A stretch of 64,000 bases of DNA from Pareuzebyella sediminis (lineage in GTDB: Bacteria > Bacteroidota > Bacteroidia > Flavobacteriales > Flavobacteriaceae): assembly GCF_008367235.1 (NCBI RefSeq), contig NZ_VTZS01000001.1:868001-932000 (forward strand), given 5' to 3'. A program made the position numbers and the translations under genes. Shown here piece by piece: positions 1 to 64,000 of the stretch. Position 1 is the first letter of the stretch. Every line of letters begins with the position of its first letter. The notes beneath the pieces are model-generated. The model had not been told where the DNA came from. It did not search any database and saw only the letters and a program-made list of their open reading frames with translations.

Positions 1-1
1 G

Positions 2-778
2 GCGATTGCCTTTGAGTATATAAGAGATGATAATGGTAAATACCCAGCGGTAAGATCGTTAAGTGAGATTGCAGGTATCTCTTCTGTACTTATTGCTTCT
101 GAGATTATGGCCGCAACCAACGACGGTAATGGCTTAATGTTCGGAAATATTAGTGGTGTACCCCCGGTAGAAGTTGTGATAATTGGTGCTGGTACTGTTG
201 GCGAATTTGCCGCGCGGTCTGCCCTTGGTCTAGGAGCCAACGTTAAAATATTCGATAATTCGATAACCAAACTACGTAATATTCAAGCCAATCTGAGACA
301 GACAGTTTACACCTCTACCATTCAACCCAAGAATCTTCTAAAATCTTTAAAGCGTTGCGATGTTGCTATTGGTGCAGTCCGTGGAAAAGATCGCTCCCCG
401 GTAGTGGTTACGCGCACCATGGTCGAGAGCATGAAAAAGGGAGCGGTCATCATTGATGTAAGTATCGATATGGGTGGTTGTTTCGAAACCAGTGAAATTA
501 CCAACCATTTAAAACCCACCCTCGAAAAATACGGTGTTATTCATTATGGAGTGCCAAATATACCTTCTCGCTACCCGAAAACGGCAACCCTATCGATTAG
601 TAATATTTTTACGCCCTACTTGCTAGAGCTGGGCGAAAATGGAGGGCTCGAGAATTCACTTCGCTTTGATAAGGGCTTGCGCAATGGCCTTTATATGTAC
701 CATGGCATACTTACCAACAAATCGGTAGGAGAATGGTTCGACCTACAATACAGTGATATCAACTTCCTGATTTTTTAA
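2..778 (+). CDS. ald: Alanine dehydrogenase, 5'-truncated by the window edge
   Basis: The frame is open from base 2, so only the C-terminal part (about 258 residues of a family usually near 400) is present; the first ATG in frame (107) is internal. The visible part holds the NAD-binding Rossmann motif GAGTVGEFAA and the conserved MAATNDGNG and VIIDVSIDMGGC segments of alanine dehydrogenase/transhydrogenase alpha enzymes. The enzyme interconverts L-alanine and pyruvate with NAD and ammonia in the cytoplasm. The following gene, a DUF4258 protein, is a lineage-restricted family. Function is well supported; the N-terminal substrate region cannot be checked. Confidence 0.93.
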   Translation, partial: AIAFEYIRDDNGKYPAVRSLSEIAGISSVLIASEIMAATNDGNGLMFGNISGVPPVEVVIIGAGTVGEFAARSALGLGANVKIFDNSITKLRNIQANLRQTVYTSTIQPKNLLKSLKRCDVAIGAVRGKDRSPVVVTRTMVESMKKGAVIIDVSIDMGGCFETSEITNHLKPTLEKYGVIHYGVPNIPSRYPKTATLSISNIFTPYLLELGENGGLENSLRFDKGLRNGLYMYHGILTNKSVGEWFDLQYSDINFLIF

Positions 779-853
779 TTTTCCTCGGCAATTAAAATCA
801 TAAACCCTAAACCGATTATAGAAGTCTAACTACTGCAATACGGATGTTATTGT

Positions 854-861
854 TATTTTTG
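854..861 (+). promoter_or_regulatory. Candidate Bacteroidetes -7 box upstream of the DUF4258 gene
   Basis: TATTTTTG matches the Bacteroidetes sigma-70 -7 consensus TANNTTTG. No TTG/TTTG -33 element is visible at 19-20 bases upstream, so this is a half-supported promoter. It lies about 80 bases before the ATG at 944. Confidence 0.35.
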
Positions 862-943
862 CATTTTGGAAACCGAGAACCTAAGAAATTGGGCACATGC
901 CTTACAAAGGAAAAAAGAACCATTTATTCTTCAGCATTCACAC

Positions 944-1327
944 ATGGCATTTCTTAAACGCTTAGGATTTTATTTAGTCGGTCTTTCCATAGGAATTGTA
1001 TTCTTAACCTTGTTTCTCAAGAAAAAATCTGATGAAACAGGCACCGAATTCTGCTATTTCCCTAATTGTAGAACGCTTAAGAGCATCCGTTCGAAACCCA
1101 TGTCTTTTTCTGAAGAAGTTAATAAGCTGATAGTAAATCAAAAACTGGACTCGGTAGATATTATGGCCGTTTTACATCATGGTGACGTAAACTTCAGTAA
1201 GAGCGATACCCAATCGGTGCCGTGTAAAACATATTACATAAATGGCGTAATCAGGAGCAAGCAAGTATCACTGACCGTCAAGAACTGTATAAATAAGGCC
1301 GTATTGGAGGAAATCATTACCCAATAG
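944..1327 (+). CDS. DUF4258 family single-pass membrane protein
   Basis: A 127-residue protein starting MAFLKRLGFY. An in-frame TTG at 866 would add 26 unlikely polar residues, so the ATG at 944 is preferred, directly before the hydrophobic segment. Residues about 7-25 form one membrane anchor, followed by a soluble domain with conserved cysteines (FCYFPNC near the start, SVPCKTYY and KNC later). I recognise the overall pattern as the DUF4258-type proteins of flavobacteria; no molecular function is established. Location is probably the inner membrane with the Cys-containing domain outside. Confidence 0.72.
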   Translation: MAFLKRLGFYLVGLSIGIVFLTLFLKKKSDETGTEFCYFPNCRTLKSIRSKPMSFSEEVNKLIVNQKLDSVDIMAVLHHGDVNFSKSDTQSVPCKTYYINGVIRSKQVSLTVKNCINKAVLEEIITQ

Positions 1328-1393
1328 ACCATCTTAGGAAATATCGGTAGATTTCGAACCCCGTTTCACCTCGACCCTCATTTTATAAAAAGT

Positions 1394-2560
1394 TTATATC
1401 TTCCTGCGCTTTCTTTCTGTATTAAGTAAGGAAAGTTCACGGGTCGTCTGTCCTGCAACCGAGGTGTTTTCTTCTGCCCTACGAATGAGATAGGGCATTA
1501 CATCCCTGACGGGTCCAAAAGGAAGATATTTTGCCACATTGTATCCTTTTTCAGCCAAATTGAACGAAATGTGATCGCTCATGCCATATAACTGTCCAAA
1601 CCATATTCGAGAATCTCCTGGGTCTATGTTCCTTTCTCGCATCAGCTCCATTAATCGGTAACAACTATTCTCATTATGGGTGCCGGCAAAAAGGGAAATG
1701 GTGTCCAAATGATCGATCATATAGGACACGGCCGTATCAAAATTGATGTCGGTCTCTTCTTTCGACCTACATATAGGTGTAGCATAGTTCTTTTCTTCGG
1801 CCCTTTCGTTTTCCTTTTCCATATATGCCCCACGAACCACTTTTATCCCTACTTTGAAGTCCTCTGCCTTTGCTTTACCGTATAAGGCTTTCAGATAGTC
1901 CATACGGTCCCAACGGTACATTTGAAGGGTATTGAAAACGATAGGCTTTTTCTTATTGTATTTACGCATCATATCTTCGACCAAGGTATCGGCAGCCTTT
2001 TGCATCCAGCTTTCTTCAGCATCAATGAGCAAGGAAACGTCAAGGTCGTAGGCCTTTTTACAAGTTTTGTCAAAGCGGTCAACGACTCTTTTCCATTCTT
2101 CCCCCTCTTTTTCGGTCAACACCTTACCTTCGCTCATTTTATTGAAGAGGGCAAACCTTCCGAAACCGGTAGGTTTAAAAACGGCAAAAGGTATTGCGTC
2201 TTTTTCCTTTACAAAATCCAATACTTTTAGAACCATTTCAAGAGCTGAATCCAAAGGATCTTCGGTATCCTTTCCCTCGACCGAATAATCGAGTACGGCA
2301 TGCACATTCTTACTGAACATTTTATCGACCGTCGGCATACAGTCCATTTCATTGACACCTCCGCAGAAATGGTCAAAAACGGTAGCTCGTATAAGGCCCT
2401 CGACCGGAAGGTGTGCTTTAATGGCAAAATTTGTCATTGCAGTTCCTATACGAACCAATGGCTCATTTGCGATCATCTTGAACAAAAAATAAGCCCGTTC
2501 CAATTCCGAATCAGACTTCAAGGCAAAAGCAGTTTTAGTATCCTCAAAAATATGCTCCAT
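1394..2560 (-). CDS. Proline dehydrogenase (monofunctional)
   Basis: A 388-residue FAD enzyme of the proline dehydrogenase family that oxidises L-proline to pyrroline-5-carboxylate. Characteristic segments include the barrel motifs LLIDAEESWMQ (about residue 180), the KVVRGAYMEKE loop, the GQLYGMSD stretch and the C-terminal YLPFGPVRDVMPYLIRRAEEN that closes the active site with paired arginines. Length fits the monofunctional family; the P5C dehydrogenase half of PutA is absent. It is divergent from aroB, an arrangement common in flavobacteria. ATG start at 2560 agrees with the family N-terminus. Confidence 0.93.
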   Translation of the reverse strand: MEHIFEDTKTAFALKSDSELERAYFLFKMIANEPLVRIGTAMTNFAIKAHLPVEGLIRATVFDHFCGGVNEMDCMPTVDKMFSKNVHAVLDYSVEGKDTEDPLDSALEMVLKVLDFVKEKDAIPFAVFKPTGFGRFALFNKMSEGKVLTEKEGEEWKRVVDRFDKTCKKAYDLDVSLLIDAEESWMQKAADTLVEDMMRKYNKKKPIVFNTLQMYRWDRMDYLKALYGKAKAEDFKVGIKVVRGAYMEKENERAEEKNYATPICRSKEETDINFDTAVSYMIDHLDTISLFAGTHNENSCYRLMELMRERNIDPGDSRIWFGQLYGMSDHISFNLAEKGYNVAKYLPFGPVRDVMPYLIRRAEENTSVAGQTTRELSLLNTERKRRKI

Positions 2561-2582
2561 CTATACTAATTTCTATGGCCTT

Positions 2583-2590
2583 CAAAGATA
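2583..2590 (-). promoter_or_regulatory. Candidate -7 box for proline dehydrogenase
   Basis: On the minus strand this reads TATCTTTG, a full match to TANNTTTG, 23 bases upstream of the proline dehydrogenase ATG. No -33 TTG is seen at the expected spacing. Confidence 0.4.
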
Positions 2591-2734
2591 AAGACAGAAA
2601 TTGTATTCATCAGCCAAAAAATATCCTTTATTTTGTGGTCGGCCTCGACAACATCGCTGGCCAAATTTTTAGATTACACATACACATAGCTGCCTCTTTT
2701 TTGGCACTTATCATTTAAAGTAATACACTTATTA

Positions 2735-3799
2735 ATGGATTCAATCACTTCAGCGTCATACGCGGTTCACTTCAATCAAAGGGCGTATGATGCCCTGAAC
2801 AAACACTTAGAGAACACACCGTATTCTAAAATTTTTTTACTGGTAGATGAAAATACGCGTATCTGCTGTATGCCCGATTTTATAGCCCGCCTTCAAAAGG
2901 AATGGCGCCTTGAGCCCATTGAAATTCCATCAGGCGAAATGTTTAAAAACATTAACACCTGCACCACAGTATGGGAAAAATTATCTGAACTTAATGCCGA
3001 CCGCAAAAGTCTTCTCATCAATCTGGGTGGTGGAGTACTTACCGACCTTGGAGGCTTCGTAGCATCAACCTTTAAAAGAGGTATAAAATTCATCAATGTA
3101 CCTACAACCCTACTTGCCATGGTCGATGCCTCTGTGGGAGGAAAAACCGGGGTTGATCTTGGCCCCTTAAAAAACCAGATAGGGGTTATCAGGCAGCCTG
3201 AGATGGTGTTGATTATCTCCGAGTTTCTCAAGACTTTAGAGGAGCGCCAGTTGCAAAGTGGTTTTGCCGAAATGCTAAAGCACGGCTTAATACGGAACGA
3301 TACATATTGGGCCACCCTAAAAGATAACCCTTCGTTCGATCAAATGGATGACCTGATTTATGAATCTGTACTAATAAAGAACAAAGTGGTTTTCGAAGAC
3401 CCGACGGAGCAACATCTAAGAAAAATTCTAAATTTCGGACACACACTCGGGCATGCGATAGAATCCTATTTTTTAGAAAGTAAAGTACATGAGCCATTAC
3501 TTCATGGAGAGGCCATCGCCATCGGTATGATTTTAGAGGCCTATCTCTCCTATGAACTTACGGGACTTTCAAAAAACGAGTTAAAGGACATTAAAATGAC
3601 TTTCCTAAAAAACTATGAGCGTATCGAATTTACAGAAAAGGATATCAAGACTATACTTTCCCTATTGAAGTTCGACAAAAAAAATTCTCATGGAAATATC
3701 AACTTTGTACTTTTAAAAGAAATAGGAAATCCCGCTATCGACATGAAAGTTCCAGAAGACTTATTTGCAAAGGCATTTACATACTACGCCGAACCCTGA
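2735..3799 (+). CDS. aroB: 3-dehydroquinate synthase
   Basis: A 354-residue enzyme, the second step of the shikimate pathway, converting DAHP to 3-dehydroquinate with NAD and a divalent metal. Family motifs are the glycine-rich NAD segment GGGVLTDLGGFVASTFKRGI, the DASVGGKTGVD loop and the metal-binding NFGHTLGHAIE histidines, plus a C-terminal HGEAIAIGM. Length is normal. The ATG at 2735 gives the expected N-terminus. Separate from other aro genes in this window. Confidence 0.96.
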   Translation: MDSITSASYAVHFNQRAYDALNKHLENTPYSKIFLLVDENTRICCMPDFIARLQKEWRLEPIEIPSGEMFKNINTCTTVWEKLSELNADRKSLLINLGGGVLTDLGGFVASTFKRGIKFINVPTTLLAMVDASVGGKTGVDLGPLKNQIGVIRQPEMVLIISEFLKTLEERQLQSGFAEMLKHGLIRNDTYWATLKDNPSFDQMDDLIYESVLIKNKVVFEDPTEQHLRKILNFGHTLGHAIESYFLESKVHEPLLHGEAIAIGMILEAYLSYELTGLSKNELKDIKMTFLKNYERIEFTEKDIKTILSLLKFDKKNSHGNINFVLLKEIGNPAIDMKVPEDLFAKAFTYYAEP

Positions 3800-3820
3800 C
3801 TTGATATACTAAATTTCAAC

Positions 3821-3846
3821 GTTGACAACTCTTTGTACATGTCAAC
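3821..3846. repeat. Inverted repeat GTTGACA/TGTCAAC
   Basis: A perfect 7-base inverted repeat with a 12-base loop lies 75 bases upstream of the small protein at 3921. It is followed by an A-run rather than a T-run on the plus strand, so it is not a convincing terminator for aroB; it could be an operator. Confidence 0.4.
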
Positions 3847-3920
3847 AAAAAAATTACATAGCTTAGGTTTAAGTTTAATTGTTCAAAAGAATATTTGAAA
3901 ACATTCCTAAAAACCGACCT

Positions 3921-4256
3921 ATGCTACGTAAACTAGTTGATTACAAAAAGTTGGATCATGCTTTGGCCGCTTTGTTGATTGAAACCTATCCCGATGGATA
4001 CGGCGACGACGACACCATTATTTTCAAGAATGCACAGGGTGAAACCATCGAAGCCGTCGAACTGAAAACGGCAGATACCATTTACCTGGTCAAAATAAGC
4101 AAAAGCCTATCAAATTTTATCGCCAATTTTGAGGACAACATTGAAAAAGAGCTGGAATCCGAATCCAATATCGAACCGGCCTTGCAAAAAGTTGGAACTT
4201 CTGAACTTGATAGTGGTTTTGAATCTGACTTTGAAAACGAGGAGGACCTTGATTAA
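3921..4256 (+). CDS. Conserved hypothetical protein, acidic C-terminus
   Basis: A 111-residue soluble protein. A TTG 42 bases upstream would extend it, but the ATG at 3921 (MLRKLVDYKKLD) fits the conserved core better. The N-terminal half has alternating helix/strand character with GYGDDDTIIFKNAQGE followed by a strand that contacts VKISKSL; the last 30 residues are strongly acidic (EDNIEKELESESN, ESDFENEEDLD). I recognise the type as a small flavobacterial protein without a known function. It follows aroB and is convergent with the YihY gene. Confidence 0.65.
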   Translation: MLRKLVDYKKLDHALAALLIETYPDGYGDDDTIIFKNAQGETIEAVELKTADTIYLVKISKSLSNFIANFEDNIEKELESESNIEPALQKVGTSELDSGFESDFENEEDLD

Positions 4257-4286
4257 GTATATCCTACTTTAAGAAAAACCGTTCAT

Positions 4287-5183
4287 TTAACTTTCCTTTC
4301 TCTTTTTATAGAGACCACGCTCATTGGGTTCCACTTTTTCATGGATAAAATGGGCATATTGATAGGTGAATTCAGCTCCAAAAAACATAATAATACAGGT
4401 ATAGTATACCCAGAGAAGGATCAGTACAACAGATGAAGCCCCGCCATAAACCGAAGTCGGGTCACTTTTCGAAAAATAAAGGCCCAGTAAAGATTCTCCT
4501 ATTAGAAAAAGCACAGTCGTAAGTGCGGCTCCCCAAAAAGTGGTTTTCCATCGAATCTGAATGTCGGGAAGAAGCCGAAAAAGGGAAGCGAAGAGCCCTG
4601 TAATCACCACAAAGGGCAATAAAAAGCTAAAGATGTCGGCCACAACCGCTGCTATGGTCGGGGCGAAATTACCAATATACTCGCTTAGGGCCTTTAGGAT
4701 AATCGACAGAATCAGGGAAATCAAAAAGAGAAATCCCAATACAAGCACCATCCCAAAAGAGATAAGCCTATCAAAAAACATTTGAACCCAAACTGTTTTT
4801 TTTGATTCCACCTCCCATATATCGTTCATTGCCATCTTAAGACGTACAAATACACCTGTTGCCCCAAAAAGTAGCATCCCTATTCCGACGACTACGGCAA
4901 AAGTAGAGCTTTTGTTAAGGGCCGCGTTGGCAATCATACCTTCGATAGCTTCCGAAACTCCTTCTCCGATCAAACCGCCGATTTTATCTACAATTTTTCC
5001 ACGGACGGCATCTACCCCAAAAAGAGAACCTGCAATCCAAGCTACCATCATGAGTAGGGAAGGTAAAGAAAAAAGTGCGTAATACGATATTATGGCACTC
5101 TTACCAAAAGGATCATTATCGACCCATGAAAGAGCCGTATTTTTTAGAAGGGACCAAAAAGTGGAAAGTCTTTTAAAAATCAT
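4287..5183 (-). CDS. YihY/BrkB family inner-membrane protein
   Basis: A 298-residue protein with about six membrane segments. The N-terminus SAIISYYALFSLPSLLMMVAW and the later GATGVFVRLKMAMNDIWEV and FFGAEFTYQYA segments are typical of the YihY/BrkB family (once misnamed ribonuclease BN). The molecular role of the family is unsettled; it may be a transporter or envelope protein. Its ATG overlaps the stop of the upstream DinB gene in an ATGA junction, so the two are translationally coupled. Confidence 0.88.
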   Translation of the reverse strand: MIFKRLSTFWSLLKNTALSWVDNDPFGKSAIISYYALFSLPSLLMMVAWIAGSLFGVDAVRGKIVDKIGGLIGEGVSEAIEGMIANAALNKSSTFAVVVGIGMLLFGATGVFVRLKMAMNDIWEVESKKTVWVQMFFDRLISFGMVLVLGFLFLISLILSIILKALSEYIGNFAPTIAAVVADIFSFLLPFVVITGLFASLFRLLPDIQIRWKTTFWGAALTTVLFLIGESLLGLYFSKSDPTSVYGGASSVVLILLWVYYTCIIMFFGAEFTYQYAHFIHEKVEPNERGLYKKRKES

Positions 5184-5695
5184 AAATATCTATCGCGTAG
5201 CATATTCCGGTGGTATTTTTGATGTCCACAGATCACGAATCCCAAAGCACCAACGCTCCACTCCATCTCACTAGCTATGCCTGTTACTTCAAGGTCACTT
5301 TTGTCTAATGGACCAAAAATAGAGAGAGAGGATTTACGAACTATTTCGTATTCCTCAATGACGCTTGCCTTAGAACGATTCTCGGCCCCTGAATTGGGCG
5401 CATAGCTATCTTGATCAAAACCTGGCAGTGCAGTTTGATCCCTCCTTGAAAATCGGAAGGCGCGATGCTGAAATATACGTTCGGAATCTACGACATGGAG
5501 TAATACCTGGGCCACCGTCCATTTATCGGGAGCGTACCGATATGTCCACTTTGAATCCGGAATACTCGTTATAAACTCCGGAAAGTTCGAAAGCTGTCGT
5601 GTCATCATATCGAGCAGCGATACATCGCCTAAAACATCGATATACCTTTTATAGAAAGGATAAGGGTCTTTAAAATTAAGCGCTGTAGTTCTCAT
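5180..5695 (-). CDS. DinB-superfamily protein
   Basis: A 171-residue four-helix-bundle protein. The recognisable DinB/YfiT features are the KWTVAQVLLHVVDSERIFQHRAFRFSR block, where the first metal-binding histidine sits, and the C-terminal GHQKYHRNMLRDRYL block with the other two (HxxxH). Such proteins act as metal-dependent hydrolases or thiol transferases; the substrate here is unknown. It is first in a two-gene unit with the YihY protein (4-base overlap). Confidence 0.86.
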   Translation of the reverse strand: MRTTALNFKDPYPFYKRYIDVLGDVSLLDMMTRQLSNFPEFITSIPDSKWTYRYAPDKWTVAQVLLHVVDSERIFQHRAFRFSRRDQTALPGFDQDSYAPNSGAENRSKASVIEEYEIVRKSSLSIFGPLDKSDLEVTGIASEMEWSVGALGFVICGHQKYHRNMLRDRYL

Positions 5696-5710
5696 ATCAC
5701 GGCGAAGCTA

Positions 5711-5740
5711 AAAAAAAATCCCGAACGCAATGTTCGGGAT
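5711..5740 (-). terminator. Rho-independent terminator of the Lrp gene
   Basis: A perfect 9-base stem (ATCCCGAAC / GTTCGGGAT, loop GCAAT) at 5718-5740 is followed on the minus strand by eight T residues (5718-5711). It lies 25 bases past the stop of the Lrp-family gene. Confidence 0.85.
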
Positions 5741-5764
5741 TTATATTTTAATTAGTCCATTTGC

Positions 5765-6244
5765 TTATAGCTCGTTAAAGATGGTATGCATCAATCGCTT
5801 TTTATCATTGAAGCTTTCCTCTAGTGAAATCATGGTCTCCGTACGGCTAATACCATCTATGTCGTCGATTCTAAAAATAATATTTTTTGCATGGTTCGTG
5901 TCTTTTGCTCGAATTTTGCAAAAAATATTGAACTTACCGGTCGTTATATGGGCTATGGTCACGTTAGGTATCTGTTCCAACCGTTCTATAACAAATTTGG
6001 TCTGATGCGTTTTTTCCAAGAATATACCGACATATGCAATAAATGCATATCCCAGTTTTACATAATCCAGAGTTAAGGACGAGCCCCTAATAATACCTGA
6101 TTCTTCCATTTTCTTTACCCTTACATGCACTGTTCCGGCAGAAATTAAAAGTTTTTTGGCTATATCCGTAAAAGGAGTTCTGGTATTGTCAATCAACATA
6201 TCCAGAATCTGATGGTCTATTTCGTCTAATTTTACTTTACCCAT
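5765..6244 (-). CDS. Lrp/AsnC family transcriptional regulator
   Basis: A 159-residue regulator. Residues about 5-60 are the winged helix-turn-helix (LDEIDHQILDMLIDNTR, then the recognition region AGTVHVRVKKMEESGII); residues about 70-145 are the RAM/AsnC ligand-binding domain (FIAYVGIFLE, IPNVTIAHITTGKFNIF). Length is normal for the family. It probably binds an amino acid and controls amino-acid metabolism, but the effector is not evident. It is a single-gene unit with its own -7 box and terminator. Confidence 0.93.
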   Translation of the reverse strand: MGKVKLDEIDHQILDMLIDNTRTPFTDIAKKLLISAGTVHVRVKKMEESGIIRGSSLTLDYVKLGYAFIAYVGIFLEKTHQTKFVIERLEQIPNVTIAHITTGKFNIFCKIRAKDTNHAKNIIFRIDDIDGISRTETMISLEESFNDKKRLMHTIFNEL

Positions 6245-6262
6245 GTTTGGTTAATTTTTAAG

Positions 6263-6270
6263 CAAAAGTA
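6263..6270 (-). promoter_or_regulatory. Candidate -7 box of the Lrp gene
   Basis: Minus-strand TACTTTTG (TANNTTTG consensus), 19 bases upstream of the ATG. No clear -33 TTG. Confidence 0.42.
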
Positions 6271-6351
6271 AAAAATTAAGAAATAATATGCATTAAAAGT
6301 TCTTTTTTTTTAACAAAAGCGTAATAAGTAGGCTGTTTTAAATAATTTTTT

Positions 6352-7464
6352 TTAAAGTGCCACTAAATCAGACCAATACTGCTTCTGTCTGAGCTCTTCA
6401 AGATCATCACCCCTAAGGCAGTCATACTCTGAATGACCAAAATACTGTTTTAAGTTTCCCTTTTTATCGACAATGGGCGTAAATTCAATAGCATTGTTCA
6501 CTAGTGCTTCCTTAAAGAGCAATCCTACAGCGTCACCTGGATTTAGATTAGGGTTTATAACATGGACATTTTGCACTAAAACATCCAGAAAAAGCTTGTC
6601 GTTCTCCGGAATTTCAAAATAGTCCTTTCGCTGAAAACGCCCTAGCATATTTTCGGCAATGGTTTTCAAAGCAGTAACTATTGCGTAAAAAATATACTCT
6701 CGTGTTCGTTCGCGCTGATAGTCACCCGGAAAATGCCCCGATTCAAAAAGTAGGGTAGGAATACCAAGCATTTGAAAAGTATCGCCTACACAATTTGAGT
6801 TAAAGGCGTCATCATATCTTCCGATCTGACCCGGAATCATTTTTTGCAGCATCAGGTTCATGGCCACGATCAATTTCATACTTATCTCGCGCGAAGTAGA
6901 AATACTCCTAGCCTCATCGCAAGCTGGTGCCAAAAATGAAACTGTGGCTGGCTTGTTGGATTTTCCGACGTTGAAAATTGTTCGTTGGTCATGCAGATTG
7001 AAGCAATAATCCGGTTTAAATTCATCGAAGACCTTTCTTAAGATCACACTTTCCGGTTGACTCCTACTTTGGGCATCACGATTCAAATCGATTCCATTGG
7101 CATTTACGCGGGTGTAGGCTTGGGCACCGTCAGGGTTGAGCAATGGTATAATGAGAAGAGTACATTCATTATATATGCTTAGAGATACCTCCGATTGTTT
7201 TACCAAGAAATTGAGCAAATCCAAAACGGCTTTGGTAGTCGTTGACTCATTACCGTGCATCTGCGACCACATAAGAATCTTGGTCGGTCCTGAACCTAAC
7301 TCGAGAGAATGAATGGGTCTTTCCTGAACCGATGTTCCGATTTCCTTTACCTCAATTTTTCTAGGGAACTCCTTTATAATTTTAGAGACTTTCATTGGGG
7401 TCACATACCGACCGAGCACTTGATTTTCTTTTATGGAAAGATAGTCAGAACGAGAAACAACCAT
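6352..7464 (-). CDS. M14-family zinc carboxypeptidase
   Basis: A 370-residue metallopeptidase. The frame extends upstream to 7617, but the extension would run through the promoter and inverted repeat, so the ATG at 7464 (MVVSRSDYLS) is chosen. The zinc ligands are visible as WSQMHGNESTTTKA (HxxE) and the later NLHDQR histidine; NPDGAQAYTRVNANGIDLNRDA is the substrate-binding NPDG...R...NR signature, and LLFESGHFPGDY carries the catalytic Glu. There is no signal peptide, so it is probably cytoplasmic, perhaps acting on peptides or cell-wall peptide fragments. Divergent from an XRE regulator. Confidence 0.9.
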   Translation of the reverse strand: MVVSRSDYLSIKENQVLGRYVTPMKVSKIIKEFPRKIEVKEIGTSVQERPIHSLELGSGPTKILMWSQMHGNESTTTKAVLDLLNFLVKQSEVSLSIYNECTLLIIPLLNPDGAQAYTRVNANGIDLNRDAQSRSQPESVILRKVFDEFKPDYCFNLHDQRTIFNVGKSNKPATVSFLAPACDEARSISTSREISMKLIVAMNLMLQKMIPGQIGRYDDAFNSNCVGDTFQMLGIPTLLFESGHFPGDYQRERTREYIFYAIVTALKTIAENMLGRFQRKDYFEIPENDKLFLDVLVQNVHVINPNLNPGDAVGLLFKEALVNNAIEFTPIVDKKGNLKQYFGHSEYDCLRGDDLEELRQKQYWSDLVAL

Positions 7465-7487
7465 TAAAATTAGATTTGATGTTGCGA

Positions 7488-7495
7488 CAAAAGTA
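7488..7495 (-). promoter_or_regulatory. Candidate -7 box of the M14 carboxypeptidase gene
   Basis: Minus-strand TACTTTTG, 24 bases before the ATG at 7464. The large inverted repeat at 7508-7539 begins 13 bases upstream and would cover the -33 region. Confidence 0.45.
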
Positions 7496-7507
7496 ATAGG
7501 TATATTA

Positions 7508-7539
7508 TTTACATTTGTAAACGTAATTTGTTTACAAAT
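7508..7539. promoter_or_regulatory. Operator-like inverted repeat in the divergent M14/XRE region
   Basis: ATTTGTAAAC (7513-7522) and GTTTACAAAT (7530-7539) form a perfect 10-base inverted repeat with a 7-base spacer. An overlapping second palindrome, TTTACA-TT-TGTAAA, occupies 7508-7521, so three TTTACA half-sites occur in 32 bases. It sits where a regulator would block the M14 promoter. The neighbouring XRE protein is the obvious candidate binder; this is inference. Confidence 0.6.
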
Positions 7540-7757
7540 ATCAACATTATGCATGATTGATGGCCCTGTTTTGTTTACCAAAGTAACATGCGGAACAGCT
7601 AAAATATAAATCACCACTAAATAGCATTAAATATTTGATTTCCAATTTATAAAGTAATGATATATAATGTTTCAGTATAATATTTTAATCAATTTAATAG
7701 GGTCTTAAACAAACAATACTGTTGAATTTTACATAGTTTTGTATTTAATAATTGACA

Positions 7758-8126
7758 ATGGTAAACACCTCTGATTTTATTGCCCGCCTCGAATATCTGT
7801 TGAAATACTACGATATATCAGCCTCATCTTTTGCAGATAAAGTAGGGGTTCAACGCTCAAGTATTTCGCACTTATTATCAGGAAGAAATAAACCAAGCCT
7901 TGAGTTTGTTTTAAAAGTGATACAAAAATTTCCAGAAGTCAATTTATATTGGCTGTTGAACGGAAAAGGATCTTTTCCACAAGAAACCAAAAAGAAATTC
8001 ACACCGACGCCCAAAGAATCTCCTGAGCAAAGCGAGTTGAAAGAAAGGGCAGAAAAGCCAAAAAAAATTCAACGAATCGTCATCTTCTATTCTGATGGAA
8101 GTTTTGAGGCATATGATGAGGATTAG
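7758..8126 (+). CDS. XRE-family helix-turn-helix regulator
   Basis: A 122-residue protein. Residues about 5-65 form a Cro/CI-type helix-turn-helix (SASSFADKVGVQRSSISHLLSGRNKPS is the classic helix 2-3 and 4 region), ending with NLYWLLNGKGSFP, as in many Bacteroidetes one-domain regulators. The C-terminal 50 residues are charged and low-complexity, then a short strand-rich end (RIVIFYSDGSFEAYDED). ATG at 7758 is preferred to a TTG two codons earlier. A -7-like TAGTTTTG at 7734-7741 precedes it, with a TTTACA half-site at 7728-7733 that could serve autoregulation. Confidence 0.88.
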   Translation: MVNTSDFIARLEYLLKYYDISASSFADKVGVQRSSISHLLSGRNKPSLEFVLKVIQKFPEVNLYWLLNGKGSFPQETKKKFTPTPKESPEQSELKERAEKPKKIQRIVIFYSDGSFEAYDED

Positions 8127-8151
8127 CAACTTATTTCCGTAATTTTCCGGA

Positions 8152-8529
8152 ATGAAAAAAGCGGTACCTTTTAGTTTATTTATAATTTTTACGCTCCACT
8201 CCTGTTATCAACCCCAGCGCGATTGCACGGCATTCAAAAATGGTGAATTTTCGTTCACAACGACTATTAATGGGGAGAAGCGCACCACAACGTTCATCCG
8301 AAAAGATGCCGTTGAGATTGATTTTTATGAAGGAGTAGCGGACACCTCGTCTGTACGATGGATCAATGATTGTGAGTATATCGTAAAAAAAATAAATCCA
8401 CGGAACAAAGCTGAAGAGAAGTCCATTCACATGAAGATATTATCTACCGCCGAGGATTCCTATACATTTGAATATGGTATCGTTGGGGAGAACAAAAAAT
8501 CTACTGGAACTGCCCTCAAAATCAACTAA
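8152..8529 (+). CDS. Small lipoprotein of unknown function
   Basis: A 125-residue protein with a lipoprotein signal (MKKAVPFSLF... cleavage before Cys18) and a compact beta-rich mature domain: FKNGEFSFTTTINGEKRTTTF, DAVEIDFYEGVADTSSVRWINDCEY and YTFEYGIVGENKK. The conserved Cys/Asp/Trp pattern marks a flavobacterial family; from memory, relatives in databases have sometimes been mislabelled 'DNA topoisomerase IV', which nothing here supports. It lies 25 bases after the XRE regulator and may share its transcript. Confidence 0.72.
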   Translation: MKKAVPFSLFIIFTLHSCYQPQRDCTAFKNGEFSFTTTINGEKRTTTFIRKDAVEIDFYEGVADTSSVRWINDCEYIVKKINPRNKAEEKSIHMKILSTAEDSYTFEYGIVGENKKSTGTALKIN

Positions 8530-8616
8530 AATAACCTTTACGGAAAGAGGCTTTAAGTGTTTTAGATCATTCTAACTTCACTACCTAAATCAAGAGTAAA
8601 TAAACCCAGTTGAAGG

Positions 8617-9573
8617 CTAATTTGGACGGCTGTAGACTACTTTTGGATTTTTAAGTTTATGCTCCTGAAACAATCGTTGTTGTTGTTTAACGGTCAAGCT
8701 GCTACCGTCAGGACTCCACCCTGGGGGGCCGAAAATATACATAAGTTTATGGGAAAACTTCTTTGCTTTTTTTACGTCTGCCCAAATGTCTTTGAACTCG
8801 TGGGTAAGGATCACAATGGGGTTATAAGAGTTAGGAGCATGAATCACCCCATATTTTACTTCGATATCATCGTCTAATTCTTTCCAAGTTCCGAATATCT
8901 TATCAAAAATATTCAAGAATCCCCCATGATTCTTGTCAAGGTACTCTACATTTTGAGCATGGTGCACTTGATGCATGGTGTGGGTATTGAATATTTTTTC
9001 AATCCATCCCATTTTCGGCACGTATTGGGAGTGCAGCTGAAACTGCCAAAACGATTCGATGGCCAAGCAGACCACGACCATCTCTACAGGAAATCCTATC
9101 GCTGGCATCCACATGTAGAAGAAAGGCTTGTACAATAGCGTAAACCATCCGTTTCTTACTGCAGTACCTAGATTGAAATTGTCGGAGGAGTGATGCACAA
9201 TATGAGCAGCCCAAAGAATTCGAACCTCATGATTCGCCCTATGGAACCAATAATAGGTAAAATCATCGGCCAATTGACACAATAACCAAACATACCAGGC
9301 ATAACCGAAAGACTCGTAACCCATAATGTTCATGCGAACCCCATCGACCATAGGGTTGAATAGCTCGTAGGTAAATTCAAATACGACCACGAGAAGTATG
9401 ACCTTGATGAGCGGGCCGATTATGGCGGACCCCACCCCCATTGCACCACTGGCCATCAAATCTTTCCAATGATACAGCTCATTGTCACCGTGGGTTTTAC
9501 TGTAAGTAAGTTCGAGCAGAATAAAAGCAATGAAGCACGGTACACCGTACACCAAAGGATTGGTAAATTCCAT
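8617..9573 (-). CDS. Sterol desaturase / fatty acid hydroxylase family protein
   Basis: A 318-residue membrane di-iron oxygenase-type protein. Three histidine clusters are visible: HRANHE (about residue 130), HIVHHSS shortly after, and HQVHHA (about residue 205), together with several membrane helices. Family members hydroxylate or desaturate lipids; the actual substrate (hopanoid, carotenoid, fatty acid or ether lipid) cannot be read here. The frame has an in-frame TTG nine bases upstream, but the ATG at 9573 (MEFTNPLVYG) is preferred. The C-terminal 60 residues are hydrophilic. Confidence 0.9.
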   Translation of the reverse strand: MEFTNPLVYGVPCFIAFILLELTYSKTHGDNELYHWKDLMASGAMGVGSAIIGPLIKVILLVVVFEFTYELFNPMVDGVRMNIMGYESFGYAWYVWLLCQLADDFTYYWFHRANHEVRILWAAHIVHHSSDNFNLGTAVRNGWFTLLYKPFFYMWMPAIGFPVEMVVVCLAIESFWQFQLHSQYVPKMGWIEKIFNTHTMHQVHHAQNVEYLDKNHGGFLNIFDKIFGTWKELDDDIEVKYGVIHAPNSYNPIVILTHEFKDIWADVKKAKKFSHKLMYIFGPPGWSPDGSSLTVKQQQRLFQEHKLKNPKVVYSRPN

Positions 9574-9675
9574 ATAGAGCAATTTTTGCTAATATAATAT
9601 ATTTAATAAAGGATAAGGCCCATTGACCAAATTAAAGTCGTCTGACCACCCTATTAAAGCCGATGGATTCTCCGA

Positions 9676-10113
9676 TTATTCGTCACTTTTTGAATTACGG
9701 AGTATTTCATTTTGTTCTTTTAATAGTTTTTCCATGTTCGACAATAGTTCAATATTCTTAGGTGTTTCGACCTCCTGATTTTGAGGATCTTCAGCCTTTC
9801 GTTTAAACCTACTAATACCCTTGATCACCACGAAAACCGTAAAGGCAATGATTAGAAAATCTATCAAGGCCTCGAACATTTCTCCATATCCGATTGCAAT
9901 TTCTTCTAAGCTACCGTCACTGGCCCGCAATACATATTTTCTATTCGCAAGGTTAACGCCATCCGTCAGAAGAGAGAGCGGAGGCATGATTACTTTTTTA
10001 ACCAGCGTATTGACAACGTTATTAAAGGCCGTACCGATAATAATACCAATGGCCATATCGATTAAATTACCTTTAATCGCAAAACTTTTAAACTCCTCGA
10101 TAAAGTTTTTCAT
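9676..10113 (-). CDS. mscL: Large-conductance mechanosensitive channel
   Basis: A 145-residue channel protein that opens under membrane tension to release solutes during osmotic downshock. The N-terminal KGNLIDMAIGIIIGTAFNNVV helix is the MscL pore-lining TM1; VIMPPLSLLTDGV follows, then the periplasmic loop, TM2 (ALIDFLIIAFTVFVVIKG) and a charged cytoplasmic helix. The loop (NRKYVLRASDGSLEEIAIGYG) is typical. Single gene downstream of the parE-parC unit on the same strand. Confidence 0.96.
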   Translation of the reverse strand: MKNFIEEFKSFAIKGNLIDMAIGIIIGTAFNNVVNTLVKKVIMPPLSLLTDGVNLANRKYVLRASDGSLEEIAIGYGEMFEALIDFLIIAFTVFVVIKGISRFKRKAEDPQNQEVETPKNIELLSNMEKLLKEQNEILRNSKSDE

Positions 10114-10188
10114 TTTAACAAACCCTTTGAATCAAAAGTTTATGTGTATTTAATAGTAAAACTTTAAATAAAATTATGTAAATTACTA

Positions 10189-12939
10189 TTAATCAAATAA
10201 TTTAGTTTGACCTTCCCCGTCATCTTTTTTAGACTTTCCGGAATCTCCTTCCTCCTTTTTCCCTTCCGATTCCGAGATTTTAGAATCTTTGACGGTATCT
10301 TCATCAACGACTTCGATTTCTTCTAATTTTGGAGGTTCCGGGACTTCATAAGGCAAAGGATCCATGGCGTTGATTTCAAGCACCTTGTCTTTTGTCAACT
10401 GATTTCCCATGGCAGTAATGCCTTTTATAGCGATAAATTCTTCTAGGTTTACTTCCCAATTTTCCTTGCGATCTTGGCCGCGTTTCTTTGCAAATACCAC
10501 CTCCACCATAGGCCTATAATCCGTACTTAAAATTTCTAAGTATGATTTCGGATGATCCGTAAGGATGTTCTCTTCCTTGTCTCTGTTTTCGATTAAGAAT
10601 CGTTTTACATAGAAGAGTTCCTTTTCCCCTTCCCAATAAATAGCCGATAGTGGTTTTTTGGGGTCCCATTTTTCAAGGATTACGAAATCCTCGTCAAAAT
10701 GAAGGGTTAATTCAGGAATTACGGTTTTTACCAAACCGTTCTGGTTGACCACCAAAAGCCGGTCATTACTAGTAAACTCCCCTAGAAATTCACCTCGCTC
10801 ATCGATATTCAAACGTTGAACGGTTTCGTCAAACCATAATTTTCTTGGTTTTAAGGTAGAAAGTCCCTTTTCTTTAAGTTCGATACGCTTAACAGAATAT
10901 TTGGTCACTATATTTCCTTTCGCGCTCCTACCCTTTATCGATACATCGGCGAAATCGATATCCCATTTCAACTTCTTGATACTCCCGACCTTTCTCAGGT
11001 TTACCGTCACCACTTCAGCCTCTCCATTGGGATTCCCTGAAAAATAATAAACGACAGTACCGGCTTTTCCTTTGCCGAGATCATATAGCTTATCCCGCGT
11101 AATACTGGTTACATTGAATCGTTTGATATAGGTGGCGCCCCCCTTGCCATCCCTATAGATCATATTGTAAATCGTGCGCTTGTCTTTTTTCTTGAATACC
11201 GCCACATATATAATTCCCTTGCCCACAAACGTCTTGGAGTCGACCTTGAATACCATCATTTTGCCTTCTGCGGTAAAAGCAATTATATCGTCAATATCAC
11301 TACAATCGGTGACGTATTCATCCTTTCGCAAAGAAGTACCTACGAAGCCTTCTTCGCGATTGACATACAGTTTGGTATTCCTTATGACCACTTTGGTAGC
11401 CTCAATATCATCGAAGATCTTGATTTCGGATTTACGTTCACGGCCTTTTCCATATTTTTCCTTCAGGCTCTTGAAGTACTCGATGGCATAGTGTATCAAA
11501 TTGGCCAGATGATGTTTAACCTCGGCAATCTTCTTTTCAAGGTTATCCAAATTTTCTTGGGCCTTATCGATGTCGAATTTTGAAATACGTTTTATCCGGA
11601 TTTCGGTCAACCGAACGATGTCTTGTTCAGTGACGGCGCGTTTCAAGTCTTTTGTGAAGGGCTGCAGCCCCTTTTGTATGGCCTCGATAACGCCCTGCCA
11701 TGTCTCTTCTTCCTCGATATCTCGATAGATACGGTTTTCGATGAAAATACGTTCCAAAGAAGCAAAATGCCATTGTTCCTCTAATTCTGAAAGCTGGATT
11801 TCGAGCTCTTGCTTAAGCAAATCCACCGTGGCATCGGTAGAGCGCCTTAACATGTCGCTTACCCCGATAAACAGGGGTTTATTATCTTCGATGATACAAC
11901 TAAGAGGTGAAATCGAAGATTCACAAGCCGTAAATGCATAGAGCGCATCAATGGTCTTATCTGGCGAAATACCGGAAGGAAGATGCACCAAAATCTCGAC
12001 TTCAGCCGCGGTATTATCCTCAATTTTTTTAATTTTTATCTTGCCCTTGTCATTGGCCTTCAATATAGAATCTATTAAAGAAGAGGTGTTAGTTCCGTAG
12101 GGTATCTCACTAATAATCAAGGTTGATTTAGTAAGTTGCGCTATTTTTGCCCTTATTCGAATCTTACCCCCGCGCATACCATCGTTGTAATTGCTCACAT
12201 CGATAATACCAGCAGTCGGAAAATCAGGGAATAGCTTAAACCTCTTCCCTTCCAAGTGCTTCACCGAAGCATCGATCAACTCGATAAAATTATGGGGCAT
12301 TATTTTGGTAGAAAGACCAACGGCTATACCCTCGGCCCCTTGGGTCAACAATAAAGGAAATTTTACCGGTAATTGAACAGGCTCCTTTTTTCTACCATCA
12401 TAAGAAAGTTGCCATTCCGTTATTTTCGGACTGAAAACCACCTCGAGTGCAAATTTGGAAAGCCTCGCCTCAATGTATCTTGAGGCCGCTGCACTATCGC
12501 CCGTCAAGATATTGCCCCAGTTTCCTTGTGTATCGATCAATAGGTCTTTCTGCCCGATTTGAACCATAGCGTCGGCAATACTGGCATCACCGTGAGGATG
12601 GTACTGCATAGTATGGCCAACTACATTCGCCACTTTATTGTAACGCCCGTCATCAAGCTCTTTAAGCGCATGCATTATTCGACGTTGTACTGGCTTGAAG
12701 CCGTCTTCGATTGCGGGCACTGCACGTTCTAGAATTACATAAGAAGCGTAATCCAAGAACCAATCCTTATACATGCCGGAAACACGGGTAAGCGCGTCAT
12801 CTTGCGAGTCTGTGCTATGTATTTCGCTTTCCTGCGGCTCTATATCCCCAGAAGGGTCGGTCGTCCCATTATCCGAAGAGTTTTCGTTTGAATCGCCGGC
12901 ATCACCGGCGGGTAAATTCTGATCTTCATTTTCTTCCAT
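10189..12939 (-). CDS. parC: DNA topoisomerase IV subunit A
   Basis: A 916-residue type IIA topoisomerase subunit. It begins with about 50 acidic, low-complexity residues, then the winged-helix/tower core; the catalytic tyrosine is Tyr155 in AAASRYIEARL. The quinolone-resistance region YHPHGDASIADAM is intact. The C-terminal beta-pinwheel lacks an obvious GyrA box (QRRGGKG) and so fits ParC more than GyrA. The tail is again highly charged (EGKKEEGDSGKSKKDDGEG). It follows parE by 50 bases and forms an A2B2 enzyme with it to decatenate chromosomes. Confidence 0.94.
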   Translation of the reverse strand: MEENEDQNLPAGDAGDSNENSSDNGTTDPSGDIEPQESEIHSTDSQDDALTRVSGMYKDWFLDYASYVILERAVPAIEDGFKPVQRRIMHALKELDDGRYNKVANVVGHTMQYHPHGDASIADAMVQIGQKDLLIDTQGNWGNILTGDSAAASRYIEARLSKFALEVVFSPKITEWQLSYDGRKKEPVQLPVKFPLLLTQGAEGIAVGLSTKIMPHNFIELIDASVKHLEGKRFKLFPDFPTAGIIDVSNYNDGMRGGKIRIRAKIAQLTKSTLIISEIPYGTNTSSLIDSILKANDKGKIKIKKIEDNTAAEVEILVHLPSGISPDKTIDALYAFTACESSISPLSCIIEDNKPLFIGVSDMLRRSTDATVDLLKQELEIQLSELEEQWHFASLERIFIENRIYRDIEEEETWQGVIEAIQKGLQPFTKDLKRAVTEQDIVRLTEIRIKRISKFDIDKAQENLDNLEKKIAEVKHHLANLIHYAIEYFKSLKEKYGKGRERKSEIKIFDDIEATKVVIRNTKLYVNREEGFVGTSLRKDEYVTDCSDIDDIIAFTAEGKMMVFKVDSKTFVGKGIIYVAVFKKKDKRTIYNMIYRDGKGGATYIKRFNVTSITRDKLYDLGKGKAGTVVYYFSGNPNGEAEVVTVNLRKVGSIKKLKWDIDFADVSIKGRSAKGNIVTKYSVKRIELKEKGLSTLKPRKLWFDETVQRLNIDERGEFLGEFTSNDRLLVVNQNGLVKTVIPELTLHFDEDFVILEKWDPKKPLSAIYWEGEKELFYVKRFLIENRDKEENILTDHPKSYLEILSTDYRPMVEVVFAKKRGQDRKENWEVNLEEFIAIKGITAMGNQLTKDKVLEINAMDPLPYEVPEPPKLEEIEVVDEDTVKDSKISESEGKKEEGDSGKSKKDDGEGQTKLFD

Positions 12940-12989
12940 TCAGAAAGATCTGTATTGTATTTGCAAGCTTGTAGCTAGCTGGTTTATAA

Positions 12990-14846
12990 TTAGTTTTCTT
13001 CAACTAAGTCTACCTCTACTTTAAGGTTTTCAATGATAAATTCCTGTCGGTCCGGCGTGTTCTTCCCCATGTAGAAATTGAGCAATTGCTCTATAGACAT
13101 CGCCTTATCAAGCATAACCGGCTCCAACCGGATATCGTCTCCGATAAAATGTTGAAACTCATCTGGCGAGATTTCCCCTAATCCTTTAAAGCGGGTAATC
13201 TCGGGTTTTCCTGACAGTTTTGCCATAGCCCTTCTTCGCTCTTCTTCACTATAACAATATATTGTTTCCTTTTTATTACGCACCCTAAAGAGGGGCGTCT
13301 GCAAAATATAGAGGTGTCCTTCCTTGATAAGCTCGGGGAAAAACTGCAAGAAAAAGGTAATCAGCAACAGCCTAATATGCATCCCGTCTACATCGGCATC
13401 GGTAGCAATCACAATGTTGTTGTATCTTAAATCTTCCATCGATTCCTCAATGTTCAGGGCCGCCTGCAGTAAATTGAACTCTTCGTTTTCATACACGATC
13501 TTTTTTGACATGCCATACGAGTTCAACGGTTTGCCACGAAGGCTGAATACCGCTTGGGTATTCACATCACGTGATTTCGTAATGGAACCGGATGCGGAAT
13601 CACCCTCCGTAATAAAAAGCGTAGTTTCCAACCGTCTATCATTCTTCATGTCTTCTAGATGCACTCTGCAATCTCTTAACTTTTTGTTGTGCAGGCTCGC
13701 TTTTTTGGCTCGGTCTCTTGCAAGCTTCCGTATTCCAGAGAGTTCTTTGCGCTCCTTCTCTGCCATAACGATCTTGCGCTGCAGCTTATCGGCCGTCTCT
13801 TGATTCTTATGTAAGTAGTTATCGAGATAACGTCCAACAAAATCATTGATATAGGTGCGTACGGTAGGAAAAGACCCACCCATATCGGTCGACCCCAGTT
13901 TCGTCTTGGTTTGGCTTTCAAAAACAGGCTCCATCACCTTAATGGATATAGCGGCAATGATTGATTTGCGAATATCGGAGGCATCGTAGTTTTTACCATA
14001 AAAATCACGTACGGTCTTCACGATAGCTTCTCGAAAGGCCGATTGGTGGGTTCCTCCTTGGGTGGTATGCTGCCCATTTACAAAAGAGTGATATTCCTCA
14101 CTATATTGGGTCTTGCTATGGGTAAGGGCGACCTCGATGTCCTCCCCCTTAAGGTGAATAACCGGATAGAGCATATCTTCCGTATTGTTGTTATCCTCCA
14201 AAAGGTCTTTCAAACCATTCTCAGAGTAGAACTTCTCCCCATTAAAAACCATGGTCAATCCCGGATTGAGATATACATAGTTTTTCAACATGCGCTCTAC
14301 ATACTCATTTCTGAACTTATATTTTTTGAAAATGGACTCATCGGGAATAAATGTCACCTTTGTTCCCCTTCGGCGTGTGGTTTCCTCTAAGAATTCTTCA
14401 TTCTTAAGCTCCCCAGTTTCGAACTCTGCCGATTTCGATTGTCCATCACGGGTACTTTCAACCCTAAAATAACTTGAAAGGGCATTTACCGCTTTGGTAC
14501 CAACTCCGTTGAGACCTACTGATTTCTTAAAGGCCCTGGTGTCATATTTACCCCCAGTGTTCATTTTTGAAACCACATCGACCACTTTACCCAATGGTAT
14601 TCCACGACCGAAGTCACGCACGATAACTCGTTCACCCTGTATGGAAATCTCTATGGTTTTGCCTGCACCCATGACAAATTCATCGATACAGTTGTCAATT
14701 GTTTCTTTTAGAAGAATATAGATGCCGTCGTCAGCAGAAGAACCATCGCCTAGTTTACCGATATACATGCCCGGACGGAGACGTATGTGTTCCTTCCAAT
14801 CGAGTGAACGTATGTTTTCTTCAGTATATTGGGAGTTATTCGACAT
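12990..14846 (-). CDS. parE: DNA topoisomerase IV subunit B
   Basis: A 618-residue ATPase subunit. GHKL motifs are present ([39 protein letters not shown]), followed by the transducer domain and the TOPRIM domain with ITEGDSASG and [10 protein letters not shown] metal-binding acidic residues. Length is that of ParE rather than of larger GyrB forms. The gene order parE-parC on one strand is standard in flavobacteria. The ATG at 14846 starts the typical N-terminal [24 protein letters not shown] arm. Confidence 0.95.
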
Positions 14847-14860
14847 GCATCAGGGGTTTA

Positions 14861-14890
14861 CAAAAAGTATCGCTAAAGATAATACGACAA
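14861..14890 (-). promoter_or_regulatory. Candidate parE-parC promoter
   Basis: On the minus strand TTG (14890-14888) is followed after 18 bases by TACTTTTTG (14869-14861), close to the Bacteroidetes TTTG-N19-TANNTTTG pattern but with one extra T in the -7 box. It lies 15 bases before the parE ATG. Confidence 0.35.
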
Positions 14891-15063
14891 TTAGAAAGAT
14901 AAAACCCTAATTTCTTAAAGTAATTAACAATAAAACCGCCTGTTTTGTTGATTTTTTTCAATTTTAGGGACCGTAGCCCTCACAAAAGCAAAATCATCCT
15001 CCGAAAATTATACACTGGGCAAAGAACTCAATCTTGATTACAGCAAACGAACTAGGAATCTCT

Positions 15064-16158
15064 TTAGACGTTAAATCGAAAATGCATGACATCGCCGTCT
15101 TTTACCACATAATCTTTGCCTTCTACACGCATTTTACCCGCTTCCTTTACTTTGGCTTCGCTGCCAAATGCCACATAATCGTTATAAGAAATTACTTCGG
15201 CACGAATAAAACCTTTTTCAAAATCGGTGTGAATAACCCCGGCAGCCTGAGGAGCTGTGGCACCTACCGGAATAGTCCAGGCCCTGACCTCTTTTACACC
15301 AGCCGTAAAATAGGTCTCCAGTTTTAATAGTTTATATGCTCCACGTATCAATTTCGCGGAACCTGGTTCTGTCAACCCTAAGTCCTCTAAGAACATCTGA
15401 CGTTCTTCATAGGTCTCCAATTCGGTAATATCGGCCTCTGTTCCTACGGCCAACACAACCACCTCGGCCCCTTCACCACTGACCGCTTTCTTTATTCTTT
15501 CCACATATTCATTACCCGATACCGCTGAAGCCTCATCTACATTACATACATACATCACGGGCTTATCGGTAATCAGTTGTAGGGTTGTCACAAATTCGTT
15601 GCGCATATCAGTTTCGACTTCAATAGCCCTAACGGAATGGCCAGACTCAAGCCCCCCTTTCAGTTTGAGAAGCACAGCCTCTTCTTTCTGAGCTTCCTTA
15701 TTTCCGGTCTTTGCCGCCCGCTTGACTTTGTCAAGCTTCTTTTCAACAGTCTCCAAATCCTTCAATTGAAGCTCCATGTCAATGGTTTCTTTGTCTCTCA
15801 GAGGATCGACGGATCCATCGACATGCACCACATTATCATTATCAAAGCATCGCAAAACATGCAAAATCGCATCTGTTTCCCGAATATTACCCAAAAATTG
15901 GTTGCCCAGACCTTCCCCTTTGCTCGCACCCTTTACAAGACCTGCAATATCAACGATTTCAACCGTAGCGGGAACTACGCGCTCTGGTTGCACCAGTGCC
16001 TCCAATTTTTCCAATCTGGGGTCGGGAACATTGACCACGCCTATATTGGGTTCGATGGTACAAAAAGGAAAATTGGCACTTTGTGCTTTTGCATTGGATA
16101 GACAATTGAAAAGAGTAGATTTGCCAACGTTGGGCAATCCGACGATACCTGCTTTCAT
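15064..16158 (-). CDS. ychF: Ribosome-associated ATPase YchF (OLA1 family)
   Basis: A 364-residue Obg-like P-loop NTPase. The frame reaches 16245, but the family starts with MKAGIVGLPNVGKSTLF, which fixes the ATG at 16158. G1 (GLPNVGKS), G3 (DIAGLVKGAS) and the NVDE sequence in place of NKxD are visible, as are the coiled-coil insert (residues about 130-190) and the C-terminal TGS domain (EVRAWTIPVGATAPQAAG). NVDE explains the ATP preference of the family. Acts on ribosomes and in stress responses. Confidence 0.96.
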   Translation of the reverse strand: MKAGIVGLPNVGKSTLFNCLSNAKAQSANFPFCTIEPNIGVVNVPDPRLEKLEALVQPERVVPATVEIVDIAGLVKGASKGEGLGNQFLGNIRETDAILHVLRCFDNDNVVHVDGSVDPLRDKETIDMELQLKDLETVEKKLDKVKRAAKTGNKEAQKEEAVLLKLKGGLESGHSVRAIEVETDMRNEFVTTLQLITDKPVMYVCNVDEASAVSGNEYVERIKKAVSGEGAEVVVLAVGTEADITELETYEERQMFLEDLGLTEPGSAKLIRGAYKLLKLETYFTAGVKEVRAWTIPVGATAPQAAGVIHTDFEKGFIRAEVISYNDYVAFGSEAKVKEAGKMRVEGKDYVVKDGDVMHFRFNV

Positions 16159-16252
16159 AGTATACTTTAATGGGTTAGTTCCCGCTTCTTGAATTCGGCT
16201 GCAAAGATAGGTTTTAAAGACACAAATAAAAGCTAAAAGCCACAAACAAAAA

Positions 16253-16271
16253 ACCCAAGCTAAGCCTGGGT
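16253..16271 (-). terminator. Rho-independent terminator of the ferredoxin gene
   Basis: On the minus strand ACCCAGGC-TTA-GCTTGGGT forms an 8-pair stem with one mismatch, followed by TTTTTG. It lies 33 bases past the ferredoxin stop. Confidence 0.75.
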
Positions 16272-16303
16272 CTTTTATTACTTTAATCTTAAGAAAGCCG
16301 ATA

Positions 16304-16657
16304 CTATCCTTCAGGGTGCATAAAGGCCTGTTTGGCCAATAAGGTCTCTTCCGATTCTACATGGTCTTCATCAGGCACGCAACAATCGACCGGACAAACA
16401 GCCGCGCACTGGGGCTCTTCATGAAAGCCCATACATTCGGTGCATTTATCCGGGGCGATATAATACACTTCGTCACTAATTGGTTCTTGGGCCTCGTCAG
16501 CATTTACAGCCTTCCCATCGGTCAATACCACATCCCCCGTTAGAGACGTACCATCAGCATATCGCCATTCATCGGCACCCTCATAAATTGCGGTATTCGG
16601 ACATTCGGGCTCACAAGCCCCACAATTAATACATTCATCTGTAATTATTATAGCCAT
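16304..16657 (-). CDS. 4Fe-4S dicluster ferredoxin
   Basis: A 117-residue electron carrier. Two cluster motifs are seen: [12 protein letters not shown] near residue 10 (CxxCxxCxxxCP) and [18 protein letters not shown] near residue 75, with a longer spacer in the second (CxxC-x8-CxxxCP), as in YfhL/Fdx-type ferredoxins. The 50 residues between them contain an insert. It probably accepts electrons at low potential in the cytoplasm. Divergent from the acyl-CoA reductase across a 159-base intergenic region. Confidence 0.93.
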
Positions 16658-16758
16658 ACTATTTATTTAATATAAAAACCCTTACAAAGGGTGGTTCCTA
16701 ATTTTCCGATTCTACTCATCAGAACCGCTATCTTAGCAATTTTTAGTTACAGGATACT

Positions 16759-16766
16759 TACTTTTG
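16759..16766 (+). promoter_or_regulatory. Candidate -7 box of the acyl-CoA reductase gene
   Basis: TACTTTTG (TANNTTTG), 50 bases before the ATG at 16817. No TTG at the -33 position. Confidence 0.42.
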
Positions 16767-16780
16767 CAACCAAATTAGTG

Positions 16781-16812
16781 CAAAGGTACAGTCTAAACTG
16801 TTTTATCACAAA
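16781..16812 (-). promoter_or_regulatory. Ferredoxin gene promoter, overlapping the leader of the divergent gene
   Basis: On the minus strand TTTG (16812-16809), 20 bases, then TACCTTTG (16788-16781): a nearly perfect Bacteroidetes TTTG-N19-TANNTTTG promoter. It faces the TACTTTTG box at 16759-16766, so two divergent promoters overlap within 54 bases. Confidence 0.6.
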
Positions 16813-16816
16813 TTAT

Positions 16817-17854
16817 ATGAACGACCATCGTAAAATATTTATTGCCTTCATAAAATTGGGTGACTTTATTAGTGGATTTCTCAATGGTTCTGACCAAAAC
16901 GCATGGCATCAAAAATTGGAGGAAGCCATCGCCTTGGCGAAGCAAGAAAATGGTTGGTTTACCCGAGAACATGTTATTCACGCCCTTTCCAGTTGGGCAG
17001 AATTGTTGACCCATAAAGAACTTTCAAAATGGCTAAGCTACTATGACCCTACTAAAAATCGCCCTAAAACCGTGGCCATCATTATGGCCGGAAACATTCC
17101 ACTTGTAGGTTTTCACGATTTCATATCGGTCTTGATCACCGGAAACAAAGCCTTGGTCAAACTTTCATCGAATGACACCATACTTATTTCTTTTATAAGG
17201 GATTATCTAATACATCTAGAACCACTACTTAAAGATAGGATTATATTCTCCGACGACAAATTGAAAGATTTCGATGTCGTAATTGCTACTGGTAGTGACA
17301 ACACCGCTCGGTATTTTGAATACTATTTTAGAAAAAGCCCTCATATCATAAGGAAAAATCGAAATTCAATCGCGGTACTAACCGGACAAGAATCCCCTGA
17401 CGATCTGGAAGCTTTGGGCCGAGACATTTTTCTTTACTACGGGCTGGGCTGTCGTAATGTATCTAAAATCTTTGTGCCCAAAAACTATGATTTCGCCCCC
17501 TTTTTTAAAGCAATTTACATCTATAGCGATATCATACACCAACATAAGTACGCCAACAACTATGATTACAACAAGGCCGTTTACCTCATGTCAAACTTTA
17601 AGCTTCTCGATAATGGTTTTTTGATCTTAAAGGAAGATACAGGTTATTCTTCCCCGATAGCCACTCTCTTTTATGAAAGGTATGACGATCTTTCAGCGCT
17701 AAGTGAGCGCTTAACGAAAGACAGGGACCTTTTACAGTGTATCGTGGGCAAAGATACAGTGGCCGGTCAAATACCCTTTGGGAGCACACAGAGACCTAGT
17801 TTGTACGATTACGCCGATGGTGTCGATACTGTTGATTTCCTGTTAAAAACCTAA
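16817..17854 (+). CDS. Acyl-CoA reductase, LuxC family
   Basis: A 345-residue protein. An upstream in-frame start at 16691 would place the ferredoxin promoter inside the gene, so the ATG at 16817 (MNDHRKIFIAF) is used. LuxC-family features include TVAIIMAGNIPLVGFHDFISVL, the RKNRNSIAVLTG segment and the active-site cysteine in YGLGCRNVSKIFVP. LuxC enzymes reduce fatty acyl groups to aldehydes with NADPH. No luxD or luxE partner is nearby; the gene sits between ferredoxin and serC, a setting I know from many flavobacteria, so bioluminescence is not implied. Confidence 0.87.
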   Translation: MNDHRKIFIAFIKLGDFISGFLNGSDQNAWHQKLEEAIALAKQENGWFTREHVIHALSSWAELLTHKELSKWLSYYDPTKNRPKTVAIIMAGNIPLVGFHDFISVLITGNKALVKLSSNDTILISFIRDYLIHLEPLLKDRIIFSDDKLKDFDVVIATGSDNTARYFEYYFRKSPHIIRKNRNSIAVLTGQESPDDLEALGRDIFLYYGLGCRNVSKIFVPKNYDFAPFFKAIYIYSDIIHQHKYANNYDYNKAVYLMSNFKLLDNGFLILKEDTGYSSPIATLFYERYDDLSALSERLTKDRDLLQCIVGKDTVAGQIPFGSTQRPSLYDYADGVDTVDFLLKT

Positions 17855-17948
17855 CATAATTTTTGAATTTACATGACTTGAATTCACTTGAAATTCATGA
17901 CCTTTAACGTCTTAAACTTAGAACGCAATCTGACTTAACTCAGCACTC

Positions 17949-19013
17949 ATGAAAAAACATAATTTTAGCGCAGGCCCCTGTGTATTGCCCCAAGAAGTAT
18001 TATTAAAAGCCTCTGGAGCTGTTATGGACCTTAACAACTCCGGTCTTTCCCTTATCGAAATATCCCATCGCAGCAAAGATTTTGTTGAAATTATGGATAC
18101 GGCCAGAAACTTGGTCCTCGAACTTTTGGGCTTGAAAGATAAAGGATACCAGGCACTGTTTTTACAGGGAGGCGCAAGCCTAGAATTTCTTATGGTCGCT
18201 TACAATTTACTGGAAACCAAGGCAGGTTATCTTAACACAGGTACCTGGAGCGCCAAAGCTATTAAAGAAGCAAATATGTTCGGTGAAATTGTCGAAGTTG
18301 GCTCTTCTAAAGATGAGAATTATAACTATATCCCTAAAGGGTACACGATACCCGAAGGCCTAGATTATTTACACCTAACCTCTAACAACACCATTTTCGG
18401 CACCCAAATAAAAAAGTTCCCGAAAACCGATGCACCCTTGGTGTGTGATATGAGTTCAGACATTTTCTCAAGGCAGCTTGATTTTAGCCAGTTTGACATC
18501 ATCTATGCCGGTGCACAGAAAAATATGGGGCCTGCCGGAACCACTCTCGTGGTCGTAAAGGAAGATGTCTTGGGCAAAGTATCGCGCCAGATTCCTTCCA
18601 TGCTTGATTATAAAGTTCATATTGCCAAGGAAAGTATGTTCAACACCCCACCAGTGTTCGCAGTGTACACTTCGATGTTGACCCTTGAGTGGCTTAAAAA
18701 CTTAGGAGGTATTGCGGCCATAGAAGAAATCAATGAAAAAAAGGCACAATTGCTCTACTCCGAGGTCGACCTTAATCCACTTTTTGAAGGTTTTGCCAAA
18801 AATGAAGATCGCTCAACCATGAACGCAACATTCAACCTCACGGATGAAAAACTCAAAGAGAGCTTTGATTCCATGTGGAAAGAAGCCGGCATCAATGGAC
18901 TCAATGGTCACCGTTCCGTTGGCGGCTATCGTGCGTCAATGTACAACGCCTTATCTCTGGAAAGTGTAGGCGTTCTTGTTGAGGTTATGAGCGAACTGGA
19001 AAGAAAGGCATAG
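17949..19013 (+). CDS. serC: Phosphoserine aminotransferase
   Basis: A 354-residue PLP enzyme of serine biosynthesis that makes 3-phosphoserine from 3-phosphohydroxypyruvate and glutamate. The start MKKHNFSAGPCVLP is family-typical, FLQGGASLEFLMVAYNLL is the cofactor phosphate loop, and the Schiff-base lysine lies in YAGAQKNMGPAGTT. The C-terminal GHRSVGGYRASMYNALSL is conserved. Followed after 60 bases by a D-2-hydroxyacid dehydrogenase that performs the preceding step. Confidence 0.96.
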   Translation: MKKHNFSAGPCVLPQEVLLKASGAVMDLNNSGLSLIEISHRSKDFVEIMDTARNLVLELLGLKDKGYQALFLQGGASLEFLMVAYNLLETKAGYLNTGTWSAKAIKEANMFGEIVEVGSSKDENYNYIPKGYTIPEGLDYLHLTSNNTIFGTQIKKFPKTDAPLVCDMSSDIFSRQLDFSQFDIIYAGAQKNMGPAGTTLVVVKEDVLGKVSRQIPSMLDYKVHIAKESMFNTPPVFAVYTSMLTLEWLKNLGGIAAIEEINEKKAQLLYSEVDLNPLFEGFAKNEDRSTMNATFNLTDEKLKESFDSMWKEAGINGLNGHRSVGGYRASMYNALSLESVGVLVEVMSELERKA

Positions 19014-19073
19014 ATGATAACCGGGCGTTTCTGCAATTGTTATCAGGAACTCCCCTTCACAAATTAATGACTC

Positions 19074-20030
19074 ATGAAGATACTTGCGAATGATGGCATA
19101 GCCCGAACAGGAATAGATGCACTCGAAAAAGAAGGTTTCGAGGTACTAACTGTAAAAGTTGCACAGGAGCAATTACAAAATTACATCAATGAAAACGAGG
19201 TGGCCGCCTTACTTGTTCGAAGCGCGACCGAAGTGCGCAAAAATCTTATCGACAATTGCCCTTCCCTACGCCTTATTGGTCGTGGGGGTGTTGGAATGGA
19301 TAATATAGATGTCGCCTATGCGAAAGAGAAAGGCTTACATGTCATCAATACCCCCGCCGCTTCATCGGAATCTGTAGCAGAACTCGTTTTTGCTCATTTG
19401 TTCGGAGGAGTTCGCTATTTATACGATGCGAACCGTAATATGCCCCTTGAAGGGGACAGTAGGTTCAAGCAACTCAAAAAATCCTACGGTAGCGGTACGG
19501 AACTTCGCGGCAAGACCTTGGGAATCATCGGTTTCGGTCGAATTGGTCAAGCGACGGCAAAAGTTGCCCTAGGTGTTGGAATGAAAGTCATCTATTTTGA
19601 TCCTTTTATGGAAAAAACGTCCGTAACCCTATCCTTTTTTGACGGGCAACAGATCGCTTTCGATTTGGAATCCCGCTCAAAAGAACAAGTGTTGAAAGAT
19701 TCGGATTTCATCACATTACATGTACCCGCACAAAAGGAGTACGTGATCGGTAAAAAAGAATTCGGGCTGATGAAAGAAGGTATAGGTATCGTTAATGCAG
19801 CCCGAGGAGGGGTACTCGACGAGGTCGCCCTGATCGATGCCCTAGAGAAGGGCAAGGTATCTTTCGCTGGTCTCGATGTTTTCGAATCTGAACCCAACCC
19901 GGAGATTAGAATACTTATGCATCCGAATATTTCTTTGACACCCCATATAGGGGCAGCGACAGGTGAGGCCCAAGACAGAATCGGTATCGAGCTGGCAACA
20001 CAGATTACCGAACTCCTTAAAAAAAATTGA
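19074..20030 (+). CDS. serA: D-3-phosphoglycerate dehydrogenase (short form)
   Basis: A 318-residue D-2-hydroxyacid dehydrogenase without the C-terminal ACT domain. The motifs are GRGGVGMDNIDV, the NAD-binding GFGRIGQATAKVA, INAARGGVLDEVAL (read as VNAARGG) and the catalytic HIGAATGEAQ histidine. Position directly after serC makes phosphoglycerate dehydrogenase the likely function. The lack of an ACT domain suggests that serine does not inhibit it by the classical allosteric route. Confidence 0.9.
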   Translation: MKILANDGIARTGIDALEKEGFEVLTVKVAQEQLQNYINENEVAALLVRSATEVRKNLIDNCPSLRLIGRGGVGMDNIDVAYAKEKGLHVINTPAASSESVAELVFAHLFGGVRYLYDANRNMPLEGDSRFKQLKKSYGSGTELRGKTLGIIGFGRIGQATAKVALGVGMKVIYFDPFMEKTSVTLSFFDGQQIAFDLESRSKEQVLKDSDFITLHVPAQKEYVIGKKEFGLMKEGIGIVNAARGGVLDEVALIDALEKGKVSFAGLDVFESEPNPEIRILMHPNISLTPHIGAATGEAQDRIGIELATQITELLKKN

Positions 20031-20176
20031 AAACTACTTAAGTAAGCCTTTTTACTCCGATCAAAAAGAAGGAGTTTTGTTCGATTACCACGTGTAATAG
20101 AATGATTTCATTGTATTTACAGGAATTTTGGATAATCTTTTTTGTACATTGTAGTCCTAACTATAAACACAGAACA

Positions 20177-20809
20177 ATGTCAGGATTATTAGACTTATTA
20201 AGTAGCCCAATGGGTAAACAATTGATTAGTGGGGTTGCCAACCAAACAGGCCATTCTACCGATCAGACGGGAAGCGTACTCAGTATGGCACTCCCTGTTC
20301 TTATGGGCGCCATGAAAAAAAACGCCGCCTCGCCAGAAGGGGCGCAAGGGCTGATGAATGCACTTTCGAACAAGCACGATGGAAGTATATTGGACAATCT
20401 TGGAGGCCTTTTTGGAGGAGGGGTAGACCAGTCTGTCATGAATGATGGTGCGGGAATACTCGGGCATGTATTGGGCGGTAAACAAACCCAGGTAGAAAAC
20501 GCGCTAAGTGCGAAATCCGGGATGGATACTGATGCCATAGCTACAATCTTAAAGGTGGCAGCCCCGATTCTTTTGGGGTATCTTGGCAAACAGACCCGTC
20601 AGCAAAATGTAACCGATTCCAATGGTATAGATAACCTTTTAGGGAATTTGATGGGAGGCGGAAAAACGGCTCAAAAACAACAGTCCTTAATTGAATCGTT
20701 TTTGGATTCGGACGGAGATGGAAGTGTTTTGGATGATGTCGCATCCATTGCACTTGGAGGCAAAAAAGGCGGTATCGGAGGCCTCTTAGGTGGTCTATTC
20801 GGAAGATAA
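20177..20809 (+). CDS. DUF937 family protein
   Basis: A 210-residue glycine-rich protein starting MSGLLDLLSSPMGKQLISGV; an extension to 20102 is unlikely. It has two related halves with helical repeats (TGSVLSMALPVLMGAMKKN and IATILKVAAPILLGYLGKQ) and ends in a glycine-rich tail after DSDGDGSVLDDVASIALGGKK, which resembles a calcium-binding DxDxDG loop. DUF937/YidB-type proteins have no established function. No signal peptide. A clear terminator follows. Confidence 0.85.
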   Translation: MSGLLDLLSSPMGKQLISGVANQTGHSTDQTGSVLSMALPVLMGAMKKNAASPEGAQGLMNALSNKHDGSILDNLGGLFGGGVDQSVMNDGAGILGHVLGGKQTQVENALSAKSGMDTDAIATILKVAAPILLGYLGKQTRQQNVTDSNGIDNLLGNLMGGGKTAQKQQSLIESFLDSDGDGSVLDDVASIALGGKKGGIGGLLGGLFGR

Positions 20810-20835
20810 CCCCTGTCAACCACAATGCTAATAGA

Positions 20836-20865
20836 AGTCATTTGTTCATTCAAATGGCTTTTTTT
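20836..20865 (+). terminator. Rho-independent terminator after the DUF937 gene
   Basis: AGTCATTTG-TTCATT-CAAATGGCT forms a 9-pair stem with one G-U pair, followed by a run of seven T residues, 27 bases after the stop codon. Confidence 0.85.
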
Positions 20866-20915
20866 GTATCTTAAAGTGGTACGGATTTTGCAAAGTTTAT
20901 ATCTAAAGAACAGTT

Positions 20916-21374
20916 ATGAAAAGAATAGGAATATTATCTGTTGGCTTGATCCTTTTTGGATTCCTCGTATTGGGCAGTTGCTCCGGCTCCAAAGACACGC
21001 TTAACATATCACAGGATGAAAAGATGGCTTTTAGCCAAAAGGAAGGGGACACGGTGAAAATCGCCAATGACAGTACCGAGTATGAAATTATTATTATAGA
21101 GCCTGGTTTCAATTTTTGGCTCCAAAGTATCGCACGACCAGAAGGGTATTACTCCCAATCCTTCCTTGAGACCAGAAATCAAATTTTCGTAGTTAATTAC
21201 AATCAACGGGTGATGCAACCAATGCGGTATAGGAATGACCTTTACCCCTTGCAAATCGATTATGATTCAAACATAGATTACGGTTATGAAGTAAACTATA
21301 AACTATACAATTATTTTATTTACTTTCAACGCAAGTACAATCAAAGACTTGGACCCTTTATTCCCCGAATTTGA
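20916..21374 (+). CDS. DUF6146 family lipoprotein
   Basis: A 152-residue protein with a lipoprotein signal (lipobox LVLGSC, Cys22). The mature domain contains EYEIIIIEPGFNFWLQS, ARPEGYYSQSFLETRN and the C-terminal NIDYGYEVNYKLYNYFIYFQRKY, which I recognise as the DUF6146 signature of flavobacteria. No enzymatic motif is visible; probably an outer-membrane or periplasmic structural protein. It is followed by a DUF6787 gene with its own -7 box. Confidence 0.82.
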   Translation: MKRIGILSVGLILFGFLVLGSCSGSKDTLNISQDEKMAFSQKEGDTVKIANDSTEYEIIIIEPGFNFWLQSIARPEGYYSQSFLETRNQIFVVNYNQRVMQPMRYRNDLYPLQIDYDSNIDYGYEVNYKLYNYFIYFQRKYNQRLGPFIPRI

Positions 21375-21379
21375 TTTAT

Positions 21380-21387
21380 TATCTTTG
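21380..21387 (+). promoter_or_regulatory. Candidate -7 box of the DUF6787 gene
   Basis: TATCTTTG (TANNTTTG), starting five bases after the DUF6146 stop and 18 bases before the next ATG. The -33 element is not clear. Confidence 0.42.
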
Positions 21388-21405
21388 TTTCGGATGTCAT
21401 AGCCT

Positions 21406-21708
21406 ATGAAAAAATTAAAAAAGCGTTGGGGAATAGATTCCAACGTTCAGTTAGTTGTCATATTTATTGTATTTGCCATCACGGGTTCAACGGCTACCAA
21501 ATTGGCTGCGCCTGTCACCGAGTATATGGGGCTTGGTCAAGAATCAACAGCGGTTTGGCTTTATTGGGTGGCTCGAATTCTGCTTATTTTCCCACTTTAT
21601 CAATTCTTGTTAGTGGCTTTTGGTTGGCTTTTTGGTCAATTCCGCTTCTTTTGGGATTTTGAAAAGAAAATGCTCAACCGCCTCGGGCTGGGCTTCTTGT
21701 TCAAATAG
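21406..21708 (+). CDS. DUF6787 family two-helix membrane protein
   Basis: A 100-residue protein with two membrane helices (QLVVIFIVFAITGSTATKLA and WVARILLIFPLYQFLLVAFGW), ending in the conserved FGQFRFFWDFEKKMLNRLG. I recognise this as the DUF6787 family, small flavobacterial inner-membrane proteins of unknown role. It is basic at both ends and lies between a DUF6146 lipoprotein and the His-rich protein of the TonB-receptor unit. Confidence 0.82.
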   Translation: MKKLKKRWGIDSNVQLVVIFIVFAITGSTATKLAAPVTEYMGLGQESTAVWLYWVARILLIFPLYQFLLVAFGWLFGQFRFFWDFEKKMLNRLGLGFLFK

Positions 21709-21771
21709 AATTTTTCAATTTTAATATTTGCTTAACAAAAGCCTACGCATGCAATTGATTAGCTTTGACCT

Positions 21772-22101
21772 ATGCGAATATTTGAACGTATTTTCGTATC
21801 CTCGGTTTGTCTGCTACTGGTTATGGCCATACTTGCCCCCTCAGTGGCAAAACTCTCACACGCGCTCAATGGGCACCAGCACCTAGAATGTAAAAACCTA
21901 GGTTCACTGCACATTCATAAAGGCGAGTTTGACTGTGATTTTCACAAGTTCCAGCATTTTCCTCAATTTCATATGCTCTTCACTGATTCACCCTCTTATT
22001 ATTCCACGGCCGTTTCAACGGACAACTTCAACCTTTATTCTTTTTTAAGTAAGTACCAAAAAAATCATCTTGAATTAAGGGGTCCTCCCTATGTTTCTTA
22101 A
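21772..22101 (+). CDS. His-rich small exported protein upstream of a TonB receptor
   Basis: A 109-residue protein. The first 27 residues form a signal peptide or anchor (IFVSSVCLLLVMAILAPSVA), followed by many His and Cys residues (LSHALNGHQHLECKN, LHIHKGEFDCDFHKFQHFPQFH). The pattern CDFHKFQ is like the CxxC/H motifs of small proteins found before metal-uptake receptors in flavobacteria. I infer metal binding (zinc or copper) and a role with the downstream receptor, 52 bases away. No named family can be assigned. Confidence 0.7.
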   Translation: MRIFERIFVSSVCLLLVMAILAPSVAKLSHALNGHQHLECKNLGSLHIHKGEFDCDFHKFQHFPQFHMLFTDSPSYYSTAVSTDNFNLYSFLSKYQKNHLELRGPPYVS

Positions 22102-22153
22102 TATTAAAGATTTATTAGTTTTTTTTTAAGTATTAATTTAAATCAATAGTATT

Positions 22154-24388
22154 ATGATACATAAGTTTATAACAGTGCTAATAGTAGTACTTAGCGGTAC
22201 TATTTATGCACAAAATAGCCTGGAGGGCACCCTATCCGAAACCGGAACAAATGCTCCTTTATTTGGTGTGGATGTCTATTTTCCTCAGCTTGAAAAGGGT
22301 GCCATGAGCGATGAAAAGGGAATGTTCAGGATTACCAACCTTCCTACAGGAAGTTATAAAATTATCGCCTCATACATCGGTTTTAAGACCTATTCCACAA
22401 CGGTCAACATAGCCAAGGGAAGCAATACGCTTACCATCTCCTTAGCACCTAGTGCCATAGAAATGGAAGAGGTCATTGTTTCCACCCCTTTCCATAAATT
22501 ACAACGAGAGAATGTCATGAAGGTAGAACGTGCGGACATTGCAGACCTTCGTTCAAAGGGAGCCGTAACCCTAGCTGACGGTATTACGAATGTTCCCGGG
22601 GTCGAAACTGTTTCGACTGGAATCGGCATTGGCAAACCTGTAATCAGGGGACTAAGTGCCAACCGGGTGTTGGTATATACCCAAGGCGTACGGCTTGAGA
22701 ACCAGCAATTTGGAGACGAGCATGGGCTAGGCGTGAGTGATGCCGGTATCGAAAGCGTAGAAGTCATCAAAGGCCCCTCTTCCCTGCTCTATGGTTCCGA
22801 TGCCTTAGGAGGTGTACTCTATCTCAATCCCGAAAAATTTGCCCTTGAAGGTCAAACTGAAAGTGACGTCAACCTGAATTATTTTTCCAACACCGATGGT
22901 CTAGGTGCCAATGCCGGCATCAAAGCCTCAGGAGACAGGATGCGGTACCTGATACGTGGAAGCATAGCAAGCCATGCCGATTATCAAACTGGTAAAAATA
23001 ACGAACAAACCTCTCAAAAGGTTACAAACTCCCGATTTAGGGAATATGACCTAAAAACAGGTATCGGATATCAAGGCACGAATATAAAGACCGAACTCCG
23101 GTACAACTATAACAATTTACTATTAGGGCTCCCGGAAGAAATTGGAGAACAGACCACAGAACGAACGCCTGTATCTCCATATCAACAAATAAACAATCAT
23201 ATATTGAGTTCCAAAACGAGCCTCTTTTTTGAAAAATCAAGCGTGGACGCGACACTTGGATATACTTTCAATACTCGCAAAGAGTTTGAAGAAAACGAAG
23301 GGGGAGCTGCACTTGATATGAATTTGTCAACCTTAAGCTACAATATACTTTACCATTTGCCCAAATGGGCCAATTGGGAGACCATTCTGGGAATTCAAGG
23401 TATGCACCAGAACAATCGTAATTTTGGTGAGGAAACATTGATTCCCGATGCGACGACCAATGATTTCGGAATTTTGGGTACGTCTCACCTCCACTTCTCA
23501 AATAATAGTGATTTACAGCTAGGGGTACGCTTCGATCATCGTGCTATCGATAGCCAGATGATGGGCACCCTCAACGAAGAGGGCTATATGGCCGCCTTAA
23601 ACCAAAATTTTAATAGTTTCAATGCAGCTATTGGTTATAAATGGGAGTTTCTTCAAAAACTCACTGGGCGTTTAAACCTTGCCTCCGGTTTTAGGGCCCC
23701 GAACCTAGCCGAACTTAGATCGAATGGGGTTCATGAAGGTACCAATCGCTATGAAATAGGCAATGCGAATTTAACCAACGAAAAAAATATTCAGGCAGAT
23801 CTCGCATTAGAATATAAAAATCGACATTTGGAATGGTACGTGAACGGATTTTACAATGGCGTTAGTGACTATATCTTTCTTGACCCCAATGGGGAAACCA
23901 TTGATAATAGCCCTGTTTTTTTATACCAACAGCAAAATGCCAAACTTTACGGCGGTGAAATTGGAGTACACATACATCCACATCCTTTGGATTGGTTACA
24001 CTTGGAAAGTAGTTTTGAAACAGTCACCGGAAAATTAGAAGATGGTGATTTCCTACCCCTTATTCCGGCCAACAGCCTAACGAATACCTTGCGTACCGAA
24101 TTCTTGCATGGTAGCGATAAAATTCGAAGTAGCTATGCATTTTTAACCCTAAAATCCATTTTCGATCAGAATAAAACAAGTGCCTTCGAAACATCTACAG
24201 AAGGCTATAATTTGTTAAGTATAGGCTTAGGGGCACAACTCTCACTTTTTGACCAAGAAGTCAATTTGAGGTTGAGTGGAAATAACCTTTTGAACGAATA
24301 CTATATTGCACATCTTTCCCGATTGAAAAGCGATGGTATCGCCAATATTGGTAGAAATATAAATATTGGTTTAAGTGTTCCACTATAA
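22154..24388 (+). CDS. TonB-dependent outer-membrane receptor
   Basis: A 744-residue protein with a Sec signal (ends near TIYAQ), a carboxypeptidase-regulatory-like domain (residues about 22-105), a plug domain (about 115-225, with GKPVIRGLSANRVLVYTQGVRLENQQFGDEHG and VEVIKGPSSLLYGSDALGGV) and a beta-barrel to the end. There is no SusD partner, so it is a single receptor rather than a SusC. The plug segment resembles zinc/copper receptors (ZnuD-like), and a His-rich protein precedes it, so a metal ligand is plausible; substrate remains an inference. Confidence 0.92.
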   Translation: MIHKFITVLIVVLSGTIYAQNSLEGTLSETGTNAPLFGVDVYFPQLEKGAMSDEKGMFRITNLPTGSYKIIASYIGFKTYSTTVNIAKGSNTLTISLAPSAIEMEEVIVSTPFHKLQRENVMKVERADIADLRSKGAVTLADGITNVPGVETVSTGIGIGKPVIRGLSANRVLVYTQGVRLENQQFGDEHGLGVSDAGIESVEVIKGPSSLLYGSDALGGVLYLNPEKFALEGQTESDVNLNYFSNTDGLGANAGIKASGDRMRYLIRGSIASHADYQTGKNNEQTSQKVTNSRFREYDLKTGIGYQGTNIKTELRYNYNNLLLGLPEEIGEQTTERTPVSPYQQINNHILSSKTSLFFEKSSVDATLGYTFNTRKEFEENEGGAALDMNLSTLSYNILYHLPKWANWETILGIQGMHQNNRNFGEETLIPDATTNDFGILGTSHLHFSNNSDLQLGVRFDHRAIDSQMMGTLNEEGYMAALNQNFNSFNAAIGYKWEFLQKLTGRLNLASGFRAPNLAELRSNGVHEGTNRYEIGNANLTNEKNIQADLALEYKNRHLEWYVNGFYNGVSDYIFLDPNGETIDNSPVFLYQQQNAKLYGGEIGVHIHPHPLDWLHLESSFETVTGKLEDGDFLPLIPANSLTNTLRTEFLHGSDKIRSSYAFLTLKSIFDQNKTSAFETSTEGYNLLSIGLGAQLSLFDQEVNLRLSGNNLLNEYYIAHLSRLKSDGIANIGRNINIGLSVPL

Positions 24389-24496
24389 GGTAAAATATGG
24401 AGACCCGTTTAAAAATCTGATTGTTGAAACCTTCGTTTGAAAAAGATGACTAGAAGAACTGATCTATTTTGCTTTGGTCGCTCTTTTTACAAACTA

Positions 24497-24943
24497 TCAT
24501 TTGAGCGTATACCATTCCACGTCGGAAAGTGATTGCCTTCTTCCTTTTTTTTGGGGAGGGTAGTTGGTGACCAGATAATTTACAATAATATCTTCTTGAT
24601 CTCCCAAATCCCATAGGTTTTGGGTCTCTTGCATCCAACGTATGGTAGCTTGCCATCGCGCCTTACTCATTCTGTTCTGTATCACCAATTTTGCTGAATG
24701 GCATGTCGTGCAGTTGTTTACCGTTTCCGTCAAGCCCGGGGCATCGATAAGTCCGGTACGTACATGAATTCCATTCTCTATTCGATTAGGGTCTTTTTCC
24801 ACGACATCCTCATAGTTATCATCGACCTTATCTCCTTTTATATAAAATACTAGGATGGCCGCAATGAAGGCCACGCCACATAGTACGATCAAAAAGCGAT
24901 AGGCCTTTCTTGAATTCTTCCAGAACGATTTATGGTCGGGCAT
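24497..24943 (-). CDS. Membrane-anchored c-type cytochrome, sulfite dehydrogenase partner
   Basis: A 148-residue protein starting at the ATG that overlaps the stop of the upstream molybdoenzyme (TGATG), rather than at a start 30 bases earlier. One membrane helix at residues about 16-36 anchors a short domain with heme motif C78-T-T-C81-H82 and a likely axial Met in RMSKARWQATIRWM. Its coupling to the sulfite-oxidase-type gene indicates it carries the electrons from sulfite oxidation to the respiratory chain, as SorB does for SorA. Confidence 0.85.
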   Translation of the reverse strand: MPDHKSFWKNSRKAYRFLIVLCGVAFIAAILVFYIKGDKVDDNYEDVVEKDPNRIENGIHVRTGLIDAPGLTETVNNCTTCHSAKLVIQNRMSKARWQATIRWMQETQNLWDLGDQEDIIVNYLVTNYPPQKKGRRQSLSDVEWYTLK

Positions 24944-26163
24944 CACACAATTTTTACGGCAATACGATGACATGCGTTGTTCAAGTACCCTTTAGGGTTC
25001 CATCCAGGAAGTACCATGGGTTGCGCAATTCCTCGGGAATCCGTGGCTCGTGCCCAAACTTCATAATACCCTTTTTTAGGGAAATCAATGGACGCTGAAA
25101 ACTGTTGCCATGCCAATCTATTGTTTGGTTTTTGCAGGGAGCAGGGTCTCCACGTCGCCCCAAAGTCGATGGAGTAGTCGAGTTTATCCACTTCAAGTTC
25201 CCCGGCCCAAGCGTGTCCCCGAATATTCATTTTTTCACCTTCGGAAATCATGGCTCCCGATTTCGGATACGTAATTAACGATTTTACAGGCATAGATTCG
25301 ATGATGCACATATCTTCATCGGCAACTTTTTCACCAGGAGCTACGGAATGACAGGGAACGCGATAAGAAGAACCTTCCATTTTTGCACCATCGTGCACTT
25401 GGTTACGAATACTGATGCGGTTTATCCATTTTCCCGAAACGGATGCCGGCCAGCCACCTGCCACCAATCGCAATGGGAACCCATGGGCCAAAGGAATATC
25501 TTCCCCGTTCATATTATAGGCCAACAAAGTTTCATCTTGCAATGCCTTGGCCATAGGCATACCCCGTGAAATCGGTTCTTTATCTGGGTTTCGGCTCAAA
25601 TGCACATCGGCACCGTGGTAGCCAATATATACCGCATCATCATTAAAACCGACATCTTCGAGCAAATCTCGCAGCCGCAGGCCGGTCCATCTTGCACATG
25701 ATACCGCTCCTATCGTCCACTGGTTTCCTTTCGCAGGCGGGTCGAACTCGCTTCTACCGTTTCCCCCGCACTCCAAGGTAAGTTGATATGTGTAGGGCTT
25801 GAATTCAGTTCTTAATTGTTGAATAGTATACGACTTTCTTTCCTTCACCGATTCCCCATCAAGGGTCAACGTCCAATTATCAACATCGATATCCTCGGGA
25901 ATAATCCCGTTATTTCGAATGAACATATACTGATTCGGGGTAACGGCATCATCCAGCAGGTGTGCCTGTGCCTCCATATTCCACGGGCGATCGTTTAAAA
26001 CCACCATTTCCTTCGATTTATCGAAAAGTGTAAAGGGATCCGGTTCCTGTAAGCCCAAGGGCACGTATCCCATCGGCATCTTAGCACCATATACAATATC
26101 GGCACCCAGTATTCCCGCTAGGTATGCCAAAGCCGATTTTTTAACAAAATTTCTCCGTTGCAT
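24943..26163 (-). CDS. Sulfite-oxidase family molybdoenzyme (SorA-like)
   Basis: A 406-residue protein with a twin-arginine-like start (MQRRNFVKKSALAYLAG) for export to the periplasm. The molybdopterin domain holds the Mo-ligating Cys132 in TLECGGNGRSEF, and the segments GAVSCARWTGLRLRDLL, HGFPLRLVAGGWPASVSGKW and the Mo-co dimerisation domain (IRGHAWAGELEVDKLDYSIDFG) follow. It would oxidise sulfite to sulfate; SoxC-like activity cannot be excluded, but no sox genes are present. The cytochrome gene is coupled downstream. Sulfatase and sulfated-sugar genes lie elsewhere in the window. Confidence 0.9.
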   Translation of the reverse strand: MQRRNFVKKSALAYLAGILGADIVYGAKMPMGYVPLGLQEPDPFTLFDKSKEMVVLNDRPWNMEAQAHLLDDAVTPNQYMFIRNNGIIPEDIDVDNWTLTLDGESVKERKSYTIQQLRTEFKPYTYQLTLECGGNGRSEFDPPAKGNQWTIGAVSCARWTGLRLRDLLEDVGFNDDAVYIGYHGADVHLSRNPDKEPISRGMPMAKALQDETLLAYNMNGEDIPLAHGFPLRLVAGGWPASVSGKWINRISIRNQVHDGAKMEGSSYRVPCHSVAPGEKVADEDMCIIESMPVKSLITYPKSGAMISEGEKMNIRGHAWAGELEVDKLDYSIDFGATWRPCSLQKPNNRLAWQQFSASIDFPKKGYYEVWARATDSRGIAQPMVLPGWNPKGYLNNACHRIAVKIV

Positions 26164-26272
26164 GTGTGTAGTGGTCTATTTAAAGGCTAAAGTTAGAAAT
26201 AATTGAATTTGCCTTGAAATCGAAGACCAACTATTTTATCAATATATACTGCGGAGGTGGGCGCAAACGCAA

Positions 26273-26302
26273 TAAAAAAACACCGCACAATACGCACGGT
26301 GC
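26273..26302 (-). terminator. Terminator retained behind the ferritin-like remnant
   Basis: On the minus strand GCACCGTGCG-TAT-TGTGCGGTGT forms a 10-pair stem including G-U pairs, followed by seven T residues. It lies 22 bases past the end of the decayed ferritin-like gene, so it was probably that gene's terminator. Confidence 0.7.
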
Positions 26303-26323
26303 TTTCAGCTAACCCTAAAAAAA

Positions 26324-26736
26324 CTAAGATTTAATAAACAGGCTTGCTATGGCAATACCGCCGCATCCGCATTTATAGGTTCATCCTAAGCTTCTGTAGA
26401 GGCCTCCGTAGCGAAAGAGCTACCGGAACCCAATGTGGTAACATCCACCCCACCTTGAACGATGTTCTCTTCACCGTTATACACCGCCTGGGTAGCTTCT
26501 GGCATTCCTGCTCCCCTTTCCATGCCTGTAATCCAACCCTTAAGGCCGCGCAATCTTCTAATTTCAGAAGCATGTCTTGTCTCTACAAAATGAATCTGCA
26601 ACGCCGGGGTCAAAAACGGGGTCTCTTTTAAATTGGCCGCCTGACCTTTATAAGCCCGAACTCCGGTATCTTCAAAAGCTTGTGCAATTGCTAGTAATTC
26701 GGCATAAGGAAGGTTTGATGTGATTATCTTAAAAAA
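26324..26736 (-). pseudogene. Decayed ferritin-like domain protein
   Basis: Translating the minus strand from 26736 gives a continuous ferritin-like C-terminal half: NLPYAELLAIAQAFEDTGV, then LQIHFVETRHASEIRRLRG (metal-binding ExxH helix) and the conserved KGWITGMERG...MPEATQAVYNGEEN. Upstream is a stop codon at 26737-26739, and the N-terminal half with the first ferritin helices is absent. At the 3' end an in-frame TAG (26388-26386) interrupts ...STEA / DEPI..., and a frameshift later restores a typical end IAIASLFIKS with a stop at 26326-26324. Truncation plus stop plus frameshift make this a pseudogene. Confidence 0.82.
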
Positions 26737-26739
26737 TTA

Positions 26740-27013
26740 AAGAGATCTTGAAAGCGTCACAAACTATAGCAAGTAGCTTGGCAGTAGGAAAAATGTCGTT
26801 TACGGATACCTTAAACATAGGGTGGAATAATTTGTTAGAGGATCGATACCGATTCTTCTCCCCTAACTTTATTAAATAACCCCTTAAGACATGGGCCACT
26901 CGCTATACTTCAAAGGCATATATAAGTTGGCCGTTCTAACAGATAAGAAATAGATAGAAGGACAAGGGTAGTCCGTTTACGAGGTCTTTGTTATCGACAA
27001 TTTATACTTTACT
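26740..27013. other. Non-coding stretch upstream of the ferritin-like remnant
   Basis: About 275 bases with stop codons in all frames I read; no missing N-terminal half of the ferritin-like gene could be found here, so that part was deleted rather than separated by a frameshift. Confidence 0.5.
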
Positions 27014-27316
27014 TTATTTCAGGAACACTCTTTTCGACTTCGGTGATTTTCTAAAATAATAGGTATAAAGCCACATGATCGTAAAGGTGGGAATAATATC
27101 AAGACCTGGAATAATCTCTTCAATAAAGGTTATAACAGCTGCTCCTTGGCCTATTTTGCCTTTGTACATTCGCGTCATCAACCAGCCCGCGACCGGTGCC
27201 CAAATGATATCTGAGAAATCACCTATAAAGGGAATGGCGAACGAAAGCATACCTATGGCGTCAAAAAGTATTCCGAGCCATAATTTTTTATATTTTTTAT
27301 TCTGTTTTGTTGACAT
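27014..27316 (-). CDS. Conserved flavobacterial membrane protein
   Basis: A 100-residue protein with three hydrophobic stretches (LGILFDAIGMLSFAIPFIGD, IIWAPVAGWLMTRMYKG, AVITFIEEIIPGLDIIPTFTIMWLYTYY) and basic ends. The GDFSDIIWAPVAGWLM pattern and acidic EEIIPGLDIIPT membrane segment are conserved features of small Bacteroidetes proteins of unknown function; I cannot name a family. It stands alone between the ferritin-like remnant and folE. Confidence 0.7.
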   Translation of the reverse strand: MSTKQNKKYKKLWLGILFDAIGMLSFAIPFIGDFSDIIWAPVAGWLMTRMYKGKIGQGAAVITFIEEIIPGLDIIPTFTIMWLYTYYFRKSPKSKRVFLK

Positions 27317-27455
27317 AATATTCGACTTTACGCCCTTACATAAAGCAATAAAGATGCCAAAATAAAGCGCCCGTTTATGTCGCGTGGATACAGGCGGTCA
27401 TCCATTTCAATTAGGAATCCAGTCTGAATGGTGGGTGGGAGCCTGCATTTTTCCT

Positions 27456-28055
27456 CTAAGACAAGTGGGAACCGATTAACTTTAAGAACTCGTTGCGCGT
27501 CTCAATCTTTTCAAATTGGCCACGAAAACCTGAAGTAGTGGTTACCGAATTCTGTTTTTGCACCCCACGCATCATCATACACATATGCGCCGCCTCTATT
27601 ACGACCGCTACTCCTTTGGGCTTTAGTGTAGTATTGATACATTCTAGGATATCGTGGGTCAATCGTTCTTGTACCTGAAGCCGACGGGCAAAAACATCGA
27701 CCACACGGGGTATTTTGCTAAGCCCCACAATCTGACCATCGGGTATATAAGCGACATGGGCTTTTCCGAAAAAAGGAAGCATATGATGCTCACAAAGCGA
27801 ATACAGTTCGATATCCTTTATAATCACCATATCGTCGTAAGCTTCACTGAACATAGCACTCTCAATAATCTCCACAGCATCTTGCTTATATCCTTGGGTC
27901 AAGAAAAGCATGGCTTTCGCGGCCCTTTCCGGTGTTTTTAAGAGTCCTTCTCGGGATACATCTTCCCCAAGTTCTGTGATTATTTTTGAATAGGACTCCT
28001 TTACCTCGGTCGTTACTTCTAGATTGTATTCTTCAAAAGTTTTATAGGGCGACAT
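27456..28055 (-). CDS. folE: GTP cyclohydrolase I
   Basis: A 199-residue zinc enzyme that converts GTP to dihydroneopterin triphosphate, first step of folate and pterin synthesis. Zinc-binding and catalytic residues lie in [21 protein letters not shown], and the QERLTHDI and [17 protein letters not shown] segments are conserved. Length and start are normal. It is divergent from lolD with -7 boxes for both directions in the 184-base gap. Confidence 0.96.
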
Positions 28056-28096
28056 ATAATTCAGGTTTTGTTTATTTTTAATGGCTAATGATTAAA

Positions 28097-28104
28097 CAAA
28101 AATA
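28097..28104 (-). promoter_or_regulatory. Candidate -7 box of folE
   Basis: Minus-strand TATTTTTG (TANNTTTG), 42 bases upstream of the folE ATG. No -33 TTG at the proper spacing. Confidence 0.4.
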
Positions 28105-28189
28105 GGCATTTAAAATCGAATTATCGAAGATATATTTTTTAGTGTTAGCTTCCCGAATGGGGCTTAGTACGGTAAACTTCTATTTTCCT

Positions 28190-28197
28190 TACTTTTG
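28190..28197 (+). promoter_or_regulatory. Candidate -7 box of the lolD unit
   Basis: TACTTTTG (TANNTTTG), 42 bases upstream of the lolD ATG at 28240. No clear -33 TTG. Confidence 0.42.
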
Positions 28198-28239
28198 CCC
28201 TTTCAAAGGTGGCCTTGCTGCCTATTCAAAACAACTCTA

Positions 28240-28917
28240 ATGATCAAGGCATCTAACATTCAAAAATTTTATGGGGAACTACAGGTACTAAAAGGTGTAG
28301 ACCTACATATCAAAAAAGGTGAAATAGTCTCTATTGTAGGAGCTTCAGGAGCCGGTAAGACGACACTCCTACAGATATTAGGCACCTTAGACACCCAATC
28401 GAACCCCAATGATAGTGAATTGCTGATCAATGATGTCGCGGTGACCCGACTTTCTGACAAGCATCTCGCTCAATTTCGCAATGAACACATCGGGTTTATT
28501 TTTCAGTTTCATCAGCTACTTCCGGAATTTAGCGCCCTGGAAAATGTTTGCATACCTGCCTTTATAAAAAAGACTCCTAAACCTAAAGCCGAAAAGCGCG
28601 CTAAGGAACTGCTTGATTTTTTAGGACTTTCAAAACGCTACCACCATAAGCCAAGCGAACTTTCTGGCGGGGAGCAGCAACGTGTTGCCGTAGCCCGGTC
28701 GCTTGTGAACGAGCCTTCTGTGATATTTGCCGATGAGCCTAGCGGAAATCTCGATTCCGAAAGCGCGGATAGGTTGCATCGACTATTTTTCGACCTACGA
28801 GACGAATTCGGTCAGACGTTCGTTATCGTTACCCATAACGGCCAATTGGCCGATATGGCCGATCGAAAACTTACTATGGTCGACGGTCTTATCGTCAACA
28901 AAGAATTGGTGGTTTGA
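28240..28917 (+). CDS. lolD: LolD-type ABC transporter ATP-binding protein
   Basis: A 225-residue ATPase; the ATG at 28240 ([13 protein letters not shown]) fits the family better than the extension to 28195, which would overlap the promoter. Walker [10 protein letters not shown], signature [14 protein letters not shown], Walker [13 protein letters not shown] and the switch histidine (VIVTHN) are intact. It belongs to the LolD/MacB group that releases lipoproteins from the inner membrane or drives related MacB-type export; the permease (LolCE) is not in this window. It heads a compact unit with a CPBP protease and a TIGR02757 protein. Confidence 0.92.
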
Positions 28918-28943
28918 CCCCAATCGCTCAAAGAAAACGCGGT

Positions 28944-29510
28944 ATGAATATGGAATGGAACACCATTCTTAACTTTGCTAAAAATCCAGTTTATCAAGAG
29001 GATACGAACACCGATCTTAAGTATCGATTAATCATACTGTCCCGCTTGTTGATGTCCGCCCTGACCATTAGCATTTTTCTGGGGATGCTCATTGGAGGTT
29101 TGAAAACGGCCTTTCATCTTGATTTAGGCAAGCATGCCCTTGACGATTTTATGGCGGAATATTCTGCCCTAACGTTACTGTTGGCTGCAGTGATATTAGC
29201 GCCATTTTTTGAAGAGCTTTTGTTTCGCGGACCGCTTTATTTTTTCCGAAACTCCCAATATTTTAACTATGCATTTTATAGTTTGACCTTAATTTTCGGG
29301 TTTTACCATATTACCAATTTTGAACTTACAGCCACTACCTTAGCTCTCGCCCCGCTTTTAGTACTGCCGCAAATGAGTATCGGTGTTTTTTTAGGGTTCG
29401 TTAGGGTACGCTTCGGGTTGCCTTGGGCCATGGCTTTCCATGCCGTTTACAATTTTGTGCTGGTGACACCCATGCTAATTTTACATCTTTTAGAAATTCC
29501 TGTTCCATGA
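28944..29510 (+). CDS. CPBP family intramembrane metalloprotease
   Basis: A 188-residue membrane protein; an in-frame TTG at 28914 overlapping lolD is rejected for the ATG at 28944. Motif 1 EELLFRGPLYFF, motif 2 FGFYHITN and motif 3 FHAVYNF of the Abi/CPBP family are visible in successive helices. Such proteins act as membrane-embedded proteases (CAAX prenyl protease-like) or immunity proteins; no bacteriocin is nearby. Starts 27 bases after lolD, ends with a 4-base overlap with the next gene. Confidence 0.88.
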   Translation: MNMEWNTILNFAKNPVYQEDTNTDLKYRLIILSRLLMSALTISIFLGMLIGGLKTAFHLDLGKHALDDFMAEYSALTLLLAAVILAPFFEELLFRGPLYFFRNSQYFNYAFYSLTLIFGFYHITNFELTATTLALAPLLVLPQMSIGVFLGFVRVRFGLPWAMAFHAVYNFVLVTPMLILHLLEIPVP

Positions 29511-30271
29511 ACCAAAAAGAACTTTCCGAATTTTTAGATGCCAAAGTCAGACAGTATGAACATCCGCGGTTTTTGGAAAGTGACCCCTTACAAATTCCGC
29601 ATCGTTTTGCAAAAAAGGAAGATATTGAAATCAGCGCCTTTCTTACGGCGACCATTGCCTGGGGCAATCGCAAAAGCATCATCAATAACGCCACGCGTAT
29701 GATGGAATTGTTGGACGGTGCTCCCCATGACTTTGTACGCAACCACCAAGAAAAGGACCGCAAAAGACTTTTACCCTTCGTGCACCGTACTTTTAACGGC
29801 GAAGATTTAATGTTTTTTCTAAAGAGCCTACAGCATATTTACAAAAACCTTGAAGGTTTAGAAACTCTTTTCACCACTGACGAAAAAAATGGCTCGATGC
29901 AGCCCAGGATCGCCCATTTTAAAGAGGTGTTCTTCTCTTTACCCCATCCCCTACGAACCACAAAGCATGTAAGCGACCCTTTACGGGGATCAGCGGCCAA
30001 GCGCATCAATATGTTCTTACGCTGGATGGTACGGGATAATGCCAAACAGGTCGATTTCGGCCTTTGGAAAGGTATTTCGCCGAGTCAGCTCTCATGCCCC
30101 CTAGATGTACATTCAGGAAACGTCGCCCGAAAACTTCGACTGCTACGCCGCAAGCAAAACGATGCCAAAGCGCTCATCGAGCTGGATCGCAACCTCAGAA
30201 AGCTCGACCCCCTCGATCCGGTCAAATATGACTTTGCCCTTTTTGGTCTAGGGGTGTTCGAAAAATTTTAG
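29507..30271 (+). CDS. TIGR02757 family protein
   Basis: A 254-residue soluble protein starting MNQKELSEFLDAKV at the ATGA overlap with the CPBP gene; the frame upstream is a shadow. Conserved features are PRFLESDPLQIPHRF, DIEISAFLTATIAWGNRKSIINNA, HRTFNGEDLMFF and the C-terminal MFLRWMVRD...VDFGLW...PLDVHSGNVAR, typical of TIGR02757. The last part resembles helix-hairpin-helix DNA glycosylase folds; a nucleic-acid role is inferred, not shown. Confidence 0.85.
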   Translation: MNQKELSEFLDAKVRQYEHPRFLESDPLQIPHRFAKKEDIEISAFLTATIAWGNRKSIINNATRMMELLDGAPHDFVRNHQEKDRKRLLPFVHRTFNGEDLMFFLKSLQHIYKNLEGLETLFTTDEKNGSMQPRIAHFKEVFFSLPHPLRTTKHVSDPLRGSAAKRINMFLRWMVRDNAKQVDFGLWKGISPSQLSCPLDVHSGNVARKLRLLRRKQNDAKALIELDRNLRKLDPLDPVKYDFALFGLGVFEKF

Positions 30272-30410
30272 CTTTTCGTTTTCCCAATGTTGCCAAAGCG
30301 TTCTAAGCCTATATTATTTGCAAACTCTTTGAAATTGTTATCTTAGACCATGGGCATGATATCCGAAATGATAACACTCCATTGTTTATGACAATACTAA
30401 AAACATAAAA

Positions 30411-30607
30411 ATGAAAATCACAATAAGTAACATTCCGGTGCCAGCCCTATGGCCCACTTTAAAATTTTATACGAAAAATTAGAATTCATAAAAAAGAACG
30501 CCCTCCCATTAGGCGGTGGTAATCGATGGCTGACTTTAGTTTCGAAAGAATCTCAAGATGGTCGGAAACTTGCACTTGAACCGTCATCTAGCCATTATGA
30601 CCTATGA
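30411..30607 (+). pseudogene. Decayed VOC (glyoxalase-like) gene fragment
   Basis: The ATG at 30411 opens MKITISNIPV...TLKFYT, the family start of VOC proteins (MKITLTSI-like, with the ALKFYT helix). A one-base deletion near 30471-30473 shifts the frame; in the second frame it continues EKLEFIKKNALPLGGG, RWLTLVSKE and DGRKLALEPSSS, matching VOC order and spacing, then stops at 30605-30607. The second beta-alpha module is absent. So it is both frameshifted and truncated to about half length. Its stop overlaps the ATG of the SGNH gene. Confidence 0.75.
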
Positions 30608-31332
30608 AAACAATAACAATGAAAAGGATATTCTACCTAGTATGGCCCCTACTTTTGATTTCATTCAATACAAAAACAAAAGCCGGAATTGCTGATGAAT
30701 CAAGTTATCTAAACAATATAAAAACTGAACTTAAAAAAGAATGGCCTAACAATCGAACTATAAACATTGTATTTCATGGACACTCAGTTCCCGCCGGTTA
30801 TTTTAAAACACCCGTTGTAAATACATTAGATTCGTATCCCTATCAATTGCTGAAAGAATTGAAAGAAATATACCCTTATGCAGTTCTCAATGTGATAAAT
30901 ACAGCGATTGGAGGGGAAAACTCCGTAGAAGGAGAAAAAAGGTTTGTGTCGGATGTTTTAGTACACCAACCAGACCTACTTTTTATTGATTATTCTTTGA
31001 ATGATAGAAGTGTTGGATTAGAAAATTCATATAAGGCGTGGAATAAAATGATACATAAAGCATTGAAAAACGATATTAAGGTCATATTGATGACCCCTTC
31101 GCCCGACCAAAGAATTAATATTCTTGAAGCGAATAACATCTTGGAACAGCATAGGAATCAGGTTAGAAAATTAGCGGAAGAAAATGCAATTGGGTTAATA
31201 GATAGTTATAATTTATTTAAAGAGAGAATTAGCGCAGGTGATCGTATCGTGGATTATATGTCTCAAGTAAACCATCCGAATAAAAGAGGACATAAGCTGA
31301 TTGCAGATGAAATATTAAAATATTTCAAATAG
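30604..31332 (+). CDS. Exported SGNH/GDSL-type hydrolase
   Basis: A 242-residue protein with a Sec signal peptide (MKTITMKRIFYLVWPLLLISF; start could also be the ATG at 30619). The SGNH blocks are FHGHSVPAGY (block I, GHSV in place of GDS), NTAIGGENS (Gly), DYSLNDR (Asn) and the C-terminal SQVNHPNKRGH (Asp replaced by Asn, His present). It would be a periplasmic or secreted esterase such as a carbohydrate acetylesterase; the substrate is unknown. It is one of three SGNH genes in this window. Confidence 0.82.
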   Translation: MKTITMKRIFYLVWPLLLISFNTKTKAGIADESSYLNNIKTELKKEWPNNRTINIVFHGHSVPAGYFKTPVVNTLDSYPYQLLKELKEIYPYAVLNVINTAIGGENSVEGEKRFVSDVLVHQPDLLFIDYSLNDRSVGLENSYKAWNKMIHKALKNDIKVILMTPSPDQRINILEANNILEQHRNQVRKLAEENAIGLIDSYNLFKERISAGDRIVDYMSQVNHPNKRGHKLIADEILKYFK

Positions 31333-31499
31333 AAATAACGAGTTTCAAGCACCCTTATATAGTCCATAGTGTTGATGCCACAATACCCCATAAAAAATCA
31401 ATGCCAGATTTTACGCTATATTTGAGAACAAATCAATTAGTACAACACGTAAAATTAATGGATGGCGAACGGTGGCCAAGCTAGTTTAAGAAACAACAT

Positions 31500-32069
31500 A
31501 TGAAAAACAATAATGCCGATATGATGTGTTTGGATATTTACCTATCCGATCAGAGAAAGGAAGCAAATAAAGATAAAATGGGTAAAACCCCACCTTCAAA
31601 TCAGAGTCCGATGCCCTTGTTGTGTTGGGACATATTTATTGAAAATTATCATCATCGATTGATTGAAGCCAAAAAATTAACAGAAATGAAGCAGGTAATC
31701 GCATTTGCCGAAAAATTCGGTTGGCAGAACGATGTAAGAGCAGCTTTTTCTGAAAATGAGTATGAGGCTCTGATAATTACGGACGTTGATCGGAAAATCA
31801 TATGGGTAAATGAAGGTTTTTCCGAAATGACTGGCTACTCAAAAAGATTTGCAATGGCCAAAACACCCCATTTCTTACAAGGAAAAGAAACATCTCCTAG
31901 TACTAAGGCTAGGATCAAGGAAAAAATTCTTAAAAACAAGCCTTTTAAGGAAGTTATCGTCAATTATAAAAAAGACAAGACCACCTACAGATGTGAGGTT
32001 AAAATCATTCCTCTATACAGTGAAAAGACAACACACTATATAGCTTTTGAGAAACAGATCGTGGGATGA
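31500..32069 (+). CDS. Stand-alone PAS domain protein
   Basis: A 189-residue soluble protein. Residues about 1-75 are a conserved N-terminal helical part (DIYLSDQRKEANKD, MPLLCWDIFIENYHHRL); residues about 80-185 are one PAS domain with YEALIITDVDRKIIWVNEGF, MTGYSKRFAMAKTPHFLQG and FKEVIVNYKKDKTTYRC. FLQG is the LOV-like motif but the photoactive Cys in GxNCRFLQ is missing (KTPHFLQG). There is no kinase, GGDEF or HTH output, so it probably acts through protein contacts. A conserved family in flavobacteria as far as I recall. Confidence 0.8.
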   Translation: MKNNNADMMCLDIYLSDQRKEANKDKMGKTPPSNQSPMPLLCWDIFIENYHHRLIEAKKLTEMKQVIAFAEKFGWQNDVRAAFSENEYEALIITDVDRKIIWVNEGFSEMTGYSKRFAMAKTPHFLQGKETSPSTKARIKEKILKNKPFKEVIVNYKKDKTTYRCEVKIIPLYSEKTTHYIAFEKQIVG

Positions 32070-32335
32070 TTAGTTGCAATTAAACAACTGTATCTGGGGA
32101 CGACATTAAAAAGCCCGACCTACCCTTTGCCCAATTGTAAACCTTTAAAGAGGGTATCCTTGGGCTATTTATGGTGATGTCATCCCGAATTCTAGTGCAC
32201 GGCAACAAATCCAAAGAGTTGGACTTTAGGCTATCCTGATTTTGACATTAATTCAGTATCTTGTTTTTGAAAAGCAAGTGTATTTTAGTCGATCGTCGTA
32301 TTCGCGCATACCCCGAACTAAAAAATCAAGAAATC

Positions 32336-33475
32336 ATGCGAATAGTTCTAATACTTGTTATCGCGATACATGGTATTATCCATTTGTTCGGGTTTCTGAA
32401 AGCATTTGGTCTATCCGATTTTAGCGGCATTTCCCGACCAATTTCTAAACCGTTCGGTTTATTGTGGCTTTCCGTCTTTTTGTTATTGGCTTTTACCGCC
32501 ATTCTTTTATCGAAACAGTCCTCATATTGGCGAATCGTAGGAATTTCCGGAGTCATAGTTTCCCAAATTTTGGTAACCATCTATTGGAGCGATGCGAAGT
32601 TTGGAACACTATTAAATATAATTATTCTCGTTTCGATACTACTGGCTTATTCGACCTTCAGATTCCAGAGCACAGTGAGAGCTGAAACAATAGGGGTCTT
32701 CATGAATTCAAGGTCGTCGGGGAAAAAGATACTCACAAGCCCTATGATTTCAAACCTGCCACCCATAGTTCAGAAATGGTTGAACTATACCAATGTCATA
32801 GGCAAAGAAATGGTTCACCATGTGTATTTGGAACAGGACCTACAAATGTTGATGCGCCCAGGTCAAAAAGAGTGGAGCAAAGCTAAGGCCAAACAGTATT
32901 TCACTGTAGAGCCGCCAGCATTCATTTGGTCTGTAGATTTAAAGATGAATCCATGGCTAAAAGTGGTCGGTAGGGACAAATTTGAAAACGGTCAAGGGGA
33001 AATGACGATCAAGATGTTATCCTTTCTTTCTATGGCATGTGTAAAGGATAACGTAAACGTAAATCAAGCCACATTACAGCGCTATTTGGCCGAAACCGTT
33101 TGGTTTCCTTCTGCCGTCTTAAGTCCTTATATCAAATGGAAGCCAATTAACGACACCACCGCTGAAGCCACTATGTCCTACAACGGAACACAAGGTAGTG
33201 GTGAGTTCCATTTTGATAAAACCGGATATTTTAAGAAGTTCGTAGCCATGCGGTACAAAGAAGCGAACGATACAATTCCTAAAGAATGGACCGTTACCGC
33301 CATCAAAACCGAAGAAAGGAGTGGTATAAAAATTCCCGTGGGGTTACAAGCAGATTGGAAATTAGCAGATAGTACTTGGACCTGGCTTAAACTAAAAATA
33401 TCTAATATTGAATATAATCCTAAAGCAACTCCCATGACCGACAACGAAAAAAAAACAACTCCCAGCCCGATATGA
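32336..33475 (+). CDS. DUF6544-like membrane protein
   Basis: A 379-residue protein; ATG at 32336 (MRIVLILVIAIHG) is preferred to an upstream start. The first 120 residues carry four membrane helices (IHGIIHLFGFLKAF, LLWLSVFLLLAFTAIL and so on), and the C-terminal 230 residues form a soluble beta-rich domain with AETVWFPSAVLSPYIKW and ATMSYNGTQGSGEFHFD, which resembles the DUF6544/DUF6920 group. No enzymatic motif recognised. Its stop overlaps the ATG of the nitrilase-family gene by 4 bases. Confidence 0.72.
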   Translation: MRIVLILVIAIHGIIHLFGFLKAFGLSDFSGISRPISKPFGLLWLSVFLLLAFTAILLSKQSSYWRIVGISGVIVSQILVTIYWSDAKFGTLLNIIILVSILLAYSTFRFQSTVRAETIGVFMNSRSSGKKILTSPMISNLPPIVQKWLNYTNVIGKEMVHHVYLEQDLQMLMRPGQKEWSKAKAKQYFTVEPPAFIWSVDLKMNPWLKVVGRDKFENGQGEMTIKMLSFLSMACVKDNVNVNQATLQRYLAETVWFPSAVLSPYIKWKPINDTTAEATMSYNGTQGSGEFHFDKTGYFKKFVAMRYKEANDTIPKEWTVTAIKTEERSGIKIPVGLQADWKLADSTWTWLKLKISNIEYNPKATPMTDNEKKTTPSPI

Positions 33476-34422
33476 AAGTAGCAGTAGCCCAATTTCAACC
33501 TAAGGACGGGGATAAAACCTATAATCTTACTATGATCCGACAGCTCGCGGAAAAAGCAAAATCAAAAGGAGCCGATGTAGTCAGTTTTCACGAGATGTCG
33601 ATCACCGCATATACCTTTACACGGCATTTAAGCCAACAAGAGCTAACGGAATTGGCGGAGGAAGTGCCAAACGGTAAAAGCACACAACAATTGATAGCGA
33701 TGTCGAAGGAATTGAACATGCCGATTCTGGCAGGTTTAATCGAGAAATCGCAAGGTAAAATATACAATACCTACATTTGTGTCACCGGGGATGGAATGGT
33801 CGCAAAATACAGAAAACTACACCCTTTTATAAGCAGGTATCTATCTGCTGGTGACGAATATTGTATCTTCGAGCTATTCGGTTGGAAATGTGGAATTTTA
33901 ATTTGTTACGACAATAATATCGTAGAAAATGTTCGGGCAACAAGCTTATTGGGAGCAGAGTTGATTTTTGCCCCTCATGTCACCGGTTGTACCCCATCTG
34001 CGATGCCGTGTAGAGGTTATGTAGACGACAAATTTTGGCGAAACAGGGAAAATGACCCAGTCTCGCTACGGATGGAATTCGATGGGCCAAAAGGCAGACG
34101 GTGGCTCATGCGCTGGTTGCCTGCAAGAGCTTATGATAATGGGGTGTACTATGCTTTTACAAATCCCATAGGCTATGACGGGGAACATTTAAAAAATGGA
34201 AATTCAATGATTATCGACCCATATGGTGAAGTTTTGGCCGAGGTGCGGTCATTCGAAAATGAAATTGCGTTCTCGAAGATTACAAAAGAAAAGATTGAAA
34301 AATCTGGTGGTTGGAGATACAAAAATGCAAGAAGGCCTGAGCTGTACAAAGACATTATTGGCAGAAACCACAACTCGGAAACTACTCCCGTATGGATGAA
34401 AGAGCAAAAACTCCGGGACTGA
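33472..34422 (+). CDS. Carbon-nitrogen hydrolase (nitrilase superfamily)
   Basis: A 316-residue cytoplasmic amidase. The catalytic triad is visible: Glu41 (SFHEMSIT), Lys115 (KYRKLHPF) and Cys145 (GILICYDNN). A 40-residue insert (GYVDDKFWRNRENDP...GRRWLMRWLPARAYDNG) enlarges the pocket compared with the usual 270-residue members. Reaction would be hydrolysis of an amide, nitrile or carbamoyl group of an unknown substrate. Translation is coupled to the DUF6544-like protein by the ATGA overlap. Confidence 0.88.
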   Translation: MKVAVAQFQPKDGDKTYNLTMIRQLAEKAKSKGADVVSFHEMSITAYTFTRHLSQQELTELAEEVPNGKSTQQLIAMSKELNMPILAGLIEKSQGKIYNTYICVTGDGMVAKYRKLHPFISRYLSAGDEYCIFELFGWKCGILICYDNNIVENVRATSLLGAELIFAPHVTGCTPSAMPCRGYVDDKFWRNRENDPVSLRMEFDGPKGRRWLMRWLPARAYDNGVYYAFTNPIGYDGEHLKNGNSMIIDPYGEVLAEVRSFENEIAFSKITKEKIEKSGGWRYKNARRPELYKDIIGRNHNSETTPVWMKEQKLRD

Positions 34423-34809
34423 AAAAATATCCCTTCCCAGAACCTAAGGAAACAACCTAAAGCCTGCGTTCCTATAAAATTTCGTCAGTACACCTATGTC
34501 ATGTCGTATGGATATTTGCTGTTATTTCACTTATATACGACGGCATTCTAAACTGGTTTACCTGAGTCATGGTCTTAGACATAGTCGTTTTAAATAGATT
34601 AACGATGCCAATTGCCGTAACGCCCGAAGCACTGATCTTTCGATATGGAAGAGTGGCGAAAGAACACTCATTAATTTGCCATTCGAAATTTCGTTGGCAT
34701 CTTCTTCTACCCAATCTGATGCAGGAGAGGTATCCCTTAAATTTTACCTTTTTCATGAAAGAGCAGTGTTATGAGCTAATGCTATCTTGATCAGGCGAAA
34801 TGGTAGCGC
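34423..34809. other. 387-base gap with no recognisable gene
   Basis: Short frames occur on both strands, but none matches a known family or shows an exported or membrane pattern. One minus-strand frame reads DWVEEDANEISNGKL...SVLSPLFHIE, which has protein-like composition and might be a remnant; there is no start or full domain. I do not annotate a gene. Confidence 0.4.
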
Positions 34810-35304
34810 CTATATTTTTTCATGGGCGATGATATCAAGTTGGTCTTTTTTAAGCGCTATATCTACCGTATTACCATATTCCAAGTCCTCTATTTTTGAA
34901 AAGATGAGTTCGAGGATGGTCGGTTTTTGAATATGATCTTCTTTAGTTGCGGGATCAGGCATATAAACCAGTCCCTTGTAGGTTTTTTGTTTGTAATAAA
35001 GAGATGCGTCAAAAAAATAAAAATTCTCTGGAGGAATATAATCCGACCAATGTATGTTCTTAAAAAAATATTTTGGCTTCTTTATTTCATACGAGCAAGG
35101 TGAAATATCTACATTGATCGTACCCAGGAAATAGGTGCTTAAATCAAGACCTCGTTCTAGAAAATGGTTAAACTGCTGTTTTAAAGTTCCTTGTGGATAT
35201 CTCTCATCTTTGCCTTTTCCAGACGCCACACCATGACCCGGTTTTATTTCACCTCGAACTACCACATATTCGGTAGACGCAGTCTTACTTTTCTTCTTAC
35301 CCAT
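34810..35304 (-). CDS. Protein resembling the CTP-dependent riboflavin kinase (RibK/DUF120) fold
   Basis: A 164-residue soluble protein. After a basic start it shows a strand and loop VVVRGEIKPGHGVASGKG, a segment YPQGTLKQQFN, then GTINVDISPCSY, a helix-poor middle with paired aromatic strands, LVYMPDPATKEDHIQKPTILELI and a last strand GNTVDIALKKDQL. This order (GVASG loop, GT-N-V strand, late E-I and D-x-V-D-I strands) resembles the archaeal riboflavin kinase cradle-loop barrel. That is a distant pattern match, not proof. Bacteria normally use RibF for this step. No rib genes lie nearby; alternative is a related barrel with another ligand. Confidence 0.5.
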   Translation of the reverse strand: MGKKKSKTASTEYVVVRGEIKPGHGVASGKGKDERYPQGTLKQQFNHFLERGLDLSTYFLGTINVDISPCSYEIKKPKYFFKNIHWSDYIPPENFYFFDASLYYKQKTYKGLVYMPDPATKEDHIQKPTILELIFSKIEDLEYGNTVDIALKKDQLDIIAHEKI

Positions 35305-35502
35305 ACTTTAAATATAGGGCTTAAACCAACGATTTCAAAAGTTATAATCTACCCCGCCCTTTCGTAACCTTGACATTAACTTTCCTTCCGATATGCCTTA
35401 CGCCTATGAGGCGTTTGAGTTCGACATTTCGTAAAATGTACTATATTTCATTAAAATTCGAAGAAGTATATCCGAAGTACATTTTTTGCAAACCTTAAGA
35501 AG

Positions 35503-36006
35503 ATGATGCAACTCAGGCCGGCAACTATAAAGGACCTTGATCTTCTCAAGTATTGGGACACCCAAAAACATGTTATCGACTGCGATCCGGATGAGGATTG
35601 GAATTGGGAAACAGAACTGAATTATAATCCGGTATGGAGAGAACAATTTATCGGAGAATATAAGGGAGAACCTATAGGTTTTTTACAGATAATCGACCCG
35701 TACCTTGAAGAGACCCATTATTGGGGGGAAGTTGAAAAGCACAAAAGAGCCATTGATATATGGATAGGGGAAACAAAGAATTTGAATCGGGGGTACGGAA
35801 CGGCGATGATGTATCTTGCTATTCGAAGGTGCTTCGATAATCCAGTTGTAAGTGGTATTCTGATCGACCCCTTAAAAACGAATACCAAGGCACATCGATT
35901 TTATCGCAGGTTTGGTTTTGAATTTATAGAAGAAAGAAAATTTGGCGGAATGACTTGCTTTGTGTACGAATTACAAAGAAATAAGGCCTACAGCACTGGT
36001 CCTTAA
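35503..36006 (+). CDS. GNAT N-acetyltransferase, AAC(6')-like
   Basis: A 167-residue acetyltransferase starting at MMQLRPATI (either of two adjacent ATGs). It carries DWNWETELNYNPVWREQFIGE, IGFLQIIDPYLEETHYWGE and AIDIWIGETKNLNRGYGTAMM, where NRGYGT is the acetyl-CoA loop, then the FYRRFGFEFIEER end, all as in aminoglycoside 6'-N-acetyltransferase-like GNAT proteins. Chromosomal homologues often have other substrates, so resistance is not inferred. No promoter or mobile context. Confidence 0.85.
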   Translation: MMQLRPATIKDLDLLKYWDTQKHVIDCDPDEDWNWETELNYNPVWREQFIGEYKGEPIGFLQIIDPYLEETHYWGEVEKHKRAIDIWIGETKNLNRGYGTAMMYLAIRRCFDNPVVSGILIDPLKTNTKAHRFYRRFGFEFIEERKFGGMTCFVYELQRNKAYSTGP

Positions 36007-36150
36007 TAGAACGCTTCGGGTTGCAAGAATACATAGTAAATTTAGATTAAAATATTTTAGTAAATTTTCCACATTAAATCCATCGGTTCTACCAAAGTTT
36101 TGGAAATGATTTCTTATGAAGAACAACATAAGTAAAATTAGAGACATCAC

Positions 36151-37326
36151 ATGCTAAAAGCCATCATATTTGCCTGTATAATCTTGATGACAAGCGCCTG
36201 CTCCCGGCCTGCGCACTACGATCTCGTCATACGGAATGTGGATCTTTTTGACGGACATAGAGGAAGAGGCTTGGTAAATTTGGCTATAAACAGCGATACG
36301 ATAGCCGCCATTACTTCTGAAGAAATACGAGGAGATTCCCTTATCAACGGCACAGGAAAATATATTATACCTGGTATGGTAAATGCCCATGTGCATGTTT
36401 CGAATATCGATCAACTTAAGGAAGGTTTTCCATTTGGCATACTGACGCTTTTCAATATGCATACCGGTCTCGAAGAAAGAGAAAAGGAGTGGAAAAAAAT
36501 ATCCATGGATTCAACGCGGTACGCTACACTTTATGGCGCTGGTCACGCCGCTACCGTTCCCGGAGGACATCCAACTCAGTTCAGTCCGAATATGGAAACC
36601 ATCAACGACTCGGTTTCCGTCGAAGATTGGGTGGATCATCGAATTGCGAAAGGGGCAGATTACATCAAAATTATACATACCCTCCACGGTTGGATGGGCA
36701 GCCCCCCTACCCCAACGTTGCGCTATGAACAAATCGCGAAAATCATTGAATACGCTCATTCGAAGGGCTATAAAGTGGTCGTTCATGCCACGAGTCTGGA
36801 AGATGTGATCTCCATAGCAAAATTCAGGCCTGACGGTTTTGTACATATGCTTGATTTTAAAGAAGATTATCCTGTTCCCAACAACTATTATAAAGAGCTC
36901 AAAAAAAGTGGGGCTTTTATTGTGACGACTGGAGGAATTGCACTAAAACCTATGGATGGAGCACCACCCTTCGTTGCGGAGTGGGTGAACGAAAATGTAT
37001 TGAACGCCGAACAAAGAGCGGAGATTATCAAGGAATATCACGAAAACGGCATTCTGCTGGTTGCAGGTACTGATGCGCAGGAAGGTCAAATGAACTTTGC
37101 CGAAGATTATTTTTTAGAGCTTGAACTATACCAAATGGCCGGACTTTCAAATGTCGAAATTCTAAAGGCCGCTACGGGGAACGCAGCAAAGGCGTTTGGA
37201 ATACCCGTGGGCGAGTTGAAAGTCGGAGCAAAGGCCACCTTTATAGTGCTCGATGAAAATCCTTTAAGGGACCTATCAAATCTCCATAAAGCAACACAGA
37301 TATGGAAAAATGGTAACACGTACTAA
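36151..37326 (+). CDS. Exported metal-dependent amidohydrolase
   Basis: A 391-residue lipoprotein (lipobox LMTSAC, Cys17) of the imidazolonepropionase/prolidase-like amidohydrolase group. Metal ligands: HVHV in MVNAHVHVSN, the lysine in ADYIKIIHTLHGW, HATSLED histidine and the Asp in LVAGTDAQEG. The GHAATVPGGHPTQ loop is an insert. It probably hydrolyses a cyclic amide, dipeptide or lactone in the periplasm or at the surface. Followed after three bases by an exported SGNH hydrolase, implying shared transcription. Confidence 0.87.
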   Translation: MLKAIIFACIILMTSACSRPAHYDLVIRNVDLFDGHRGRGLVNLAINSDTIAAITSEEIRGDSLINGTGKYIIPGMVNAHVHVSNIDQLKEGFPFGILTLFNMHTGLEEREKEWKKISMDSTRYATLYGAGHAATVPGGHPTQFSPNMETINDSVSVEDWVDHRIAKGADYIKIIHTLHGWMGSPPTPTLRYEQIAKIIEYAHSKGYKVVVHATSLEDVISIAKFRPDGFVHMLDFKEDYPVPNNYYKELKKSGAFIVTTGGIALKPMDGAPPFVAEWVNENVLNAEQRAEIIKEYHENGILLVAGTDAQEGQMNFAEDYFLELELYQMAGLSNVEILKAATGNAAKAFGIPVGELKVGAKATFIVLDENPLRDLSNLHKATQIWKNGNTY

Positions 37327-37329
37327 TTC

Positions 37330-38001
37330 ATGATAAAAACTATTTCAAGCCTTTTTTTAGTTACAACCTTAATCCTGTCTTTGACCAGTTTCAATGTGAA
37401 GAAACCTCGAATATTGATTATCGGTGATTCTATTTCCATTGGGTACACGCCTTTTGTCATAGAAGATTTAAAAAACATAGCCGAAGTGGTCCATAATCCT
37501 GGAAATGCCCAACATACTGGCACTGGCCTTGAAAAAATAAAGGAATGGGTCGGAAACGGAGACTGGGATATCATTCAGTTCAATTGGGGATTGTGGGATT
37601 TATGTTACCGTCACCCCGATTCTAAACTGTATGGAAACCGCGATAAAATCAAAGGCAAAATCACCTATACTCCAAAAGAATATGGCGCAAACCTTGATTC
37701 CCTGGTAAAAAGGTTAAAGAAGGCTACAAAGGCTAGGCTAATATTTGTCACCACGACTTATATCCCCGAACATGAAGCCGGCAGATATCAAAAGGATGCG
37801 GTAAAATATAACCGTGTGGCGAAAGAAGTGATGAGAGCCAACAAGATTTTAATAAATGATATCTATGCAACGTCCAAAGCCATTCACAAAACCTTTGGAA
37901 AAGGCGATGATGATGTACACTTCACAGATAAAGGTTATGAAAAATTAGCCATACCCATATCCGCTTTTCTCGAAAAAGAACTCCACAAAATAGCCAAATA
38001 A
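37330..38001 (+). CDS. Exported SGNH/GDSL-type hydrolase
   Basis: A 223-residue protein with a Sec signal (ISSLFLVTTLILSLTS). Block I is ILIIGDSISIGY (nucleophile Ser), Gly and Asn blocks are around NPGNAQHTGTG and NWGLWD, and the catalytic Asp-His pair is in DDVHFTDKGYEKL. It belongs to the SGNH esterases, often acting on acetylated polysaccharides. It is 3 bases after the amidohydrolase gene and likely shares its transcript. Confidence 0.87.
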   Translation: MIKTISSLFLVTTLILSLTSFNVKKPRILIIGDSISIGYTPFVIEDLKNIAEVVHNPGNAQHTGTGLEKIKEWVGNGDWDIIQFNWGLWDLCYRHPDSKLYGNRDKIKGKITYTPKEYGANLDSLVKRLKKATKARLIFVTTTYIPEHEAGRYQKDAVKYNRVAKEVMRANKILINDIYATSKAIHKTFGKGDDDVHFTDKGYEKLAIPISAFLEKELHKIAK

Positions 38002-38177
38002 CAGAACGGTTAAAAAAAATTTACCTACCAGGATAATTTGGGCATAATTTTTCTTGGGTCCTTCGTAGAAATGTCATCCTTCTTGATAGCCCAAAAGCGA
38101 TAGTTTCCTTAGCTTTGTAAAGAATGCTATTAAAAACCACCTATTATCTAGATAGGCACCTAATTTAAATATCCTCC

Positions 38178-39395
38178 TTGAAAAACACTACTTTACCATA
38201 CTTTTTGCTTGTTTTGCTTTTAACATTAGCCTGTAAAGAGCAACCCAAGAAACAAACTACAGCAGAACCCTTAGCTTCGAATAACCCACAACAGCCTGTA
38301 ATCATGGCGTATTATGTGGCGGAACGTGAGTATAAACCGGAAAAAATACCTGTTGAAAAGCTCACACATATCATTTATTCTTTCACCAATGTGATCGATG
38401 GGGAAATGAAGTTTAGAAATCCGGAAGATGCAGGACCAAAACTAGATGCGCTAGTGCAACAAAAACAGCGAAACCCCGATCTAAAAGTGATGATCGCATG
38501 TGGAGGTTGGGGAGCCGATGGTTTTTCCGATATGGCCTTGACCGAAGAGAGCCGTTCAAAATTTATCAAAAGTGCCCACGATTTTATCAAAAAACACGAA
38601 CTCGACGGAATGGACATGGATTGGGAATATCCTGGGATATCGGGTGCAGGCACTAAAGCGCGAGCGGAAGACACCCAAAATTTCACCGCCCTTATGAAAG
38701 GATTGCGCGAGATGCTCGACAGCTTCGAACAACCTAAGGTATTGACCTTTGCCTCGGCAGGTTGGAAGCGCTACTATGATCATATTGAGCTAAACGAAGT
38801 TATGAAGTATGCCGATTACACCAATGTCATGACCTATGACCAAGTGTCCGGGGTGTCAATGTATACAGGGCACCACACGCCATTAGGTAATGTAAGCAGT
38901 AAAGATATAGAAGGTACACCTTTTCAAGCCCGCTTGGATAGTTTGTACCGATCAGGCGCCAATTTGGATGCCGATCCAAGATCTGCCGAGAAAATCGTCG
39001 ATTTTCTCATCGAGGAAGGCGTCGACCCACATCAAATTGTTATAGGATCTGCCTTTTACGGTAGGGTCTGGAAAGGAGTCCCCCCTGAAAATAATGGTTT
39101 GTACCAGCGCAGCGGAGGCATTCACATCGGTTGGCTGGCCTATCATCAAATCCGTGAAAAATACGAACAAGACCCCAATTTTAAACGCTATTGGGACGAT
39201 GACGCCAAAGCTCCATATATGTACAATGCCACGGATAGCCGTATGGTCTCTTACGATGACACGGTTTCGGTCGCCCAAAAAACAAAATATGCCATAAACA
39301 AAGGTCTAGGCGGTATTATGTTTTGGGAATTGGGCAATGATACCAAAGAAGAAAAAAGTCTTCTTAATGCCATTTATAAGGCTGCACAAAAGTAG
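38178..39395 (+). CDS. Glycoside hydrolase family 18 (chitinase-type), lipoprotein
   Basis: A 405-residue enzyme that begins with TTG; no ATG is available before the mature domain, and TTG gives an ideal signal peptide with a lipobox (LLLTLAC, Cys19). The catalytic signature DGMDMDWE is at about residues 143-150 with Glu150 as the acid; YxQ-like and MTYDQV motifs follow, and WELG is at the end. It would hydrolyse chitin or chito-oligosaccharides, or GlcNAc-beta-1,4-GlcNAc of glycoproteins, on the outside of the cell. Confidence 0.92.
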   Translation: MKNTTLPYFLLVLLLTLACKEQPKKQTTAEPLASNNPQQPVIMAYYVAEREYKPEKIPVEKLTHIIYSFTNVIDGEMKFRNPEDAGPKLDALVQQKQRNPDLKVMIACGGWGADGFSDMALTEESRSKFIKSAHDFIKKHELDGMDMDWEYPGISGAGTKARAEDTQNFTALMKGLREMLDSFEQPKVLTFASAGWKRYYDHIELNEVMKYADYTNVMTYDQVSGVSMYTGHHTPLGNVSSKDIEGTPFQARLDSLYRSGANLDADPRSAEKIVDFLIEEGVDPHQIVIGSAFYGRVWKGVPPENNGLYQRSGGIHIGWLAYHQIREKYEQDPNFKRYWDDDAKAPYMYNATDSRMVSYDDTVSVAQKTKYAINKGLGGIMFWELGNDTKEEKSLLNAIYKAAQK

Positions 39396-39700
39396 CTGTT
39401 CCATTTTTTCAATCCTTGCCATCGCACTTTACGAATACTTGAATACGCTGAATCTTTCTTTAAATAGGATACTTTAAAAGCGTTCTTCGGGTCTTCATTA
39501 TAAAAGCACCACCATATATGGTGTTTTATTCTTGCTAATATGTCATCTCAATCGTAAAGTTTCCTATAAAACCTGCCATGGTCCTAAAAGAATACCTTAG
39601 TACATAATTTATAATCAGATAATTGCCTAATTTTAAGCCAGAACGCTGAGTCTACCCTGAGCAAGCAGTTCAAAATCGATTACCCTATAAAACCGAGGAT
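39396..39700. other. 305-base gap between chitinase and D-lactate dehydrogenase genes
   Basis: No gene is seen. A palindrome CACCATATATGGTG with a following TTTT lies at 39510-39527 and is a possible weak terminator. The region ends with a GAGG sequence before the TTG start of the next gene. Confidence 0.5.
39510..39527 (+). terminator. Weak hairpin followed by T residues after the chitinase gene
   Basis: CACCATATATGGTG (14 bases, self-complementary) and then TTTTATT, 115 bases after the chitinase stop. Distance and short loop make it a weak candidate. Confidence 0.35.
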
Positions 39701-40699
39701 TTGAAAATCATTTTTTTTTCTGCGAAACCTTACGATAAGGAATTTTTTAACCGCTTTAATCAGACCTACGATTTTGAGATAGAGTACCATGAGACCCATC
39801 TGGGGCCGCACATCGTCAATATAGTGCAAGACGCAGAGGCCATCTGTGTTTTTGTAAACGACAAACTAACCGAAAAGGTCATTCAAGTGCTCGCAGACAA
39901 AGGGGTCAAAGTTATCGCTTTACGATGTGCAGGTTTCAACAATGTGGATCTGGAGGCGGCAAAACGTTTTGGCATTACCGTATGTAGGGTACCGGCTTAT
40001 TCGCCCGAAGCAGTTGCCGAACATGCGTTAGCTATGCTCCAGACCATCAATCGCAAGACCCATAAGGCCTATAATCGTGTTCGGGAACAAAATTTTGCCC
40101 TAAACGGACTCTTAGGTTTCAATCTTCATGGAAAAACAGTCGGTATAATCGGTACAGGTAAAATAGGAAAGGCTTTTGCACAAATTATGCTTGGTTTTGG
40201 TTGTAAGGTTTTGGCCTATGACCTTTATCCCGATGATAAATTGAAAGAAAAAGGGATAACCTATGTGTCTCTCGAAGAATTGCTCGAGACTTCCGATATT
40301 GTCTCGTTACATTGCCCCTTGACTAAGGAGAACCACTACTTTATCAACAAAGAAACCTTGGCATTGACCAAGCGTGGCATCGTAATTATCAATACCAGTC
40401 GAGGTGGGCTGATCAACACCAACGATATTATACAAGCCTTGACTTCGCAACAAGTAGGGGCCCTTTGTATCGATGTATATGAACAAGAGGAAAAATTATT
40501 TTTCAGGGACCTTTCCACGAACATCATCGATGACGACAATATTCATCGTCTGATGAGCTATCCCAATGTATTGATAACGGCGCATCAGGCATTTTTTACC
40601 GAAGAAGCTTTGTCGGAAATAGCCCAAGTTACCCTACATAGTATTGACCAGATACTGAAAGGAAATAAGCCCGAAGACAAAACCACATTGCTCACCTAA
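39701..40699 (+). CDS. ldhA: D-lactate dehydrogenase, fermentative type
   Basis: A 332-residue NAD-dependent D-2-hydroxyacid dehydrogenase of the LdhA group. It begins with TTG directly after GAGG, giving MKIIFFSAKPYDKEFFNRFN, exactly the family N-terminus. ALRCAGFNNVDLEAAKRFG, VIGTGKIGKAFAQ, INTSRGGLI and TAHQAFFTEEAL carry the substrate arginine, NAD loop and catalytic His. It reduces pyruvate to D-lactate. Paired with no other fermentation gene in the window; the closely related serA at 19074 lacks this arrangement. Confidence 0.93.
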   Translation: MKIIFFSAKPYDKEFFNRFNQTYDFEIEYHETHLGPHIVNIVQDAEAICVFVNDKLTEKVIQVLADKGVKVIALRCAGFNNVDLEAAKRFGITVCRVPAYSPEAVAEHALAMLQTINRKTHKAYNRVREQNFALNGLLGFNLHGKTVGIIGTGKIGKAFAQIMLGFGCKVLAYDLYPDDKLKEKGITYVSLEELLETSDIVSLHCPLTKENHYFINKETLALTKRGIVIINTSRGGLINTNDIIQALTSQQVGALCIDVYEQEEKLFFRDLSTNIIDDDNIHRLMSYPNVLITAHQAFFTEEALSEIAQVTLHSIDQILKGNKPEDKTTLLT

Positions 40700-40749
40700 T
40701 CGCTTGGTACGCGTAAAACAATGACTAGTTAAGCTATAAAACGAAACGT

Positions 40750-42360
40750 ATGAAAAAACTTATATTAATGGCTGTCTTAGTGACATGTATGGGCTGTCAT
40801 ACTTCAGAAGAAGGTGATATAACCGCTAAAGTGAGCGAAGAAACTATCGGTCGACATATGGAACGTTTAGCATCCGACGATTTTTTGGGAAGGAAACCCT
40901 TTACCGAAGGAGAAGTTAAAACGGTAAATTATCTCAGAGATGAATTCTCTAAATTGGGCCTCGCGCCGGGAAATGGCGAAAGTTATTTCCAGGATGTCCC
41001 AATGGTCGAGATCACCGGCACCCCCTCGAAAGCAATGAAAATTTCCGGTAGTACCGAAAATTTCACGTTGAACTATTTTGATGATTTTGTTGCTGTTTCC
41101 AAAAAAACCGATAGTATCATCCGGCTTGAAAATTCAGAATTGGTATTTGCCGGATATGGCATCGTGGCACCCGAGTACGGGTGGAACGACTATGAAGGAG
41201 TCGATTGGAAAGGAAAAACGGCCGTAGTGTTGGTGAACGACCCCGGTTTTCAGTCCGGTGATTCTACCTTGTTCAAAGGCAATGAGATGACCTACTATGG
41301 GCGGTGGACGTATAAGTATGAGGAAGCGGCCCGACAAGGTGCCGACGGTGTTTTGATCATTCACGAGACAGAGCCAGCCTCTTATGGATGGAACGTGGTT
41401 CAATCCGGTTGGAGCGGTGGTCAACTTATTCTCGAAAGTAATCTGCCTATGGTCGATATACAAGGGTGGATCACTGGCCAAAGTGCCGAAAAGTTGATGG
41501 AAGCCACTCCATTGGAAGGAAAGAACCTCAGGGAGGTCGCAAGAACTAAAACTTTCAAACCTGTTCCTTTAAACCTAAGCGCGTCGATTACCGTCTCAAA
41601 CAGTATACAACGTAATGTCTCTAAAAACGTGCTGGCCCTGTTGCCCGGTACCGACAGAAAAGACGAATATATTCTTTATTCTGCCCATTGGGATCATTTT
41701 GGGGTCGGTCGACCGATCGATAATGATTCCATATACAATGGTGCCGTAGACAATGCCTCAGGAACAGCTTGTCTTCTGGCCATTGCCGAGGCCTTTAAAA
41801 AAGTGGAGCATCAAAGGTCCATCGTTTTTATCGCGGTTACCGGCGAGGAACAAGGTTTATTAGGCTCAGCCTATTACGCTGAGCATCCGATTTACGAACC
41901 ACAAAAAACAGTGGCCAATATCAATATGGATGCCTTTAACAGTCCTGGTCCCATGAGAGATCTCACCATAACGGGCTTTGGGCATTCCGAGCTCGATGAA
42001 TATGCCGAAGAGGCGGCCAAAAAGCAAGGCCGGTACGTAATTCCCGATCCAGAACCGGAAAAAGGCTATTTCTTCCGTTCCGATCATTTCAACTTCGCAA
42101 AAATAGGAATCCCAGCCTTATACGCCGACGGTTCCTATGAAGGTTTTGATATTGGTATTGACAGTATCCAAAAAATCAAAGACCATTACCGAATAGCGAT
42201 TTATCACCAGCCTACCGATGAATACGATCCGGAAAAGACAAATTTGAGCGGTATTCAATTTGACGCCCAACTATTGTTCAATGTGGGCCTACGGCTGTCA
42301 AACGAAAGCTATTTCCCAAAATGGTATACTACTAGTGAATTTAAGGCGGCACGTGATTAG
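40750..42360 (+). CDS. M28-family zinc aminopeptidase, lipoprotein
   Basis: A 536-residue peptidase with lipobox VTCMGC (Cys16). A PA-type insert (residues about 120-245, ADGVLIIHETEPASYGW) precedes the catalytic domain: HWDHFGVG, NGAVDNASGTACLL, AVTGEEQGLLGS (Glu-Glu), NMDAFN and SDHFNFAKIGIPAL provide the two-zinc site. It would remove amino-terminal residues from peptides in the periplasm or on the outer membrane. Single gene. Confidence 0.91.
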   Translation: MKKLILMAVLVTCMGCHTSEEGDITAKVSEETIGRHMERLASDDFLGRKPFTEGEVKTVNYLRDEFSKLGLAPGNGESYFQDVPMVEITGTPSKAMKISGSTENFTLNYFDDFVAVSKKTDSIIRLENSELVFAGYGIVAPEYGWNDYEGVDWKGKTAVVLVNDPGFQSGDSTLFKGNEMTYYGRWTYKYEEAARQGADGVLIIHETEPASYGWNVVQSGWSGGQLILESNLPMVDIQGWITGQSAEKLMEATPLEGKNLREVARTKTFKPVPLNLSASITVSNSIQRNVSKNVLALLPGTDRKDEYILYSAHWDHFGVGRPIDNDSIYNGAVDNASGTACLLAIAEAFKKVEHQRSIVFIAVTGEEQGLLGSAYYAEHPIYEPQKTVANINMDAFNSPGPMRDLTITGFGHSELDEYAEEAAKKQGRYVIPDPEPEKGYFFRSDHFNFAKIGIPALYADGSYEGFDIGIDSIQKIKDHYRIAIYHQPTDEYDPEKTNLSGIQFDAQLLFNVGLRLSNESYFPKWYTTSEFKAARD

Positions 42361-42411
42361 ATCTCGCCATGCTTCAATCACTTTTGAATTTTTTGAAAAA
42401 AAAAGATCGAT

Positions 42412-43398
42412 ATGATACGAGTTCTAAAGAGGTTCATATACTTATTCTTAAGTGTTGTGACTTTGATAATAGGTTGTAAAGAATCACGGAACAAAAAGCC
42501 AGTAAAGCAAAATGTGCATGAGAAGCTCCTAAAAAAAACGCCACTTATTGGGGGCAACTATGTTTCGGAAGGCTACCGCCAAAGAGCCGAGGGTTACGAT
42601 TGGGTGGCTGTCTCGGTCAAAAAGCTCGACTCCGAAAAAATCAGTATCAAAGTGAGATCGAGAGCGGACAAAAAAAAACCTACCTGCACTTTTGATGCCA
42701 CGGCCTATAAACAAGATGACACTATATATACGACGGTAGTCAACGGTAAAACGGTCATCTTTGACATTCATCAAGATTCCCTTTCCATTCGCACCGAAGA
42801 GGCCGGGGAAGACGGTATTTTGTATTTCTATTGTTCAGGGGGAGCCACCTTGGCCGGTAACTATAGGAAAATAAAAGGGGTTATCGATGCGACCCAAGTA
42901 GATAAAACCGATTTTTCCAAGGTGCTCTCCCTTCAGGGTATTGGATTCAATGTTTCAACGATAAAAAAAGAAGGCCAGCACGTTTTGACGGTATCCCCAT
43001 TCGGACTGGAAATCGATAATAGTCCGCAAACCTATATAAGTAAGGGGCAAGTTGTTAAAGCGATGGTGGAAGACATGAATTCGGATGGTTCGCCTGAACT
43101 TCTTGTTATTTCAAAATCAGAAGATACCTCAAAAAAAGGGCGAGTTTATGGTTTTTCGGTCAATAATCGAAAATCAATGAGTCCTGTACACTTTCTACCT
43201 ACGGACGAAAACCAAAGAATAAATCAAGGATATCAAGGGCATGATGAATTTGCCTTGGTAGAAACCAAGTTATTGCAGCGGTTCCCTATTTTTGACGCCG
43301 CCGGTCAGCCTTCTGGAAAAACAAGACAAGTCTCCTATGAATTAAAGGATGGCGAAGCTTTGAGAAAGTTTGAGATTGTTACTATCAATGAGTATTAA
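42412..43398 (+). CDS. PliI-like lysozyme-inhibitor lipoprotein, two domains
   Basis: A 328-residue lipoprotein (lipobox LIIGC, Cys22). Residues about 40-165 form an N-terminal beta domain (YDWVAVSVKKLDSEKISIKVRS, TCTFDATAYKQDDTIYTTVVNG) like small lipocalin-like repeats; residues about 185-325 match PliI, inhibitor of i-type lysozyme (LSLQGIGFNVSTIKKEG, LTVSPFGLEIDN, AMVEDMNSDGSPELLVI). PliI normally stands alone at about 130-150 residues, so the N-terminal domain is an addition. Probably protects the cell wall in the periplasm. Confidence 0.77.
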   Translation: MIRVLKRFIYLFLSVVTLIIGCKESRNKKPVKQNVHEKLLKKTPLIGGNYVSEGYRQRAEGYDWVAVSVKKLDSEKISIKVRSRADKKKPTCTFDATAYKQDDTIYTTVVNGKTVIFDIHQDSLSIRTEEAGEDGILYFYCSGGATLAGNYRKIKGVIDATQVDKTDFSKVLSLQGIGFNVSTIKKEGQHVLTVSPFGLEIDNSPQTYISKGQVVKAMVEDMNSDGSPELLVISKSEDTSKKGRVYGFSVNNRKSMSPVHFLPTDENQRINQGYQGHDEFALVETKLLQRFPIFDAAGQPSGKTRQVSYELKDGEALRKFEIVTINEY

Positions 43399-43434
43399 GA
43401 CGATATGGGCTTCCATTTTATCTGAAAATTCAAC

Positions 43435-44568
43435 CTACACTCGCACAATACCCAAATCGCCTAAATTTAAAGGAATACGCTTCCCTCCCTCTTCAATCGA
43501 TTGATAGATGGCCTCGACGATGATCATGTCGCGCTTACCCATCTCCCCGGGTGCATAATTTGGGGTGCCCCTAAGAATATGTTTGACAAAATCATCCATT
43601 TGTAGCATTTGTTGGCTTTGATGTGGAAATGAAATTTCATTTCCATCCGAAGTACGCCCACTCAGCGGCCCGTAACTATGGCAGGGGTTAAGTTCGGCCC
43701 ACCCACTTTCAAAGGAAACAAAAAGCCGGTTGGCATTGGCATTGTGGGAAGTAAACATATGGCCCACTACCCCATCAGGAAACTCCATTTGGGCGGTAAT
43801 ACTCTCGTCGGTATTTTTAAAATACTCGGGTCGCGTACTGAATTCCTGGGCAGAAACCGAAATAGGGTTGTTTCCGTTACCATAAATATTACTTTGAATC
43901 GAATACACGCCCATATTCATTAATGCACCTCCCCCTGAAAGCTCTCGGTCTAAACGCCATTGATCGGGGTTTCCCCTTGAAATATAACCGGCATCCGAAG
44001 ATACATAATGCACGTCTCCGTACGGTTTTTCCTTGACCATACGTTTTATCTCATTGGTATACGGATCGGACTGCATACGATACCCCACACTTAATTTCAC
44101 ACCAGCTTCTTCACAGGCTTGTATAATGGCATCACATTCGGCCACACTGACTGCCATAGGCTTTTCACAGATAACATGCTTCCCTGCCTTTGCGGCTCGA
44201 ATACTAAAATCGGCATGCATACTATTGGGCAGCACTACATACACAATATCGATATCGGCATTTTCGGCGATCGAATCAAAATTTTCGTAGGAATAGACGT
44301 TTTTTTGGGGGATGTCGTATTTTTCCATCCAAATTTGCTCCTTTTCAGGTGTTCCGGTTACAATCCCTGCCAGATAACAATGTTGAGCGTCTTGAAGACC
44401 TGGTGCCAGTTGATAGGTACTGTAGCTTCCTAGTCCTACCAAGGCAATACCTAATTTCTTATTCTGCTGCTTTCCCATTCCGCAAGCTAATGGTGCACCA
44501 AGCAAGGCCGCTGCCGCCATACCCTGGGTCAATTTTGTATTGAAAGTTCTTCTAGAAATCGATTTCAT
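43435..44568 (-). CDS. Tat-exported Gfo/Idh/MocA oxidoreductase
   Basis: A 377-residue protein; the ATG at 44568 starts MKSISRRTFNTKL, a twin-arginine signal with a lipobox-like PLACG end, preferred to the longer frame. The dinucleotide motif ALVGLGSYS, the VICEKPMAVS lysine block and DQWRLDRELSGGGALMNMGVYSIQS are typical of Gfo/Idh/MocA enzymes. The family oxidises or reduces sugars with tightly bound NAD(P), and some exported members are glycosidases or glucose-fructose oxidoreductases. Substrate unknown. Confidence 0.88.
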   Translation of the reverse strand: MKSISRRTFNTKLTQGMAAAALLGAPLACGMGKQQNKKLGIALVGLGSYSTYQLAPGLQDAQHCYLAGIVTGTPEKEQIWMEKYDIPQKNVYSYENFDSIAENADIDIVYVVLPNSMHADFSIRAAKAGKHVICEKPMAVSVAECDAIIQACEEAGVKLSVGYRMQSDPYTNEIKRMVKEKPYGDVHYVSSDAGYISRGNPDQWRLDRELSGGGALMNMGVYSIQSNIYGNGNNPISVSAQEFSTRPEYFKNTDESITAQMEFPDGVVGHMFTSHNANANRLFVSFESGWAELNPCHSYGPLSGRTSDGNEISFPHQSQQMLQMDDFVKHILRGTPNYAPGEMGKRDMIIVEAIYQSIEEGGKRIPLNLGDLGIVRV

Positions 44569-44769
44569 GTCTTGTGCTTTTAAAATCCCTGTCCTAAAAA
44601 TACACATAATGTCCGGATTCAAATTGGTTGCGCCTTAAGTTATACCGAGGTAGCTCAAGCCCCTAAATAGACGCTGTACATCACTACGCCCGTTACATTT
44701 TTGCCTGCTCCTTTGACTAAATATTTAGTACCTTAGAAAATCATTTTTTGCAAATAATCTAAAAATCCT

Positions 44770-45240
44770 ATGGGGTTACAACCTAAGAACTTTTTAAAAA
44801 CGCTTGCTTTACTGCACTTGGCCCTTTGTCTTGGGCTAGTAACTTTTGCATTAGGTACCTTTTGGAAAAATGGGAGTTTCCAGGCGGATTTGAACGATGG
44901 AAATATGTTGATTTACTTGGTACCCGTTCTAGGAGCTACAGCCTATTTTCTTAGCCAATATATTTATGGTAACCTGATTCGTCAAATAGGACCTGATGAT
45001 CCGCTCTCAGCCAAGTTGAAAAAATTTATGACAGCTGCCATCATTAAATACGCGGTGCTGGAAGGTGCTTCCTTTTTGGCATTTTTGTCCTATTTTTTTA
45101 GCGGCAACGCTATGTTTTTCGTTATCGGTCTGTTTTTGCTCATCTATCTCTACTTTCAGAAACCATCCAAAACCAAGGTGGTAAACCAATTACCCTTAAC
45201 CTTTGCAGAACAAAAACTATTTGATACTTTACCGGACTAA
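44770..45240 (+). CDS. Conserved hypothetical membrane protein
   Basis: A 156-residue protein with four membrane helices (LLHLALCLGLVTFALGTF, IYLVPVLGATAYFLSQYIY, IKYAVLEGASFLAFLSYFF, MFFVIGLFLLIYLYF) and a soluble C-terminus with LTFAEQKLFDTLPD. No enzymatic motif was found. I recognise it as a small lineage-specific membrane protein. It precedes the GDSL gene by 15 bases. Confidence 0.72.
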   Translation: MGLQPKNFLKTLALLHLALCLGLVTFALGTFWKNGSFQADLNDGNMLIYLVPVLGATAYFLSQYIYGNLIRQIGPDDPLSAKLKKFMTAAIIKYAVLEGASFLAFLSYFFSGNAMFFVIGLFLLIYLYFQKPSKTKVVNQLPLTFAEQKLFDTLPD

Positions 45241-45255
45241 AATATATGTAGCTAT

Positions 45256-45942
45256 ATGAAAATTCAACTAACCCTTCTCGCATTTATAATGGCATTCTTT
45301 TCGTTCAAAAACAGTAAGGCCCAAGATTGGCCAAATCTTAAACAGTTTCAAAAAGCCAATATGGCATTGGAGAAGCCCCAACCCGATGAAAACCGTGTGG
45401 TCTTCATGGGCAATTCGATCACCATCGGCTGGTTGAACTCCAGACCTGAATTTTTCGAGAACAAGCCCTATATCAATCGCGGTATTAGTGGGCAAACTAC
45501 CCCACAGATGCTTCTTAGATTTCGGCAAGATGTCATTGCCCTTCAGCCTAAAGTGGTAGTATTGTTGGCCGGAACGAACGATATTGCCGGAAATACGGGG
45601 CCCTCGAGCCTTGAAATGATTATGGACAACATCAAATCAATGGCAGAACTTGCCCGGGCAAATCAAATCAAGGTGGTGCTCTGTTCAACGCTTCCCGCCT
45701 TTGATTATCCTTGGAAACCGGGAGTGGAACCTGCGGAAAAAATTGTGAACTTGAATACAATGATAAAAGCATATGCCCAAAAGGAAGGATTTGTGTATCT
45801 CGATTATTTTTCAGCACTGGCAGATAGTCGCAACGGTCTTCCAAAGAAATATGCAAAAGATGGAGTGCATCCTACCGTCGAAGGGTACAAAGTAATGGAA
45901 CCCATGGTCGAAAAAGCAATTGACAAGGCCTTAACCCAATAG
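45256..45942 (+). CDS. Exported SGNH/GDSL-type hydrolase
   Basis: A 228-residue protein with a Sec signal (LTLLAFIMAFFSFKNSKA). Blocks: VFMGNSITIGW (Ser in GNSI), NRGISGQTTPQML, LLAGTNDIAGNT and DGVHPTVEGYKVM (Asp and His). The GNSI, GxxG and GTND arrangement resembles GDSL acetylxylan esterases or sialate/rhamnogalacturonan acetylesterases. It is followed by an exported Gfo/Idh gene after 18 bases, suggesting deacetylation and oxidation of the same sugar. Confidence 0.88.
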   Translation: MKIQLTLLAFIMAFFSFKNSKAQDWPNLKQFQKANMALEKPQPDENRVVFMGNSITIGWLNSRPEFFENKPYINRGISGQTTPQMLLRFRQDVIALQPKVVVLLAGTNDIAGNTGPSSLEMIMDNIKSMAELARANQIKVVLCSTLPAFDYPWKPGVEPAEKIVNLNTMIKAYAQKEGFVYLDYFSALADSRNGLPKKYAKDGVHPTVEGYKVMEPMVEKAIDKALTQ

Positions 45943-45960
45943 CACCTAAAAACTTTCAAA

Positions 45961-47091
45961 ATGAAGAATTTAACAGGCATTGTTCTCATAGTGCTACAGA
46001 TGGCTCTAGGTTGGTCACAGGAATCCGCCAGACCTTCCACGGTTGAGCCGCTACGTGTTGGTGTAGTCGGCCTGGTTCACGATCATGTAGGTTGGATCTT
46101 AGATCGTGGGAAAATGGGAGACATCGAGATTGTGGGCATCGTCGAGCCAAATAAAGAGTTGGCCAAGAGACGATTAAAACGTTATGGATATTCCATGGAT
46201 CTGGTTTATGATACTCTTGAAGAAATGGTGGAAGCCACCAAGCCCGAGGCCGTCAATGCCTTCAACAGTACATACGATCATTTGAAAACAGTGCAGTATT
46301 GCGCCCCGAGGGGCATTCATATAATGGTGGAGAAGCCACTGGCCGTTAGTTGGGAACATGTCAAAGAAATGGCTGCCTTGGCCAAAAAACACAATATTCA
46401 CCTGCTTACCAATTATGAGACCACTTGGTATGGAAGCAATCATAAGGCCTACTCGTTCATCAAATCGAAAAATGCCATCGGTGATACGCGTAGAATAATC
46501 TTTCATACAGGACATAAGGGACCGATTGAAATTGGTTGCACCCCGGAATTTTTAGCGTGGTTGACCGATCCTATTCTTAATGGAGCAGGAGCGTTGATGG
46601 ACTTCGGCTGTTACGGGGCAAACCTTACGACTTGGCTTATGGATGGCACCCCTCCGGAATCGGTTACTTGCCTTACCAAACAGATAAAGCCGGCGCTGTA
46701 TCCAAAAGTTGATGATGATGCCACGATTATTTTGAACTACCCTGAGGCCGAGGTTATCATCCAGGCCTCATGGAACTGGCCCCATAACGTTAAGGATATG
46801 GAAGTATACGGCACGACCGGTTTCATCAAATGTAAGAATGGCACCAATATGGAAATAATGACCGATGAAAAGAAAGGAATGTCAGAAATAAAGGCCGACC
46901 CCTTGGCCAAAGGGTATGATGATCCTTTTGCCTTATTTCAAAAGGTCGTAAAAGAAGATTATAAGATTCACCCTAACGACCCTACAGCCCTTGAAAATAA
47001 TATTCTAGTAGTTCAAATTCTCGAAGCGGCCAAAGAATCGGCCAAAACAGGGCAAACCATACTATGGAAAGAGATGTACCCTTCGCAATAA
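45961..47091 (+). CDS. Sec-exported Gfo/Idh/MocA oxidoreductase
   Basis: A 376-residue protein with a Sec-type signal peptide (GIVLIVLQMALGWSQ) and no twin arginine. The fold motifs are VGVVGLVHDHVGWIL (a variant of the GxGxxG loop), HIMVEKPLAVSWEH and GALMDFGCYGANLTTWLM. Exported enzymes of this family usually leave through Tat with bound NADP, so a Sec signal is unusual; either it folds without tight cofactor or the signal anchors it in the membrane. Shares the transcript with the upstream GDSL gene. Confidence 0.84.
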   Translation: MKNLTGIVLIVLQMALGWSQESARPSTVEPLRVGVVGLVHDHVGWILDRGKMGDIEIVGIVEPNKELAKRRLKRYGYSMDLVYDTLEEMVEATKPEAVNAFNSTYDHLKTVQYCAPRGIHIMVEKPLAVSWEHVKEMAALAKKHNIHLLTNYETTWYGSNHKAYSFIKSKNAIGDTRRIIFHTGHKGPIEIGCTPEFLAWLTDPILNGAGALMDFGCYGANLTTWLMDGTPPESVTCLTKQIKPALYPKVDDDATIILNYPEAEVIIQASWNWPHNVKDMEVYGTTGFIKCKNGTNMEIMTDEKKGMSEIKADPLAKGYDDPFALFQKVVKEDYKIHPNDPTALENNILVVQILEAAKESAKTGQTILWKEMYPSQ

Positions 47092-47283
47092 TTCAGTACT
47101 TGACAAAAATAGAAACAACCGAAAAACTGAGGGTTTCAGATAGCACCTTAAAAGAAGAATAGAAAAGAACCGACCTCCATTGTTGCTAACGAACGCCTCA
47201 TAAAACCCTTTTTTTCGGAAAGGTGCATAGTTCAAACCTCAATTTTCTTTCTATATTCAACTTTTGTAACTAATAGATAGCAA

Positions 47284-49008
47284 ATGTCATTAACAGATAC
47301 GGCTACAATATCAGAGAAGCGACCTGATTCCGAGCAGGAAAAATGGGACACGATAATTATAGGTTCAGGAGTAGGTGGGTTGGCCACTGCTATCTGCCTA
47401 GCCCGATCCGGCCAGAAAGTTTTGGTGCTTGAACAACATGATGTACCTGGTGGTTGGTGCCATAGCTTTTACCTGAACGGACATCGCTTTACGCCCGGCG
47501 TTCATTATTTAGGTCTTTTGGGCGAAGGTGAACCCACCAACGATCTGTATCGCGGATTAGGTATAGCCAACGACTTGGTTTTCTTCAGGATGAATCCAGA
47601 GGCCTACGAACATGTGTATATCGGCGAAAACCATTTTGATTTTCCCGCTAGTTATGAAAAATTGATTGAAAGGCTTTCGCAGAGGTTCCCAAGGGAAAAG
47701 AAGCGCATCGAGACCTATCTGAACTTGATACGCAAAGTGAGCGAAGAACTCTATTCCCTACCTTATATCAAGGGTTTCTGGCAAAAATTGACCCTGCCCT
47801 ATCGCACCAGGCACTTTGGTAAATATGGAATGTTCAGCCTCCAAAGGGTTATCAAATGGCATATAAAAGATCGACTACTTCGCAATATCTTGAATGTACA
47901 ATGTGGTGACCACGGGGTGTCTCCGAAAAAAGTACCCTTCGTTTTACATAGTGCGACTATGTACCACTATTTACAAGGAGGTTATTACCCTATGGGGGGT
48001 GGAGGAGCCTTGGTCAAGGCCATGACGAATGTCATTAAACGATTTAATGGGGTTATTCGCACAAAGGAAGCCGTGCAGCTAATAATATTGGATGGTGATC
48101 ATAAAAAACGAGCTGTTGGTGTGGTTCTTCAAAACGGCACGCATATATATGCTGATCGAATCGTCTCGAATGTAGATGTCGGTATTACGTATAATACATT
48201 GGTAGGCACTCAAAACCTGAGTGCCAAACTCCAGAAAAAATTAGAGAACACTACCTATTCATGTACTTCCTTAATGTTATTTCTGACGGTGGATATGGAT
48301 TTACGGAAGGCGGGTATGGATTCTGGTAATATATGGATGATGCCCAATCGTGATACGGCCGATATTTACGAAGGGATATCGAAAAACGACATTTCCAAGG
48401 GTGAGGCCTTCGAAGCGATGTTCATCAGTTGTACTACCCTTAAAGACCCTACCAGTTTTGATGGAAAACATCACACGCTAGAGGTGATAACCTACATTGA
48501 TTACAAGGCATTCGAAAAGTTCGCCGATAAACACGAGGCCCGTTCGCCCGAATACCTCGAATTCAAGGAAGTCTTGACCCAAAAAATGCTCAAAGGACTC
48601 GAAAAAGTAATACCTGGTATTACCTCACATATTGTACATTGCGAATTAGGAACTCCGTTAACCAATGAATTCTATATCAATACTACTAGAGGAAATGTAT
48701 ATGGTACCGAAAAAAGCCTCCGCCATATCGGCCCTTTCGCCTATCGTGCAAAAAGTGAAATCGAAAACCTATACCTATGCGGCGCCAGTATCCTTTCCCA
48801 TGGCGTAGCAGGTGCCTCCCATTCTGGAGTAGAAACAGCCGCCCAAATTCTGGGTTGTACTTCGGACGAGCTTAAATCTCCAGCAGAAGATCAAAAGCTT
48901 AGAATTTATGAGGCCGAAGATAGCAGCGATTATCCCGAATGGATATTGAATAAAATAAAAGTACGTCACAAAAAAAGCTCCCCTAGAGCTTTAAGTAAAA
49001 CTTCTTAA
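47284..49008 (+). CDS. RetSat/CrtI-like FAD oxidoreductase
   Basis: A 574-residue flavoprotein. The FAD motif is IIGSGVGGLATAICLARSGQKVLVLEQ (residues about 25-52) followed by DVPGGWC, and the C-terminal LYLCGASILSHGVAGASHSG is the second FAD segment. Order and length fit phytoene desaturase/all-trans-retinol 13,14-reductase relatives. No carotenoid biosynthesis genes are nearby, so the substrate is open (a polyunsaturated isoprenoid or quinone side chain is possible). No signal peptide. Confidence 0.86.
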   Translation: MSLTDTATISEKRPDSEQEKWDTIIIGSGVGGLATAICLARSGQKVLVLEQHDVPGGWCHSFYLNGHRFTPGVHYLGLLGEGEPTNDLYRGLGIANDLVFFRMNPEAYEHVYIGENHFDFPASYEKLIERLSQRFPREKKRIETYLNLIRKVSEELYSLPYIKGFWQKLTLPYRTRHFGKYGMFSLQRVIKWHIKDRLLRNILNVQCGDHGVSPKKVPFVLHSATMYHYLQGGYYPMGGGGALVKAMTNVIKRFNGVIRTKEAVQLIILDGDHKKRAVGVVLQNGTHIYADRIVSNVDVGITYNTLVGTQNLSAKLQKKLENTTYSCTSLMLFLTVDMDLRKAGMDSGNIWMMPNRDTADIYEGISKNDISKGEAFEAMFISCTTLKDPTSFDGKHHTLEVITYIDYKAFEKFADKHEARSPEYLEFKEVLTQKMLKGLEKVIPGITSHIVHCELGTPLTNEFYINTTRGNVYGTEKSLRHIGPFAYRAKSEIENLYLCGASILSHGVAGASHSGVETAAQILGCTSDELKSPAEDQKLRIYEAEDSSDYPEWILNKIKVRHKKSSPRALSKTS

Positions 49009-49031
49009 TTCAGAAATCAGTAAAGGATATA

Positions 49032-50480
49032 ATGAAAAATCGCATTGCCATCTTCGCCATTCTTTGGGCCGTGACAGCCTGTAAAGAGATAAAAAAGGAA
49101 GAAAAACTCTCCGAGCACATCAAGCCTAACATTGTGTACATATTGGCCGACGACTTAGGCTATGGAGATTTAAGCTTTACCGGTCAAACTAAATTCGAAA
49201 CCCCCAATATCGACAGGCTGGCCCGACAAGGCTTGTTTTTTACCCAGCACTACTCCGGGGCAACGGTTTGTGCCCCTTCCCGTTCGGCCCTGATGACAGG
49301 GCTACACACGGGGCATACTCCCGTTCGCGGCAATAAAGAGGTTCAGCCTGAAGGCCAATGGCCCCTTCCTGCAGAGACCATAACCTTGGCGGAGAGACTA
49401 CAGCAAAAAGGGTACACCACAGGGGCTTTTGGAAAGTGGGGACTTGGATATCCTGGTTCTGAAGGCGATCCTTTAAATCAAGGCTTTGATCGATTTTATG
49501 GCTATAATTGTCAACGTCTTGGACACAATTATTACCCTTATTATTTATGGGATAATGACAAGAAACAGGATTTGAAAGAAAACGAAGGTCTGAAAAAGGG
49601 CCAATATGCCCCCTTACTGATTCACGAACAGGCACTATCTTTTATCGAGACCTACAAAGAAAGGCCTTTTTTTCTCTACTATCCCAGTATAATTCCACAT
49701 GCTGAATTGGTCGCCCCGAAGAAATATATGGACCAATACCAAGGGGAATTCGAACCTGAAAAACCCTTTGAAGGTAAAGACGGTGGTGAAGGATATCGAC
49801 AAGGGCCTTACGAATCTCAGGAAAACCCCCATGCCGCCTTTGCGGCAATGGTCACCTTGTTGGATGACCAGGTGGGAGAAATTATGTCAAAACTTGATGA
49901 GCTGGGGCTTGCAGAAAACACTTTGGTAATTTTCACTTCTGATAACGGTCCTCATTTGGAAGGGGGCGCAGACCCTGATTATTTTGATAGCAACGGACCT
50001 TTTAGAGGATACAAAAGGGATTTGTACGAAGGAGGTATCCACGTTCCGATGATAGCCCGATGGAAAGGAAAAATTAAAGAAAATAGTAAAACCAACCATG
50101 TATCCGCTTTTTGGGACATAATGCCTACCCTTCTAGACGCCGTTGACGGTGAGTCGGGAGTAAATGGGGACGGCATCTCTTTTTTACCTACTCTTTTAGG
50201 TAGGGGAAATCAAGCCGAGCATAAAAGCTTGTACTGGGAGTTTCACGAAAAAGGAGGGCGACAAGCCCTTAGAAAAGGTGATTGGAAGTTGGTTCGCTAT
50301 AATGTCGACAAAAACGGTCCTTATGAGCTTTATGATTTAAGCAATGATCCGGGCGAAACAAAAGATCTTGCTCGGCAAATGCCCGATAAGGTCTCAGAAT
50401 TATCGAAGATTCTTGAATCTAGTAGGACACCTTCCGAGATTTTCCAATTCGGGCAAAATGCCTACCAAGCTGAACCCTGA
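49032..50480 (+). CDS. Sulfatase (formylglycine type), lipoprotein
   Basis: A 482-residue type I sulfatase with lipobox AVTAC (Cys17). Metal residues in ILADDLGYGD (Asp40, Asp41) and the maturation motif C80-A-P-S-R with TG following, where Cys80 becomes formylglycine, are present; FTSDNGPHLEGG gives the remaining metal ligands. It would remove sulfate from a sulfated sugar or polysaccharide at the cell surface. It lies 23 bases after the RetSat-like gene and is convergent with the KduD-like SDR; the sulfatase-maturing enzyme is not in the window. Confidence 0.92.
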   Translation: MKNRIAIFAILWAVTACKEIKKEEKLSEHIKPNIVYILADDLGYGDLSFTGQTKFETPNIDRLARQGLFFTQHYSGATVCAPSRSALMTGLHTGHTPVRGNKEVQPEGQWPLPAETITLAERLQQKGYTTGAFGKWGLGYPGSEGDPLNQGFDRFYGYNCQRLGHNYYPYYLWDNDKKQDLKENEGLKKGQYAPLLIHEQALSFIETYKERPFFLYYPSIIPHAELVAPKKYMDQYQGEFEPEKPFEGKDGGEGYRQGPYESQENPHAAFAAMVTLLDDQVGEIMSKLDELGLAENTLVIFTSDNGPHLEGGADPDYFDSNGPFRGYKRDLYEGGIHVPMIARWKGKIKENSKTNHVSAFWDIMPTLLDAVDGESGVNGDGISFLPTLLGRGNQAEHKSLYWEFHEKGGRQALRKGDWKLVRYNVDKNGPYELYDLSNDPGETKDLARQMPDKVSELSKILESSRTPSEIFQFGQNAYQAEP

Positions 50481-50527
50481 ACAAATAGGTATCTATTCGG
50501 TAAAAGAAAGTAGACCATCAACGGTAC

Positions 50528-51298
50528 TTAACGTCCCATCCACCCCCCGTCGACCAGCATGACTTGGCCGTTCATATACCTTGAGGCTGCCGAGCATAAA
50601 AAAACAATAGGGCCCTTAAAATCATCGGGCTGCCCCCATCTCCCAGCGGGTATTCGAGCAAGAATTGATTCGGAACGCTCCGGATTATTGCGCAAAGCCT
50701 CTGTATTATCCGTACTGATATAACCAGGTGCAATCGCATTGACATTAACACCTTTTCCTGCCCATTCATTGGAAAAAGCCATGGTCATCTGACCCACCGC
50801 CCCTTTGCTTGCGGCATAGCCTGGCACGGTGATACCTCCCTGAAAGGTCAAGAGGGAAGCCGTGAAAACAATTTTGCCATCGCCCCTTGCTACCATCTCC
50901 TTTCCGATTTCACGAGTAATTATGAACTGGGCGGTCTGATTAATCTCGATCACCTTGTCCCAATACTCGTCGGAGTGCTCAACAGCAGGGGCCCGTAATA
51001 TTGTTCCGGCATTATTCACTAAAATGTCGATTTGTGGAAAATCGTCCTTCACTTGGTTGATAAATGCATATAAAGAATCCCTTTTTCCAAAATCGCAAGT
51101 ATAGGCCTTAAATTTTCTTCCTAGGCCTTCTACCTCCTGCTCCACCATACTTCCATGCTTTTCCAAAGTAGCACTTACCCCAATGATATCGGCTCCTGCT
51201 TCGGCTAGGCCTAAGGCCATAGCTTTTCCAATACCTCTTTTACAACCTGTTACCAGTGCGGTTTTTCCCTTTAGACTAAATTGATTCAGTATATTCAT
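50528..51298 (-). CDS. KduD-like SDR dehydrogenase
   Basis: A 256-residue short-chain dehydrogenase. ALVTGCKRGIG is the NAD loop, LVNNAG the structural motif, TASLLTFQGG...GYAASKGA the Ser-Tyr-Lys active site, and IAPGYISTDNTEALR the substrate loop, all close to 2-deoxy-D-gluconate 3-dehydrogenase KduD. In a fucose pathway a similar SDR is the 2-keto-3-deoxy-L-fuconate dehydrogenase, a plausible role. Last gene in the three-gene minus-strand unit; 83 bases after the zinc ADH. Confidence 0.85.
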   Translation of the reverse strand: MNILNQFSLKGKTALVTGCKRGIGKAMALGLAEAGADIIGVSATLEKHGSMVEQEVEGLGRKFKAYTCDFGKRDSLYAFINQVKDDFPQIDILVNNAGTILRAPAVEHSDEYWDKVIEINQTAQFIITREIGKEMVARGDGKIVFTASLLTFQGGITVPGYAASKGAVGQMTMAFSNEWAGKGVNVNAIAPGYISTDNTEALRNNPERSESILARIPAGRWGQPDDFKGPIVFLCSAASRYMNGQVMLVDGGWMGR

Positions 51299-51381
51299 CT
51301 TTTGTGTTAAATATGGTTTGATTTTTTAAAATTTGCGGTATCGTGAAATCATCGTGCCCCCTAAAATCGGTCGCGGTTATG

Positions 51382-52398
51382 TTATAACTGACAATCCATA
51401 AGTATTTTCATGCCGTCGGGGTTTTGATCGATATTCTCAAAAACTTTTTGAATATTACTCAGAGGCTGCACATCGGTAATCATGTTTTCGAAAGGTAGCT
51501 CGTTGGCAGTTATTAGAGTAATGGCCCTCTCATAATCCTCCCTTTCATATACACGGGCACCAATCAGCTTTAATTCTTTCCAGAAAAATTTAAAGAGGTC
51601 TACCTCTCTTTTCTGGCCGTGAATAGCCACCATAAGAATTCTTCCTCGAATTCCGGCGACTTCCGTCATCATGTCCAGTGCGGGTTGAACCCCCGCGACT
51701 TCGAACACGACATCAGCCCGACGACCTTCCGTTTTTTCTTTGACATATTCGACGAAATCTACCTTTGTCGGGTTTATAGCGTTCAGACCAAGCTCCTTCG
51801 CTTTGAGTATTCTTTTTTCATTTACTTCAGAAACAATCACACGTGCACCGGCATGCTTGGCCACCATCGCTACTAGAAGCCCAATGGGCCCTCCTCCTAT
51901 TACAACCGCCGTTTCGCCAGATTTAAGGCCACTTAGACGTACATCATGAACCGCTACAGATAGGGGTTCTATTAAAGCCGCCAACTTCAAATCGGTCTCC
52001 CCTTTGAGTTTATGAAGCGTAAAAGCCGGCACGTTCCAATATTGTTGCATGGAACCTGGACTATCAATTCCGATGAACTTTAGATTTTCGCAGATATGGT
52101 TAAAACCTTTGTCGGATGGTTGTGCCCCCCTATCATCTAATGGGCGAACAACTACCTTATCACCGACGGCGTATCCGCTTACCTCTTCCCCTACAGCATC
52201 TACAGTACCGGACATTTCGTGGCCAATGGTCATTGGTATGGGTACTCTTTTATCCATCATGCCATGATATATATGAACATCGGTACCACAAACCCCTGTG
52301 TAAGCGACCTTTATTCTCACCTCGTCTGCTCGTGGCTTTTCCATCTGCCTTTCGACAATTGAAAATGTTTTATTACCGGTATATAGGGTAGCTCTCAA
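51382..52398 (-). CDS. Zinc-type alcohol dehydrogenase lacking the structural-zinc cysteines
   Basis: A 338-residue medium-chain dehydrogenase starting with TTG (MRATLYTGNK, family N-terminus); an ATG five bases upstream opens only two codons in another frame. Catalytic residues are in YTGVCGTDVH, TIGHEMSG and ALIEPLSV; VVIGGGPIGLLVAMVAK binds NAD. The usual structural-zinc loop CxxCxxCx7C is replaced by PLDDRGAQPSDKGFNHICEN, keeping only one cysteine. Relatives oxidise sugar acids or polyols (sorbitol, threonine, galactonate). Middle gene of the PhyH-ADH-SDR unit. Confidence 0.87.
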   Translation of the reverse strand: MRATLYTGNKTFSIVERQMEKPRADEVRIKVAYTGVCGTDVHIYHGMMDKRVPIPMTIGHEMSGTVDAVGEEVSGYAVGDKVVVRPLDDRGAQPSDKGFNHICENLKFIGIDSPGSMQQYWNVPAFTLHKLKGETDLKLAALIEPLSVAVHDVRLSGLKSGETAVVIGGGPIGLLVAMVAKHAGARVIVSEVNEKRILKAKELGLNAINPTKVDFVEYVKEKTEGRRADVVFEVAGVQPALDMMTEVAGIRGRILMVAIHGQKREVDLFKFFWKELKLIGARVYEREDYERAITLITANELPFENMITDVQPLSNIQKVFENIDQNPDGMKILMDCQL

Positions 52399-52487
52399 AG
52401 CATTTCAATTTTAAGGATTACAAGAATAGTATTTATAACCGTGTTACACAAAATCAAGGCTTCGGTTTTTTAAAATTTGAAGAAAGT

Positions 52488-53372
52488 CTATAAGCCCTCA
52501 AAAAGCAACGGAAAAAATTTCCCGCCCATTTTTTCCCCTTTGGAAATGGGAGGTACACCCGCCAAAAGTTGTTCATCGGTATTACTCACGGTTCCGTCAG
52601 CAAATACGTTAAGTACAAAAGCACGTCTACTCATTTCCGATTTATTTTCGTAAGAACCGTGTACCATCAACGGATGATGAAACGTAGCATAGCCCTTTTT
52701 GAGCTCAATGGCAACCGGATGACGGAACTGTTCCTTTTGTGCATCGCTCAGAGCACTGAACAACCCGTTCATATCACCTGCCAAGTTTGGGGCGTCGAGC
52801 AAGCCCCATCTATGACTTTTGGGAATATAATGAAGACAGCCATTTTCCGTAGTGGCGTCGTCCAGACCGCACCAACAAGTTAAGTGCTGCATGGCGATCG
52901 TACGGGTCCAATACGAGTAATCTTGATGCCAAGCCACTACCCCACCGTGTTTGGAAGGCTTGCAGAACAACTGATCATGCCAGAAACGTACCGGCCTATC
53001 TTCAAGAAGTTGATAGGCGGCCATTACGAATGCAGGGTTCCAAAGTACATCATGAAAACCTTTTGTAATTCTCCAATGGCCCAATGAATGGAATAGAACA
53101 GCATCCGGATCTTCCGATTCATTACTGTGAAATTCATAGAACAGGTCATGTGCCGGGTGTGAAGGGTCTAAAATTTCATCAAGCTCATTTCGCAATACCT
53201 CAATTTGATGATCCTCCAGCAGTTTAATGCCCGATACATATCCCTGCTCATGAAAATGAGCCACTTGATCATCGGTTAATCGATACTGATTCCACTGATC
53301 TTCAGATTTGGGCCATACAAACAAATCGGAAATTAGGCCGTGCCGGTTTGCTAAATCAAGAGCATTTGCCAT
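52488..53372 (-). CDS. Phytanoyl-CoA dioxygenase (PhyH) family protein
   Basis: A 294-residue Fe(II)/2-oxoglutarate dioxygenase. The metal triad is seen as WHQDYSYWTRT (His, Asp) and HHPLMVHGSY (distal His), and an RRAFVLNVF Arg could bind 2-oxoglutarate. The N-terminal VAHFHEQGYVSGIKLL helix is typical of the PhyH family. First gene of the minus unit, 61 bases from the divergent fucose cluster. In such company it may hydroxylate or demethylate a sugar derivative, but that is inferred; fatty-acid substrates are not suggested by neighbours. Confidence 0.86.
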   Translation of the reverse strand: MANALDLANRHGLISDLFVWPKSEDQWNQYRLTDDQVAHFHEQGYVSGIKLLEDHQIEVLRNELDEILDPSHPAHDLFYEFHSNESEDPDAVLFHSLGHWRITKGFHDVLWNPAFVMAAYQLLEDRPVRFWHDQLFCKPSKHGGVVAWHQDYSYWTRTIAMQHLTCWCGLDDATTENGCLHYIPKSHRWGLLDAPNLAGDMNGLFSALSDAQKEQFRHPVAIELKKGYATFHHPLMVHGSYENKSEMSRRAFVLNVFADGTVSNTDEQLLAGVPPISKGEKMGGKFFPLLFEGL

Positions 53373-53433
53373 TCTTATTAATTTTATATCATTTCCTCAA
53401 ATTTAGCAATTCAAAATTGTATTTTTAGCACCT

Positions 53434-54447
53434 ATGAAATATATAGTTTGTGAAAAACCGGGTCAATTTATCCTGAAGGAAAAGAAAAAACCTAAAAGAA
53501 AGCCAGGAGAAGCACTATTAAAGATAAAAAAGGTCGGTATATGTGGTACCGACTTTCATGCCTACGCCGGAAATCAAGCATTCTTCTCCTATCCCCGTAT
53601 TTTAGGTCATGAACTGGCTTCGCAGGTGGTTGAGATAGACGAGAATCCGCAGGGTATCAAAGCGGGAGACAACGTGGTCGTCATGCCCTATATTAGCTGT
53701 CAAAAATGTGTGGCCTGCCGCAACGGTAAAACCAATTGTTGTTCAAACATTCAAGTGTTGGGCGTACACACAGATGGCGGTATGCAAGACTACATCACCG
53801 TTCCAACAGCGTTATTATTACGCGCAGAGGGTTTGAGCGACAATCAAATGGCGGTGGTAGAACCCTTGGCAATCGGTGCACATGCGGTTCGCCGTTCAGG
53901 AGTAAAAGCAGGGGAAGCTATAGTAGTAGTAGGTTGTGGGCCTATTGGAATCGGAATAATGAAATTGGCACAAATAGCTGGTGCGAAGGTGATAGGCATA
54001 GATATGAACCAAAATCGTCTTGATTACGTATTGCGCGATATCGGTATTGACCATGCGATCCTTGGAGGGAAAAATGCCGTAGAAAAGGTAGCTGAAATAA
54101 CCGGAGGTGATTTGGCCACCGCTGTTTTTGACGCCACTGGGCATAAAGGAGCTTTAGAATCCGGACCGGATTATATGTCACATGGCGGAAGATATATTTT
54201 AGTGGGGCTATCAAAAGGCGAGCTTGCTTTCAAGCATCCAGATATCCATGCCAAGGAAACGACTATTCTTTGTAGTCGTAATGCCACGTTCGAAGATTTT
54301 GAAAATGTAATCTCCATTTTGAGAAAGGGAAAATTTCCGATAGAGTCTTTTGTGACCCACAACGCTTCTTTTTCTGAAATGATTGCAAATTTTGATCAAT
54401 GGCTAGACCCTAAGAGTGGGGTCATCAAAGCCACTGTTGACTTTTAA
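53434..54447 (+). CDS. Zinc-binding alcohol dehydrogenase with intact structural zinc site
   Basis: A 337-residue medium-chain dehydrogenase. Catalytic zinc residues in KVGICGTDFHA, ILGHELASQ and VVEPLAIGA; structural zinc cysteines in SCQKCVACRNGKTNCC (all four present); NAD loop VVVGCGPIGIGIMKLAQ. It resembles L-galactonate/L-gulonate 5-dehydrogenases and other RspB-like enzymes. Heading the fucose-type unit it might oxidise fuconate or a keto-deoxy-fuconate; the exact step is not settled. Gap of 42 bases to the amidohydrolase. Confidence 0.87.
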   Translation: MKYIVCEKPGQFILKEKKKPKRKPGEALLKIKKVGICGTDFHAYAGNQAFFSYPRILGHELASQVVEIDENPQGIKAGDNVVVMPYISCQKCVACRNGKTNCCSNIQVLGVHTDGGMQDYITVPTALLLRAEGLSDNQMAVVEPLAIGAHAVRRSGVKAGEAIVVVGCGPIGIGIMKLAQIAGAKVIGIDMNQNRLDYVLRDIGIDHAILGGKNAVEKVAEITGGDLATAVFDATGHKGALESGPDYMSHGGRYILVGLSKGELAFKHPDIHAKETTILCSRNATFEDFENVISILRKGKFPIESFVTHNASFSEMIANFDQWLDPKSGVIKATVDF

Positions 54448-54489
54448 AACGTTCAGGAAAACAATTAACCTCTCAATGGCACAAACGTG

Positions 54490-55317
54490 ATGAAAATAGA
54501 TAGTCATCAACATTTTTGGTACTACGAGCCGGTAAAACATGCATGGATCGATGACGACATGGCCGAAATTCGTAAGAATTTCTTGCCCCAAGATTTGAAA
54601 ACGGTTTATCAGAATAACAATATAGATGGCTGCGTGGCCGTTCAAGCAGACCAGACTTTGGCCGAAACGGATTTCTTACTTGGGCTAGCCGGAGAAAACG
54701 ACTTTATAAAAGGTGTCGTGGGATGGGTCGATTTAAGATCAGACCGTGTGGATTCCGATTTAGAAAGATATTATTCTTACGAAAAATTAAAAGGTTGGCG
54801 CCATATCGTTCAAGGTGAAACCGACCATAACTTTTTATTGCGTCCTGCATTTCTCCGAGGAATCTCTTACTTGGAAAAATATGGTTATGCGTATGATATT
54901 TTGGTTTTCCCTCATCAATTGGGGGCCGTTTTGGAATTTGTCAAACATTTTCCACATCAAAAATTTGTAATCGACCATATGGCAAAACCTTATATAAAAG
55001 ACGGGTACTATGACGGCTGGGCGGTACTTATGCAAGAAATTGCCAAGCACGAAAATGTACATTGCAAGGTGTCGGGCATGATTACGGAAGCAAATTATCA
55101 TTCTTGGACAGCGGAACAGCTACATCCGTATTTAGCACTCGTACTAGAGGCCTTTGGCCCTAAAAGGTTGATGTTCGGTTCTGACTGGCCGGTATGTCTT
55201 GTCGCCGGTAATTATACGCAAGTACAACAAATAATCATTGATTTTATCGCAACCCTTAGCGTTGACGAACAAGAAAAAATAATGGGACTGAATGCCGTAC
55301 AGTTCTACAACCTATAA
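54490..55317 (+). CDS. L-fuconolactonase/L-rhamnonolactonase-type amidohydrolase
   Basis: A 275-residue metal-dependent hydrolase starting at the ATG of MKIDSHQHFWYYEP (a GTG codon precedes it). Metal ligands: HQHFW histidines, KFVIDHMAKPYIKD, and the Asp in MFGSDWPVCLVAG. This is the COG3618-type amidohydrolase that opens fucono- or rhamnono-lactones to the acid. With an SDR, FucP and mutarotase genes following directly, L-fucono-1,5-lactonase activity is a strong inference. Confidence 0.88.
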   Translation: MKIDSHQHFWYYEPVKHAWIDDDMAEIRKNFLPQDLKTVYQNNNIDGCVAVQADQTLAETDFLLGLAGENDFIKGVVGWVDLRSDRVDSDLERYYSYEKLKGWRHIVQGETDHNFLLRPAFLRGISYLEKYGYAYDILVFPHQLGAVLEFVKHFPHQKFVIDHMAKPYIKDGYYDGWAVLMQEIAKHENVHCKVSGMITEANYHSWTAEQLHPYLALVLEAFGPKRLMFGSDWPVCLVAGNYTQVQQIIIDFIATLSVDEQEKIMGLNAVQFYNL

Positions 55318-55349
55318 ACACATGAATAAAATATAACAAAAGTATAACC

Positions 55350-56144
55350 ATGGATTTAAACTTAAGAGGAAAAGTTGTAGTCATAAGTGGAGCAGCCGGT
55401 AAAGAAGGTAGCATCGGGGAGACAATTTTGCAGCGTTTAGTAGGTGAAGGGGCCATTCCGGCTCTTATTGATAGAAACGATAGAGGCCATGGGTATATAA
55501 AAGCTATTCAGCAAAAAGGCATCGATGCCATTTTCTGCCAGACCGATGTGACAAACCCGAAAGAAATTGAACATGCCTTGACCTCCATATCAGAAAAATA
55601 TGGTCGAATCGATGTAGTATTGAACAATGTAGGAGTAAACGATGGGGTCGGTCTTGATGCTTCATACGAAGAATTCATGGATTCGCTCAAACTCAATATG
55701 GTCAGTTACTTTCTCATTGTTAAACACGCCCTACCTTTATTGAAAAAATCCAAGGGAAATATTTTAAATATCGGATCAAAAGTAGCACTGACAGGCCAAG
55801 GGCGCACTTCAGGGTATGCCGCTTCGAAGGGCGGAGTCCTTGCGCTGACCCGTGAATGGGCCGTTGACCTGATTCCGTATGGTATTCGATCCAATGCTAT
55901 AATTATCGCCGAAAGTTGGACCCCTTCCTACGATACATGGATCAAGACCATACCCGATGGAGCTAAAAAACTTCAATCCATAGTTAAAAAAATCCCTCTT
56001 GAAAACCGCATGACGACCCCTGATGAAATTGCGAACGTATGCCTCTTTACCATTTCCGACCGCTCATCACATACCACGGGACAATATATTTTTGTCGATG
56101 GAGGATATGTACATTTAGACCGGGCCCTTTTGACCGAAGATTAA
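55350..56144 (+). CDS. SDR dehydrogenase, L-fucose dehydrogenase candidate
   Basis: A 264-residue short-chain dehydrogenase. The NAD loop VVISGAAGKEGSIGETI is a variant of TGxxxGxG (an inserted EG pair), NNVGVND is the structural motif and GSKVALT...GYAASKGG gives Ser, Tyr, Lys. Between the lactonase and FucP genes it is the best candidate to oxidise L-fucose (or another 6-deoxyhexose) to its lactone. The alternative is a later dehydrogenase step. Separated from the lactonase gene by 32 bases. Confidence 0.85.
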   Translation: MDLNLRGKVVVISGAAGKEGSIGETILQRLVGEGAIPALIDRNDRGHGYIKAIQQKGIDAIFCQTDVTNPKEIEHALTSISEKYGRIDVVLNNVGVNDGVGLDASYEEFMDSLKLNMVSYFLIVKHALPLLKKSKGNILNIGSKVALTGQGRTSGYAASKGGVLALTREWAVDLIPYGIRSNAIIIAESWTPSYDTWIKTIPDGAKKLQSIVKKIPLENRMTTPDEIANVCLFTISDRSSHTTGQYIFVDGGYVHLDRALLTED

Positions 56145-56164
56145 AACAACCAATAGTATCGATT

Positions 56165-57490
56165 ATGACCAAAAACCAAAAAACACCGGTAGTCGCAAAA
56201 TCTGTGATAGTTCCTTTTATCTTGATTACGTCTTTGTTTGCCCTTTGGGGGTTGGCAAATGATATGACAAACCCCATGGTTCGAGGCTTTCAAAAAGTAC
56301 TTGAGTTAACCAATACCCAAGCATCTTTGGTGCAACTGGCATTTTACGGAGGCTATTTTACTATGGCCATTCCAGCAGCCTTATTCGTGAATAGATTTTC
56401 TTATAAAAAAGGGGTTTTACTAGGCTTAGCCTTATATGCCGCTGGCGCCTTATTGTTTTATCCGGCAGCAGCGAAAGAGAGTTATGGTTTTTTCTTGGCC
56501 GCCCTCTATATTCTTACCTTTGGGCTTGCCTTTCTCGAAACGACCTCAAACCCATATATCTTGTCGATGGGTGCTGAAGAAACGGCGACCCAACGCTTGA
56601 ATTTTGCACAGATGTTCAACCCGATGGGGTCGATATTGGGATTGTTAATTGCACAAAACTTTGTGCTGGGAGCACTGCAATCTGATGATACCACGGCAGA
56701 CGGTACGCCCATATATGACACACTGCCCGAAGCAGCCAAGAGCGTCATACGAACAGCGGATCTTGAGATTATAAGAAATCCTTATGTCATATTAGGTCTG
56801 GTTGTGCTCTTTTTCTTTGCAATGATCAGTATCATCAAAATGCCTCAAAACAAGCATCAAGAGGCTAAGGTTAAATTTTCGGATTCGGTCAAACGATTAT
56901 GGAAACAACCTAAATTTACCTTTGGTGTAGTTGCCCAAGCATTCTACGTGGGATGCCAAATTATGTGCTGGACGTACGTGTATCAATATGCCGAAACTTT
57001 GGGAATCGATGCTAAATCTGCGGTGTGGTATGGCCTCGCCGGATACATTGTCTTTTTAATCGGACGTACTGTAGGGACCGCCTTGCTCACAAAAATAGAT
57101 TCTGGAAAATTATTGATGTATTTTGGAATCGGGGGCATGCTCACCTTGATAGGCGCCATTTATTTGCCCGGAATGCTGGGTATTTATTCGCTAATAGCCA
57201 CTTCGTTGTTCATGTCCATTATGTTCCCAACGATTTACGGTATCGCCCTGGAAGGTCAGGGAGAGGATGCAAAGTTCGGGGCCGCATTTTTGGTCATGGC
57301 CATTGTCGGTGGTGCACTCCTACCCTACCTACAGGGCTATATACTTGACTGGGGAGGTGTGGGTTACGAAGACATCACCGTCTTGGGAGCCTCCGAAATG
57401 CGTTTCTCGTTCGTTCTTTCCTTACTTTGTCTTTTGGTGGTCGTGCTTTATGGAAGAGCCGTGTATCGAAAATACCATCGACATCTTTAA
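56165..57490 (+). CDS. fucP: L-fucose:H+ symporter
   Basis: A 441-residue MFS transporter with about 12 membrane helices, starting at the ATG at 56165 (the frame upstream is inside the SDR gene). The family opening VPFILITSLFALWGLANDMTNPMV, the FLETTSNPYILSMG loop and NFAQMFNPMGSILGLLIAQ match FucP; cytoplasmic loop YGIALEGQGEDAKFGAAFLVMAIVGGA is also conserved. Imports L-fucose (some relatives take glucose/galactose) with protons. Follows the SDR by 20 bases and precedes the mutarotase by 12. Confidence 0.94.
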   Translation: MTKNQKTPVVAKSVIVPFILITSLFALWGLANDMTNPMVRGFQKVLELTNTQASLVQLAFYGGYFTMAIPAALFVNRFSYKKGVLLGLALYAAGALLFYPAAAKESYGFFLAALYILTFGLAFLETTSNPYILSMGAEETATQRLNFAQMFNPMGSILGLLIAQNFVLGALQSDDTTADGTPIYDTLPEAAKSVIRTADLEIIRNPYVILGLVVLFFFAMISIIKMPQNKHQEAKVKFSDSVKRLWKQPKFTFGVVAQAFYVGCQIMCWTYVYQYAETLGIDAKSAVWYGLAGYIVFLIGRTVGTALLTKIDSGKLLMYFGIGGMLTLIGAIYLPGMLGIYSLIATSLFMSIMFPTIYGIALEGQGEDAKFGAAFLVMAIVGGALLPYLQGYILDWGGVGYEDITVLGASEMRFSFVLSLLCLLVVVLYGRAVYRKYHRHL

Positions 57491-57502
57491 TTTATAGTTT
57501 AT

Positions 57503-57850
57503 ATGAACGATACCAAAAGATTTTGTTTTTCTTGCGACCTCAAGGACAATCCCGAACTTATCGAAAAATATAAGGCGTATCATGCCCCTGGAAAAGTGTG
57601 GCCCGAAATCGTTAAGAGCATTAAGGATGCGGGAATCATCGATATGCAAATATACCTCACCGGTAACCGAATGTTTATGGTTATGGACGTTGACGAAACG
57701 TTCGACCCGGTACACAAAGCCAAAATGGATGCGGATAATCCCAAAGTTCAAGAGTGGGAAGCGCTCATGTGGAAATTTCAAGAAGCGTTACCATGGGCCA
57801 AAGAGGGAGAAAAATGGACACCCCTTGAGAAAATATTTCAATTAATCTAA
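57503..57850 (+). CDS. L-rhamnose/L-fucose mutarotase-type protein
   Basis: A 115-residue protein of the RhaM family (COG3254). LKDNPELIEKYKAYHAPGKVWPE and KDAGIIDMQIYLTGNRMFMVMD carry the His and Asp/Tyr residues of the sugar pocket, and WPEIV...MWKFQEALPWAKEGEKW is conserved. It interconverts alpha and beta anomers so that the dehydrogenase receives the right form. Last gene in the unit with FucP. Confidence 0.93.
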   Translation: MNDTKRFCFSCDLKDNPELIEKYKAYHAPGKVWPEIVKSIKDAGIIDMQIYLTGNRMFMVMDVDETFDPVHKAKMDADNPKVQEWEALMWKFQEALPWAKEGEKWTPLEKIFQLI

Positions 57851-57888
57851 ATTAAGATTTAATTGAGTTCCTTGGGTGTTATTCGACC

Positions 57889-59412
57889 CTAGGCCAAGAT
57901 ATCTTTAACCACATGACCGTGAACATCAGTCAAACGGTAACGTCTGCCTTGATGTTTGAACGTCAAACGTTCATGGTCTATTCCAAATAGATGAAGAAGG
58001 GTCGCCTGAAAATCGTGAACATGCACTGGGTCTTTCACCACATTATAGCTAAAATCATCAGTTTCGCCATAGGTAAAACCAGGCTTTACCCCAGCCCCGG
58101 CCATCCACATCGTAAAAGCCTTTGGGTGGTGATCTCGACCGTAGGTGGTACTGGTCAATTGACCCTGTGAATAGACCGTACGGCCAAATTCACCTCCCCA
58201 TACAACCAAGGTATCTTCGAGCATTCCCCGCTGCTTCAGGTCTTTAATCAACGCCGCGTTCGCCTGATCGGTCAGTTTGTTCTGGTTACGAACTCCACTA
58301 GGGCAACCAATGTGCTGATCCCATCCTTGGTGATAAAGTTGTACAAACTTCACGTCCTTTTCTAAGAGTTTTCGGGCCATCAAACAGTTGGCCGCATAGG
58401 TGCCGGGATCTCGACTATCTTCACCATACATCTCAAAAATATAATCCGGTTCATCGGAGATATCCGTAACCTCTGGAACGGAAGTCTGCATACGAAAAGC
58501 CATTTCATACTGGGCCATACGTGCATTTATCTCGGGGTCTCCATACACATCATGCTGTACTTGATTGAGTTTTGACAGATAGTCTAACATATTACGCCGG
58601 TCTGTACCGTCGTAATTCTCAGGATCACTCAAATAAAGTACAGGATCTTTCCCTGATCGAAATTGCACCCCTTGATGCTCGGTAGGTAAAAAACCATTTC
58701 CCCATAAACGCGAATACAGAGGCTGCCCACCCATATTCTTGGTAATCAACGTAATAAAGGTAGGTAGATTATCATTGTCAGACCCTAATCCATAACTTAA
58801 CCATGAGCCTATCGAAGGGCGCCCTGGGAGTTGGCTTCCGGTCTGCAAAAAGGTAATGGCCGGATCGTGATTAATAGCGTCGGTCTGCATTGATTTTATA
58901 AAGCACAAATCATCTACGACCTCCGAGGTATGGGGCATTAACTCACTTACCCATGCCCGACATTTCCCATATTGCTTAAAATCCATGATTGATGGAGCTA
59001 TGGGAAAAACCGTCTGGTCAGCACTCATACCGGTCAACCGTTGACCCTGTCGTACCGATGGTGGAAGATCTTTTCCGAACATGTCCTTAAGTTTCGGTTT
59101 ATAATCCCACATATCGAGCTGCGAGGGGCCCCCACTTTGAAAAAGATAGATAATACGTTTGGCCTTAGGTTCGAAATGGGGCAAGCCTAGCGCATTTTGG
59201 GTATAAGATGCCTGTACAGCACCCTGCCCGAGTCGCGCTGGACCTTTCCCAGAAATGGCACCCCACGCCTTATCTGCATTCAAAAGGCTCCCCAGGGCCA
59301 TGGCACCGATACCCAATGAAGACTTGGTCAAGAAATTTCTTCGGTCCAGCTTCCTTTCGATATCTTGAAGGTCTTTGTTCGTCGATTTTAATACTTTTTG
59401 ATTATGGCACAT
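57889..59412 (-). CDS. DUF1501 family protein, Tat-exported
   Basis: A 507-residue protein. The N-terminus has a twin-arginine signal DRRNFLTKSSLGIGAMALG (residues about 23-42). The domain resembles alkaline-phosphatase-fold DUF1501 proteins: FQSGGPSQLDMWDYKP, FVQLYHQGWDQH, VVWGGEFGRT and YGRDHHPKAFTMWMAG hold conserved Asp/His/Thr/Gly. Sulfatase-like hydrolysis has been proposed for the family but is unproven. Three bases after the PSD1-DUF1553 gene, so the two are one unit. Confidence 0.88.
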   Translation of the reverse strand: MCHNQKVLKSTNKDLQDIERKLDRRNFLTKSSLGIGAMALGSLLNADKAWGAISGKGPARLGQGAVQASYTQNALGLPHFEPKAKRIIYLFQSGGPSQLDMWDYKPKLKDMFGKDLPPSVRQGQRLTGMSADQTVFPIAPSIMDFKQYGKCRAWVSELMPHTSEVVDDLCFIKSMQTDAINHDPAITFLQTGSQLPGRPSIGSWLSYGLGSDNDNLPTFITLITKNMGGQPLYSRLWGNGFLPTEHQGVQFRSGKDPVLYLSDPENYDGTDRRNMLDYLSKLNQVQHDVYGDPEINARMAQYEMAFRMQTSVPEVTDISDEPDYIFEMYGEDSRDPGTYAANCLMARKLLEKDVKFVQLYHQGWDQHIGCPSGVRNQNKLTDQANAALIKDLKQRGMLEDTLVVWGGEFGRTVYSQGQLTSTTYGRDHHPKAFTMWMAGAGVKPGFTYGETDDFSYNVVKDPVHVHDFQATLLHLFGIDHERLTFKHQGRRYRLTDVHGHVVKDILA

Positions 59413-59415
59413 GTG

Positions 59416-62400
59416 TTATCTTTTCATTATGGTTGCATCCGAATTCATAATGGTGCTTGCGACTACAGCATTAGCCGCTATCAAAGGATAATTTTCACTT
59501 TTTACCTGAAACTCACCAGTATTTAACCATCCTTTGGCTTTATCCGGATTTTTCAAAAATTTTGTGTACTCTTCATACCGAAGCGCCTCAAGAACTTCAA
59601 GTTCTTCTGAAGAGGCACTTCTGCCTGTCAATCTTCTAAAAACAGATTGAATTCCCTGTTTGATATCGGAATAAGCCGTCATACTATGGCCTAGCACCCT
59701 TGAAGCTTCGACATATGTCGGGTCGTTCATCACGACCAAAGCCTGTAGCGGCGTATTGGTTTCTTGTCTACGTACTGAACAAAATGAACGTTCAGGAGCG
59801 TCGAAGGTGGCTATGGTGGGGTTGGGCACCGAACGTTTCCAAATGGTATACATTCCCCTACGGTACAATTTTTTCCCCGTGTCTTCCTTATAACTTGCCC
59901 CGTTGATTTTCCAGAGCCCCTCGGGCTGGTAAGGCCGAACGCTAGGTCCCCCAATCTCACTGTTCATCAGACCCGATGCTACCAAAACATTATTTCTGAG
60001 CATCTCCCCCGTGAGCCTCTTAGAGGGCCCTCGAGCTAATAGGCGATTTTCTGGGTCCATCGCCAAAAGTGAGGGGCTTGACTTAGAAGCCTGCCTATAT
60101 GCATTCGACATGACCATCATTTTCATTAATGATTTTACGTTCCATCCAGATTCCATAAATTCAATGGCCAACCAATCAAGCATAGCTGGGTGGGAAGGCA
60201 GTTCGCCCTGATTTCCAAAGTCTTCAACGGTTCGTACAATACCTGTTCCGAATATATTTTTCCAATAGCGGTTAACCGCCACCCTAGCCGTTAAAGGATT
60301 CTTTTTATCGGTAATCCATTGCGCCAGCCCCATTCTATTTTTAGGCAGACTATCAGGATACGGAAAAATTCGTTCCGGGGTTCTCGTATCGACCCGATCA
60401 CCCGGCATGTCGTATTGACCCCGTTCTAAAACATAGGTCTCCCGCTTTTCTTCCATTTCCTTCATCACCATAATATCCTGAATAGCATCGACCGTATCGA
60501 CGGCTTTTCTTTTGATGAGCTCCAATTCTTTCATTTCCTTTTGATAGCTCTTATCAAAGCTTTCTAAGTAATAGGTTTGAAGCGCTGTTCGCTCTTGTTC
60601 GGAGAGCAGGTAAGATTCTTTGTTCAAGAGTTTTTGGAATCTTTCAAAGTCCGCTAGTTGTAGTACTTCCAACCCCGTCAATGCCCTTTCATAAACCTGT
60701 ATGTCATCTACCACGGCACCACCGATACCCTTTCCTCTCCACCGGGCACCGACTTGTAAACCAGGGTCTTCAGGTACTCCTTTCATTCCATAGGCATGTT
60801 TGTTGAACACGATATCCTTATATAGATTATCGACTTCGGTCTCCATATCCAAAAGAGTATCGTCTTGATAGACTTTTATGCCCTGTGCCTTGCTCGAACC
60901 ATCATAAGTAAGGGTCAACTGAAGCCATTTTTCTTTGGGAAGCTTCTTCGTTGAATATTTTACTATCGCATTGGCAGGGTGAAGGTGTGCGAATAGCACC
61001 TCTAGTTTATTGTCCTTTAAAGCTAGATGATACCCCCGGAAGTTATAGAGTTTGGCACCTATGCCTTTATGTATGATAACGCCGGTCTCCAAGTCTTCTG
61101 GTATGTAGATACGGATACTCACGCTGAATGATTCGTTGCGATGAAATATGCCAACACCATTGAGATCTAACCAAGCATCGCCGTCTAATTGAAGTCCGTA
61201 ACCCTCAAACCCTTTTGAGAATTTTGCCTGCTGGTCTTTCGAATGTTGCCTTTTCATGATACCCTTTTTACCAGGTCGCTCCTTATTCGCCAACGAGGGC
61301 CCTTCGAAGTCAAAGAAAGCCGTTCGACCCTGTGGCACCTTAGACGTTGCCATGCTTTTTTGATTTCCTGATTGTAACCAGGCTTTTGCTTTTTCCAAAC
61401 CCTGGGATTTTCGGTCCTGTAAGGCCGTGCGTTTATCGTCTATCAAAGCATCTATAGATGCCAATAATTCATTCTGTTCTTTGGTGGGCAACAATAGTGT
61501 CGGGGCAGGCATCGACCAATCGAAAGAAATTTGCCCCGATTCACGTACGTTATTAAAAAAACTGTACATCTCATAATAGTTCTTTTGAGAAATGGGGTCG
61601 TATTTATGGTCATGGCATTTTGCACAGGCCATGGTTAAACCCAGTAATCCTTCACTCACGGTATTGGTACGATCTGCCACATATTCGGCGCGAAACTCCT
61701 CGTCGATAATTCCTCCTTCGGCGTTCTGCGGGTGTAGTCTATTAAAGGTCGTTGCCAACACCTGTTCTGTAGATGCATTTGGCATCAGATCTCCGGCTAA
61801 TTGCCAAGTTATGAACTGGTCATATGGCATATTTTCATTGAATGCTTTAATCACCCAATCGCGCCATTTAGAAACATCTCTATACCGATCAACGGTATAA
61901 CCATGCGTGTCTGCGTATCGAGAAAGATCCATCCAGTCAAGGGTCATCTGTTCTCCATAATGGGGCGATGTCAAAAGCCGGTCGACCTGTTTTTCATAGG
62001 CGTCGGAGGAAGTGTCTTTCAAAAAGTTTTCTATTTCTTCGAGGGTTGGAGGAAGGCCCGTTAAATCTAAACTCAACCGGCGTAATAAAATTTCCCTGTC
62101 CGCCCTAGCACTATAACCCTTATTTTTTTCTTCCAATCTGGCGAGAAAGAAGTTATCAATGGGGTTTGAAACAAGTTCTTTAGCGCTTACATCGGGCAGA
62201 GCGACCTTCTTTGGTGCAAGAAAAGCCCAGTGATCTTTATATTCGGCACCTTCTTCTACCCATTTTACCAACAGGGCCTTTTCGCGTGCCGAGAGATTAA
62301 GGTGAGAAGATGGCTCCGGCATAATGATTTCCGCATCTTTCGTCAGAATACGCCTGATTATTTCGCTATTGGCGGGCTCTTTAGGACGTATGGCATAAAT

Positions 62401-62655
62401 TCCAGGGGTATTTTTCGATTCGGCATAGGCCAATTCACGAAGGTGTAATTGTAAACCTCCTTTTACCTTTGACTGGTCCGGACCATGGCAAATAAAACAT
62501 TTATCCGAAAGAATGGGCTTTACATGTAAATTGAAATCGACCTTTTCAGGTAGGTCTCCATAAGCAACGGCCACATCTTCGGGAAGTTCGATCCCGTTGC
62601 AGGAAGCTAATATATACAATCCCAAAAGGACAAGACCTTTCTTCAAATTCCGCAT
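59416..62655 (-). CDS. PSD1/DUF1549/LamG/DUF1553 multi-domain lipoprotein
   Basis: A 1,079-residue protein; the ATG at 62655 begins a lipoprotein signal (lipobox YILASC, Cys19), unlike the start 63 bases upstream. Order: PSD1 heme-type segment C53-F-I-C-H57 (about 45-110), DUF1549 (about 160-370, with a second CAKCHDH near 345), a LamG/concanavalin-like domain (about 445-670) with LDGDAWLDLNG and FRGYHLALKDNK, then DUF1553 (about 775-1035). Found next to DUF1501 genes in planctomycetes and marine Bacteroidetes; function unproven, carbohydrate binding by LamG and redox through heme are likely. Confidence 0.9.
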   Translation of the reverse strand: MRNLKKGLVLLGLYILASCNGIELPEDVAVAYGDLPEKVDFNLHVKPILSDKCFICHGPDQSKVKGGLQLHLRELAYAESKNTPGIYAIRPKEPANSEIIRRILTKDAEIIMPEPSSHLNLSAREKALLVKWVEEGAEYKDHWAFLAPKKVALPDVSAKELVSNPIDNFFLARLEEKNKGYSARADREILLRRLSLDLTGLPPTLEEIENFLKDTSSDAYEKQVDRLLTSPHYGEQMTLDWMDLSRYADTHGYTVDRYRDVSKWRDWVIKAFNENMPYDQFITWQLAGDLMPNASTEQVLATTFNRLHPQNAEGGIIDEEFRAEYVADRTNTVSEGLLGLTMACAKCHDHKYDPISQKNYYEMYSFFNNVRESGQISFDWSMPAPTLLLPTKEQNELLASIDALIDDKRTALQDRKSQGLEKAKAWLQSGNQKSMATSKVPQGRTAFFDFEGPSLANKERPGKKGIMKRQHSKDQQAKFSKGFEGYGLQLDGDAWLDLNGVGIFHRNESFSVSIRIYIPEDLETGVIIHKGIGAKLYNFRGYHLALKDNKLEVLFAHLHPANAIVKYSTKKLPKEKWLQLTLTYDGSSKAQGIKVYQDDTLLDMETEVDNLYKDIVFNKHAYGMKGVPEDPGLQVGARWRGKGIGGAVVDDIQVYERALTGLEVLQLADFERFQKLLNKESYLLSEQERTALQTYYLESFDKSYQKEMKELELIKRKAVDTVDAIQDIMVMKEMEEKRETYVLERGQYDMPGDRVDTRTPERIFPYPDSLPKNRMGLAQWITDKKNPLTARVAVNRYWKNIFGTGIVRTVEDFGNQGELPSHPAMLDWLAIEFMESGWNVKSLMKMMVMSNAYRQASKSSPSLLAMDPENRLLARGPSKRLTGEMLRNNVLVASGLMNSEIGGPSVRPYQPEGLWKINGASYKEDTGKKLYRRGMYTIWKRSVPNPTIATFDAPERSFCSVRRQETNTPLQALVVMNDPTYVEASRVLGHSMTAYSDIKQGIQSVFRRLTGRSASSEELEVLEALRYEEYTKFLKNPDKAKGWLNTGEFQVKSENYPLIAANAVVASTIMNSDATIMKR

Positions 62656-62727
62656 AGCATCATCAAGTGATTCAATATTATCATGGTCAAAGCCGTTCTC
62701 CGTATATCTGTGACTCACAAAAGTAAC

Positions 62728-64000
62728 TTAGGCGTACTTTCTGTTTTCCCTGCTTCGCATCTTATTGGCTTCTTTATCCCTTTTAAATCTTTCCTTCACA
62801 GGATCCCATTCCAATGTTCGTCCCAGCTGGTATGCAATATTACAAATATTACCGACAGACGCAGAGCGGTGGCCAATTTCAACGTCACAAAGGGGCTGAG
62901 TTCTTGTCTTTATGGCATCAAGCCAGTTTTGATAATGATTTCCCCTTGACTTCAATTGCGTAGCATCACCTACATTAGCGGTAAGAATGTTCGGTGGATC
63001 GGTTTCGAGATAACTTCTGCTAATATCAAGGTTTCCTTTAGACCCTATAAAACGAACTCCCCATTTTCGACCGAAATCTTCATGTACCATTTCGATACCA
63101 TTGTCATAGATCATTCGCATGCCCCTAACTGCACTTCGGTCTTTTGGTGGAATGAACCTTACGGGTCCGGAACGATCTTTTCCCAATCCCCACTGGGCAA
63201 TATCGAACATATGCGCGCCCCAATCCGTAAGTATGCCACCGCCCGTTTCGCGAAACAGACGCCAATCGGGAAAAAATGTGGTACTTACAGAAGGTGCGAG
63301 CCGTTCGTTATAGGGCAGCATCGGTGCGGGACCGCACCATTCGTTCCAGTCAATTTCTTCCGGGGTAGGTTGAGTCTGCAAATTAAAAGGTACGGCCGGG
63401 TCTCCGACGTTTACGAGTACCTTTTTTATTTCGCCAAGATACCCCTCTCGAACCAGTTGAGTGGCTTTCTGAAAAGTCTCCCATGAGCGTTGCATACTAC
63501 CGGTTTGAAGTATTTTTCCCGTCTTTTTCACCGTTTTAACCAAGTCGATACCCTCCCGTATTTTATGGGTCAATGGTTTTTCGCAATAGATATCCTTTCC
63601 TGCTTTCAAAGCTTCAATGGCCTGAATTGCATGCCAATGGTCGGGAGTAGCTATTATTACCGCATCTACATCTCCTCTCTCCAAAATTTCGGTATAGTTC
63701 CCTGTGGTAGTTATGCCCTTATACGCGCTCAGGTTACATTTTTCAGCGTACAGTCTTGATACGTGGCTTTTGAACCATTCATTTTTGGTGGTCCACACAT
63801 CAGAACCTATAACAATTTGGGCATCTTTGGTATGTTCAAGGAAAGACCTTGCCAACCCCCCGGCCTGCTTGCCCAATCCTATAAAGCCTAGATTTATTCT
63901 ATCGTTTGGGGACACAAACCCTCGGCCCATTACATGGCGGGGTATAATCGAAATTGCACCCACGGCCATAGCAGATCTTGTAATAAAGGCTCGGCGGGAT
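62728..64000 (-). CDS. Tat-exported Gfo/Idh/MocA oxidoreductase, 5' end outside the window
   Basis: The frame is open to the right edge: upstream of the internal Met at 63969 it reads SRRAFITRSA, part of a twin-arginine signal, so the true start lies beyond base 64000. Visible: LGFIGLGKQAGGLARSFLE (NAD loop), DIYCEKPLTHK lysine block, TGGGILTDWGAHMFDIAQWGL and the C-terminal YQLGRTLEWDP. An exported sugar oxidoreductase; it precedes the PSD1-DUF1553 gene by 72 bases and likely starts the unit that also includes DUF1501. Confidence 0.89.
   Translation of the reverse strand, partial: SRRAFITRSAMAVGAISIIPRHVMGRGFVSPNDRINLGFIGLGKQAGGLARSFLEHTKDAQIVIGSDVWTTKNEWFKSHVSRLYAEKCNLSAYKGITTTGNYTEILERGDVDAVIIATPDHWHAIQAIEALKAGKDIYCEKPLTHKIREGIDLVKTVKKTGKILQTGSMQRSWETFQKATQLVREGYLGEIKKVLVNVGDPAVPFNLQTQPTPEEIDWNEWCGPAPMLPYNERLAPSVSTTFFPDWRLFRETGGGILTDWGAHMFDIAQWGLGKDRSGPVRFIPPKDRSAVRGMRMIYDNGIEMVHEDFGRKWGVRFIGSKGNLDISRSYLETDPPNILTANVGDATQLKSRGNHYQNWLDAIKTRTQPLCDVEIGHRSASVGNICNIAYQLGRTLEWDPVKERFKRDKEANKMRSRENRKYA

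Follow-up and report, generated by a model that had tools for sequence, protein, structure and literature searches.

The first enzyme in the L-galactose pathway of Phocaeicola (Bacteroides) vulgatus, a pathway credited to Hobbs in 2014, is reportedly an aldo-keto reductase. The route itself is described as leading from L-galactose to D-tagaturonate and on into hexuronate catabolism (PMC12632266, in excerpt). In Halomonas, loci for L-fucose, L-fuconate and L-galactonate are described in PMC5507952 as carrying lgoD and uxaA together with uxaB or uxaF. The literature surveyed yielded no account of what marine flavobacteria do with free L-galactose, and the locus of Pareuzebyella sediminis considered here offers a testable route for use of this sugar. 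Its plus-strand operon likely represents an oxidative trunk common to L-galactose and L-fucose, which is 6-deoxy-L-galactose, with the dehydrogenase gene ADH1 marking the branch, and probably serves to import and oxidise L-galactose as well as L-fucose.

Gene content of the locus

The window, that is, the whole 64,000-nucleotide stretch of DNA that was analysed, comes from a seaweed-associated type of bacterium. The initial annotation described two divergent operons, and all eight ORFs are present as it described them. Since the PhyH gene starts at 53372 and ADH1 at 53434, the intergenic region between the operons (53373..53433, no strand assigned) spans 61 bases.

On the plus strand, the SDR (55350..56144, +), a proposed L-fucose/L-galactose 1-dehydrogenase, exceeds the equivalog cut-off for L-fucose dehydrogenase (NCBIfam FucosDh, 351.5 bits against 300), and its closest solved structure is PDB 4gkb (E 5.1e-73). 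An L-fucose-type dehydrogenase is thus present as annotated, but it is this SDR and not a zinc ADH. The FucP-type sugar:H+ symporter (about 56162..57490, +) passes the fucose-family cut-off (TIGR00885, 508.3 against 280.4); its ORF as listed begins at 56039, with the family match running from residue 57 onward. The aldose mutarotase (57503..57850, +) belongs to Pfam rhaM (PF05336, 114.2 bits, cut-off 23.4) and scores below the NCBIfam YiiL cut-off (20.4 against 99.6); a longer ORF lies antisense to it. The amidohydrolase-family aldonolactonase (54487..55317, +), a proposed L-galactono/L-fucono-lactonase, resembles L-fucono-1,5-lactonase over its full length (NCBIfam FuconLaconase, E 1.4e-80), yet reaches 271 bits against a cut-off of 400. 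Its closest solved structure is PDB 4dlf (E 1.2e-49), and it is the sole own-genome lactonase match at E <= 0.001. By family, transport, mutarotation and lactone opening are covered, as had been suggested. Homology of FucP and the lactonase to non-fucose enzymes, named at the outset as grounds for abandoning the fucose assignment, was looked for and not found, since both proteins are nearest to fucose families, the lactonase below its curated cut-off.

The remaining plus-strand gene, ADH1 (53434..54447, +), encodes a zinc medium-chain dehydrogenase that is 41% identical to E. coli LgoD, 34% to RspB and at most 28% to six other E. coli proteins. ADH1 and LgoD fall in one clade of the tree with RspB outside (support 94/95), and ADH1 scores below the NF007489 cut-off (203.8 against 376). 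Residues C37, H59, E60, C89, C92, C95, C103 and E143, which we take to be zinc ligands, are invariant in 16 sequences including LgoD. On the strength of its sequence, we propose that ADH1 is an L-galactonate 5-dehydrogenase of the LgoD type. Because ADH1 is LgoD-like, the notion of a locus for fucose only finds no support. The step attributed to LgoD has no part in the fucose route.

In the proposed scheme, FucP would import L-galactose or L-fucose, the mutarotase would equilibrate the anomers, and the SDR would oxidise C1 to give a lactone, which the lactonase would open to L-galactonate or L-fuconate. L-Galactonate would then be oxidised at C5 by ADH1 to D-tagaturonate, from which UxaB, UxaA, KdgK and KdgA, encoded on contig C13, would yield pyruvate and glyceraldehyde 3-phosphate. 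L-Fuconate would instead pass to enzymes encoded on contig C15, namely a putative L-fuconate dehydratase and FAH-type hydrolase (107236-109510) and, at about 449333, a candidate KDF dehydrogenase.

Back-ends elsewhere in the genome

The initial annotation held the dehydratase and the final cleavage enzyme to be absent and spoke of a split pathway. The absence holds for the stretch read but not for the genome: the search it had proposed for both enzymes was run and returned adjoining candidates on C15, in agreement with a split. The putative L-fuconate dehydratase (C15:107236-108579) matches PDB 1yey (E 4e-172) and no NCBIfam family at E <= 1e-60. Directly after it lies the FAH-type hydrolase (C15:108653-109510; FAA_hydrolase, E 1.6e-73), whose nearest NCBIfam family is the L-rhamnonate counterpart (337.7 against a cut-off of 500). 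A GH29 gene is found close to this pair, and no lactonase adjoins the pair. Two other enolase-family genes, located shortly beyond the end of the window (C10:935096 and 944486), were put aside as fuconate dehydratases because the C15 gene is the top-scoring of eight and matches 1yey. The claim that a keto acid is oxidised within the locus found no support, and the KduD-like SDR was dropped as KDF dehydrogenase: when the SDR linked to FAH in a relative's locus (L075) is compared with the own genome, the C15 candidate (C15:449336), 340 kb beyond the dehydratase/FAH pair, matches best, at 62% against 31% for the KduD-like SDR.

Contig C13 carries a galacturonate operon with the run UxaC-KdgK-KdgA-TRAP-UxaB-UxaA, in which UxaB and UxaA occupy C13:551434-554503. 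UxaB clears its cut-off (653.3 against 359), and UxaA has altronate/galactarate dehydratase domains but reaches the cut-off of no NCBIfam equivalog. Compared with four locus-linked UxaA forms, this UxaA is 55-56% identical and a further UxaA-type gene (C13:561441) 30-32%; the latter was rejected. The genome also encodes FucI (C17:59203), so that an isomerase route is possible for L-fucose. Where no family scan is given, the names of genes around the C15, C13 and FucI genes were assigned by eye.

Relatives' loci and the minus-strand operon

Of the 62 other genomes that gave a lactonase match, 37 supplied the 40 relatives' loci compared here, mostly best matches plus second copies; the window itself is excluded from the counts, as are four genomes whose lactonase is close to a fuconate dehydratase (G120, G013, G082 and G075). 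Three regions (L051, L061, L071) end at contig ends, and absences there are therefore weak. The wider set consists of the best 80 loci, P. vulgatus not being among these. All five plus-strand genes are present in 17/40 loci, and in 16 the order ADH1, lactonase, SDR, FucP, mutarotase is kept on one strand, intervening genes allowed, which argues against a chance grouping.

Tagaturonate reductase (UxaB) is found in 20 of the 40 loci, 19 of which also contain altronate dehydratase, and FAH hydrolase in 15; the two never occur together (0/40; Fisher 8e-7, kinship ignored). ADH1 is present in 19/20 UxaB loci against 7/15 FAH loci, and since these seven are without UxaB, ADH1 occurs in fucose-type loci too. 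An aldo-keto reductase replaces the SDR in four loci, all with ADH1 and UxaB, and among the matches listed, Paenibacillus, Cohnella and Bacillus (L152, L158, L175) share the gene order lactonase, UxaB, UxaA, aldo-keto reductase, ADH1. In the lactonase tree, the window falls into a group of 32 rows in which 29 relatives have ADH1 (support 100/98, from a bootstrap that had not settled); the lactonase of one locus with ADH1 and UxaB (L076) belongs to the other group. Among the 26 family genomes with a lactonase of at least 64% identity, 15 by our count have no fuconate-dehydratase orthologue (at least 73%), including G115, with a 43% relative bearing an internal stop, and G051, which is 88% complete.

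Two Zobellia loci among the matches listed (L116, L117) read GH29-ADH1-UxaA-UxaB-Lac-SDR-FucP-Mut and are adjoined by P450, ferredoxin, reductase, ADH and esterase genes, the set for porphyran O-demethylation. The adjoining ADH matches 8h2b (E 8e-238), the ADH that acts in porphyran demethylation in Z. galactanivorans according to PMC10033563, a study that also made a gene deletion in this species. L-Galactose is described as one of the main sugars of porphyran and, as the anhydro sugar, of agar (PMC5613140, PMC10033563), and L-galactose 6-sulfate as a porphyran constituent (PMC10033563); algal L-galactosides might be the source of the sugar. The Zobellia-type P450 has no credible own-genome counterpart (best match 24%, E 2.3e-4), and the porphyranase model PF18206 found no match, its control being equally silent. 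A GH29 gene accompanies 11/40 loci, every one with ADH1 and UxaB; Pfam assigns it as alpha-L-fucosidase, so the sugar could equally well come from a fucoside or from a galactoside. The genome's own GH29 genes share 20-28% with the three locus-linked GH29 tested (31% over one 72-residue stretch).

The minus-strand operon is probably a module separate from the L-galactose/L-fucose trunk, and its trio, complete in L070 only (1/40), is far rarer than the plus-strand set. The PhyH-type Fe(II)/2-oxoglutarate dioxygenase (52488..53372, -; Pfam PhyH, 114.4 bits) is found in 14/199 family genomes (E <= 1e-40). Its H149, D151 and H238 do not vary across 19 sequences and would form the iron triad; the predicted structure is too poor to use (mean pLDDT 59). 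ADH2 (51382..52398, -), a Tdh-like medium-chain dehydrogenase by Pfam and by 34% identity to E. coli Tdh, has close relatives near ADH1 in L070 (79%) and L126 (72%). The KduD-like SDR (50528..51298, -) scores just under its cut-off (TIGR01832, 323.7 against 338.85), and L068 (84%) and L070 (90%) have a close relative of it next to the locus. These three enzymes might remove or oxidise a modification (e.g. O-methyl) on L-galactose or L-fucose, replacing the absent P450 demethylase in a 2-oxoglutarate-dependent manner, which we consider quite improbable. Of the 14 family genomes with PhyH, 8 carry it no more than about 12 kb from a lactonase of the window's type, and a demethylation-cluster-like ADH-esterase pair stands beside PhyH in 7/19 aligned PhyH loci. 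However, the P450 itself was found in only two of these seven, the neighbours differ in five PhyH loci, of which L215 has the pair, and the Zobellia ADH is reported in PMC10033563 not to detoxify formaldehyde.

Competing readings and known systems

That L-galactose and L-fucose share one trunk is favored by the ADH1/LgoD clade, the exclusion of UxaB and FAH, the aldo-keto reductase loci, the lactonase tree, the dehydratase-free lactonase genomes, the Zobellia loci, the Halomonas precedent, the C13 uronate run and a single lactonase match, with none beside the C15 pair. Against it, the SDR and FucP pass fucose equivalogs, UxaA and UxaB lie outside the operon in a pectin-type locus on another contig, ADH1 accompanies FAH without UxaB in seven loci, the L076 lactonase falls in the other group, the GH29 that accompanies some loci is an alpha-L-fucosidase by Pfam, the Zobellia P450 is missing, the own GH29 genes are distant, and an own FucI exists. 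The same equivalog scores, the genome's dehydratase and FAH with a GH29 gene nearby, the window gene as sole lactonase match and the seven ADH1-FAH loci agree with the view of the initial annotation, a fucose-dedicated oxidative locus apart from its dehydratase and hydrolase, in which ADH1 would be an accessory oxidoreductase. This appears unlikely given the LgoD-like ADH1, the presence of UxaB in 20/40 loci with FAH in 0/20 of these, the dehydratase orthologue missing in 15/26 genomes with the window's lactonase type, and a lactonase below the fucono-lactonase cut-off.

Similarly unlikely is an operon for L-galactose only, with L-fucose taking another route (FucI) or the C15 genes receiving L-fuconate from elsewhere. 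Although the UxaB/FAH exclusion, the LgoD descent of ADH1 and the FucI score (1020 bits against 850) point in this direction, inspection by eye of the ORFs of 200 aa or more in a 20-kb region surrounding FucI revealed no FucK or FucA, the C15 pair has no adjoining lactonase in a genome with one lactonase match, and the SDR passes the fucose equivalog. That ADH1 acts on L-fuconate itself, in a fucose route bypassing the dehydratase, is suggested by five loci (L052, L053, L059, L077, L081) whose fetched region contains ADH1, FAH and a KDF-dehydrogenase candidate but lacks a dehydratase cluster. We regard it as highly improbable: the dehydratase may sit beyond the fetched regions, UxaA-type dehydratases are found in other FAH loci (L054, L079, L087), and we know of no enzyme that takes the would-be product of ADH1 on L-fuconate into the FAH step.

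If the shared L-galactose/L-fucose trunk is correct, a single lactonase would supply two distant back-ends, a neat arrangement. Annotations as 'fucose' can mask L-galactose use, as dehydrogenase, lactonase and FucP are similar for both sugars; an LgoD-type gene would be the tell-tale.

By pathway description, the proposed route resembles that of P. vulgatus in leading from L-galactose through D-tagaturonate to hexuronate catabolism, whereas the window has an L-fucose-dehydrogenase-family SDR in place of the reported aldo-keto reductase, together with FucP and a mutarotase. As in the Halomonas loci, an LgoD-type gene is joined with a fucose oxidation set; those loci, as described, have a TRAP transporter operon and the altronate steps in place, whereas the window has FucP and its back-ends lie on two other contigs (PMC5507952). 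The Luteolibacter lgu cluster, compared by its description in PMC12632266, likewise runs from L-galactose via L-galactonate, D-tagaturonate and D-altronate to KDG and likewise serves two sugars with a single trunk, but its second sugar is L-glucose, entering via a C-4 epimerase, and that of the window would be L-fucose. With the Xanthomonas-type non-phosphorylating L-fucose pathway, as described in PMC11199699, the genome shares an SDR dehydrogenase and a lactonase, and it has a putative fuconate dehydratase and a candidate FAH-type hydrolase; unlike there, the genes are spread over contigs and an LgoD-type gene stands in the front operon.

Composition and conservation of the locus

The window spans C10:868001-932000. 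Coordinates and sequence of the locus agree with the initial annotation, both in its eight genes and in the 61 bases that separate the divergent operons. In family scans, the SDR scores above the L-fucose dehydrogenase cut-off, FucP exceeds its family cut-off and the mutarotase belongs to the RhaM family, while the lactonase is of the L-fucono-1,5-lactonase family with a score below cut-off. Both ADH1 (53434-54447, plus strand) and ADH2 (minus strand) are medium-chain zinc dehydrogenases over no equivalog cut-off; the remaining minus-strand products are a PhyH dioxygenase and a KduD-like SDR slightly below its family cut-off. The closest solved structures are 4dlf for the lactonase and 4gkb for the SDR, which we take to be Burkholderia multivorans fucose enzymes.

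A lactonase match occurs in 63 of 199 family genomes (own included), in two main tiers, A (64-75%) and B (about 46-59%), with weaker matches below. We compared 40 regions from 37 other genomes, which are not a random draw. SDR and FucP occur at 31 loci each, ADH1 at 30, the mutarotase at 29, UxaA-type genes at 22, UxaB (tagaturonate reductase) at 20, the FAH-type hydrolase at 15, the candidate KDF dehydrogenase at 13, fuconate dehydratase at five and an aldo-keto reductase at four. The order ADH1, lactonase, SDR, FucP, mutarotase is kept on one strand at 16 of the 40. Judged from sequence, the plus-strand operon is real, conserved and made of ordinary enzymes.

ADH1 and the probable L-galactonate branch

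The identity of ADH1 to E. coli LgoD is 41%, against 34% to RspB and at most 28% to six other E. coli proteins. In a 32-row tree, it shares a clade with LgoD, with RspB outside, at a support of 94/95, just under the tool's own threshold and with several long outgroup branches. LgoD is named L-galactonate oxidoreductase in its E. coli record and L-galactonate-5-dehydrogenase in the available text of PMC5507952; that of PMC12632266 gives D-tagaturonate as the next intermediate, and D-altronate and L-galactonate as C5 epimers. By its sequence affinity, ADH1 alters the pathway reading of the locus. The fucose-only label given earlier is thus corrected, given the LgoD-like identity and tree position of ADH1 and the presence of UxaB at half of the relatives' loci, and the operon is probably a trunk shared by L-galactose and L-fucose, with a branch through an LgoD-type enzyme.

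UxaB and FAH are mutually exclusive across the 40 loci, five of which have neither. ADH1 accompanies 19 of 20 UxaB loci versus 7 of 15 FAH loci; wherever the KDF-dehydrogenase candidate occurs (13 loci), FAH is present as well, and UxaA-type genes occur at three FAH loci too. A lactonase tree, whose bootstrap had not settled, splits nine rows from 32 that include the window. Eight of the nine have FAH and lack ADH1, and the remaining one (L076) has ADH1 and UxaB; on the larger side, ADH1 is found in 29 of the window's 31 relatives. With one member scanned per cluster, tagaturonate reductase and KDPG aldolase pass NCBIfam cut-offs and a KDG-kinase-like cluster falls below. At two relatives' loci without enolase or ADH1 (L079, L087), a UxaA-type dehydratase adjoins the KDF-dehydrogenase candidate and FAH, and is possibly a UxaA-type L-fuconate dehydratase.

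Contig C13 carries a single run of UxaC, KdgK, KdgA, a TRAP transporter, UxaB and UxaA, next to pectinase-like genes (partly by eye). UxaC, UxaB and KdgA exceed NCBIfam cut-offs; UxaA and KdgK pass none, and UxaA has the dehydratase domains (Pfam). Identity to locus-linked forms is 55-56% for this UxaA (four compared) and 45% for UxaB (one compared). D-tagaturonate formed from L-galactonate could drain through these UxaB, UxaA, KdgK and KdgA enzymes.

The probable L-fucose back-end

The locus had been described as a split or modified pathway, and a genome search for its missing L-fuconate dehydratase and FAH-type enzyme located both as neighbors on C15. The genome (4.9 Mb, 20 contigs) has eight enolase-family and three FAH-family matches, the best of each adjoining at C15:107236-108579 (full-length match to Xanthomonas L-fuconate dehydratase 1yey, E 4e-172) and C15:108653-109510. 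Upstream lie an AraC-type regulator and SusC/SusD-like genes (by eye), and downstream a GH29 gene (Pfam). The top own-genome match (62%) to the FAH-accompanying SDR of a relative (L075) is at C15:449336. Together, these three genes indicate an L-fucose back-end present in the genome, remote from the window locus. FucI at C17:59203 exceeds its family cut-off; in the 20 kb around it, inspection by eye of the ORFs of 200 aa or more revealed no recognizable FucK or FucA.

Orthologues of the C15 dehydratase (at least 73% identity; genomes counted by hand) occur in 11 of 26 A-type lactonase genomes, own included, and are missing in 15, indicating that the operon persists without fuconate dehydratase. 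Among the 21 genomes with the orthologue, 11 have an A-type lactonase elsewhere, nine carry a lactonase no more than about 8 kb away, and one, 66% complete, has none. If L-fucose is oxidized by this route, the single lactonase detected in the own genome would have to serve both sugars.

Flanking genes, substrate clues and known systems

PhyH is found in 14 of 199 family genomes (E <= 1e-40), ten with an A-type lactonase, eight within about 12 kb of it. Five regions (L212-L216) show PhyH with other neighbors, and ADH2 and KduD seldom accompany it (both in L070, KduD alone in L068). The PhyH structure model was too poor for use. A planctomycete-type pair (57889-62718), presumably DUF1501 and PSD1/cytochrome, adjoins the locus and also flanks three relatives' loci (L049, L050, L056); a similar-looking pair adjoins the KDF-dehydrogenase candidate at C15:444-448 kb (by eye). 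Upstream, 45256-50480 encodes SGNH hydrolase-like, Gfo/Idh, desaturase-like and sulfatase proteins; portions recur next to relatives' loci L069, L070 and L073, and in L214 similar genes (by eye) adjoin a PhyH that lies apart from the locus. Just beyond the window end (C10:928001-948000) are a BASS-type transporter, an RraA-like gene, two enolase-family genes and SusC/D-like and GntP-like genes (by eye); three of these, namely the transporter, the RraA-like gene and the first enolase, are found again close to the locus in L069 and L073.

A GH29 gene is present at 11 of 40 relatives' loci, all with ADH1 and UxaB. Its Pfam name is alpha-L-fucosidase, so it does not decide between L-fucose and L-galactose. 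The best 80 matches of an ADH1-alignment scan include Zobellia russellii and Z. uliginosa, both at 80%, and Maribacter, among others. In each Zobellia locus the order is GH29, ADH1, UxaA, UxaB, lactonase, SDR, FucP, mutarotase, with P450 (by Pfam), ferredoxin, reductase, ADH, esterase and PhyH within the same 21 kb; a sequence search found no such P450 in the own genome. The Zobellia ADH matches 8h2b, the Z. galactanivorans ZoADH deposited by PMC10033563, whose available text concerns porphyran 6-O-methyl-galactose and gives L-galactose 6-sulfate with D-galactose or anhydro-L-galactose as the main porphyran units.

In the titles and abstract openings of the open-licence literature searched, this locus is not described for marine flavobacteria. 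Among the matches listed, Paenibacillus, Cohnella and Bacillus share one arrangement: lactonase, UxaB, UxaA, aldo-keto reductase, ADH1. In Halomonas, combined fucose/L-galactonate loci with lgoD have already been described, as the available text of PMC5507952 records.
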